DNA of 37,192 nucleotides from Anaerovibrio sp. (lineage in GTDB: Bacteria; Bacillota; Negativicutes; Selenomonadales; Selenomonadaceae): assembly GCA_017475925.1 (NCBI GenBank), contig JAFVER010000118.1, positions 1 through 37,192 of the forward strand. Direction: 5' to 3'. This document shows, one piece after another, positions 1 through 37,192 of this stretch. The position numbers and the translations under genes were made by a program. A model generated the notes under the pieces. That model was given only the letters and a program-made list of their open reading frames with translations. It was not told where the DNA came from and made no database searches. Each line of letters starts with the position of its first letter. The first letter of the stretch is position 1.

Positions 1-177
1 CGAAACCATTACACTGAGGTAGCCAATCCTCGTATAACAGAGTGGCACTGCCGAGAACTATGTTATCTAAGGTCTTTTCAAAATGCCTTCTGGCAGAGGT
101 AAAAAAATGGTGCTTGACAAAAGGCACTACATAACAGGAGGTCTTTGTTGTATTTAAAAATATGGGGAGGAAGTAAT
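1..177. other. Upstream region of the autotransporter gene, no gene seen
   Basis: No coding region is supported here. A TTGACA at 114-119 resembles a -35 box, but no -10 box lies at a suitable distance. Two purine-rich stretches are present: AGGAGGT at 136-142, just before two TTG codons (145, 148), and GGGGAGG at 164-170. The second lies 7 nt before the ATG at 178 and is taken as the real ribosome binding site. The first could serve a short leader or an N-terminally extended form. Confidence 0.4.
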
Positions 178-3100
178 ATGAAACATGCAACGAAACGGGA
201 GAAACAATATACCGAGCTGTCCCGAAATATTACCTTGGGGCTGGTAGCCGGACTGCTTTTTGTGGGAGGGCAGTATCCGTCTACGGCATTGGCGCATCCA
301 GACCAGGAGCATACTGGTATTTATAGTACCACTGGAGATGTGGCAGATGGCAGCTTTACCATAGATACCGGTCTGGCAGTTACAGCTGAGTCTGCTGGTG
401 GTGCCAGTGTCAATCCAAATAAATCTACTGTTTCAGTTACCAACAATACCTTAACGGTAAAGGGGATGCTTAGCTCCAGTGGCTACGGTGGCTATTCCTT
501 CCAGGAGGCTATCTCCGTTGTGAATGCCCTGAAAAACAATTTGACCCTTACTGGTACTATCGCGGTTACTGCTGATGACGAAAGATTGTATGGTGCCTTT
601 GGTGGCTATGCCAATGCTAGCCTGGGGACTATTCCGGTCGGTTCCAGTGGCAAGCTGGAAGCCAATGCCTCCAATAACGTTATTTCCGGTACAGGAACCG
701 AGTCCACGTTTAGGTTCAATACTGATTTTAATACAATTACCATTCCGGAGGTGGATGCTTACAGCGCTGGTACTATTTCCCCGGAAGCAGGCCTGGAGCT
801 GAATTCGGCTTTGATGGGTGGTTATGCTGTAGCATCAGCTACCAGTACGGCGGGCACAGCCGATAGCCGGAATGCTCAGTCCATTCAGGAGGCGGCTACG
901 GCTAATAATAATACGGTAAATTTTTCCACCTTGAATATACAGCCGGTTGTTGATGTAAAAGGGCAGGACGGCTCCCAGGGACAGGCCATTGAGTACCGCA
1001 GTATGGTGACTGTAGGCGGTGGACAGTCGGTGGCAGTAAACACCGCTAAGGGAAGCTATGTAGACCACAATGATACCAACGTGGCGTCTGCTGATGGAAA
1101 TACCTTTACTGTGGGCACTCTGAATCTGGAAGAAACAGTTAATTCCGTCAGGGCGGAGCTGGAGCAGACCACCACGCTCAGTGGCGGCGACTCTTTGGCT
1201 CAATATCAGTCGCCTTCCTCTATACAGAAGCGGAAAAGTGACTCTAAGATAAGCAGAATTACAGAGTCTTATCAGAATACAACCTATAATATTACCAATA
1301 CAGCTACAGCCAATAATAATACGGAAACGCTGGGTGCCATTGTTATCGGGGGGAAGCTGGAAACCTCTGATGCCGGCGGACAAGCAACTGATATCGAGGC
1401 TGAGGGCGAGCTGGAAACCAGGGCTGGTCATGCCAGAGCCGTTGTATACCTGAATGATACGAATTCCCAGCTGGATGGCCTTGTAAATACTGCTCAGTCT
1501 AATGGCAATACCTTAACAGTCAACAGTGTTACTCAGAACATACCACCAAAGTCCACCCAGGATTCATCGGGAGCCGTCACCCAGGCCGCCACGGTGACCA
1601 TGCTGCTCCATGGTGGTCATGCCCGGAGCAATATTACCCAAAATGGCACGAATAACGTTATCTGGAAGAATATCAAGTCATCCGCCTCAACGGACAATAA
1701 TACCATTACCCTGGAAAATATCAGCTCCAATGCTACGGAAAGCTCCCTGACCGGTGGTGCGTCTACCTCGGATATCCTGCTGATGGAGGGTACAGGTACT
1801 ATGACGGCAGATATCACCTCCAATACTGCCTCCGCAACGGGCAATACTGCCCAGATGGGGCTTAACACCCCAGTAAATATGGGGTTGGGCTGTGTTGTCA
1901 GCGGTGGTGTGGCAGATGTGTCCGTAGCCGGGCAAAATAATTTTAATAATAATGCAGGCACTGACAACAGCTTGAAGCTGACAGTGGGCGACATGAGTGC
2001 CGATGCCAGCAGTAACACCATTAAGGTGGTAGGCAAAATTGACAGCAGCGGCAACAACCAGTCTGCCGCCACCACCATTACGGCCAATGGTGGCTCTGCT
2101 ACGGCAGGACTTAGCTTTGTAGGGGCTACTACGGCCACCTATGTAAGCAATGATACTGCCTCCTGGCAAAGTGGTTCAATAACGGCTAATAATAACACGG
2201 TGGATTTGACCACCAGCTATACCTATACTGCTCCTTCCAGTGGGGCTCTGACCAAGGCATCACTTCCTGCCTTTTCTGCAATTGGTGGCAGTGCCAGTGG
2301 CAGTCTGGGCAATATGAATGTTAACGCCACTGCCACAGTTGGTAATCTGAGCCTGGACAGCACGGGGAACAAAATCACTATCAACAGTAACATAGATATT
2401 ACCGGCTCACCTAAGGGGCAGCTGGATACCAGCTACACGCTGACTGGTGGTGCAGCTTCCTTTGGCATTAATAACACGGCACCGGTTATAAAGGATGCCC
2501 AGGGAACGGCATTGGAGGTTACGCCACAGTCCTTTAATATTACCAGTGCCTCGCCAACTATTACCGCCAACAACAATAACATTAATGTGTTGGAGAAAAT
2601 CAGTGGCACGGCAGGAACGGGCAGCTCTTCCTCCAGCTCAACTACTGTGGACACCATTGAAGGTGCCAATGTGGCCTTTACCTATCTGGATGGCGTAAGT
2701 GCCAAATCTACGGTAAACCTTACCCCAACCCTAAAGGCTACCGGCAATATGGCAACAGTAACCACTACAGATACCAGTAATGGGGATGTGGCCTCCATTG
2801 AGGGCAGTACCTTCTCTGGTGCTACTGCAGCGTCTACTGTTACCAGTGGCCGGACTCCTGCATCAGGAGAAACTGAAGCTGATTACAACAAGAATAACAA
2901 ATCCACAAATAATATAATCACCTATACCCCAACCATAGCGGTGACAGGCAATACCTTGAATTTAGTAAGCACCTTTGATGCCTCCACCAGTACCACCAGT
3001 AGTGGCACCGCGGCAGGTGTCATAAGCGGTGGTAAGGCCAATCTGGACTTTGTTAATTACGGGAATAATGCCACTTACAAGGTTAGTCCTCAGGTGGATG

Positions 3101-5091
3101 TAACTGGAAACACCGCCCAGGTTATTCTGAGTAATGCAGCCTCTACAAGCACCTTTAGGGGCCTTTCCAGGGCTTACGGTGGTGCTGCTGAGATGAATGT
3201 TACCAATGGTTCTTTGGCCACGAGCTCCACTGATACATCAGGAACTACCACCACCACGCCGGCTTCCAAGCCTACTGGGCTTAGCTTTACTGCTTCCCCG
3301 GTGCTGAACGCCAGCGGCAACAAGCTCACTGTTCAGGACTCGGTCAGCAATGGTGCCAGTGCCTCAACAGTCACCGGGGTTACGGGACTATATGGTGGAC
3401 GTTCCGCAATAAGTGTTACGGATCTTGGTACCGCCACTAAGACCTTGGCTTTGTCCTCGGCGCAATTAACTGCTGATAATAACGTCGTTTCTACTAATCA
3501 ATCCGCAGTGGATGTTTACGGCGGTCAGGCGATTATTGAATCGAATGCTGCTCTTACGGCCTCAAAGCTCACCATGAGCGCCAGTGGCAATGAGGTAACC
3601 ATTGATGGCAACTGTGCCAAGGACGTTTATGGTGGTAGTGTTCTTCTGTCAAATAATGTAACTGTTGAAGATACTCCGACTCTTAGTGCGAATAATAACA
3701 CCGTAAACTACAATGCTGGCAATATCCTTGGTATCCTCTACGGTGGTATTATTAATAGCGGTGGAGTGACCAGCACCGGCACAGGAAATACCCTGAATGT
3801 AAAGGGCACCGGCCTTACAGCAAAGAATATCGCAGCATTCAATACGGTGAATTTCTACACCTCTGCTGGGGCAATAAAGGATACCACCTTGCTGACGCTA
3901 AATGGTGGAGAGCAGACTGACCTTTCCGGCACCACCATTAATACTACTATTAGTGAGGATTCGGAATTTGCCACAGGCGATGTGGTGCATCTTTTGGCTA
4001 ACTCGGCTACCATTAAGACAGATGCCACTACCAATATTACCAATCCAAAACAGGGGATAATGATAGAATATCAGGGGGCTGTGAAGCTGAGTGCAGATGG
4101 TACCAGTCTTGATTTTACAGCTGAAAACCGTTCCCTCACTGAGCAGACCAAGTCCTTGACTGAGACCAGGGCGGCCACCACCACGTTGCTGAACTCTGGG
4201 GCAGACTTCCTGGCCTCCAATGGTATCGACAATGCGGTTAATGCGGCAACCCTGGAGAGCTTGAGTGGCATTGGCGATGTAAATTCGACAAAGGGCGGCA
4301 GCTTTGTTCCATTTGCAGCCCTGGGTGGTTCCAATATGCGGGCTAACTCCGGCTCCTATGTAAAAACAAGGGGCTATAACCTCAATGTAGGTTTTGCCCG
4401 TGCTATAAGAAACAGTAAGGGAACCATGACCTTTGGCCCGATTGTAGAATACGGGCTGGGCAATTACTCATCCCATTTGGATGACGGTACCATGGGCTTT
4501 GGTAATACAAATTTCTTTGGTTTAGGTGCATTCCTGCGGCAGAATAATACAGATGGTCTCTGGTATGAAGGAAGCCTTCGGGTGGGACGTATGAATAGTG
4601 ATTATCGTGGTAATCTAAATCTCCAGGCGGTAACCTATGATACCCACAGTACCTACTTTGCGGCTCACTTGGGTATTGGCAAGGTGAACAAGGTCACCCC
4701 CAAGGGCAATGTTGACCTCTATTCGAAGCTTTTCTATGCCCGTCAGGGCAGTGCCGGGGCAAATCTGTCCACCGGTGAGCATTATGAATTTGGTGCTGTG
4801 AATTCCTTGCGCTGGCGTTTGGGTGGTAGATACAACTATCAGGTCAACAAGACAGGTACCATGTATGCGGGGCTGGCTTATGAGTATGAGTTCAAGGGAG
4901 ACGCTACAGCTGCCTATCAGGGCATGAGTACTCCTAGTCCTAGTGTCAAGGGTGGTAGCGGGCTTCTGGAGCTGGGATACAAAATTACCCCAGACGATGC
5001 CAGTCCTATGACCTTGGATATTGGCCTTAATTTGTGGACCGGAAAGAAACAAGGCATTGGAGCCGTCCTCAGTGCCAGCTGGAAGCTGTAA
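178..5091 (+). CDS. Autotransporter adhesin-like protein with repetitive stalk and C-terminal beta-barrel
   Basis: A 1637-residue type V secretion (autotransporter) protein, expected to display its passenger outside the outer membrane. The first ~45 residues are a long signal peptide: a charged n-region (MKHATKREKQ), a hydrophobic core (GLVAGLLFVGG) and a likely cleavage after ALA. Residues ~50-1370 are rich in Asn, Thr, Ser and Gly with hardly any Cys. They carry many degenerate repeats of the form T-A-x-[GN]-N-[TNK]-[VI]-x-[LVI], often followed 20-40 residues later by a GG-x-A step, as expected of a beta-helix. A Ser run lies near 2624-2643. The last ~265 residues alternate polar and hydrophobic residues and end in SASWKL, typical of an outer-membrane barrel. 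ATG 178 is chosen over TTG 145 because of GGGGAGG 7 nt upstream. Ligand unknown; adhesion is a family-level inference. Confidence 0.88.
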   Translation: MKHATKREKQYTELSRNITLGLVAGLLFVGGQYPSTALAHPDQEHTGIYSTTGDVADGSFTIDTGLAVTAESAGGASVNPNKSTVSVTNNTLTVKGMLSSSGYGGYSFQEAISVVNALKNNLTLTGTIAVTADDERLYGAFGGYANASLGTIPVGSSGKLEANASNNVISGTGTESTFRFNTDFNTITIPEVDAYSAGTISPEAGLELNSALMGGYAVASATSTAGTADSRNAQSIQEAATANNNTVNFSTLNIQPVVDVKGQDGSQGQAIEYRSMVTVGGGQSVAVNTAKGSYVDHNDTNVASADGNTFTVGTLNLEETVNSVRAELEQTTTLSGGDSLAQYQSPSSIQKRKSDSKISRITESYQNTTYNITNTATANNNTETLGAIVIGGKLETSDAGGQATDIEAEGELETRAGHARAVVYLNDTNSQLDGLVNTAQSNGNTLTVNSVTQNIPPKSTQDSSGAVTQAATVTMLLHGGHARSNITQNGTNNVIWKNIKSSASTDNNTITLENISSNATESSLTGGASTSDILLMEGTGTMTADITSNTASATGNTAQMGLNTPVNMGLGCVVSGGVADVSVAGQNNFNNNAGTDNSLKLTVGDMSADASSNTIKVVGKIDSSGNNQSAATTITANGGSATAGLSFVGATTATYVSNDTASWQSGSITANNNTVDLTTSYTYTAPSSGALTKASLPAFSAIGGSASGSLGNMNVNATATVGNLSLDSTGNKITINSNIDITGSPKGQLDTSYTLTGGAASFGINNTAPVIKDAQGTALEVTPQSFNITSASPTITANNNNINVLEKISGTAGTGSSSSSSTTVDTIEGANVAFTYLDGVSAKSTVNLTPTLKATGNMATVTTTDTSNGDVASIEGSTFSGATAASTVTSGRTPASGETEADYNKNNKSTNNIITYTPTIAVTGNTLNLVSTFDASTSTTSSGTAAGVISGGKANLDFVNYGNNATYKVSPQVDVTGNTAQVILSNAASTSTFRGLSRAYGGAAEMNVTNGSLATSSTDTSGTTTTTPASKPTGLSFTASPVLNASGNKLTVQDSVSNGASASTVTGVTGLYGGRSAISVTDLGTATKTLALSSAQLTADNNVVSTNQSAVDVYGGQAIIESNAALTASKLTMSASGNEVTIDGNCAKDVYGGSVLLSNNVTVEDTPTLSANNNTVNYNAGNILGILYGGIINSGGVTSTGTGNTLNVKGTGLTAKNIAAFNTVNFYTSAGAIKDTTLLTLNGGEQTDLSGTTINTTISEDSEFATGDVVHLLANSATIKTDATTNITNPKQGIMIEYQGAVKLSADGTSLDFTAENRSLTEQTKSLTETRAATTTLLNSGADFLASNGIDNAVNAATLESLSGIGDVNSTKGGSFVPFAALGGSNMRANSGSYVKTRGYNLNVGFARAIRNSKGTMTFGPIVEYGLGNYSSHLDDGTMGFGNTNFFGLGAFLRQNNTDGLWYEGSLRVGRMNSDYRGNLNLQAVTYDTHSTYFAAHLGIGKVNKVTPKGNVDLYSKLFYARQGSAGANLSTGEHYEFGAVNSLRWRLGGRYNYQVNKTGTMYAGLAYEYEFKGDATAAYQGMSTPSPSVKGGSGLLELGYKITPDDASPMTLDIGLNLWTGKKQGIGAVLSASWKL

Positions 5092-5150
5092 AATGAGATT
5101 TGTTCAGTGGGAGCTCTAAACTCCCACTGAATATTAGTCGGGTAAATTAT
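5089..5150 (+). repeat. 3'-end hairpin repeat, copy A
   Basis: The copy begins with the stop codon of the autotransporter gene (TAAAATGAGA). It continues into a perfect 11-bp stem, TTCAGTGGGAG (5103-5113) with CTCCCACTGAA (5121-5131), around a 7-nt loop, then a tail like TAGTCGGGTAAAT. Related copies lie at 7207, 29754 (minus) and 34993 (minus). There is no T-run after the stem, so it is a poor intrinsic terminator, though a role in mRNA 3'-end protection is possible. Confidence 0.8.
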
Positions 5151-5249
5151 TTGTTTTACGGAAACATCCAAGAGGAAAAGCCGATTGGGTAATGCATCCG
5201 TTAGCGAAGGGTAAGAAAAAGGTATAGTTCCTTTTGTTAGATGGACACA

Positions 5250-5300
5250 AAAAAACTCCTGAAGAGGATTGCCTATGAGCATTTCCCTTCAGGAGTTTTT
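5250..5300. terminator. Bidirectional intrinsic terminator
   Basis: ACTCCTGAAG (5255-5264) pairs with CTTCAGGAGT (5287-5296). A-rich and T-rich tracts flank the stem on both sides, so it can work in both directions. It ends the minus-strand gene at 5332-5799 and can stop readthrough from the autotransporter gene. Confidence 0.8.
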
Positions 5301-5331
5301 GCTTTTGTAATGTGTTATATGGAAGTTTGAA

Positions 5332-5799
5332 TTAATAATTGAATTTTATGGAGCTGGCAATAATATCATTCATGGCTGATTGCAGCTTGCTTTCAAGCTC
5401 TTTGGCAAGCTTCGGGTCAACATTGCCGTTAAGGGCGGTGTTTAGCTGTTGAAGATGGGCAACCGCCGTTGTAACATCTGCCAGATTTTTTTGAGTAAGC
5501 TGCTTTTGGTGCCGCTGTACGTAGCTTCGGAGATGCTTGCCTGAGTCAGCCTGACTGGACCAGAATTTATCGGCCAGGGCCAATTCATATTGGGCAAGAT
5601 CAATTTTGTCCATTAGTTGGTCCCATTCCTTTTGCTTTTCCTGTACATTCTTCCAAATATCGGCAAAGGATTTGGTTTGGGTATTGCCGTCAGCTGTATT
5701 CTTTTTTGCAGCATCATCTGTTGTGCTGGTTTGTTTATTTTTAGCAGCCAAAGCCTGTAATTCCAATAAAGCGTTAAAATTTTTATTAATTGTACTCAT
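5332..5799 (-). CDS. Small coiled-coil hypothetical protein
   Basis: 155 residues, family not recognised. The N-terminal ~45 residues are polar and low-complexity (Lys/Asn/Thr/Asp). The rest is predicted mostly helical with heptad-like spacing (around DIWKNVQEKQKEWDQLMDKI and the C-terminal LAKELESKLQSAM), consistent with a coiled coil. No signal peptide, membrane segment or Cys is seen, so it is probably cytoplasmic. GAGGAAGGTGA lies about 7 nt upstream of the ATG on the minus strand, and a clear terminator follows the stop. It is a single-gene unit convergent with the autotransporter gene. A GC-rich repeat ends ~110 bp upstream with a TATACA-like box pointing at this gene. The reading frame and signals are convincing; the function is unknown. 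Confidence 0.75.
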   Translation of the reverse strand: MSTINKNFNALLELQALAAKNKQTSTTDDAAKKNTADGNTQTKSFADIWKNVQEKQKEWDQLMDKIDLAQYELALADKFWSSQADSGKHLRSYVQRHQKQLTQKNLADVTTAVAHLQQLNTALNGNVDPKLAKELESKLQSAMNDIIASSIKFNY

Positions 5800-5907
5800 G
5801 ACAAATTCACCTTCCTCTAGTGTAAGCGTACTTGTTATTAGCTACATCGGCAAAAATCAGTTTCAGCTTAATTAAATTATAACCCTATTGTCCAAATTTT
5901 TCCTGGA

Positions 5908-6064
5908 TTATCATTGTATATGCAGACATTAACCCCCTTTGTCACTGCGTGACATCTCCCCCAAGGGAGAAAAGCTCATCTTACTTTAAAGGCTGTAGTG
6001 CATAACCTCCTCTTGCCTCCCCCCCGGGGGGAGGTGGTTGCCATGGCAACAGGTGGGGGTTCAT
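5908..6064 (-). repeat. GC-rich composite intergenic repeat, copy 1 (inverted)
   Basis: Read on the minus strand, this copy has an inner hairpin CTCCCTTGGGGGAG. It is followed by a second dyad, TGTCACGCAGTGACA, and then AGGGGGTTAATGTCTG and TATACAATGA. The other end carries a GC-rich dyad, CTCCCCCCGGGGGGAG, and TTGCCATGGCAA. The copies at about 7255-7485 and 8031-8192 share the same arms on the plus strand. It is non-coding and miniature-element-like, with no transposase nearby. Confidence 0.75.
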
Positions 6065-6128
6065 TGACAAGTATTGGCAGTTATGGTCTAATTTAAAGGG
6101 AAGGGCTAAGAATATAGAGGAGATGGAT

Positions 6129-7214
6129 ATGAAGCTGAAAATTTTTTGGTGCACCACATCTGTTATATTGATTGTAGTTTTTTTTCTGGGAATATACGGT
6201 CGTCAAATTGAGGTAGGTACAAACATGGCTGTAGAGGGACTGGATAATGAAATGACGCATATTTTATATTATGCAGCTCTGGCTCCCAGCTCTCATAATG
6301 CACAAATGTGGAAAACGGATGTTTATCCAGAGGAGGGACGGCTTGTTATTTCTGTGGATGAAGCCCGGGCTTTGCCGGCGGTTGACCCGGAAAAACGAGA
6401 GGCATTTATTTCTATGGGCGCCTATGCCCGAAGCTGTATACTTGCCTTTGAGGCGTATGGCTATAATGCCAGTTATCATATTAATGAAAATGGTCATGCA
6501 GTTACATTTAATTACAGCAAAAATGGCATGTCAATGGATGAGGGATTGATAAATCTCATGAAAAGGCGGCATACAGATAAACGGGTATATAATCAGAATC
6601 CTATTCCTGAATTTTTTCAGGAGGGACTTAACGGCATTTCGGGCTTAACATATTATACCCATGGAAGTGTTGAGTTTGATGATATAAAGCAGTATACCAT
6701 TGCGGCTGCGGCGGCGCAGCGGGACGACCAATCCATTAGGGATGAGCTGGCGGAATGGTTACGGTTTTCCAATAGCGAGGTGGTTGAAAAAAAAGATGGC
6801 TTATCAGCTGAGCAGCTTGGTATAACCGGTATGAAAAAATCCCTGTATTATTTATTTATGTCCAGAGAAAAAGCAGGAGGGGACAGCTTTGCCCAGCAGG
6901 GGTATGATATGACGGTTTCTCAAATAAATGGCTGTGCCGGGCTTGTGGCAATTTCAGCAGAGGATAAACCAAAGGCTTATGTGGAGGCCGGTATGCACTT
7001 AATGGAGGTTTGGCTTTATGCCGTGCGGAACAATATTGAGGTTCAGCCAATGAGCTGTGGGGTAGAGAGCTGGAAGCACCGTCATAGCCTTCAGCAGGTC
7101 CTTAGTTTGTCGGCTCCACCCCAGCTGGTGCTGCGGGTAGGCTATGTGGATGGTGTTTATGGAGAAAATATTCCTGTGCGACGGGATTTAAGGGACTATG
7201 TAACGGTTAAATGA
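6129..7214 (+). CDS. Membrane-anchored Acg-like nitroreductase family protein
   Basis: 361 residues. The N-terminus has a short charged stretch and one hydrophobic helix (about residues 5-22), so the protein is probably anchored in the inner membrane with the rest exported. The family signature APSSHNAQMW (normally APSSHNTQPW) and the RRHTDKRVY motif are those of Acg-type FMN-binding nitroreductases. The C-terminal part keeps the expected GxxxLMEVWLYAVRNNIEVQPMS region. The family suggests flavin sequestration or a redox role under stress; the substrate is unknown. ATG 6129 is preferred over 6123, because GAGGAG at 6117-6122 directly abuts 6123 but lies 6 nt from 6129. The stop TGA and the last two residues (VK) come from the hairpin repeat that begins at 7207. 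It looks monocistronic. Confidence 0.8.
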   Translation: MKLKIFWCTTSVILIVVFFLGIYGRQIEVGTNMAVEGLDNEMTHILYYAALAPSSHNAQMWKTDVYPEEGRLVISVDEARALPAVDPEKREAFISMGAYARSCILAFEAYGYNASYHINENGHAVTFNYSKNGMSMDEGLINLMKRRHTDKRVYNQNPIPEFFQEGLNGISGLTYYTHGSVEFDDIKQYTIAAAAAQRDDQSIRDELAEWLRFSNSEVVEKKDGLSAEQLGITGMKKSLYYLFMSREKAGGDSFAQQGYDMTVSQINGCAGLVAISAEDKPKAYVEAGMHLMEVWLYAVRNNIEVQPMSCGVESWKHRHSLQQVLSLSAPPQLVLRVGYVDGVYGENIPVRRDLRDYVTVK

Positions 7215-7255
7215 GACTCATTCAGTGGGAGCTTTGTATTTCCCTTATAGTGGAA
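7207..7255 (+). repeat. 3'-end hairpin repeat, copy B (degenerate)
   Basis: TTAAATGAGACTCATTCAG at 7207-7225 matches the start of copies A, C and D, and it carries the TGA stop of the nitroreductase gene (7212-7214). The distal arm is eroded (TTCCCTTATAGTGGAA instead of CTCCCACTGAA), so the stem is imperfect. The next repeat family begins immediately downstream. Confidence 0.65.
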
Positions 7256-7485
7256 TACCTCATCCGCCTCGCTGGCTCGGCACCTTCCCCAAAGGGGAAG
7301 GCAAGAATTACATGCTTGGTTTCATGTAAAAATATATATACATTTTGGTGAGCAATAAGCTTGGGCAATACACTGGAAAAAAGAGGTTGCTGGCATATAG
7401 CCTGTAAGAAAAGTTGAGCTTGTCTCCATCGGGGGAGATGTCACGAAGTGACAGAGGGGGTTAATGTCTGATTATACAATGAAAT
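7255..7485 (+). repeat. GC-rich composite intergenic repeat, copy 2
   Basis: The left arm begins near CCTCATCCGCC (7259) and contains CCTTCCCCAAAGGGGAAGG (7283-7301). The right arm runs from AGTTGAGCTTGTCTCC through GGGGGAGATGTCACGAAGTG to TTAATGTCTG and TATACAATGA. It fills most of the gap between the nitroreductase and DJ-1 genes. The outer end carries GTGACA (7448-7453) and TATACA (7473-7478), a weak promoter-like pair with a 19-bp spacer, pointing at the DJ-1 gene. Confidence 0.75.
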
Positions 7486-7509
7486 TTTATTAAAATTAGG
7501 AGGTGTCTT

Positions 7510-8016
7510 ATGAAAAAGGTATTACAGCTTGTCAGTGATGATTTTGAGGATTTGGAGTTATGGTGTCCGGTAATGCGTCTCAGGGAAGAGGGGGTGCAGG
7601 TGGATTTGGTAGCCGAGACCTCAGGGGTATATCATGGTAAATATGGGGTACCCTGTGAGGTAGCCTTGTCCTTTGAAGGGGTCAGTGCCAAGGACTATGA
7701 TGGTATTCTCGTACCAGGTGGCTGGGCACCGGATAAGCTGAGACGGTTTCCCAAGGTACTGCAGCTAGTAGAGGAAATGAACAATGATGGAAAATTAATT
7801 GGTCAGATTTGTCATGCAGGCTGGGTGCTGGCTTCGGCAAAGGTTTTAAAGGGCAGACGAGTTACCAGTACACCGGGCATAAAGGATGATTTGACCAATG
7901 CTGGGGCAATATGGCTGGATGAGCCATGTGTGGTTGACAATAATATTGTTTCTGCCCGTCGTCCACCTGATATACCGGAATATACAAAGGCATTGGTGAA
8001 GGTGTTGATGAAATAG
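7510..8016 (+). CDS. DJ-1/PfpI family protein
   Basis: 168 residues, the usual length for a single-domain DJ-1/PfpI (class I glutamine amidotransferase-like) protein. The acidic residue motif is in DFEDLE (Glu13/Glu16). The nucleophile elbow is GQICHAGW, with Cys101 followed by His102, as in the PfpI/YhbO branch (usually AICHGP). The PGGW segment at ~69-72 fits the oxyanion region. Family members act as glyoxalase III or deglycase-like enzymes, as proteases or as stress proteins; which applies here cannot be told from sequence. AGGAGGT at 7498-7504 fixes the ATG. Intergenic repeats flank it on both sides, so it is probably transcribed alone. Confidence 0.85.
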   Translation: MKKVLQLVSDDFEDLELWCPVMRLREEGVQVDLVAETSGVYHGKYGVPCEVALSFEGVSAKDYDGILVPGGWAPDKLRRFPKVLQLVEEMNNDGKLIGQICHAGWVLASAKVLKGRRVTSTPGIKDDLTNAGAIWLDEPCVVDNNIVSARRPPDIPEYTKALVKVLMK

Positions 8017-8030
8017 TTATTGGTAAGTAG

Positions 8031-8192
8031 AACACCTCATCCACTGTTCCTAAAGGGACTAGCTTCGTGTCGCAAACGGACCCCCTTCCCCAAAGGGGAA
8101 GGTAAGGGAAAAATATTGAAAATATTGCCATAAGGTAAGAAGTTGAGCTTGTCTCCCTTGGGGGAGATGTCACGAAGTGACAGAGGGGGTAA
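8031..8192 (+). repeat. GC-rich composite intergenic repeat, copy 3
   Basis: The arms are the same as in the copy at 7255-7485. CCTCATCC begins at 8034, CCTTCCCCAAAGGGGAAGG lies at about 8084-8102, and the right arm GAGCTTGTCTCCCTTGGGGG leads to a dyad with CACGAAGTG and then AGGGGGT. The spacer between the arms is shorter than in copy 2. After AGGGGGT the sequence diverges from copies 1 and 2, so the TATACAATGA end is missing here. Confidence 0.75.
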
Positions 8193-8198
8193 TAATTG

Positions 8199-8227
8199 TT
8201 TATGAACATGTAAAGTTATGGTAGAAT
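8199..8227 (+). promoter_or_regulatory. Possible extended -10 promoter of the ior-paaK operon
   Basis: TGGTAGAAT at 8219-8227 matches an extended -10 box (TGn plus TAGAAT). The -35 region is poor (TTTATG at 8199-8204, 17-bp spacer). It lies about 65 nt upstream of the iorA start. Prediction only. Confidence 0.35.
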
Positions 8228-8291
8228 AAAGCTGTTGTCGATGTAAGTGTGTGTATCGGCAGAGAAAATATTTGTCATTAGGGGAGATACA

Positions 8292-10130
8292 ATGCATCAG
8301 GAATTTTTAATGGGCAATGAGGCCATTGCCATGGGAGCTATGGCGGCCGGAGTTAATCTGGTGGCAGGCTATCCGGGGACTCCATCAACAGAGGTTTTGG
8401 AAACAGTTGCCAAGGGGCGCTCCAGGGATACTTATGTGGAGTGGTCAATTAATGAAAAGGTGGCCATGGAGGTTGGAGCCGGAGCAGCCTATTGCGGCGC
8501 CAGGGTAATGGTGACCATGAAGCAGGTCGGTCTTAATGTGGCAGCTGACCCGCTGATGAGTCTTGAATATATTGGGGTAAAGGGTGGAATGGTTGTCCTG
8601 GTGGCTGATGACCCAGGTCCAATATCCTCTCAGACTGAACAGGATACCAGACATTTTTCCCGCTTTTCCAAGCTGCCGTGCTTCGACCCATCTACAGTGC
8701 AGGAAGCCTATGACATGATACAGGATGCCTTTGAATTTTCAGAAAAATATGGAACACCTGTATTCTTTCGTTCAACCACCCGAGTATCGCATGGCTATGC
8801 CGATATTACTGTAAAGGATAAAAATGAGTACAAGCATATTGCCCCGGAGGGCTTTGTTAAGGATACCAAACGATGGGTTATTTTTCCAAAGCTGTCCTAT
8901 CAGGCCCATATTAATATAGAAGCAAGGAACAAGGAATTATCGAAGGTTTTTTCGTCCTATGAAAAAAATCTCCTGTTGAATAAGGACAGCAGGGAATATC
9001 CCAATCGGGGGATTGCCACCGGCGGCTTTAGCTACAGCTATTCTATAGAGGCATTGAAGACCTTGGGGCAGGTGCCGCTGTTGAAGGTTTCCACACCGCA
9101 TCCTTTTCCTGAGGAGCTGGCTGTAAAATTTTTGACGGGCTTAGACGAGGTGCTTTGTCTGGAAGAGCTTGATCCGGTTATTGAGCGGGAGCTTATTTAT
9201 ATATGTGGCAAATACCGGCTGCCGGTGAAAATATATGGTAAATTAACTGGCAATGTCCCACCAGCCGGTGAAAACACTTTGGACAGTGTTTATAAATGTA
9301 TTGCTAATTTTTTAGGTGTAGAGCAGGAAGCGGAGGCTGCCTTGAATGAGCAGGATTTGGCAGAAATGCCGGAGCTGCCGGTACGACCGCCGGTTCTTTG
9401 TGCCGGGTGTCCCCATCGGGCAGCCTTTTATGCTGTCAAGGTGGCTATGAAGGGGAAAAAGACAATTTTCTGTGGGGATATTGGCTGTTATACCATGGGC
9501 AATGCCATGCCTCTCGATATGGTAGATACCTGTCTGTGTATGGGAGCTGGCCTGGGGATAGCCCAAGGGGTAAATCATATTGAGCCGGATACCAGCTGCT
9601 TTGCCTTTGTGGGGGACTCTACCTTTTTTGCCGCCTCGATAACCGGCGTAATAAACGCTGTATATAATCAGGCCAATATGACACTGATTGTGCTGGACAA
9701 TTCCACCACAGCCATGACTGGGCATCAGCCACATCCCGGTACCGGTCAGACCATGATGGGAGAGGTAGTGGCTAAGATAAGTATAGAGGGGATTTTAAAG
9801 GGCATAGGACTGGAGTTTGTCAAAACGGTAAATCCCCTTGACCATAAGGCGGCAGTAAGGACTGTACAGGAGGCAGCCGCCCAACCGGGGGTAAAGGCAA
9901 TTATTTTCAAATCACCATGCATTGCCCTTGTAAAAAGCGATAAATCCTTGCAGGTGAATCAGTCAAGGTGTATAAATTGTCACAAATGTATTAAGGAAAT
10001 CGGTTGTCCTGCGTTGATTATCAGGGATAATCAGGTAATGATTGATGATTCCCTGTGCACAGGCTGTGGGCTTTGCAGTCAGATATGCCCGATTGAAGCC
10101 ATTGGCATTGGAGGTGAATCAGATGAGTAA
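8292..10130 (+). CDS. iorA: Indolepyruvate ferredoxin oxidoreductase, alpha subunit
   Basis: 612 residues, the normal length for IorA. With IorB it oxidatively decarboxylates aryl-pyruvates (indolepyruvate, phenylpyruvate, hydroxyphenylpyruvate) to aryl-acetyl-CoA while reducing ferredoxin. The N-terminal half is the pyrimidine-type transketolase domain (AGYPGTPSTEVLE). The C-terminal half holds a CAGCPHR motif and the thiamine-diphosphate region starting with GDST near residue 440. The last ~60 residues carry two [4Fe-4S] motifs, CINCHKC...GCP and CTGCGLCSQICP. ATG 8292 is chosen because GGGGAG (8281-8286) is correctly spaced; the upstream in-frame start at 8247 lacks a site. The gene overlaps iorB by 8 nt. 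The context suggests aromatic amino acid fermentation. Confidence 0.93.
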   Translation: MHQEFLMGNEAIAMGAMAAGVNLVAGYPGTPSTEVLETVAKGRSRDTYVEWSINEKVAMEVGAGAAYCGARVMVTMKQVGLNVAADPLMSLEYIGVKGGMVVLVADDPGPISSQTEQDTRHFSRFSKLPCFDPSTVQEAYDMIQDAFEFSEKYGTPVFFRSTTRVSHGYADITVKDKNEYKHIAPEGFVKDTKRWVIFPKLSYQAHINIEARNKELSKVFSSYEKNLLLNKDSREYPNRGIATGGFSYSYSIEALKTLGQVPLLKVSTPHPFPEELAVKFLTGLDEVLCLEELDPVIERELIYICGKYRLPVKIYGKLTGNVPPAGENTLDSVYKCIANFLGVEQEAEAALNEQDLAEMPELPVRPPVLCAGCPHRAAFYAVKVAMKGKKTIFCGDIGCYTMGNAMPLDMVDTCLCMGAGLGIAQGVNHIEPDTSCFAFVGDSTFFAASITGVINAVYNQANMTLIVLDNSTTAMTGHQPHPGTGQTMMGEVVAKISIEGILKGIGLEFVKTVNPLDHKAAVRTVQEAAAQPGVKAIIFKSPCIALVKSDKSLQVNQSRCINCHKCIKEIGCPALIIRDNQVMIDDSLCTGCGLCSQICPIEAIGIGGESDE

Positions 10131-10710
10131 AAACATTGTGCTGTGCGGTGTAGGAGGACAGGGTACTGTTCTCGCCTCCAAGCTGATTTCTGGTGCTGCC
10201 ATGAACAAGGGCTTGTCGGTAAAAAGTGCCGAAACCATAGGCATGGCCCAGCGGGGGGGCAGTGTGTTCAGCCATCTGCGGCTGGGAAAGGATGCCTGCT
10301 GTCCAATGATTGCCAGGGGGACAGCTGATGTGCTGATTGGCTTTGAGCCTGGGGAAGCTGTGCGAATGCTGCCATATTTAAAAAAAGGTGGACAGGTAAT
10401 TGTCAGCTCCCGTTCAGTCATGCCGGTAACGGCGGCTTTGGCCGGCTCCGGCTATAATGGCAGTGAAATGCTGGAGTATTTAAGGTCCAAGGTGGATAAG
10501 CTTATTGTTGTAGATACAGAAAAGGCCTGTCGGGAATTGGGGTCAACCAAAATTGTCAATCTGCTTTTGTTGGGGGCAGCCGTGGAAAGCGGGGCCCTGG
10601 GTCTTTCGGCTGACGATATTCGGCAGGTGATAGTGAGCCGTATTCCACAAAAAATCCATGAATTAAATTTTCGGGCATTAAGCTATGCTGGTGCCCATAA
10701 AGGGGTTTGA
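10123..10710 (+). CDS. iorB: Indolepyruvate ferredoxin oxidoreductase, beta subunit
   Basis: 195 residues, the gamma-type subunit of 2-oxoacid:ferredoxin oxidoreductases. The N-terminus has the family's IVLCGVGGQGT motif, and SAETIGMAQRGGSVFSHLR follows, as in IorB/PorG. The start ATG overlaps the end of iorA and is preceded by GAGGTG at 10111-10116, so the two subunits are probably translationally coupled. Together with IorA it yields aryl-acetyl-CoA from transaminated Trp, Phe or Tyr. No Fe-S motif is expected or seen. The next gene (paaK) starts 4 nt after the stop. Confidence 0.92.
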   Translation: MSKNIVLCGVGGQGTVLASKLISGAAMNKGLSVKSAETIGMAQRGGSVFSHLRLGKDACCPMIARGTADVLIGFEPGEAVRMLPYLKKGGQVIVSSRSVMPVTAALAGSGYNGSEMLEYLRSKVDKLIVVDTEKACRELGSTKIVNLLLLGAAVESGALGLSADDIRQVIVSRIPQKIHELNFRALSYAGAHKGV

Positions 10711-10714
10711 AGCA

Positions 10715-11950
10715 ATGAAGATTAATGAAGAGCAGCTTAAGCTGGTAAACAACCGTATTGATGCCCTACAGACGGCCAACAGCTTCTATGGGAAAAAGCT
10801 GGAGGAGGCCGGTATAAATCATGTAGCCTCACCGGAGGAATTTGAACAGTTGCCCTTTTCCGAAAAGGATGATTTACGGGATGCCTATCCATTGGGCTTA
10901 ATGACAGCTGATGAAAAGGATATTGTCCGCATACATTCGTCCTCTGGTACAACTGGCACTCCGGTAATAATTCCTTACACCAAAAAGGATGTAGATGACT
11001 GGGCCACCATGTTTGCCCGTTGTTATGAATTTGCCGGCATTACCAGTGAGGACAGACTGCAAATCACACCGGGCTATGGTCTATGGACAGCAGGAATAGG
11101 CTTTCAGGCGGGCTGTGAAAAGCTTGGAGCCATGTGTGTACCGATGGGTCCAGGTAATACGGATAAGCAGCTTCAGATGATGCAGGATATGAAAAGCACA
11201 GTAATTTGCGCTACCTCATCTTATGCCTTGCTATTGGCTGAGGAAATCCAAAAACGGGGCATTAAGGATAAGGTCATGCTGAAAAAGGGTGTTATTGGCT
11301 CAGAGCGGTGGGGCCAGAAAATGCGGGAGCGTATTTCAAGAGAGCTGGGCATTGAGCTGTATGATATTTACGGGCTGACGGAGATTTATGGACCGGGGAT
11401 AGGAATTAACTGTAAATATGACACTGGTATGCATTATTGGGATGATTATATTTATTTGGAAATCATCGATCCAAAGACCTTAAAGCCGGTACCTGATGGG
11501 GAATGGGGTGAAATTGTTATCACCACCCTAGTTAAGGAAGGGGCTCCGCTTATTCGGTATCGTACCCATGATATGTCCAGAATAATTCCTGGTGAATGTC
11601 AGTGTGGCAGTAAATTCCCGCGAATTGATGTTATTGCTGGTCGTACCGATGATATGATGAAGATTAAAGGAGTAAATGTATTCCCTAAGCAGATTGAGGA
11701 GATTTTGCAGGAGTTCCCTGAATTGTCCAGCGAATATCAAATCCGTATATCCCATCTTGACGGAAAGGATACCATGCGTATTTATGTGGAAACCAATGGC
11801 TCCGTAGACTTTTTGGATATGGCAAAACGGGTTGCTGCCAGAGTAAAGAGCCGCATAGGCTTTACACCGCTGGTTAAGGTGGTGGAAATTGGCCTGCTGC
11901 CACGAAGTGAGAAAAAGACTAAACGGGTAATTGATGAACGTTATGAATAA
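10715..11950 (+). CDS. paaK: Phenylacetate-CoA ligase (aryl-acetate:CoA ligase, AMP-forming)
   Basis: 411 residues, slightly shorter than the usual ~430. It is an adenylate-forming enzyme that interconverts phenylacetate or indoleacetate with its CoA thioester. The P-loop SSSGTTGTPV lies at ~residue 83, the DIYGLTE motif near 220, the RYRTHDMSRI motif near 290, and the hinge GRTDDMMKIKGVNVFP near 310. The C-terminal domain is the PaaK type. ATG 10715 is preferred over 10685 because the latter would overlap iorB and has no ribosome binding site. Adjacency to iorAB suggests either ATP recovery from aryl-acetyl-CoA or re-activation of aryl-acetate. A strong terminator follows at 12022. Confidence 0.9.
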   Translation: MKINEEQLKLVNNRIDALQTANSFYGKKLEEAGINHVASPEEFEQLPFSEKDDLRDAYPLGLMTADEKDIVRIHSSSGTTGTPVIIPYTKKDVDDWATMFARCYEFAGITSEDRLQITPGYGLWTAGIGFQAGCEKLGAMCVPMGPGNTDKQLQMMQDMKSTVICATSSYALLLAEEIQKRGIKDKVMLKKGVIGSERWGQKMRERISRELGIELYDIYGLTEIYGPGIGINCKYDTGMHYWDDYIYLEIIDPKTLKPVPDGEWGEIVITTLVKEGAPLIRYRTHDMSRIIPGECQCGSKFPRIDVIAGRTDDMMKIKGVNVFPKQIEEILQEFPELSSEYQIRISHLDGKDTMRIYVETNGSVDFLDMAKRVAARVKSRIGFTPLVKVVEIGLLPRSEKKTKRVIDERYE

Positions 11951-12021
11951 AAATAATAGCCTGTAAAAATCTCTGTAAATAGAAGCTTCTATGGCAATAA
12001 AATATATATTTCGTAATTTTG

Positions 12022-12057
12022 CTGGAATTGGGTAAAACCGGTTCCAGTATTTTTTAT
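12022..12057 (+). terminator. Intrinsic terminator of iorA-iorB-paaK
   Basis: CTGGAATTGG (12022-12031) pairs with CCGGTTCCAG (12038-12047), including two G-T wobbles, around a 6-nt loop. TATTTTTTATT follows. It separates the aryl-acid operon from the NRPS operon. Confidence 0.85.
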
Positions 12058-12396
12058 TGACTATAATTTTAGGCACACTGACTATGACAATAATTAGTCT
12101 AATATTTAAGCCGATTTTCGTACTTGTCAATCATGTATTTCAGGCAATAATTTATCCGTAATATCAGAAATGTTGTTTTGCTGTTTTTCCTTTCCAAATG
12201 TTGCCCATAAGAAATACTCGGATAAAGTAAATTTTTTTGGCTTCACCTTTTGCTTTCCTTATGAGAAAAGTAAAAACCGTTTCTTATAGGGGGAGCATAT
12301 CATTTTCTTATTGCGACAGCCCCAGTGTTTTTTGCAGGAATAGAGCAAATGGTGACGAATTATTAGGTAAAGTGTTTTTTGAAAGGATGAACTGCT
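12058..12396 (+). promoter_or_regulatory. Leader/promoter region of the STAS-NRPS operon
   Basis: About 340 bp without a credible gene. It is AT-rich, and I find no convincing sigma-70 promoter or known riboswitch. CCCATAAGAAA (12204-12214) and TTTCTTATAGGG (12280-12291) are near-perfect inverted copies, with a weaker related CCTTATGAGAAAA at 12257. They could be operator half-sites or form a leader hairpin. AAAGGA at 12382-12387 is the ribosome binding site of the STAS gene. Confidence 0.4.
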
Positions 12397-12699
12397 ATGG
12401 AAATCAAAAAGGAAAAAAATGGTTCAGCACTGAAACTGACTCTTATAGGAAAGCTATCCATCCAGGAAGCCAAGGATTTAGGCAAGGTGATTGATGAGGA
12501 GCTGTCCGATGTCACGGATTTGACTTTCGACATTAAAGAGCTGACCTATGTGTCCTCTGCCGGGCTTAGAGTATTGCTGACAGCTCAGAATATAATGGAT
12601 GATGCCGGCGGCACTATGAAACTGTTAAATGTTTCACCGTTTATTATGGATGTACTTAAGCTGACTGGATTTAATAAGTTTATGAATATAGAGAATTGA
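12397..12699 (+). CDS. STAS-domain anti-anti-sigma-like protein (SpoIIAA/RsbV type)
   Basis: 100 residues, a stand-alone STAS domain. In this family the protein is phosphorylated by an RsbW/SpoIIAB-type kinase and dephosphorylated by a PP2C phosphatase; only the unphosphorylated form binds and neutralises the kinase. The diagnostic segment LTYVSSAGLRVLL aligns with the phosphoserine loop (D-S-[ST]-G-L). Ser54 is the predicted phosphosite, and the usual Asp before it is Ser53 here. The C-terminal helix (VLKLTGFNKFM) is typical. The NRPS gene follows after 33 bp, with its own ribosome binding site. A SpoIIE-type phosphatase is the last gene of the same operon, and no kinase is present in the window. 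Role inferred: regulatory switch of the NRPS operon or of a sigma factor elsewhere. Confidence 0.9.
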   Translation: MEIKKEKNGSALKLTLIGKLSIQEAKDLGKVIDEELSDVTDLTFDIKELTYVSSAGLRVLLTAQNIMDDAGGTMKLLNVSPFIMDVLKLTGFNKFMNIEN

Positions 12700-12732
12700 T
12701 AATCTTTTGGTGTCAATCAGGGAGAAAAGCAA

Positions 12733-15700
12733 ATGAAATTATTAGTTAATGAATTCCTGGCTCAAGCAACAGCCCGGCCAGACAAACCAGCGGTGATGGA
12801 TTGCTATGGTACGGATACATATGGCGTCCTTAACCGGCGTTCGGCGATTGTGGCGGCCCGTTTACTTGATATGTCGCAAGATCAAAATACTGGAATGAGG
12901 GTTGGTGTGCTGCTTCCCCGTAACCGAGCTTATTTAACGGCAGTATTAGGTATTTTACGGTCTGGCGGAGCGGTAGTTCCTTTGGAAGAGGATTATCCGG
13001 CAGAGCGGGTACACTCTGTGCTAAGGGATGCAGGCTGTGTTGCCTGTATTTCTATTGAACAGTTATCCGAAAAGGTTGCTGACATCCCTGTTTTGACATT
13101 AGAGGAGATATTTGCTGATGAGGATACCCTTGCGGTAGATGATACCATAAATTTATCGGCCCCGGACAAGAAAGGCTTGATTCTCTTTACTTCTGGCTCC
13201 ACGGGCAAGCCGAAGGGAGTAGTGCACCGTCAGACCTTTTTCTCCATGTGGCTTTATACTGTAAAGGGATACCATGAGTTTTCGGGCAAAGATGTGACCT
13301 GCTGTATGGCCGGAATGACATTTATTGCATCTTTTGTGGATCTTTATCCGCCGCTTATGGTTGGAGGCAGCGTTTATATTGCCAGCTCCACGGAGCGGAT
13401 GAATGCAGACATGCTGTATAAAATTATCCAAAAGCGCCATATCACCGGGATGTTTTTGCCACCGCAGATGTTCTATGTAATGCGGGAGTTGTACGGCCGT
13501 TTGCCTCTGGATTATGTTGTCTTAGGCGGTGAAAAGGCGAAGGCGAAGTACACTATGGACGGCAATATTTTCGAGGTATATGGTTCCAGTGAATGTGCAG
13601 CTATTCTTCTTCATAAAATAGCCCAGGAGGATTCCCGTATGTTGGGAAAGCCGGGTAATGGTGTAAGTGTTTATTTGGTTTCTGATGATGGAAAACTCAT
13701 TCAGGAGCCGGGGGTACTTGGTGAGCTATGCGTGGAAAGTCCTTGGCTGGCATTGAGATATAACAATATGCCTGAGGAAACGGCTGCCAAGTTTACGGAT
13801 AATCCATTCGGTGCGGGTCGTCTGTTTCACACCGGAGATTACATGGCTTATGATGAAGAGGGAAATCTTCTGTTCCACGGCCGTAAAGACCATATGGTGA
13901 AGCTTAGAGGGTATCGGGTAGAGCTTGGTGAAGTGGAATTGACTGTGCAAAAAGCCAATGGAGTTCAGGAGGCCGCCTGTGTCACTATTCGGGTGCATGG
14001 TGGCGACAAATTGGCTTGCTATTATATTGGTGACCAAGTGGACAGCAATGTTTTGCGCAATCATGTGAAGGCCATTTTGCCGGAATATATGGTGCCGGAT
14101 TATTTTGTATATCTGGCTGATATGCCGCGCAACGAGCGGAATAAAGTGGATTACCTCGCCTTGAAAAATATGGAGCCGCCAGTGGAAGAGGAAGAATATG
14201 AACCACCACAAAATGACCTGGAGGCAAAGATTTGTGCTGCTTTTGCCGAGGTATTGGAGCTGCCGCGGGTAAGTGCATTGGCAGATTTCTTTAATATGGG
14301 CGGAACTTCTTTGTCTGTGGCTATGTTGGTGGCTCAGCTGGATGATGCCACTTTGTCCTTTAACGATATAGCATCTTATCCAACTCCACGGGCCCTGGCA
14401 GCCTATTTAGAGGAAAATGCCAAGAACCACCGGGAGAAGCCGGTAATGAACCGGGAATTTTATCCGCTTACCAAAACTCAGATGGGCATTTACTTGGAGG
14501 GGTTAACTGGTGGTAACACTTCCACCTATACATTATCCTATTTGATGGTAGCTGATGCTAAGGTTACGTCTGACCAGTTGGTAAGGGCTGTAAAGGATGT
14601 TGTGGATGCGCATCCTTCTATGAAATATGTTATTCGGGCCGGGAAAGATGGTATACCACACATGTTTATGGTGCCAGATGCTGTGTTTGAGGTTCCTGTT
14701 ATAGATGGCAGTGTGGATCAGCGCCTTGATTTTATCCGTGAATACATGCCAGTGGTACCTATGACAAATGAACTGCTGTTTTACTTTGCTGTTTATCGCA
14801 CTGCAGAGCGATGCTATCTGGCCTTAAAGAGTCATCTGATTTTCTTTGATGCTACATCCTTAAGTCTCCTGATTAGTGAGCTGAACCGGGCCCTTGGTTC
14901 CTCCTCGGGCAGGGTAGAATATTTGCAGGAGGAATATACCATACAGCAAGTGGGTATGTATGAGGAAGCGCTCATGCAGGAAGGGGCTCATGAAAAGGCC
15001 GAGGCATATTTTCAAAAGCTGTTTGCCAAGATGGATGAAGTACCATCATTGGTGGGCGACCGGGAAGGACCTCTTACTCCGGGAGTCAGTGAAAATATGC
15101 GGTATATACCGAAAAACCTTACTGTAGAGCAGGTAAAGGCTTTTTGTAATCGTCATCAAATATCTGAGGGCAGCTTCTTTATGGGAGCCATGGCGTTACT
15201 GTTGTCCAAATACTTGAGCAGCAAGCAGGTTTCCTTTTCCAGTGTATATAATGGCCGTGCCCAGGCGGGGATGGATACCACTATTGGCACGCTTATAAAA
15301 CGAATACCTGTTTATGGTAATTTTACTGAAAATATGCCGGTGGTGGACTATCTGCGGAATATGGGACGACAGATTGTCACCAGTATGGGTAACGATATTT
15401 ATTCCTTTGATGAGGTGCTGAAGCATTGTCCGGTAAATGAGGATGTGGAATTCATCTATCAGGGAGATTTGTTCACCGATAACATGGGCGGTGGTAATAA
15501 CGATGAAGGTGGAAATCTCATTTGTGGCGATTCCTATTTCCTGGAGCATTACCACACCGGCATGGTTACGGGATGCTTCTCTATCCAATTTTTCTCTACC
15601 AATGGGTTGTATAATATGACCATAGAATATCGCAATGAGCGGTTCTCACCGGCCTTTGTGGAGCGGTTTGCCCAGGATTTGTTTACGGTAGCGGAAGAGC

Positions 15701-18700
15701 TTTTACGCCAGGAGTTGATGGGGGATATTTCCCTTCTTACGGACGACGACAAGAAATCCTTGGCCGTCTTTAACGATACACAAGTTATCATGGATTTTGT
15801 CCCTGTACAGGAACAGATTCGCCGGCAGGCTCAAATGACGCCTGACAAGGTGGCTGTTACAGCTGCCGGTCACTCACTGACCTTCAGCGAACTGGATGAG
15901 CTTTCCGACCAGGTGGCCCATTCCCTCATCAGCGAAGGGGTGACCTTAGAAACACTGGTTGGTGTTCTCTTTGACCGGGAGGTTTGGGCCTATGTGGCCG
16001 AAATTGGTATATTAAAGGCCGGTGGTGCCTTCGTACCATTTATTCCGGAGTATCCGGATGAGCGGATAGAGTATTGTCTGGAAGATGGCAATATTCCTAT
16101 TTTGCTTACTTCAACGGATTTGATGAACCAGCGTTCAGCCCTGAGGGAGCAGTGCAAAGTGCTGTCCCTGGACAAGCTTCTTGACAATAAGGAGACGGAT
16201 ACTGAGCTTCCGGAGGTGGGGGCTGATAATTTGGCATATTGTATCTATACCTCTGGTACCACTGGCAAGCCGAAGGGGGTAATGATTGAACATAAAAATA
16301 TTGCCAACTATGTTCATCGCAATGAAAAATCCCCGGAAATTATGCATTATACCAAGCCGGGCCGCGTTGCCTTGGCATTGGCTTCTTTCTCCTTTGATGT
16401 GTCCATTGTGGAGGAATTTGTTCCGCTGTGTAATGGCTGTTCGGTAGTAATTGCCACGGAAGAGGAGATACATACACCAAATCAGTTGGCCCAGCTGATT
16501 ATAAATAACGGGGTAAATGGTATTACCTGTACTCCGACGTATCTTTTGGGCCTGTTGGCTATCCCGGAAACCGTGGAAGCCCTGCAGCAGATTACTTTTT
16601 ATGATGTGGGGGCGGAAGCCTTCCCAGCCGGGCTCTACCAGAAGCTACGCGCTTTGCGCCAGGACAGCGTGATTTTGAATGTATATGGTCCTACTGAGGC
16701 CACCATGGGCTGTGCCGCCGAGGAAATGGTGGAAAGCGAGGTTGTTACCGTTGGTACACCTATTGCCAATACCCAGTTCTATATAGCTGATTCCTTTGGC
16801 AATCCTTTGCCGATTGGCATTCGGGGCGAGTTGATGATTTGCGGCCAGCAGGTTGGCCGGGGCTATATAAATTTACCGGATAAAACGGCAGCGTCCTTCT
16901 TTGAAAAAGATGGCATCCGGGCCTATCGCAGCGGCGATTTGGCCGCATGGACCAATGAAGGAAAAATCCGGGTCTTTGGCCGGATTGATAATCAGATTAA
17001 ACTTCGGGGCTTCCGTATTGAATTGGATGAAATAGAGAAGGTGCTGATGGAGTATCCTGACATCAATTCAGGTGCGGTTTCTGTCCTGAAAAAAGGTACA
17101 GGGGAATATTTGGTTGGTTATTATACTTCAGTTAAAGCTGTGGATGATAATAAGCTCAAGAACCATCTTGCGGCTAAATTGCCGGAATATATGGTTCCAA
17201 ATCTGTTTGTTCGCTTGGAAGCTATGCCGTTGACGCCAAATGGCAAGGTGAACAGGCGGGCCCTGCCGGAACCGGATTTGTCGGCCTTTCGGGCTAAGTA
17301 TGAGCCGCCAGCCACGGAGGTGGAGCGGGTTCTTTGTCATGCCTTTGCCCTGGCCCTTAATTTGCCGGAGGACAAGGTGGGAGCCTTGGATGATTTCTTT
17401 GATTTGGGTGGCGATTCCCTTAGTGCCATGGTGGCTTTGGCCAACGCGGATATTTCGGGACTGATTGCTGCAGATATTTTCCAAAAGCGAACCCCTAGAC
17501 AGATTGCGGTTATTGCTGAGGAACGGGTGAATATGGGCAGCTTCGAAGAACGGGAAATGGTGGCCCGCAAGCAACCGTTGGCCTTGACCCCGCTACAAAT
17601 CCAAATGCTGGATATCCAGCTGTTCCGTCCAGAGGCCACCATGTGGAGTAATATGCATTTTCTGGTGCAATTTGAGCTGGATGAGGTTGATATGCATCGG
17701 TTGTGTAAAGCGGTTAATCGGGCTATAGCCAATCACCCGGCTTTATCATCGGTATTCCGCTTTGACGAGAACCGGGAGTTGGTGCAGCAGTATGTACCTG
17801 GTATTCTGGAAGAGGTTGAGTTGCAGGATATCAATGAAGAAACCGTACCAATGCTGCCGGATGTTTTGGTTATGCCATTTGATAAAATATTGGATGCCTG
17901 TCTGTGCCGCGTAAAGGTGTTCCGGTCCCCATCCCATGGATATATGTTTATGGATATTCATCATCTACTGATGGATGGCGATTCCCTTGGGGTTCTGCTG
18001 GCGGATATTGTTAATGCGTACTTCGACCGGGAGCTTCAGCCTGATTATTATTTTGCCCTTCGCAGTGAAGAAATCCAGCGGATAGAGCAAGGTAGTTGGA
18101 ATGAGGATCAGGCATGGTTTGAAGCGCAGTATGGCGATGAGGTTTGGTGTAAAATACCAGATATGTCTGTAGAGTCTCAGGAGTTGGTAGACCGTGAGCA
18201 TATTGACCAGGCCGCTATGGAACAGCGTCTGGATTTTTCGGCCGATGATGTTAAAAGGGCTGAGAAATTCTGGGGGGTTAGTCATTCAGTAATGGCCATT
18301 GGCGCGGCTCTTTTAACCTTGTCCCGCTTTACCGGCAAACAGCATGTCATGGTGAATTGGATTTATAATGATCGCCTGGCGGCGGAAGCTCAGCATGCTG
18401 TGGGTATGATGATAAAGAATTTACCGGCTGCGGCCCGTATGGAAGAATATGCCTCTATGTCTGAATTCCTTATATCTGTGAAGGATCAGGTGGCAGAGGG
18501 AATTGCGCATAGCTCCTATGATTTCATGGCAGAAAATTTTGAACCTTTCGTTGATGATTGTATGGAGGTTAATCTCCAGCTGGGAATCAATGGCGACGAG
18601 CTGGATGTGCTTAAACCGACCCTTATTGAGCTGGCAGATGAATTCGCAGCTGCTGGTGCGCCTTTGGAGTTGGAGCTGTTAGAAAATAATTATGGTGATG

Positions 18701-18822
18701 GTGGCTTTGATTCCGAGATGGAATATGCAAAGGGATTATTTGATGCAGAACAAATGCGGGCCTTCCACGACCTTTATGTAAAAATTTTGGAAGGTATTGT
18801 TCGTTGTGAGGAAAAATTATGA
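12733..18822 (+). CDS. Two-module non-ribosomal peptide synthetase (A-T-C-A-T-C)
   Basis: 2029 residues. A1 (~1-490) has TSGSTGKPKG near 152, YGSSE near 283, FHTGD near 366 and GRKDHMVKLRGYRVELGE. At the A4 core it reads FIAS, so the Asp that binds the alpha-amino group is Ile. T1 has its phosphopantetheine Ser526 in GGTSLS. C1 (~575-1010) reads SHLIFFDATS in place of HHxxxDG, so the catalytic second His is Leu702. A2 (~1025-1510) is canonical: TSGTTGKPKG near 1173, FDVS with Asp1222, YGPTE near 1318, NGKVNRRAL. T2 has Ser1562 in GGDSLS. C2 (~1610-2029) is intact, His1743-His1744...Asp1748. No thioesterase, reductase or epimerase domain follows. The product may be a short acylated peptide or amide. 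GGAG lies 8 nt before the ATG. MATE overlaps the stop by 4 nt. Confidence 0.93.
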   Translation: MKLLVNEFLAQATARPDKPAVMDCYGTDTYGVLNRRSAIVAARLLDMSQDQNTGMRVGVLLPRNRAYLTAVLGILRSGGAVVPLEEDYPAERVHSVLRDAGCVACISIEQLSEKVADIPVLTLEEIFADEDTLAVDDTINLSAPDKKGLILFTSGSTGKPKGVVHRQTFFSMWLYTVKGYHEFSGKDVTCCMAGMTFIASFVDLYPPLMVGGSVYIASSTERMNADMLYKIIQKRHITGMFLPPQMFYVMRELYGRLPLDYVVLGGEKAKAKYTMDGNIFEVYGSSECAAILLHKIAQEDSRMLGKPGNGVSVYLVSDDGKLIQEPGVLGELCVESPWLALRYNNMPEETAAKFTDNPFGAGRLFHTGDYMAYDEEGNLLFHGRKDHMVKLRGYRVELGEVELTVQKANGVQEAACVTIRVHGGDKLACYYIGDQVDSNVLRNHVKAILPEYMVPDYFVYLADMPRNERNKVDYLALKNMEPPVEEEEYEPPQNDLEAKICAAFAEVLELPRVSALADFFNMGGTSLSVAMLVAQLDDATLSFNDIASYPTPRALAAYLEENAKNHREKPVMNREFYPLTKTQMGIYLEGLTGGNTSTYTLSYLMVADAKVTSDQLVRAVKDVVDAHPSMKYVIRAGKDGIPHMFMVPDAVFEVPVIDGSVDQRLDFIREYMPVVPMTNELLFYFAVYRTAERCYLALKSHLIFFDATSLSLLISELNRALGSSSGRVEYLQEEYTIQQVGMYEEALMQEGAHEKAEAYFQKLFAKMDEVPSLVGDREGPLTPGVSENMRYIPKNLTVEQVKAFCNRHQISEGSFFMGAMALLLSKYLSSKQVSFSSVYNGRAQAGMDTTIGTLIKRIPVYGNFTENMPVVDYLRNMGRQIVTSMGNDIYSFDEVLKHCPVNEDVEFIYQGDLFTDNMGGGNNDEGGNLICGDSYFLEHYHTGMVTGCFSIQFFSTNGLYNMTIEYRNERFSPAFVERFAQDLFTVAEELLRQELMGDISLLTDDDKKSLAVFNDTQVIMDFVPVQEQIRRQAQMTPDKVAVTAAGHSLTFSELDELSDQVAHSLISEGVTLETLVGVLFDREVWAYVAEIGILKAGGAFVPFIPEYPDERIEYCLEDGNIPILLTSTDLMNQRSALREQCKVLSLDKLLDNKETDTELPEVGADNLAYCIYTSGTTGKPKGVMIEHKNIANYVHRNEKSPEIMHYTKPGRVALALASFSFDVSIVEEFVPLCNGCSVVIATEEEIHTPNQLAQLIINNGVNGITCTPTYLLGLLAIPETVEALQQITFYDVGAEAFPAGLYQKLRALRQDSVILNVYGPTEATMGCAAEEMVESEVVTVGTPIANTQFYIADSFGNPLPIGIRGELMICGQQVGRGYINLPDKTAASFFEKDGIRAYRSGDLAAWTNEGKIRVFGRIDNQIKLRGFRIELDEIEKVLMEYPDINSGAVSVLKKGTGEYLVGYYTSVKAVDDNKLKNHLAAKLPEYMVPNLFVRLEAMPLTPNGKVNRRALPEPDLSAFRAKYEPPATEVERVLCHAFALALNLPEDKVGALDDFFDLGGDSLSAMVALANADISGLIAADIFQKRTPRQIAVIAEERVNMGSFEEREMVARKQPLALTPLQIQMLDIQLFRPEATMWSNMHFLVQFELDEVDMHRLCKAVNRAIANHPALSSVFRFDENRELVQQYVPGILEEVELQDINEETVPMLPDVLVMPFDKILDACLCRVKVFRSPSHGYMFMDIHHLLMDGDSLGVLLADIVNAYFDRELQPDYYFALRSEEIQRIEQGSWNEDQAWFEAQYGDEVWCKIPDMSVESQELVDREHIDQAAMEQRLDFSADDVKRAEKFWGVSHSVMAIGAALLTLSRFTGKQHVMVNWIYNDRLAAEAQHAVGMMIKNLPAAARMEEYASMSEFLISVKDQVAEGIAHSSYDFMAENFEPFVDDCMEVNLQLGINGDELDVLKPTLIELADEFAAAGAPLELELLENNYGDGGFDSEMEYAKGLFDAEQMRAFHDLYVKILEGIVRCEEKL

Positions 18823-20150
18823 ATATAAAACTGTCAGATCATTTTACCTGTGGTAAGCTGGTGTGGTTTGCTTTACCCACCATTGGTATGATTTTGGTGT
18901 CTACCACCTATGACCTTATCGATGGCTATTTCGTGTCCAATTATATCGGTAAGACAGCTTTCGCGGCGATAAATATCATCTACCCGTATCTGTTGGCTAT
19001 TATGGCGGTGGGGATGATGTTTGGTGTGGGCGGCAGTGCCCTTATTGCTGCTGAACTGGGTAAGGGGGACCGGGAGCGGGCTAACCGTTACTTTACCATG
19101 ATTGTCAAGGCGGCATTTGGCGCCGGAGTTGTACTGGGGGCAGCTGGTTTATATGCTTTGCCAACGGTGTCGGAACTCTTGGGAGCCACTGAGGATATGA
19201 TGAGCTATGGACTGCCCTATGGTCGTGTGCTGTTGTGCTTTATGCCTATAGCAATTTTGAGCTACGCCTTTCAAAGTCTGCTGTTTACCGCCGAAAAGCC
19301 CCAATTTGGCCTGTATTTTTCCCTGATAAATATGGGGTCAAATATTATCTTCGATTGGTTGTTCATTGTGATTTTTGGCTGGGGGATGACAGGCGCAGCC
19401 TTGGCTACGGCCATTGGTATGTGCCTTAACGGTATATTGCCCCTTGTCTACTTCCTGCGGGAAAATACCAGTCCTCTACGGCTGGTGAAGAAGAGTGGTT
19501 GGGATATAGGACCACTGCTGGGGGCCATGGGTAACGGTTCCTCCGAAATGGTGACCAATGTTTCCACAGCGTTGATTTTCATATTTTATAATATGCAGCT
19601 TATGCGGTTTATCGGTGAGGATGGCGTGGCAGCCTATGGAACGGTTCTGTTCGTTGAGGGAATTTTTGCGGCAATCTTCTATGGGTTGGCCATGGAGGCC
19701 ACATCAGTGGTGGGGTATCATGCCGGAGCCCAAAACTATGATGAGCTGCAAAGTCTGCTGAAAAAAGGCGTTATGCTTAATTTGGGCTGTGGTATAGTGA
19801 TGTTTGGTTCAGCCCAATGCTTTGCCCCTTTTGTGGCAGAAATCTATTTAGGCTACGATGCTGAGTTATGTGCCTTGGGGATATATGCCCTTAGAATGTT
19901 TGCTTTTGCCTTTATTTTACAGGGCTTCAATGAATATGCTTCGGCGTACTTTACCGGTTTGGGCAATGGGCGGGTTTCAGCGGCTATAGCCTTTATGCGT
20001 ACTTTTGTGCTGCAATCTGCGGCCATTTTTGGCTTGCCGATGCTTCTGGGGACCGATGGCCTCTGGTTTGCCCAGACCTTTGCTGAAGTGGTTTCTACTT
20101 TGGTAGCAGTTGTATTTTTGGTAAAATTCCGTCACGAATTTATGGGATAG
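18819..20150 (+). CDS. MATE family efflux transporter
   Basis: 443 residues with about 12 hydrophobic segments, the normal size and topology of a MATE (multidrug and toxic compound extrusion) antiporter. The N-terminal segment GKLVWFALPTIGMILVSTTYDLIDGYFVSNYIG region matches the first two helices of the DinF/NorM-like group, including the Asp of helix 1-2 and the YxGxxAxAA-type step. Its ATG overlaps the NRPS stop codon (ATGA), so translation is probably coupled. This makes it the likely exporter of the NRPS product (inference from context). Coupling ion (Na+ or H+) cannot be told. The sensor-phosphatase gene follows 22 bp later. Confidence 0.92.
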   Translation: MNIKLSDHFTCGKLVWFALPTIGMILVSTTYDLIDGYFVSNYIGKTAFAAINIIYPYLLAIMAVGMMFGVGGSALIAAELGKGDRERANRYFTMIVKAAFGAGVVLGAAGLYALPTVSELLGATEDMMSYGLPYGRVLLCFMPIAILSYAFQSLLFTAEKPQFGLYFSLINMGSNIIFDWLFIVIFGWGMTGAALATAIGMCLNGILPLVYFLRENTSPLRLVKKSGWDIGPLLGAMGNGSSEMVTNVSTALIFIFYNMQLMRFIGEDGVAAYGTVLFVEGIFAAIFYGLAMEATSVVGYHAGAQNYDELQSLLKKGVMLNLGCGIVMFGSAQCFAPFVAEIYLGYDAELCALGIYALRMFAFAFILQGFNEYASAYFTGLGNGRVSAAIAFMRTFVLQSAAIFGLPMLLGTDGLWFAQTFAEVVSTLVAVVFLVKFRHEFMG

Positions 20151-20172
20151 AATAGGATGGAGTATCATCGAT

Positions 20173-22452
20173 ATGAAGGACATTTTTAGCTATTTATCAG
20201 GTGGAAAAGAGAATAGTATTTTGCATAAGATGATACGCATTCTTCTGGGCAGCAATCTGATTGTTATTCTTGTTTTGGTAATAATTGCCTTTTACGGGCT
20301 GGGGGCAGCTCTGTACCAGGCTGAAGAAATGGGACATAAACTTAGTGAGGTGTCCTATCAGAATAGTTCTGAGCTTTTGGTAAAGCAACGGCAAGAGGAA
20401 CTAATGTATATTACCAGTGACAATGCTAAAATTATCAATTTGTACATGGTATCTAATATCTATGATGTGCAGGCTATTGCCCACGAGGCCAGTGAGCTTT
20501 ATCGTCATTCAGGTTTATATCCGTCCCGGAATGTAGCTGTGCCCAATGCAGAGGAATTTCAACCACTGAAAATTTATCTTCAGCACGGAACGGAGGTAAA
20601 CCCCGACAATTATCGCCAGGAAATAGCCTTAATGGCTAATATTGAGGGATTTTTTGTCCGTCTCATGGAAGTTAATGATATGGCAGAATCCTTTTTCATA
20701 ACTTCTCACCATAATTATACCCTGTCCGTCGATGAACCCGATGATGTGGAGGGGAGCAAAGAAAGTATACCCGATGTTATATATAATGCCGTGGAGACTG
20801 ATTGGTATAAGCAAGCGGTAGAACAAGGTAAACCTGTCTTTACTGATGTTAGAATGTTTTCATTTTACAATGAGCCGGGTTTATTTTGTGCCTGCCCGTA
20901 TTATGATGATAATAGTTCCTTGCTTGGTGTGGCTGCCATGGAGATTTCCCTGGAAAATTTGCGAATCCTTGTAAAGGATACCAATCTGCCTAATGCCGGT
21001 TTTTGTTTTGTTTTAGATAAAAAAGGGAGAGTTATTTTATCATCCCAAAGTGAGGCTTACCAAGCTGGTGAGGAAATGGAGCTGCCGGTAGATTTGAAGA
21101 AGGATATTCGCGCTGCGAATAACCAAGACTTATCACAGATAGCTCAGAATATGACTTTGGGCCAAAAGGGAATTCAGCTGGCAGAAATAGATGGCGACGA
21201 ATATTTTGTGGCTTATGCTCCAATTGAATGTACAGGCTGGAGCTTTGCTACGGTCTTTGCCAAGGATGATGTAATTGCTCCTGTCGAACAAAATAAAGAA
21301 AATATTGAACTGCTCACTGCTGATTTAATGGATGATATGGAGAGAAATATAGATTCAATAGTTCTTTTTATGGTATTATCCATACTCTTCCTACTCTTAT
21401 TTGTCATAAAGATAGGACAAAAGGTGTCCGGAAGATTTGTTTCATCCATTCAGAAGCTGACCAATGGTGTTCGTGATCTCACCAAGCGGGCCATAGTCGG
21501 CACATTACATGCTTTTGGTGAATTGCCGGAGAAAGGTAATAAACGGTCAAATAACAGCTTTACGCAGCGGGTGGAAATTCATTCCGGTGATGAAATTGAA
21601 GAATTGGCCAATTGTTTCAATATTATGACTGAAGAATTGGAAGGCTATATGAATACCCTTGTAGCTGAGACAGCGGAAAAGGAGCGTATAGCTACAGAGC
21701 TAACTCTGGCTCAGGATATCCAGATGGGGGTATTGCCTCATAAATTCCCGCCGTTCCCGGAGCATAAGGAGTTTGATCTTTTTGCCTCTATGGAATCAGC
21801 CAAAGAAGTGGGGGGAGATTTCTACGATTTCTATATGGTGGATGATCACCGTTTGGCTGTTACCGTTGCTGATGTGTCCGGTAAGGGAGTGGGGGCGGCC
21901 ATGTTTATGGCTATATCCAAAACCATACTGAAGAACTTGCTTCTAACCGGCAATAATCTGACATTATCTGATATAATGGCCCATGCCAATAACCAGCTTA
22001 AAGCGGATAATACCGCCAGAATGTTTGTGACGGTGTTCATTGGCCTTTTAGACATAAGGACAGGTCTTTTTGAATATGTGAATGGGGGACATAATCCATC
22101 GCTGGTTTATGAAAAGGACAAGGGAGCTTTCCGATATCTAGATGTGGAAGCCAATTTTGTACTGGCCGGACGAAAGAATATTGCTTATGAAAGTCAGTCG
22201 ATTATCCTAAAGCCGGGTGACGGTCTGTTTTTGTATACTGATGGCGTTACCGAGGCCATGAACAATAAAGAAGAATTGTACGGTGAAGCAAATCTGCTTT
22301 CTGCCCTTAATGCCTCATTAAATCCTAATGCTCCAGAGGCTCTCTTGGCGGAAATCAGTAAGTCAGTAGCCGATTTTGCGGGTGAAGCAGAACAATCTGA
22401 TGATATTACGATGCTGGGATTGACTTATTTGGGTTCAGTTGGAGAAGATTAA
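20173..22452 (+). CDS. Membrane sensor with SpoIIE-type PP2C phosphatase domain
   Basis: 759 residues. A transmembrane helix lies at about 22-48, followed by a ~340-residue extracytoplasmic sensor region of the dCache type (its end reads DEYFVAYAPIECTGWSFATVF). The second helix is at ~397-416, then a HAMP-like region and a coiled coil to ~525. The SpoIIE/PP2C domain follows, with GGDFYDFY near 547, DVSGKGVGAAMF, VNGGHNP, LYTDGVTEA near 690 and QSDDITML near the end, so the metal-binding acidic residues are present. The family dephosphorylates STAS proteins such as the one at 12397, which opens this operon. The sensor domain faces outside the inner membrane, where an exported product would be. 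Feedback sensing of the NRPS product is an inference. No clear terminator follows. Confidence 0.9.
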   Translation: MKDIFSYLSGGKENSILHKMIRILLGSNLIVILVLVIIAFYGLGAALYQAEEMGHKLSEVSYQNSSELLVKQRQEELMYITSDNAKIINLYMVSNIYDVQAIAHEASELYRHSGLYPSRNVAVPNAEEFQPLKIYLQHGTEVNPDNYRQEIALMANIEGFFVRLMEVNDMAESFFITSHHNYTLSVDEPDDVEGSKESIPDVIYNAVETDWYKQAVEQGKPVFTDVRMFSFYNEPGLFCACPYYDDNSSLLGVAAMEISLENLRILVKDTNLPNAGFCFVLDKKGRVILSSQSEAYQAGEEMELPVDLKKDIRAANNQDLSQIAQNMTLGQKGIQLAEIDGDEYFVAYAPIECTGWSFATVFAKDDVIAPVEQNKENIELLTADLMDDMERNIDSIVLFMVLSILFLLLFVIKIGQKVSGRFVSSIQKLTNGVRDLTKRAIVGTLHAFGELPEKGNKRSNNSFTQRVEIHSGDEIEELANCFNIMTEELEGYMNTLVAETAEKERIATELTLAQDIQMGVLPHKFPPFPEHKEFDLFASMESAKEVGGDFYDFYMVDDHRLAVTVADVSGKGVGAAMFMAISKTILKNLLLTGNNLTLSDIMAHANNQLKADNTARMFVTVFIGLLDIRTGLFEYVNGGHNPSLVYEKDKGAFRYLDVEANFVLAGRKNIAYESQSIILKPGDGLFLYTDGVTEAMNNKEELYGEANLLSALNASLNPNAPEALLAEISKSVADFAGEAEQSDDITMLGLTYLGSVGED

Positions 22453-22540
22453 CTTTTTTTCCAGATAAATAAAGGATTTTAAAGGTTTTTTATCGAAGTG
22501 CAAAGGGTAAGATTAATTTTAAAAATGGAGGGGCTTTAAC

Positions 22541-24223
22541 ATGTTTATGAATGAGTATAAGCGGTGGTTTTCCTTTGATTTGGAGGATTGTGACCTTTAT
22601 CCTGAGTTGGCAAAAATCAAGGACAACGAAGGGGAGATAAAGGATAGGTTTGCTGTGTCCCTTAAATTTGGAACGGCAGGACTTCGGGGCGTTCTTGGGG
22701 CAGGTACTAATCGAATGAACATTTACGTAGTCCGTCAGGCCACTCAGGGAATTGCCAATTGGGTAAAAAAACAGGGCGGAAGCCAAACTGTAGCCATTAG
22801 CTTTGATACAAGACTTAAAAGTGATGTTTTTTCCAAGACTGCGGCCTGTGTATTGGCAGCCAATGGTATTAAGGTGCGGATTTATGACAGTGCTATGCCG
22901 GTTCCGGCGTTGTCCTTTGCCACCAGGTATTATAAATGCAATGCCGGTATTATGGTGACGGCCTCGCATAATCCGTCCAAGTACAACGGATATAAGGCTT
23001 ATGGTCCTGATGGTTGCCAGATGACTGATGCGGCTGCTGCTATTGTATATGAGGAAATTCAAAATACCGATGTGTTGACTGGTGCAAAGCTTATATCCTT
23101 CGCCCAGGGGGTAGAGGATGGCCTTATCCGGTTCGTGGGGGACGATTGCAAAAAGGCATTTTACGAAGCTATTGAATCCAGACAGGTTCGTCCGGGATTG
23201 GCAAAGACCGCCGGCCTAAAGCTGGTATACAGTCCATTAAATGGCTCCGGGCTTATACCGGTGACGCAGGTATTGAAGGATATTGGTATCAATGATATTA
23301 CAATTGTACCGGAGCAGGAATATCCAAACGGGTATTTTACTACCTGTAGCTATCCTAACCCGGAAATATATGATGCTTTGGAGGCTGGTTTGAAGCTGGC
23401 CAAGGAGTGTGGTGCAGACCTTATGCTGGCTACTGATCCGGATGCTGACCGGGTTGGTATTGCCATGAAGTGTCCGGATGGTTCCTATGAGCTGGTATCC
23501 GGCAATGAAATGGGTGTACTTCTGCTTGACTATATCTGTGCCGGACGCATTGAAAAGGGTACCATGCCAAAGGACCCTGTTGCTGTAATGTCATTGGTAT
23601 CAACCCCATTGGCTGATGCAGTGGCTAAAAATTATGGGGTGGAGCTTCGTAAGGTATTGACAGGTTTTAAGTGGATTGGTGACCAGATACTTCATTTGGA
23701 GGAAGCTGGTCAGGAAGAAAGATTTATTTTTGGCTTTGAGGAAAGCTATGGCTATCTTTCCGGTTCCTATGTCCGTGACAAGGATGCAGTGGTGGCTTCC
23801 ATGCTTATATGTGAGATGGCAGCCTATTATAGAAGCATTGGCTCCAGTATCAAGCAGCGGTTAGAGGAAATTTATGCAAAATATGGCCGATATCTGAATA
23901 AGATTGACAGCTTTGAGTTCCCTGGGCTCAGTGGTATGGATAAAATGGCCGGCATTATGCAGACATTGCGTGATACTCCGCCAACTGAAATTGCTGGTCT
24001 AAAGGTTGCCAAGGTCACCGATTATAAGAAAACTGAGGAAACGGGGTTACCAGCTGCCAATGTATTGGTATATTCCCTGGAGGGGGGAGCAACAGTTGTA
24101 ATCAGACCATCTGGCACAGAGCCAAAGATTAAGGCATATTTTACCACTCTTGGCAAGGATTTGGCTGAGGCACAGGCCCAAAAGGACAAGCTTTCAGCTT
24201 CAGTAAAGCCTTGGTTTGATTAA
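22541..24223 (+). CDS. Phospho-sugar mutase (phosphoglucomutase/phosphomannomutase family)
   Basis: 560 residues, matching the long PgcA-type alpha-phosphoglucomutases of Firmicutes that interconvert glucose-1-phosphate and glucose-6-phosphate. All four active-site regions are present: the phosphoserine loop TASHNPSKYNGYK (Ser near 143), the metal-binding DPDADRVGIA near 300, the sugar-binding GFEESYGYLSG near 398, and the phosphate-binding RPSGTEPKIK near 522. TAGLRGVLGAGTNRMN near the N-terminus is also typical. GGAGGGG at 22527-22533 sets the start. It follows the NRPS operon by 88 bp without a visible terminator, but nothing suggests a shared function. Mannose versus glucose preference is not decided by these motifs. 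Confidence 0.92.
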   Translation: MFMNEYKRWFSFDLEDCDLYPELAKIKDNEGEIKDRFAVSLKFGTAGLRGVLGAGTNRMNIYVVRQATQGIANWVKKQGGSQTVAISFDTRLKSDVFSKTAACVLAANGIKVRIYDSAMPVPALSFATRYYKCNAGIMVTASHNPSKYNGYKAYGPDGCQMTDAAAAIVYEEIQNTDVLTGAKLISFAQGVEDGLIRFVGDDCKKAFYEAIESRQVRPGLAKTAGLKLVYSPLNGSGLIPVTQVLKDIGINDITIVPEQEYPNGYFTTCSYPNPEIYDALEAGLKLAKECGADLMLATDPDADRVGIAMKCPDGSYELVSGNEMGVLLLDYICAGRIEKGTMPKDPVAVMSLVSTPLADAVAKNYGVELRKVLTGFKWIGDQILHLEEAGQEERFIFGFEESYGYLSGSYVRDKDAVVASMLICEMAAYYRSIGSSIKQRLEEIYAKYGRYLNKIDSFEFPGLSGMDKMAGIMQTLRDTPPTEIAGLKVAKVTDYKKTEETGLPAANVLVYSLEGGATVVIRPSGTEPKIKAYFTTLGKDLAEAQAQKDKLSASVKPWFD

Positions 24224-24244
24224 ATATATATAAATCTGTATAAT
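24216..24244 (+). promoter_or_regulatory. Predicted sigma-70-type promoter of the DUF554 gene
   Basis: TTGATT (24216-24221) and TATAAT (24239-24244) are separated by 17 bp. The -35 box overlaps the end of the upstream mutase gene. Transcription would start about 40 nt before the ATG at 24290. Confidence 0.55.
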
Positions 24245-24289
24245 AATAAAAGCATGTTTTCAGTTATTATTTATACGGAGTAGTTTGTT

Positions 24290-24988
24290 ATGTTTGCAGT
24301 TATTGTAAATACTCTGGCTATCGTTGCTGCTGTATTTATTGGTCTGCTCCTGCGAAAGGGACTGCCGGAGCGAATATCAGAAAATGTTATTAAGGCTTTG
24401 GGACTTTGTACTGTGATAATCGGTGTACAGGGGGCCATAAAGGAGGATAATATCCTCATAATGATTATTTCTGTAGTCATTGGTGTGACTATTGGAGAGT
24501 CTATTGATGCTGATGGCCGGGTGAACCGGTTTACGGACCGGCTTTTAAGGAGGGGCTCATCTAAGGTTAATTCCTCAAAGCTTACCGAGGCCTTTATTAC
24601 ATCCTGTCTGATTATGAATGTAGGGGCAATGGTGATAGTTGGCTCCCTGGATGCTGGTCTGCGGGCTGATTATACAATGCTGTATACCAAGTCGTTACTG
24701 GATTTTATATCAGGAATAATGATGACTGCCGCCATGGGAATAGGGGTTTTGGGTTCAGCAATTTTTACCCTTCTTTTCCAGGGCGGTATAGTCTTGTTGG
24801 CTGAATATCTTTCTCCATATCTATCTGATGCAATCATCAGGGAAATGTCCTGTAATGGCTGTTTGTTAATTTTTGCTTTAGGACTCAACATGCTGGGGCT
24901 GACCAAATTTAAGGTAATTAATTATCTTCCAACCTTGGTGGTGGCTCCAATGGTGTTGGCAGCTTTTGATTATTTTGGTTTTATATAA
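24290..24988 (+). CDS. DUF554 family membrane protein (YdfK-like)
   Basis: 232 residues, an integral inner-membrane protein with about 6-7 hydrophobic helices. The conserved DUF554 features are visible: GTLxNxxxIxxGxxxGLLLRKGLP-like N-terminus (here IVNTLAIVAAVFIGLLLRKGLPER), the GLCTVIIGVQGAI helix, the VIGVTIGESIDADGRVNRF segment and the ITSCLIMNVGAMVIVGSLDAGL motif. No function is established for the family; transport has been suggested from topology only. A predicted promoter precedes it, and the carbonic-anhydrase-like gene starts 27 bp after its stop, so the two are probably co-transcribed. Confidence 0.88.
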   Translation: MFAVIVNTLAIVAAVFIGLLLRKGLPERISENVIKALGLCTVIIGVQGAIKEDNILIMIISVVIGVTIGESIDADGRVNRFTDRLLRRGSSKVNSSKLTEAFITSCLIMNVGAMVIVGSLDAGLRADYTMLYTKSLLDFISGIMMTAAMGIGVLGSAIFTLLFQGGIVLLAEYLSPYLSDAIIREMSCNGCLLIFALGLNMLGLTKFKVINYLPTLVVAPMVLAAFDYFGFI

Positions 24989-25015
24989 ATGTAGTTAAAC
25001 GAGGTGTTAAAGGTT

Positions 25016-25606
25016 ATGGAATACGTGAAAATTCGTGAACAGGATGCCAAGCATTATATTTATGAATTTGATGGCAGGTACCCTAAGATTAATGAGAAGG
25101 CCTATTCGTTCAGTACAGCAGTGCTGATTGGTGACGTTGAGCTGAAGGAATATGCCAGTGTTTGGCCCAATGCCACTTTGCGAGGGGACATAAACAAGGT
25201 TGTAGTAGGTCGTTACAGTAATATTCAGGACAATAGCTGCTTACATGTGGCTGACAACTATGGCTGTATAGTGGGAGATTATGTTACTGTTGGCCACAGT
25301 GTTACTCTCCATGCCTGCACCATTGAAGACTATTGTCTCATTGGCATGGGCGCTACCGTTCTTGATGGAGCAGTTATAGGCCGTGGCTCTATTGTAGGAG
25401 CCGGAGCTTTAGTAACAAAGGGAACCATTATACCACCGAATTCACTGGTTGTGGGTTGTCCAGCCAAGGTAAAGAAAACCCTTGATGAAAATGGCTTTAA
25501 GGCCATTCATGCCCAGGCAGTAAAATATAAATCCGAATGGGCTGAAAAATATGGTCTGGGGTTGAACGTTGGTGGCGAAGTTTATGATGGTTCACAAATA
25601 GTATAA
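25016..25606 (+). CDS. Gamma-carbonic-anhydrase-like hexapeptide-repeat protein
   Basis: 196 residues of left-handed parallel beta-helix type. Hexapeptide-like repeats run from about residue 35 to 150 (GDVELKEYASVWPNATLRGD onward). The gamma-class zinc-ligand pattern is visible: LHVADN and then VGHSVTLHAC, giving the three His ligands. Homologues (YrdA, PaaY, CaiE-like) are carbonic anhydrases or thioesterases; activity here is not certain. The C-terminal ~35 residues form helices, as usual for the trimer. ATG 25016 is chosen because GAGGTG at 25001-25006 is well spaced to it and would overlap the upstream GTG 25004. It is in a likely operon with DUF554, with the HAD phosphatase gene 29 bp downstream. 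Confidence 0.88.
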   Translation: MEYVKIREQDAKHYIYEFDGRYPKINEKAYSFSTAVLIGDVELKEYASVWPNATLRGDINKVVVGRYSNIQDNSCLHVADNYGCIVGDYVTVGHSVTLHACTIEDYCLIGMGATVLDGAVIGRGSIVGAGALVTKGTIIPPNSLVVGCPAKVKKTLDENGFKAIHAQAVKYKSEWAEKYGLGLNVGGEVYDGSQIV

Positions 25607-25635
25607 TATTTTTTTGTATGTTGGAGGAAATAACG

Positions 25636-26721
25636 ATGAAAAGTAAAAAGCTGTGTGCGGCAGTATTGGCTGCTGCCTTGAGTTTCAGTGTAGCAGCTGG
25701 AATAACCAATACAGAGGCTGCCTCCAGAGCAGAAATGGCTAAGATTTCTATTAATCAAAAGGGCAGTAACTTTAAATATTGGAATCAGGAGTCCAAGGCT
25801 TTTAAAGAGCTTACCAGCTATGTCAAGGATGTTACGGATAAAAATAGTCCTAATTTTATCCCTGAAAAGGACCGGATTGCAGTTTTTGATTTGGATGGAA
25901 CGCTGATATGTGAAACTACACCATCCTATTTTGAATGGATGATGCATATACAGCGCGCCTTGTATGATCCTAATTACACACCATCAGCCCAGGACAAGGC
26001 TGATGCAGAGCAGGTGCTTGAAGCTGTTAGGAGCATCGGCGTTCCAGTACCTACCAGCAATCAGGCCAAGGCCCAGGCTTCAGTGTTTTCCGGTATGACT
26101 TTGGATGAATTTGATAACTATGTTAAGGATTTCATGGAGACTCCGGCTGAGGGACTTACCAACCTAAAGCGTGGTGAATCCTTCTATTTGCCAATGATTG
26201 AAGTTGTTTCCTATCTTAATGCCAATAAATTTAAGGTGTTTGTAGTATCTGGTTCTGACCGGCAGGCAGTGCGGGTTCTTTGTGATGGGATAATGCCGGT
26301 GGATTCTGATAATATCATTGGTACCGACGTCCAGTATTTTGCAGCCGAGCAGGGTGACACTGATGGCCTTAAATACATCTACGATAAAAAGGATAAGGTG
26401 ATTCGTGGGCAGTTTATTATAAAGGATTTGCAGATGAACAAGGTGTCAAATATTGCCAGAGAAATCGGCAAGCAGCCTGTATTGGCCTTCGGAAACTCCG
26501 GCAGTGATTCCAGCATGATGAATTATGCAATTTACAATAACAAGTACAAGGCATTGGCTTTTGGAATTATTTGTGATGATCGAGTTCGTGAGCTTGGCAA
26601 TCCGAAAACTGCCGATAAAATGAAAGCAACATGCGATAAATATGGTTATATTACCGTTTCTATGCGAGATGACTGGAAAACAATCTACGGAGATAACGTA
26701 AAGAGAAGTAATCCAGACTGA
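25636..26721 (+). CDS. Exported HAD-superfamily phosphatase
   Basis: 361 residues. The N-terminus is a Sec signal peptide (KSKK, hydrophobic core CAAVLAAALSFSVAAG, likely cleavage after NTEA), so the mature enzyme is periplasmic or surface-associated. HAD motif I is FDLDGTL at about residue 83-89, motif II is the VVSGSD segment near 208, and motif IV is FGNSGSDSSMM near 285 (GDSxxD-like). A helical cap of ~110 residues lies between motifs I and II. The substrate is unknown; non-specific acid phosphatase activity is typical for exported members. GGAGG at 25622-25626 lies 9 nt before ATG 25636. It may share a transcript with the two genes upstream. A palindromic repeat follows directly. Confidence 0.87.
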   Translation: MKSKKLCAAVLAAALSFSVAAGITNTEAASRAEMAKISINQKGSNFKYWNQESKAFKELTSYVKDVTDKNSPNFIPEKDRIAVFDLDGTLICETTPSYFEWMMHIQRALYDPNYTPSAQDKADAEQVLEAVRSIGVPVPTSNQAKAQASVFSGMTLDEFDNYVKDFMETPAEGLTNLKRGESFYLPMIEVVSYLNANKFKVFVVSGSDRQAVRVLCDGIMPVDSDNIIGTDVQYFAAEQGDTDGLKYIYDKKDKVIRGQFIIKDLQMNKVSNIAREIGKQPVLAFGNSGSDSSMMNYAIYNNKYKALAFGIICDDRVRELGNPKTADKMKATCDKYGYITVSMRDDWKTIYGDNVKRSNPD

Positions 26722-26738
26722 GAAAATGTCCATAATCT

Positions 26739-26902
26739 AGTGTATTGACATAATGATTTTTGAACTAAAGCTTCGCCAGAGGTGCTGTCAAATGCGAGGC
26801 TGAGGAATGAGGCATAGCAGTGGCTATGTCGATTGACAACAACAAAGCAGTTGGCAGTACATATGGTGAAGTTTGTCAAAATATCATCGTGTCAGTACAC
26901 GA
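26739..26902. repeat. MITE-like element, 164 bp, near-complete palindrome
   Basis: The outer ~57 bp at each end are imperfect inverted copies. AGTGTATTGACATAATGAT on the left pairs with ATATCATCGTGTCAGTACAC on the right, and GCTTCGCCAGAGGTGCTGTC pairs with GGCAGTACATATGGTGAAG. A perfect small hairpin, GGCATAGC-AGTG-GCTATGTC (26811-26830), sits in the middle. It encodes nothing plausible. Its right end stops just at the ribosome binding site of the next gene (GAGGAGG at 26901-26907). Confidence 0.8.
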
Positions 26903-26914
26903 GGAGGCTTGTAA

Positions 26915-27208
26915 ATGCTTATTGGTCATTTGGGGGCGTTGTTGTCCTTTATTACATTTTTTATATCGGTGATGGCGTTTTCCTATGGGAAGGATGCATA
27001 CGAAATCACGTCCTTTGAAAAGAAGTGCCTGTATATTTTGCTTGGTTGTACAGTAATCAACATAATATCCCTGGCCTTAAAGGATTATTCGATGCTTTAT
27101 TATTCTGATTATCTGCAATTTTTGGCTAGTTTAGCGATTTTCCTGATGTTTGGGGCTTTATGTAAAGCTTTTTATCGCATAAAAAAATCCCTGGGACGTG
27201 TTGATTAA
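26915..27208 (+). CDS. Small three-helix membrane protein of unknown function
   Basis: 97 residues, not recognised. Three hydrophobic segments are visible at about residues 4-23, 38-56 and 66-86, with a basic C-terminus (RIKKSLGR), so the protein is probably in the inner membrane with a cytoplasmic tail. GAGGAGG (26901-26907) lies 7 nt before the ATG and supports the start strongly. It sits between a palindromic repeat and the SprA-like gene 126 bp downstream, in the same direction. No functional hint comes from neighbours. Confidence 0.72.
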   Translation: MLIGHLGALLSFITFFISVMAFSYGKDAYEITSFEKKCLYILLGCTVINIISLALKDYSMLYYSDYLQFLASLAIFLMFGALCKAFYRIKKSLGRVD

Positions 27209-27334
27209 ATGAGTTCGTCCATAATATGAGCATAATTTTTCCTTTTGCCAAAGCAGGCTGTTTTGCTGTATAATGTACGAAACAGGCAGGGATGCCGAGA
27301 TATTTGGAGAAAAATGTGCAGGGAGGTGCAGAGG

Positions 27335-27853
27335 ATGAATGTTGGTGGTATAGGTGGTTATATGGGCTACGGAGCCGGTATCACCGGTATGCAGGGATAT
27401 AACGAGGCCAATCAAATGCCGGCTTATGGCCAACAGGTAACTGATGGTAAGGGGACAGGTCCTGAGCATCAGATTAAGCCGGGGCATAAATCTTCGCCGG
27501 CTGAGTGTGAAACCTGCAAAAATCGCAAATATCAGGATGGCTCTGATGAAATGGTGTCCTTTAAGGCACCTGGCCATATTGATCCAGACAACGCTGCAAT
27601 GGTGGTGCTGAGCCACGAGCATGAGCATGTTTCAAATGCTTACAACAAAGCCAACAACAATAATGGGCATGTTGAACGGGCTACTGTACAGTTAAAAACT
27701 GATATTTGTCCTGAATGTGGTCGTTCATATATATCAGGTGGAGTGACTAATACTCAGATTAAGTATTACAATGAGGATAATCCTTATCAGAAGGATTTAA
27801 AAAGCACTGATGCAGTAAAGCTTCGTGGTGCTAATGTAGATATTGCGGCATAA
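27335..27853 (+). CDS. SprA-related putative zinc metalloprotease-like protein
   Basis: 172 residues. The N-terminal ~45 are Gly/Tyr/Gln-rich and look disordered. A CETCKNRKYQDGS motif follows, then VSFKAPGHIDPDNAAMVVLSHEHEHVSNAY, which contains HExxH (HEHEH), and ICPECGRSYISGGVT near the C-terminus. This order (CxxCxxRxYxDGS, HExxH, CPECGxxYxSGG) is that of the SprA-related family annotated as putative metalloproteases. The two CxxC pairs probably hold a structural zinc. Proteolytic activity is not shown for most members. ATG 27335 is chosen because GGGAGGTG (27321-27328) is close and the upstream reading frame lacks a site. A strong terminator follows. Confidence 0.78.
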   Translation: MNVGGIGGYMGYGAGITGMQGYNEANQMPAYGQQVTDGKGTGPEHQIKPGHKSSPAECETCKNRKYQDGSDEMVSFKAPGHIDPDNAAMVVLSHEHEHVSNAYNKANNNNGHVERATVQLKTDICPECGRSYISGGVTNTQIKYYNEDNPYQKDLKSTDAVKLRGANVDIAA

Positions 27854-27860
27854 GCTAAAG

Positions 27861-27900
27861 AAAAATCCCGCTGTGGCATTGAAGCCACAGCGGGATTTTT
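27861..27900. terminator. Bidirectional intrinsic terminator
   Basis: A perfect inverted repeat: AAAAATCCCGCTGTGGC (27861-27877) and GCCACAGCGGGATTTTT (27884-27900) around a 6-nt loop. It serves both the SprA-like gene (plus) and the NSS transporter gene (minus). Confidence 0.93.
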
Positions 27901-27930
27901 ATGTAATTCTTTATCTAAAATATTGGAAAA

Positions 27931-29325
27931 TCAGAAGGACACAATGCCTGATGATTTTAGGAACAGGAGAATAAGCAATGCCGGAGCAATATACTTTATC
28001 ATGGCAATATAGATATATCGACGGCTGAATTTCTCACCATTTTTTTCCATTTCCTTGATTATAATTTCCGGTCCTACAAACCAACCAATCATCAGACAGG
28101 TGCCGATGGAAATCAAAGGCATGAGGATATTGTTGGAAAGATAATCCATTAAATCCAAGACCTGACCAGTGCCACCGGTAGGCATTGGCAGTTCAAAATA
28201 AAGAACATTATAGCCGAGACATACGATAGTACCAAATACTAAAGCGATGAAGAATTCAGCCATGGTTGCTTTTACACGGGTGATGTGGAAATAATCCATA
28301 AAGCTTGAAACAACAGCTTCCATAATGGAGACTGCACTGGTCACTGCGGCAAAAAGAACCATAAGGAAGAACAGAACACCTATAAAGACACCGGCCCCCC
28401 CCATACTTTCAAAAACCTTTGGCAGGGAAATAAACATCAGTCCAGGACCGGAAGCAGTAAGGCCTTCGGTACCCATAAAGGTAAATACTGCTGGAATAAT
28501 CATAAGTCCAGCCAAGAAAGCAACCAGGGTGTCAAAAAATTCGATGCGGTTTACCGATGATACTGCATCAGCCTTGTCACTAACGTAGGAGCCATAAGCT
28601 ACCATAATACCCATAGCCACAGACAGGGAGAAAAACAGCTGCCCCATGGCATCAACCAAAACAGTCATAAAGGAACTGAAGGTCAGTCCCTCCAGATTAG
28701 GGATAAGATAAATTTTGAGACCTTCCATGCCAGTTCTGGTAACTCCATTGGCATCAGTATGACTGATGTTCAGGGAAAATGCTGCAATAATAATAACAAG
28801 AAGAATAAGTGCTGGCATTATAATCTTTGATGATGCCTCAATACCCTTGTTTACTCCCAAAAGTATAATGGTAGTACATGCAATCAGAAACAGGAACATG
28901 TAAACCAACGGCTCATATTGAGCTGTAATAAAGCCGGTGAAGAAGCCATCCTGAGCTGCCTGGGCGTCACTACCACTTAGAAAGGCAACAAAATATTTTA
29001 CTACCCATCCACCAATGGCACTGTAATAAGGCATGATAATAGCTGGGATTAGACAGGCTATGAGGCCCAGTCCCTTCCAACTTTTTGAAATACGGCCATA
29101 GGCAGTGAGAGGACTTTGCTTGGTCATTCGTCCAATGGCAATTTCCGTAGTCAGCAAAGCAAAGCCAAAGGTAAGCAGCAGTATAAAATAAACCAATAAG
29201 AACATGCCACCGCCGTCTTTGGCTGCCAAATATGGAAATCTCCAGATATTGCCCAGACCTACAGCTGAACCGGCAGCTGCCAGGACAAAGCCCAACGAAC
29301 CACCAAATGATTTTCTTGATTCCAT
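27931..29325 (-). CDS. Neurotransmitter:sodium symporter (NSS) family transporter
   Basis: 464 residues with about 11-12 hydrophobic helices, a LeuT-fold sodium-coupled transporter of the inner membrane. Helix 1 has the signature GSAVGLGNIWRFPYLA, with the unwound Gly-containing segment that binds sodium and substrate. TEIAIGRMT in helix 2-loop and the SLSVAMGIMVAYGSYV segment of helix 6 are also typical. Bacterial relatives take up amino acids (Leu, Tyr, Trp, Met); substrate here is unknown. AGGAG precedes the ATG on the minus strand, with an extended -10 promoter further upstream. Convergent with the SprA-like gene, sharing its terminator. A link with the aryl-amino-acid operon is possible but unsupported. 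Confidence 0.92.
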   Translation of the reverse strand: MESRKSFGGSLGFVLAAAGSAVGLGNIWRFPYLAAKDGGGMFLLVYFILLLTFGFALLTTEIAIGRMTKQSPLTAYGRISKSWKGLGLIACLIPAIIMPYYSAIGGWVVKYFVAFLSGSDAQAAQDGFFTGFITAQYEPLVYMFLFLIACTTIILLGVNKGIEASSKIIMPALILLVIIIAAFSLNISHTDANGVTRTGMEGLKIYLIPNLEGLTFSSFMTVLVDAMGQLFFSLSVAMGIMVAYGSYVSDKADAVSSVNRIEFFDTLVAFLAGLMIIPAVFTFMGTEGLTASGPGLMFISLPKVFESMGGAGVFIGVLFFLMVLFAAVTSAVSIMEAVVSSFMDYFHITRVKATMAEFFIALVFGTIVCLGYNVLYFELPMPTGGTGQVLDLMDYLSNNILMPLISIGTCLMIGWFVGPEIIIKEMEKNGEKFSRRYIYIAMIKYIAPALLILLFLKSSGIVSF

Positions 29326-29350
29326 AATCTAAACTCCTTTTTGTAGAATA

Positions 29351-29392
29351 AGTCGAATAAATACTTAGCACCTGTCAGCGCAGGGTAAGTAT
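29351..29392 (+). repeat. Short repeat fragment in the NSS leader
   Basis: AGTCGAATAAATACTTAGC (29351-29369) matches the tail of the 3'-end hairpin repeats. It is followed by CACCTGTCAGCGCAGGG, which recurs with few changes at 33354. The part CCTG-TCAGCG-CAGG is a dyad, so an operator or small hairpin is possible. Confidence 0.5.
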
Positions 29393-29401
29393 ACGAGCGT
29401 T

Positions 29402-29410
29402 ATTATAGCA
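29402..29410 (-). promoter_or_regulatory. Extended -10 promoter of the NSS gene
   Basis: On the minus strand TGCTATAAT (29402-29410) is a perfect TATAAT with the TGn extension. The -35 region is weak (TTTATT). The leader would be about 70 nt and would include the small dyad at 29351-29392. Confidence 0.6.
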
Positions 29411-29610
29411 CAATGAATTTGAAAAATAAAGGGTCGTTATTACAAAAATATGTAAACTTGTAAAGTGTATCAAAAAAGGAAGTAAATTATCTTTATGTAG
29501 TATTTATGCAGAATTTTTGAGAAAAACAAATAAATACTTAAATTTTACGAAATATAATTGTATATACATAAATAATATATATAGTACTACAGGTGGACAA
29601 TAAAATATTT
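29411..29610. other. AT-rich intergenic stretch without a gene
   Basis: Very AT-rich with short runs such as ATATATATAG and no reading frame of note. It lies between the divergent NSS promoter and the palindromic repeat at 29611. I see no RNA gene or clear regulatory site in it. Confidence 0.4.
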
Positions 29611-29754
29611 ATAGGGGACAATGTTGTCACCCTATGCCAACGGGCGCTAAAGCTCCTGCCTATTAGGTGGGAGATAAGCGCCCGTACAGCTAAGTATTTA
29701 CTCGATTAAAATTCAGTGGGAGTTTAAGGCTCCCACTGAATAAGTCTCATTTTA
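29611..29754 (-). repeat. 3'-end hairpin repeat, copy C (longest)
   Basis: Read on the minus strand from the stop codon of the DUF4931 gene, it has TAAAATGAGA, then a perfect 11-bp stem (29712-29722 with 29730-29740). The tail ATCGAGTAAATACTTAGC follows, then a second long stem, CGGGCGCT...AGCGCCCG (29641-29684). The last dyad is ATAGGG-GACAA...TTGTC-ACCCTAT (29611-29635). Three consecutive palindromes suggest a complete, structured mobile element or an RNA. Confidence 0.8.
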
Positions 29755-30585
29755 CCATCCGTTGTTTTTTAAATAACCATGTAGCCTTTGGGCAAAGTCT
29801 GGTATGGAAGTGGGACGCAGATGAATATTGTACCCAACATACATAGGTGGGGTAGCAAACCTGGGCAAAATTTTTGTCCGAAGCTTTCCCTCCACATTAT
29901 AAAAAAATATATTATAGCTGAAATTAGGTCGATTGAAAAAATCCTTCATAAATGTAACAGTTTCCTTTATCAGGTCAGCCAGCACATCAATGCTCTCCGG
30001 CCTTGGAGTAAGGGCATGTTGAGATTGTTTGTCTGCAACATTATAGGCATCGTCACTTAGCACAATATTATATTCAGAAAAACCAATGCGGGGCGTTGTG
30101 GAGGTATTTAGCTCAACGCCGAGCTTATTATATATTGTTATACCGCTAAATTCCTCTGTGTGGTACATTAATTCAGGGTCAAGGTCAGGGTAGCCCACCA
30201 GCTGCATATGGGGGTGTTGAATTGTCCCACCGGACATTGGACCATAATTTTTAAAGAATATTACGGAACGATACAGGCCACTGTTAAGCATTTTCAACCA
30301 ATGCTTTACCCCAAACTGTATGACCCTCCGCATGTGTTCCCTTGGATAATCTGGTATGTCCCAATGACAATGCTCTGTTTCAATAAGCACCAGCTGATTG
30401 GAGGGTTCCATAACATTGTATTTGTTCTTCAATAATATAATGCTGCCATCGGTATCAATGATATTCTCCAGGGCTTTAACATTACAGAAGGGGCAATCCT
30501 TGGTATTTTGTATTCCATTGATAGTTCGAGGCTTTTTTACCCCAATTGTCGTATTGAAATCTACTATATTTATATCCATATCCAT
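29752..30585 (-). CDS. DUF4931 / GalT-HIT-like nucleotidyltransferase-fold protein
   Basis: 277 residues. A CPFC zinc-type knuckle lies near residue 32, and the sequence GGTIQHPHMQLVG near 120-132 carries the HPHxQ catalytic motif of galactose-1-phosphate uridylyltransferase and the HIT superfamily. This suggests a nucleotidylyl-transferase or hydrolase acting through a His-nucleotide intermediate. The substrate is unknown. AAGGAG lies 8 nt before the ATG. The gene stands alone, divergent from the flippase gene. Its stop codon TAA is the first triplet of the 3'-end hairpin repeat (copy C). The shorter length than GalT (~340) and the family resemblance favour DUF4931 over a true GalT. Confidence 0.82.
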   Translation of the reverse strand: MDMDINIVDFNTTIGVKKPRTINGIQNTKDCPFCNVKALENIIDTDGSIILLKNKYNVMEPSNQLVLIETEHCHWDIPDYPREHMRRVIQFGVKHWLKMLNSGLYRSVIFFKNYGPMSGGTIQHPHMQLVGYPDLDPELMYHTEEFSGITIYNKLGVELNTSTTPRIGFSEYNIVLSDDAYNVADKQSQHALTPRPESIDVLADLIKETVTFMKDFFNRPNFSYNIFFYNVEGKLRTKILPRFATPPMYVGYNIHLRPTSIPDFAQRLHGYLKNNGW

Positions 30586-30622
30586 CTGTAGGACTCCTTG
30601 TGTGTCTGTAGTCTGCCACTGC

Positions 30623-30651
30623 TTGCAGTCTTAGACTGTAAGTGTTATAAT
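30623..30651 (+). promoter_or_regulatory. Predicted sigma-70-type promoter of the flippase operon
   Basis: TTGCAG (30623-30628), a 17-bp spacer and TATAAT (30646-30651). Transcription would start about 125 nt before the proposed start codon at 30782. Confidence 0.6.
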
Positions 30652-30781
30652 TTCTTAGCGTGGCTTATTGTGCCATCAGCAATGCTGTTAGTTAAGATAT
30701 GTGCATAACATGCTATTAAATATTAAAGCACAATAAATCATTTTATACAACTGTTCAGTATGCCTACAAGGGTGTGATAAT

Positions 30782-32446
30782 ATTAGTACGCAGGAAACTT
30801 CTGAAATAAAAAGCAAAAATGACAAGGGGGAATCCCTGCTGAAGGGAACCTTGATTCTTACTGTAGCCGGTGTAGTAGTCAAGGTAATTGGCTCGCTAAA
30901 CTGGATTTTTGTGTCCCGAATTTTGGGTGGTGAAGGCATTGGTCTTTATCAGATGGCTTTTCCAATATATTTCTTTGCTCTTAGTGTTTCAACAGCCGGC
31001 GTACCGGTGGCAATTTCCATCATAACTGCTGAGCGGGTTGCGTTGAAGGATATTTTTGGCGCCAAACGGGTGTTTAAGGTATCTATGTCATTGATGTTTG
31101 TAACAGGTATTTTCTTTTCTGTCCTGACCTATTTAGGTGCTCAATGGCTGATAGATTTTCATTTTATTCGTGATCCAAGAGCTTATTGGTCGGTAGTGGC
31201 GTTGGCACCGGCCATATTTTTCGTAACCCTTCTGGCCAGCTCCCGTGGGTATTTGCAGGGATGGCAAAGAATGACTCCAACGGCTGTATCGCAGATTGTG
31301 GAACAGATTTTTCGGGTTGTTACCATGATTATGTTTGCCAGTCTGTTTTTACCGTATGGATTGGATTATGCAGCAGCGGGAGCCAGTCTTGGAGCCTTTG
31401 CTGGGGCAGTTACCGGACTTATTGTACTGGTGTATTTTCACTGGAAGCTGGAGCGGGATATAGTCAAGGAATTTGGTCGAAATATTAAACCATTACCGAA
31501 CGCAGAGCATACATCAAAATGGGGTATTATCAAGCGGATATTTGCTCTCTCGCTACCGGTATCAGCTGCAAGTATAATGCTGCCGGTTGTTTCGAACCTT
31601 GACCTTGCTATTGTACCACAGCGGTTGGAGGTAGCCGGTTATAGTGTAAATGAAGCAACAGAGCTTTTTGGCTATCTTACCGGCATGGCTGTACCACTGG
31701 TAAATTTGGCAACCATTATTACGGCATCTCTGGCAGTAAGCCTTGTGCCGGCGATTTCCAAGGCCAGGGCATTACAGGATGCCAAGCTGGTATTTAGCCA
31801 GACAGCCTCGGGAATGAGAATTTCCAATGCCGTATGCTTTCCCGCCTTTGTCATTGTGTTTATATTGGCTACACCAATTGCTTCACTGATATATAATGCT
31901 CCTAATGCTGGACCGGCTATTATGATTTCGGCAGTAAGCATCGTCCTTTTAGGGCTTCATCAGGTTTCAACAGCTGTATTACAGGGGCTGGGCCATCCAT
32001 CCATTCCTATGGTCAATATGATTATAGCCGCAGTTGCTAAGGTAATTCTAAACTGGACCCTGGTTGCTCAGCCGTGGCTGGGAATTATGGGAGCAGCCTG
32101 GGCTACAGCAGCTGATATGGGTGTGGCAGCTATAATAAATATGTATTTTATTTACCGCTACATTGGTTATCGTATAGAAATACCACAGTTGTTAAAAACT
32201 GTGGCAGCTGCAGCAGTTATGGCTGGTGCAGTTTGGCTGTTCTATGACTATACTATTTCGGCTCTGGGCAGCAATGTAGTGGCAACCTTCGGGGCCTGCC
32301 TGGTTGGCTTTGTGGTATATCTTTCTGTTTTACTGTTAATTGGTGGTATGCTGGAGGAGGATATGGCCCGCATTCCGATGATTGGACGGTTTGGTATCAA
32401 GGCTATGCATGCACTTGGGGTTTATAAGGATAAGACTGCGAAATGA
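30782..32446 (+). CDS. Polysaccharide/lipid flippase of the SpoVB-MurJ-Wzx (MOP) superfamily
   Basis: About 554 residues from the proposed start, with ~14 hydrophobic helices. The N-terminal SLLKGTLILTVAGVVVKVIG and SRILGGEGIGLYQMAFPIY are highly typical of the stage V sporulation protein B-like flippases of Firmicutes. They flip lipid-linked cell-envelope precursors; the exact substrate is unknown. Start: the conserved SLLKGTL motif lies before the first TTG (30851), and there is no in-frame ATG, GTG or TTG upstream of it. ATT at 30782 is in frame and 7 nt after AAGGGTG (30768-30774), so an AUU start is proposed. The lipid kinase gene follows 19 bp after the stop, so an envelope-lipid operon is likely. 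Confidence 0.82.
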   Translation: MSTQETSEIKSKNDKGESLLKGTLILTVAGVVVKVIGSLNWIFVSRILGGEGIGLYQMAFPIYFFALSVSTAGVPVAISIITAERVALKDIFGAKRVFKVSMSLMFVTGIFFSVLTYLGAQWLIDFHFIRDPRAYWSVVALAPAIFFVTLLASSRGYLQGWQRMTPTAVSQIVEQIFRVVTMIMFASLFLPYGLDYAAAGASLGAFAGAVTGLIVLVYFHWKLERDIVKEFGRNIKPLPNAEHTSKWGIIKRIFALSLPVSAASIMLPVVSNLDLAIVPQRLEVAGYSVNEATELFGYLTGMAVPLVNLATIITASLAVSLVPAISKARALQDAKLVFSQTASGMRISNAVCFPAFVIVFILATPIASLIYNAPNAGPAIMISAVSIVLLGLHQVSTAVLQGLGHPSIPMVNMIIAAVAKVILNWTLVAQPWLGIMGAAWATAADMGVAAIINMYFIYRYIGYRIEIPQLLKTVAAAAVMAGAVWLFYDYTISALGSNVVATFGACLVGFVVYLSVLLLIGGMLEEDMARIPMIGRFGIKAMHALGVYKDKTAK

Positions 32447-32465
32447 TATATTGAAGGTATTATAT

Positions 32466-33335
32466 ATGAAGAAGCTTGTTTTGATATATAATCCAGTTTC
32501 GGGCAAGGCGATTTTTAAGACCAGGCTGGATGAAATTATTTTTAAACTGCAAAGCCGTGGTTGTATGGTAATTCCTTATCGTACTACACCGGAAAACAGT
32601 GATATTCTGGATTTTATAAAATTAGCCGCTCCGGACGGAATCATTGCTGCTGGAGGTGACGGTACAGTTCATGAAGTGGTAAACCTTATCATGCATGCTG
32701 AACTGAACATACCCATGGGGATTATTGGTACAGGAACCTCCAATGATTTTGCAACATTTTTACAGTTAGATACTGAGGAGTATTTTGACCGGATAGCTGC
32801 CGGTAAAACCATGAAAATCGATTTGGGCAAGGTGGGGGAGCAGTATTTTATAAACGTGGTCAGTGCCGGCATGGTTACCTCCATTGCCCATGAGGTAGAT
32901 ACCAGACTAAAGAATGCCTTTGGCAAAATGGCCTATTATGTTCATGGTCTGAAAACACTGCCCCAGTTTCGCGCACTTGATTTGACTGTGCGGACAGAAA
33001 ATGAAGTGTTTCATGAAAAGGCATTTCTTTTTTTGGTGGTAAATTCCAGTGTGGTTGCCAGCTTTAAAAATGCGGCAGTACAGGCCAGCATACAGGATGG
33101 TGTCATGGATTTGCTCATAATGAAGCAATGCAATATGAAGGATTTAATGGTGGTAACTACTGAGCTGTTGATGGGCAAGGATATTTCCAGCCGCAAGGAA
33201 GTGGTTTATCGTCAGGCGGCTTCCTTTGAGGTGGAATGTACTGAGAAGCTCACCAGTGATATTGATGGAGAGATTGGGCCGGATTTGCCACTAAAAATTG
33301 AAACAGTTCCCAAGGCCTTTGAAATTTTTTATTAA
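32466..33335 (+). CDS. Diacylglycerol/lipid kinase (YegS/DagK family)
   Basis: 289 residues, standard length for the YegS/DgkB family of soluble, membrane-associated lipid kinases. YNPVSGKA at residues 7-14 and the nucleotide-binding GGDGTVHEVVN near 64 are conserved. GTGTSNDFA near 90 completes the catalytic core. DGEIGPDLPLKIE near the C-terminus is the usual double-glycine edge. It phosphorylates a lipid such as diacylglycerol, probably to recycle it into phospholipid synthesis. GAAGG lies 8 nt before the ATG. It is 19 bp after the flippase stop and probably in one transcript with it. The upstream in-frame TTG (32382) overlaps the flippase and is not favoured. Confidence 0.92.
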   Translation: MKKLVLIYNPVSGKAIFKTRLDEIIFKLQSRGCMVIPYRTTPENSDILDFIKLAAPDGIIAAGGDGTVHEVVNLIMHAELNIPMGIIGTGTSNDFATFLQLDTEEYFDRIAAGKTMKIDLGKVGEQYFINVVSAGMVTSIAHEVDTRLKNAFGKMAYYVHGLKTLPQFRALDLTVRTENEVFHEKAFLFLVVNSSVVASFKNAAVQASIQDGVMDLLIMKQCNMKDLMVVTTELLMGKDISSRKEVVYRQAASFEVECTEKLTSDIDGEIGPDLPLKIETVPKAFEIFY

Positions 33336-33350
33336 ACGGGGAGTGAGCCA

Positions 33351-33376
33351 TAGCACCTATCAGCGTAGTGTAATAT
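33351..33376 (+). repeat. Short dyad repeat upstream of the PurF-like gene
   Basis: TAGCACCTATCAGCGTAGTG matches the sequence at 29366-29385 at most positions. It lies about 36 nt before the PurF-like start codon. The core is a weak dyad; operator or repeat debris cannot be told apart. Confidence 0.4.
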
Positions 33377-33411
33377 TTATCCTGTTTTAAGTTTGGAAGG
33401 AGAATTGGTAA

Positions 33412-34836
33412 ATGGGCGGTTTTTTTGGCGTTGTATCCAACAGGGATTGTGTTGTAGATCTGTTTTTTGGGTTGGATTATCACTCACACCTGGGCACTAA
33501 ATATGGTGGAATGGTAATTTATGACGAGGCGGCCGGTTTTCAGCGGCAAATCCACTCCATAGATAAAACCCCCTTCCGAACAAAATTTGAACAGGATTTA
33601 GAGGTGTTTTCCGGGACAAGTGGGATTGGCTGTATCAGTGATACCGACCCACAGCCCCTGATGGTTCGTTCTCACTTAGGGGTGTATGCCATTACCACCG
33701 TGGGAATAATTAATAACACCGATGCCTTACTGGAAAAATATTTTTCCGACCGGACACGTCAATTTATGGCCACCAGCTCGGGACGGGTGAATGCCACTGA
33801 GATTGTGGCGGCGCTTATAAATGAAAAGGATGATATTGTTTCTGGTATACTGCATGCCCAGGAGGTTATAGATGGCTCCATGACAATAATGCTGCTTACC
33901 GGTAAGGGGGAGGTTATAGTTGCCAGAGACCGAATGGGCCGACTACCAGTCATCATTGGAAAAAATGAAGATGGATACTGTGTTGCCTTTGAAAGCTTTG
34001 CTTTCCAAAAAATGGGCTATGATATGTTTTATGAGCTGGGCTCGCGGGAAATTGTCCGCATGAATCCAAATGGTATTGGTACAATTTCGCCAGCCAGCAG
34101 GGATATGAAGATTTGCGCATTTTTGTGGACATATTATGGCTATCCAACCTCCTGCTATGAAGGTAAAAATGTTGAAATAATGCGGTGCAAAAACGGTAAG
34201 ATTATGGCAAGGCTGGAAAAGGAGCAGGGCACCATGCCTGACATTGATTATGTGGCCGGTGTGCCGGATTCCGGGGTTCCCCATGCCATTGGCTATGCCA
34301 GTGAAAGCGGGGTGGAGTTTGCCCGTCCGTTTATTAAATATACACCAACCTGGTCCCGTTCTTTTATGCCAACCAGTCAAAAAATCCGCAATCAGGTGGC
34401 CAAAATGAAACAAATCCCTGTGCCGGAGCTGATAAAGGACAAGAAGCTTCTCTTTGTGGATGATTCCATAGTGCGGGGGACTCAGCTGCGAGAAACGGTG
34501 GATTTTCTGTATCGTAGCGGTGCCAGAGAGGTGCATATGCGCAGTGCCTGTCCGCCAATCATGTATGGCTGCAAGTACTTAAATTTTTCCAGCAGCAAAT
34601 CGGAAAACGAGCTTTTAGCCCGGCGGGTCATCCAGGATTTGGAAGGAGACGAAGGCAAAAAACATCTTGATGAGTACGCTGATGCCACTACTGACCGGGG
34701 AAAATGCATGTTGAAGCGGATTTGTGAAATGTTTAAATTTGATTCACTTGGGTATCAATCCCTGGATGGCACCCTGGAGGCTATAGGACTGGATAAGGAT
34801 AAGGTATGTACCTATTGCTGGACTGGTAAGGAATAA
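33412..34836 (+). CDS. PurF-like protein (amidophosphoribosyltransferase paralogue) lacking the glutaminase site
   Basis: 474 residues with the two-domain plan of PurF: an N-terminal glutaminase-like domain and a phosphoribosyltransferase domain. The N-terminus reads MGGFFG where PurF has MCGIFG, so the catalytic Cys is Gly. The usual HxRYST and HNGN motifs are also gone (GCISDTD and TVGIIN stand in their place). The PRTase part is intact: VPDSGVPHAIGYA, RSFMPTSQKIR and the PRPP loop LLFVDDSIVRGT. Cys residues match the [4Fe-4S] ligand positions of Bacillus PurF, including CTYC near the C-terminus. It may use free ammonia or have another role. AAGGAGAA lies 8 nt before the ATG, which rules out a missed Cys-containing start nearby. 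No other purine genes are in the window. Confidence 0.85.
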   Translation: MGGFFGVVSNRDCVVDLFFGLDYHSHLGTKYGGMVIYDEAAGFQRQIHSIDKTPFRTKFEQDLEVFSGTSGIGCISDTDPQPLMVRSHLGVYAITTVGIINNTDALLEKYFSDRTRQFMATSSGRVNATEIVAALINEKDDIVSGILHAQEVIDGSMTIMLLTGKGEVIVARDRMGRLPVIIGKNEDGYCVAFESFAFQKMGYDMFYELGSREIVRMNPNGIGTISPASRDMKICAFLWTYYGYPTSCYEGKNVEIMRCKNGKIMARLEKEQGTMPDIDYVAGVPDSGVPHAIGYASESGVEFARPFIKYTPTWSRSFMPTSQKIRNQVAKMKQIPVPELIKDKKLLFVDDSIVRGTQLRETVDFLYRSGAREVHMRSACPPIMYGCKYLNFSSSKSENELLARRVIQDLEGDEGKKHLDEYADATTDRGKCMLKRICEMFKFDSLGYQSLDGTLEAIGLDKDKVCTYCWTGKE

Positions 34837-34851
34837 GATGAAAATAACTTA

Positions 34852-34890
34852 GGGCTGGTAAGAATGGCCAATAGCCAATCTTTCCAGCCC
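34852..34890 (+). terminator. Terminator hairpin after the PurF-like gene
   Basis: GGGCTGGTAAGAATGGC (34852-34868) pairs with GCCAATCTTTCCAGCCC (34874-34890) with two mismatches and a 5-nt loop. The following TGTTGGTTATTTT is only moderately T-rich. Confidence 0.6.
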
Positions 34891-34901
34891 TGTTGGTTAT
34901 T

Positions 34902-34993
34902 TTACCCTATACTAACGGGCGCTAAGGCTCCCGCTTAGGATTTATTCGACTATGATTCAGCGGGAGTCTAAAGCTCCCACTGAATAAGTCTTA
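34902..34993 (-). repeat. 3'-end hairpin repeat, copy D
   Basis: On the minus strand it starts at the stop region of the gene at 34991 (TAAAATAAGA). The 11-bp stem (34956-34966 with 34974-34984) has one mismatch. The tail is TAGTCGAATAAAT, then GGGAGCCTTAGCGCCCGTTA, which corresponds to the second stem of copy C, and finally a TATAGGGT end. Confidence 0.78.
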
Positions 34994-35266
34994 TTTTACA
35001 GGTGGTAAATCCTTTACCCAGCCCTTGAAGGCCTTGATAATATTGCCGGCCGGCATGGCAGCCAGCTGCTCATCAGTAATGTCAGCCGGGATAAGTGGTG
35101 CTAGCGTGGCTGCTGTAGCCAGGAATTCCTCCATGGTCATGCCATCCAGCAGCCCTTTTACTATTTCATAAGCCTCCTGGGGACTTTTTGCTTCACTGAG
35201 CTTCTGGAGCATTTCTGGGTTTTGCATTATGGCAGCACCGATTTGCATAAATTTTTCTGGTATCAT
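34991..35266 (-). CDS. Small protein resembling a Nif11-type leader peptide
   Basis: 91 residues. The middle, with NPEMLQKLSEAKSPQEAYEI and a later ITDEQLAAMPAG, resembles Nif11-type RiPP leaders, which read NPELxxKLxxAxxPEEFxxL and end in LSDEELExVAGG. After the Pro-Ala-Gly only 17 residues remain (NIIKAFKGWVKDLPPVK), without Cys, Ser or Thr, so a modified core is not obvious. It could be a true leader-like peptide, a decayed one, or an unrelated helical protein. The last two residues (VK) and the stop are supplied by hairpin repeat D. An extended -10 promoter lies upstream, divergent from the radical SAM gene. Function not assigned. Confidence 0.65.
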   Translation of the reverse strand: MIPEKFMQIGAAIMQNPEMLQKLSEAKSPQEAYEIVKGLLDGMTMEEFLATAATLAPLIPADITDEQLAAMPAGNIIKAFKGWVKDLPPVK

Positions 35267-35327
35267 TATCCATCACATTCCTTTTATAGTATTTTAGGTA
35301 TAAGCATTACAACCAATTTTCCTTTCC

Positions 35328-35336
35328 ATTATAGCA
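35328..35336 (-). promoter_or_regulatory. Extended -10 promoter of the small leader-like gene
   Basis: On the minus strand TGCTATAAT (35328-35336), the same 9-mer as the NSS promoter. It is about 60 nt upstream of the ATG. No good -35 box is seen. Confidence 0.5.
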
Positions 35337-35383
35337 AAGAAATATGTATATTGATACAGAAAAAAGATAAATATGGAGTAGAT

Positions 35384-37162
35384 ATGAAAAAAATTCTTTG
35401 GTTGGCCCTAAATGCCAAATTTTCTCACACATCATTGGCAGTTCGATATTTGCGTCAGACCGCTGCGGAAATACAGCTTAAATCCAGTATTTTAGAACTG
35501 ACGATAAATAACTACCTCCCGGATGTACTAAGTGAAATATATAGTTATAGGCCGGATATTTTAGGTATTGGTTGCTATATATGGAACATTGAGATGGTGA
35601 AAAAGCTTTTACCATTAGTACGAAAGGTTTTGCCTGATACGATTATTATTTGTGGAGGGCCGGAGGTTTCCTATGACATTGCAGATTTTATGCTTGAAAA
35701 TCCCACAGTGGATTTTGTGGTGGCGGGAGAAGCTGAGGAAACCATAAAAGAGCTGTTGGAGCTTACCGTTAAACAGGGTGGAATCAATGGTAACAGGATA
35801 TTATTGTATGAGCCCACATCTCCGGGGCTTAGCTATCGCAAGGCAGATGGAGCTATTCATGAAGGACGGGCTGTTACCCTTGTACATAGCGATGAACCAA
35901 ATGGGCTGCGGGTTCCATTTGCCTATGTCCATGAAGAGATGGCTGATATAAGGGAAAAAATTCTTTATTATGAAACCTCCCGAGGTTGTCCATTTTCCTG
36001 TGCTTATTGTTTGTCCTGTGCCACTAAGGGAGTCCGCTATCGACCCTATGATGAAATAAAAAATGAGTTGGATTTTTTTATACAACATGATGTGCGACAG
36101 ATAAAATTTGTGGACAGAACATTTAATTCCAGTAAAGACCATTATTTACCCATAATTAACTATATAGGGAGCTTACCTGAGTCATGCCGGACGAATTTCC
36201 ATTTTGAGATTGCAGCAGATTATCTGGACAGTGAAACTATTTCGCTTCTTCAGTCCATGCCAAAGGGCCGGGTTCAGCTGGAAATCGGTATTCAGACAAC
36301 AAATCCCCAGGTACTGAAGCTAATCTCCCGGGTAAATCATTGGACCGATATTTGCCATAACATCAGGCTGTTACAAAGGAACCATAATATACATATCCAT
36401 ACCGATTTGATTATCGGTCTACCTGGTGAGGACATGGCCTCCTTTGGGCGGTCCTTTAATGCTCTGTATAGCCTTCATACGGATATGCTGCAGCTGGGCT
36501 TTCTGAAATTTCTTAAGGGCTCGTCCATGATGAAGCTGGTGGATGAGTACCAATATGAATACATGAATATTGGCCCCTATGAGGTGTTGTCCAACAGTGT
36601 TATGAACTATGGGCAGCTTCGGTGGCTGCATATTTTTGAACAGGTATTTGAGCTGTATTATAATGCAGGTCGTTGTCTGAAATCCAGCCAATTTGTGATA
36701 GAAAACCTTTTTGCAGGTGATGCCTTTGGATTTTATTCCCGTTTTACGGATTATTGGGAAAAGCTGGGGAATCACAGGTGGGCGATTGCTGCCAAGCAGC
36801 TTTACAAATATTTGTGGGATTTTTTTGTGTCGCTGGCAGATACTGGAATTGCTGCTGAACAGTTTGAAAACAGCCATACAATAATGGATAATTTATTGCG
36901 GTTTGATGCTCTGACAGCGGATAGCGGGCAAAATAGGCCGGAGTTTTTGAGCTGGAACAAAGAAAAATTTCAGGAGCAGACCGGAGCCTTCTGGCGTAAC
37001 AGGCTGAAATCAGGTCGCGGAGCCAGTACAGTGCTTGATGGATTCCAGTTCACAATGCTCATGTACGGTAAGGAAGCAAGCAACCGAAAACAAGAGATAG
37101 ACCGCCAGCACTACACTATTCCGAACCAAAGACCAAAAGATAAGCATTGTGGGAAAATCTAA
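35384..37162 (+). CDS. B12-binding radical SAM protein (DUF4080-type)
   Basis: 592 residues. The N-terminal ~140 residues form a cobalamin-binding-like Rossmann domain (LALNAKFSHTSLAVRYLR, then DILGIGCYIWN and IIICGGPEVSY). The radical SAM core follows with the cluster motif SRGCPFSCAYCLS (CxxxCxxC) near residue 205 and a HTDLIIGLPGED segment near 340. The C-terminal ~200 residues match DUF4080 proteins in length. The reaction is unknown for this family; methylation or rearrangement chemistry is possible. ATG 35384 is supported by GGAG at 35375-35378 and by the MKKILWLALNA start common in the family. The last residues (CGKI) and the stop codon lie inside a palindrome at 37144-37185. Confidence 0.87.
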   Translation: MKKILWLALNAKFSHTSLAVRYLRQTAAEIQLKSSILELTINNYLPDVLSEIYSYRPDILGIGCYIWNIEMVKKLLPLVRKVLPDTIIICGGPEVSYDIADFMLENPTVDFVVAGEAEETIKELLELTVKQGGINGNRILLYEPTSPGLSYRKADGAIHEGRAVTLVHSDEPNGLRVPFAYVHEEMADIREKILYYETSRGCPFSCAYCLSCATKGVRYRPYDEIKNELDFFIQHDVRQIKFVDRTFNSSKDHYLPIINYIGSLPESCRTNFHFEIAADYLDSETISLLQSMPKGRVQLEIGIQTTNPQVLKLISRVNHWTDICHNIRLLQRNHNIHIHTDLIIGLPGEDMASFGRSFNALYSLHTDMLQLGFLKFLKGSSMMKLVDEYQYEYMNIGPYEVLSNSVMNYGQLRWLHIFEQVFELYYNAGRCLKSSQFVIENLFAGDAFGFYSRFTDYWEKLGNHRWAIAAKQLYKYLWDFFVSLADTGIAAEQFENSHTIMDNLLRFDALTADSGQNRPEFLSWNKEKFQEQTGAFWRNRLKSGRGASTVLDGFQFTMLMYGKEASNRKQEIDRQHYTIPNQRPKDKHCGKI

Positions 37163-37185
37163 ACTTTTGGATTTTCCTACAATGC
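37144..37185. repeat. Palindrome overlapping the end of the radical SAM gene
   Basis: GCATTGTGGGAAAATC (37144-37159) is an almost perfect inverted copy of GATTTTCCTACAATGC (37170-37185), with a 10-nt loop. It contains the stop codon. There is no following T-run before the window ends, so a repeat is more likely than a terminator. Confidence 0.7.
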
Positions 37186-37192
37186 CGACTAC

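What the first reader, a model, noticed from the sequence alone, without database searches (positions are those of the whole stretch)
12397..22452. NRPS operon wired to its own partner-switching module: STAS, NRPS, MATE, sensor-PP2C
Four genes in one direction with gaps of 33, -4 and 22 bp. A STAS protein with a conserved phosphosite opens the operon. A membrane phosphatase of the SpoIIE class with an extracytoplasmic sensor closes it. Between them are a two-module NRPS and a MATE exporter. The STAS-PP2C pair is known from sigma-factor control. Placing it around a biosynthesis-plus-export pair suggests a closed loop in which the exported product (or a host cue) is sensed outside and switches the STAS protein. 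The third partner, an RsbW-like kinase, is missing from the window, so it must act from elsewhere or be replaced.
Basis: partly seen in the sequence, partly recalled or inferred. Interest (0 to 1): 0.82.

Follow-up and report, generated by a model that had tools for sequence, protein, structure and literature searches.

The report
Phospho-switch wired to peptide synthesis–export
A bacterium related to rumen Anaerovibrio carries one gene row encoding a switch protein, a two-module peptide-making enzyme, an exporter and a sensor phosphatase, and relatives in which the switch domain is fused to a peptide-making domain and a matching kinase-like domain to an exporter suggest that these bacteria likely gate making and export of a small molecule by protein phosphorylation, probably without a sigma factor.

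Summary
In detail: STAS, A-T-C-A-T-C NRPS, MATE and dCache-HAMP-SpoIIE phosphatase in one direction, gaps 33/-4/22, order kept in 7 of 7 Anaerovibrio loci whose contig is complete there. The kinase is not lost: the genome's one clear RsbW-type kinase lies on contig C7 in an unfused set MATE-PatB-kinase-STAS-PP2C-condensation/cNMP, a type present in 8 of 8 NRPS-positive and 1 of 8 NRPS-negative genomes of the genus. Phosphatase genes lie within 2 kb of this NRPS in 5 of 42 loci outside the family (0.23 expected). The strongest evidence is fusions: STAS::condensation proteins (118 of 120 listed relatives carry both domains; 35 of 380 class genomes) stand beside a long MATE in 17 of 17 loci read, 14 with an RsbW-like C-terminal domain by my HMM; no sigma gene was found in those stretches. 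I favour a partner switch acting directly on NRPS and exporter, which is inferred and unproven. Product sensing is weak: the sensor's outer half is missing in 3 of 8 complete orthologs. I rate it a new variant of a known kind; my searches of the held open-licence papers listed no description.

The parts
12020..12049 (+). intrinsic-terminator-like stem that likely separates the upstream gene from the operon
   Evidence: a consensus match only (18 found in the region, 10.7 expected by shuffling)
12331..12396 (+). 5' leader block kept in orthologs (TTTGCAGGAAT...GACGAA...GAAAGGATG before the STAS start)
   Evidence: alignment of 9 upstream regions, (L074 is offset there and not informative); the exact 11-mer occurs once in the window, 0.06 expected, and not in L008
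12397..12699 (+). STAS switch protein, predicted phosphosite Ser54 (12556-12558)
12733..18822 (+). two-module NRPS A1-T1-C1-A2-T2-C2, no thioesterase or reductase among Pfam matches
   Evidence: nearest full-length relatives outside the genus are mostly gut/rumen Clostridia
12754..14172 (+). adenylation domain A1 (approximate limits); Ile at the place of the Asp of the FSFD motif, so possibly not an alpha-amino acid
   Evidence: alignment to LgrA; that this Asp binds the amino group is recalled
14452..15762 (+). condensation domain C1 (motif SHLIFFDA: second His and Asp kept)
   Evidence: H701 and D706 invariant in 16 sequences
17569..18807 (+). terminal condensation domain C2 (approximate limits; motif HHLLMDG)
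18819..20150 (+). MATE exporter, 443 aa, without a fused kinase domain
20173..22452 (+). membrane sensor phosphatase (dCache-HAMP-SpoIIE/PP2C)
   Evidence: stretches KEVGGDFYD, VADVSGKG, YTDGVTE, QSDDIT read (that they are the PP2C acidic motifs is recalled)
20620..21252 (+). extracytoplasmic dCache_1 sensor; motif YNAVETDWY lacks the Arg of amino-acid-type dCache
   Evidence: PMC10104139 passages on PctA R126
21841..22422 (+). SpoIIE-type PP2C catalytic domain

Best explanation
The operon encodes a STAS switch protein, a two-module NRPS, a MATE exporter and a membrane PP2C phosphatase, and it likely works as a partner switch in which the RsbW-type kinase encoded elsewhere in the same genome would phosphorylate the STAS protein on Ser54, the phosphatase is predicted to remove that phosphate when its outside sensor is triggered, and the dephosphorylated STAS protein likely acts directly on the condensation domains and exporter rather than through a sigma factor. 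Shown: gene order and its conservation; phosphosite and phosphatase motifs present; one clear RsbW-type kinase in the genome, in a separate gene row that also holds a MATE, a STAS, a PP2C and a condensation-fold protein; repeated linkage of such genes to this NRPS family; fusions of STAS to condensation domains and of RsbW-like domains to MATE in related gene rows. Inferred: that the C7 kinase acts on this STAS; that STAS contacts the NRPS or MATE; that contact switches synthesis or tethers synthesis to export; what the sensor detects.
For: Order kept in 7 of 7 complete Anaerovibrio loci. The kinase on C7 is the own genome's only HATPase_c_2 match at E<=1e-8, in a row with STAS, PP2C, a condensation/cNMP protein, PatB and MATE. 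That C7 type occurs in 8 of 8 NRPS+ and 1 of 8 NRPS- genus genomes (P 0.0007 if genomes were independent). STAS 47% and PP2C 36% identical to the C7 pair and on the same side of both trees, away from the ECF-linked module. SpoIIE-type genes within 2 kb of this NRPS in 5 of 42 loci outside Selenomonadaceae against 0.23 expected. NRPS nested among Clostridia while STAS and phosphatase are nearest the family's own, so the wiring was likely rebuilt after transfer. Fusions: STAS::condensation with both domains in 118 of 120 listed relatives, xHxxxDG in 115 of 117, switch Ser invariant in 45 of 45 aligned; beside a long MATE in 17 of 17 loci read (of 38 full-length rows), 14 with an RsbW-like domain by my own HMM, 7 with an A-T-C NRPS between, 9 with PP2C just upstream. 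Pfam confirms MATE::HATPase_c_2 above cut-off in L103 and both L110 genes and in L121, L122, L126, L130. No sigma gene found in the 17 fetched STAS::C stretches.
Against: No interaction, phosphorylation or product was measured. The window's own STAS and MATE are unfused and the own genome shows no STAS::C, so the fusions are an analogy. In 35 of 42 loci outside the family no SpoIIE-type gene was seen in the fetched flank (up to 10 kb; many contigs end early), and L080, sister of L072, lacks the gene L072 has. 9 of 9 loci of the nearest one-module NRPS relatives hold NRPS + MATE and no switch genes in the fetched 13-20 kb. The MATE-fused HATPase of the Selenomonas family mostly lacks the N-box Asn (63, 73), so it may be a non-catalytic partner; in L139, L145 and L146 the Pfam match is below cut-off. 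Co-occurrence in one genus is confounded by descent. The genome is 88.5% complete, so a second kinase may be missing; C124 also passes the PF13581 cut-off, though it reads as a histidine kinase.
Confidence: 0.48

Rival explanations
1. Conventional control: the C7 kinase sequesters a sigma factor, and the operon's STAS, once dephosphorylated, frees it so that the operon is transcribed.
For: This is the textbook use of STAS/PP2C/RsbW (recalled; PMC7340262, start of abstract in the listing). The own genome holds five sigma70-region-2 proteins. In A. lipolyticus LB2005 a further module STAS-PP2C-PP2C::HATPase-ECF-type sigma lies about 12-15 kb downstream of the operon. A conserved leader block precedes the STAS gene.
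Against: The C7 row has no sigma gene. A sigma gene was seen in 6 of 109 fetched loci: four ECF-module loci, L122 (SigH type) and a weak match in L087, which is an NRPS locus. STAS and PP2C of the window fall away from the ECF-linked module in both trees. The conserved leader 11-mer is absent from L008. Fusions tie the same domains to synthesis and export proteins instead.
Confidence: 0.27
2. Closed loop: the phosphatase's sensor binds the exported product and reports it to the STAS protein.
For: Exporter and extracytoplasmic dCache sensor are co-encoded. The sensor motif differs from the amino-acid type in 5 of 5 long orthologs, with Thr or Ala for Arg, so it may see something without a free carboxylate.
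Against: 3 of 8 complete orthologs (L039, L041, L042; 603 aa) lack the outer dCache half that holds this motif, with NRPS, MATE and STAS kept. Product and ligand are unknown.
Confidence: 0.1
3. The operon's STAS is served by another kinase, such as the PP2C::HATPase fusion of the ECF-linked module, and not by C7.
For: HATPase matches in frames of 847-871 aa are in 8 of 16 genus genomes, four of them read as PP2C::HATPase; in A. lipolyticus LB2005 that gene is on the operon's contig. The window's contig ends before that place.
Against: The own genome shows only the C7 kinase at E<=1e-8 and only two SpoIIE genes. Trees place the operon's STAS and PP2C away from that module.
Confidence: 0.1
4. 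Chance neighbourhood: STAS and PP2C regulate something unrelated and share only the transcript.
For: Most relatives of this NRPS outside the family show no such neighbour within the fetched flanks (35 of 42).
Against: Enrichment 5 of 42 against 0.23, different gene orders in L045, L052, L070, L083, L091, and the fusions.
Confidence: 0.05

Closest known systems
RsbU-RsbV-RsbW / SpoIIE-SpoIIAA-SpoIIAB partner switch
   Same: STAS protein with the Ser site, SpoIIE-type PP2C phosphatase, RsbW-type HATPase in the genome
   Different: no sigma gene beside the operon or the kinase; the co-encoded proteins are an NRPS and an exporter; the kinase is in a separate gene row
SiaABCD of Pseudomonas aeruginosa (PMC7647112 passages; PMC8457831 abstract)
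   Same: sensor PP2C plus kinase plus STAS-like protein whose target is a co-encoded enzyme, not a sigma factor; both phosphatases score to NCBI's SiaA model, though far below its cut-off
   Different: here the co-encoded enzyme is an NRPS with an exporter, not a diguanylate cyclase; direct contact is not shown here
Other STAS fusions, e.g. SulP/SLC26 transporters and Anabaena all4160, a glycosyltransferase with an N-terminal STAS (PMC8256260 passages)
   Same: STAS domain covalently tied to a transporter or an enzyme, so such fusions as a kind are known
   Different: fusion to an NRPS condensation domain, paired with a MATE that carries the RsbW-like domain, is not named in the passages seen (0 hits for nonribosomal, condensation, efflux)
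Gut fatty-acid-amide NRPS-like clusters, OaaA/OaaACP/OaaC (PMC13142362 passages)
   Same: gut anaerobe, A-T-C chemistry, condensation domain that may release onto a small amine
   Different: free-standing proteins with a (D/H)HxxxDS motif; the text has 0 hits for STAS, phosphatase or transporter
dCache_1AA amino-acid and dCache_1AM amine sensors (PMC10104139 passages)
   Same: dCache_1 fold; C7 phosphatase has a Y-x4-R-x-W-Y stretch
   Different: window phosphatase has Thr at the Arg position; full amine motif not tested

Membership tests
RsbUVW-type partner switch | STAS antagonist with conserved phospho-Ser | tested here: met
   TIGR00377 above cut-off; Ser54 aligned to RsbV
RsbUVW-type partner switch | PP2C/SpoIIE phosphatase with its acidic motifs | tested here: met
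   PF07228 155 bits; motifs
RsbUVW-type partner switch | RsbW-type HATPase kinase | tested here: met
   not in the window; C7 of the same genome, PF13581 81.7 bits, N-box EEIFTN and GGLGI read; below NCBI's RsbW equivalog cut-off
RsbUVW-type partner switch | sigma factor as the final target | tested here: inconclusive
   no sigma gene beside the operon or C7; five sigma genes elsewhere
RsbUVW-type partner switch | phosphorylation and dephosphorylation of the STAS protein | not testable with these tools
   needs purified proteins
SiaABCD-like enzyme-targeting switch | STAS protein bound to the co-encoded enzyme | not testable with these tools
   only indirect: STAS::condensation fusions
SiaABCD-like enzyme-targeting switch | diguanylate cyclase target | tested here: not met
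   no GGDEF among Pfam hits of the four operon proteins
Modular NRPS | A, T and C domains with catalytic motifs | tested here: met
   C1 has SHxxxDA, C2 HHxxxDG
Modular NRPS | terminal release domain (TE/R) | tested here: not met
   C-terminal domain is a condensation domain (6); C-terminal-C NRPSs exist (recalled)
STAS::condensation / MATE::kinase cassette defined here | covalent fusions | tested here: not met
   window STAS and MATE are unfused; own genome has no STAS::C match at E<=1e-40 (68)
dCache_1AA amino-acid sensor | Y-x4-R-x-W-Y stretch | tested here: not met
   Thr/Ala at the Arg place in 5 of 5 long orthologs; the motif is recalled, the role of the Arg is from PMC10104139 passages

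The most novel reading that the evidence does not exclude
A distinct class of partner switching in gut Bacillota and Synergistota: the switch protein docks on, or is fused to, peptide-synthetase condensation domains, and the RsbW-like partner is fused to the MATE exporter, so that phosphorylation set by an outside-sensing phosphatase decides when the synthesis enzyme is tethered to its exporter at the membrane; the Anaerovibrio operon is an unfused member that borrows the genome's shared kinase, and an associated catalytically dead condensation protein with a cNMP-type domain is a further docking partner.
Probability: 0.33. Interest if true: 0.87.

Novelty: new variant of a known kind. Interest (0 to 1): 0.7.

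Why it matters
If right, partner switching would control secondary metabolism by acting on the synthetase and exporter themselves, in gut and rumen bacteria whose NRPS products and triggers are largely unknown. The fusions make the question testable with two or three purified proteins, and the phosphatase sensors give a handle for finding the signal that turns such a cluster on.

Tried and rejected
Own-genome C124 HATPase match (over the PF13581 cut-off) as a second RsbW kinase: rejected by reading only, it looks like a histidine kinase beside a response regulator. A shared promoter between the operon and C7: the conserved leader 11-mer is absent from L008. L086 as a STAS-NRPS locus: Pfam finds nothing in that ORF, so it is not counted. 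L103 MATE::kinase as an active kinase: N-box Asn lost in most listed relatives, so I call it RsbW-like only. PDB relatives of the C7 kinase by sequence: none at E<=0.001. C-domain docking geometry: the AlphaFold2 model of STAS::C (P0121, 45 rows) has mean pLDDT 86 but stretches below 50 at 106-111 (between the domains) and 132-135, and pTM 0.71, so I draw nothing about docking from it. The A1 substrate was not predicted beyond the missing Asp. Paper searches: 9, 25, 59, 60, 75, 78 and 88 looked for such a system, 24, 64 and 74 for rumen NRPSs, dCache sensors and SiaABCD (all ten used). None of the titles and abstract starts listed describes a STAS/NRPS, STAS::condensation or MATE::HATPase system; but searches matched 675 and 4,088 papers of which I saw 15 and 10, and the library is open-licence only, so absence is weak.
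Full report
THE OBSERVATION. Pfam gives STAS; AMP-binding x2, Condensation x2, PP-binding x2; MatE; dCache_1-HAMP-SpoIIE. The STAS meets NCBI's anti-sigma-antagonist cut-off, and its Ser54 aligns to the Ser of the RsbV motif. The NRPS is A-T-C-A-T-C, ending in a condensation domain. At the place of the Asp of the FSFD motif, A1 has Ile, so its substrate may not be an alpha-amino acid (motif meaning recalled). The genus is inferred: the nearest named relatives are Anaerovibrio, NRPS 98% in L057. Among 16 genus genomes 8 have the NRPS at E<=1e-60. The order STAS-NRPS-MATE-PP2C is kept in 7 of 7 loci whose contig is complete there; the eighth contig (L074) ends inside the NRPS; Selenomonas RGIG9219 (L090) has STAS-NRPS-PP2C with part of the NRPS and the MATE missing, which could be real or an assembly fault.

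THE MISSING KINASE. In the own genome (88.5% complete, 228 contigs) there are two SpoIIE genes, two STAS genes and one HATPase_c_2 gene at E<=1e-8; C124 also passes the Pfam cut-off at E 1.3e-7 but reads as a histidine kinase. Kinase, second STAS and second SpoIIE stand together on contig C7, in a run on one strand: MATE, PatB-type C-S lyase, kinase, STAS, PP2C, and a 625-aa condensation-fold protein with a weak, below-cut-off cNMP-binding match. The C7 STAS is 47% and the PP2C 36% identical to the window's. The condensation/cNMP protein marks this C7 type. It is in 9 of 16 genus genomes, namely all 8 with the NRPS and 1 of 8 without; P is 0.0007 if genomes were independent, which they are not. 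A stand-alone kinase of any type is in 8 of 8 and 3 of 8 (G105, G106, G110). Kinase and STAS are adjacent in 7 of the 8; in G113 the kinase lies at a contig end. The Selenomonas genome with the operon copy also holds a PP2C-STAS-kinase-condensation/cNMP row (L111), its last protein 30% identical to C7's.

A THIRD MODULE. In A. lipolyticus LB2005, about 12 to 15 kb past the operon, lie ABC exporter genes, a TolC-like gene, STAS, PP2C, a PP2C::HATPase fusion and an ECF-type sigma gene (exporter, TolC and ECF names by reading only). The window's contig ends before that place. Trees put the window STAS and PP2C on the other side of a 100/98 split from this module, together with C7 and the clostridial ones. 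One row disagrees between trees: L111 falls with the third module by STAS and not by PP2C. So C7 is the better kinase candidate, but this is inference.

OTHER GENOMES WITH THIS NRPS. 55 loci were found, mostly ruminant-gut Clostridia, Butyrivibrio, Anaerovibrio and a few labelled Synergistaceae, Fretibacterium, Chloroflexi, Oribacterium, Selenomonas. A MATE scoring 200 bits or more to the window's is in 41 of 55 (counted). Switch genes near the NRPS outside Selenomonadaceae: L045 (MATE-NRPS-STAS), L051, L052, L070 (PP2C-kinase-NRPS), L072, L078, L083, L091 (STAS-MATE-GNAT-NRPS and a convergent PP2C). Expected numbers come from each genome's own SpoIIE count (50 of the 55 loci; 262 genes in 160 Mb), observed ones from my HMM: within 2 kb in 5 of 42 non-Selenomonadaceae loci, 0.23 expected, P 3e-6; within 10 kb in 7 of 42, 0.81 expected, P 1e-5 (the 8 Selenomonadaceae loci were left out). 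Those P values treat loci as independent; L072, L083 and L091 share one convergent arrangement. 35 of 42 show none in the fetched flank, and L080, sister of L072, lacks it. The 9 loci of the nearest one-module relatives (L112-L120, same family) hold NRPS + MATE only in the fetched 13-20 kb. In a tree of the second module (39 rows) the NRPS of Anaerovibrio is nested among Clostridia and one Synergistaceae-labelled row at 100/99, so synthetase and exporter were likely acquired, and the switch genes added.

THE FUSIONS. Just past its copy of the operon, Selenomonas RGIG9219 has PP2C, STAS, a STAS::condensation fusion (550 aa), an A-T-C NRPS and a MATE::HATPase fusion (590 aa). Relatives of the first: 344 at E<=1e-20, 118 of the 120 listed with both domains. 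Of the second: 87, 50 with PF13581 annotated (counted). In 380 class genomes, STAS::C matched from query residue 61 or earlier to the end is in 35 (38 rows, counted), six of them Anaerovibrio, not the window's genome. I fetched 17 of the 38: the STAS::C gene is followed by a long MATE, directly or after an A-T-C NRPS (7 of 17), in 17 of 17 (in L136 the MATE is spread over two overlapping frames); my HMM sees an RsbW-like domain in 14 of 17 of those MATEs; a PP2C is just upstream in 9 of 17. Three g10 loci have free condensation genes beside a MATE. Of 8 further clostridial or other ORFs with a HATPase match in a long frame, 7 are MATE::HATPase and 1 SpoIIE::HATPase by my HMMs; two of the 7 (L126, L130) stand beside an NRPS. 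Pfam confirms MATE::HATPase_c_2 above cut-off in L103 and both L110 genes and in L121, L122, L126, L130, and below cut-off in L139, L145, L146 and L091. In STAS::C the switch Ser is invariant in 45 of 45 and xHxxxDG is present in 115 of 117. The N-box Asn is mostly lost in the listed relatives of the L103 MATE; among 13 other fused MATEs aligned it is kept in 11 and lost in L085 and L091.

A DEAD CONDENSATION PROTEIN. The C7-type protein is in 112 of 380 class genomes at E<=1e-15. In the 30 loci returned, 19 have STAS, kinase or PP2C within the roughly 1.5-kb flank, and no row has His at the catalytic place, 30 of 30 (the own protein has a His one place further).

SIGMA OR NOT. Matching five sigma queries plus RpoD against 109 fetched loci gave 6 hits: four ECF-module loci (L094, L096, L108, L109), L122 (SigH type) and a weak one in the NRPS locus L087; none in the 17 STAS::C loci or the window. 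The own genome has five sigma genes elsewhere. Direct action of a STAS-like protein on an enzyme has a published precedent, SiaC on SiaD (abstract of PMC8457831; passages of PMC7647112). A review of STAS-only proteins has no hit for nonribosomal, condensation or efflux but does name other STAS fusions, SulP transporters and a glycosyltransferase (PMC8256260 passages). Phosphatase specificity for STAS substrates is studied in PMC11418112 (passages). I therefore favour direct action, at about even odds.

THE SENSOR. Long window-type phosphatases carry YNAVETDWY-like motifs with Thr or Ala where the C7 type has Arg (5 of 5 against 5 of 5). In PctA that Arg contacts the ligand carboxyl and it is not conserved in amine sensors (PMC10104139 passages). 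L039, L041 and L042 have 603-aa forms; in the two aligned, L041 and L042, the outer half of the sensor is absent and the rest kept. So what is sensed is open, and product sensing is not favoured.

JUDGEMENT. The row is a real, conserved operon-like unit and one case of a wider coupling of partner switching with condensation enzymes and MATE exporters that I found undescribed in the listings seen. The biochemical core is untested.

Noticed in passing
L094 (A. lipolyticus LB2005) 4339-18733: HlyD-like, two ABC exporter genes and a TolC-like gene followed by STAS, PP2C, a PP2C::HATPase fusion and an ECF-type sigma gene: a partner switch beside an exporter, about 12-15 kb from the NRPS operon
   Followed up: partly
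own genome contig C111 (L099): an ECF-type sigma gene directly behind an ABC exporter gene; the genome's two STAS and two SpoIIE genes lie on other contigs
   Followed up: no
L008 847-2724 and 112 class genomes: condensation-fold protein with a weak cNMP-binding match and no His at the catalytic place in 30 of 30 aligned, often beside STAS/kinase/PP2C
   Followed up: partly
L039, L041, L042 phosphatase genes: 603-aa forms; in L041 and L042 the membrane-distal half of the dCache sensor is absent with the rest of the protein kept
   Followed up: partly
L090 10001-13909: NRPS with a large internal deletion and no MATE in Selenomonas RGIG9219, beside a second switch-NRPS-MATE row; real or an assembly fault
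   Followed up: no
L131 (G400) 100-2055: SpoIIE::HATPase-type fusion by my HMMs: phosphatase and kinase-like domain in one protein
   Followed up: no
L091 6528-12270: on the other strand beside the NRPS: a MATE with a weak HATPase match, a 424-aa protein without Pfam match, a GGDEF protein and a PP2C in a row
   Followed up: no
window 12331-12396: conserved 5' leader of the operon of unknown role
   Followed up: partly
window 145-5091: 1648-aa repetitive protein that reads like an outer-membrane autotransporter-type protein
   Followed up: no
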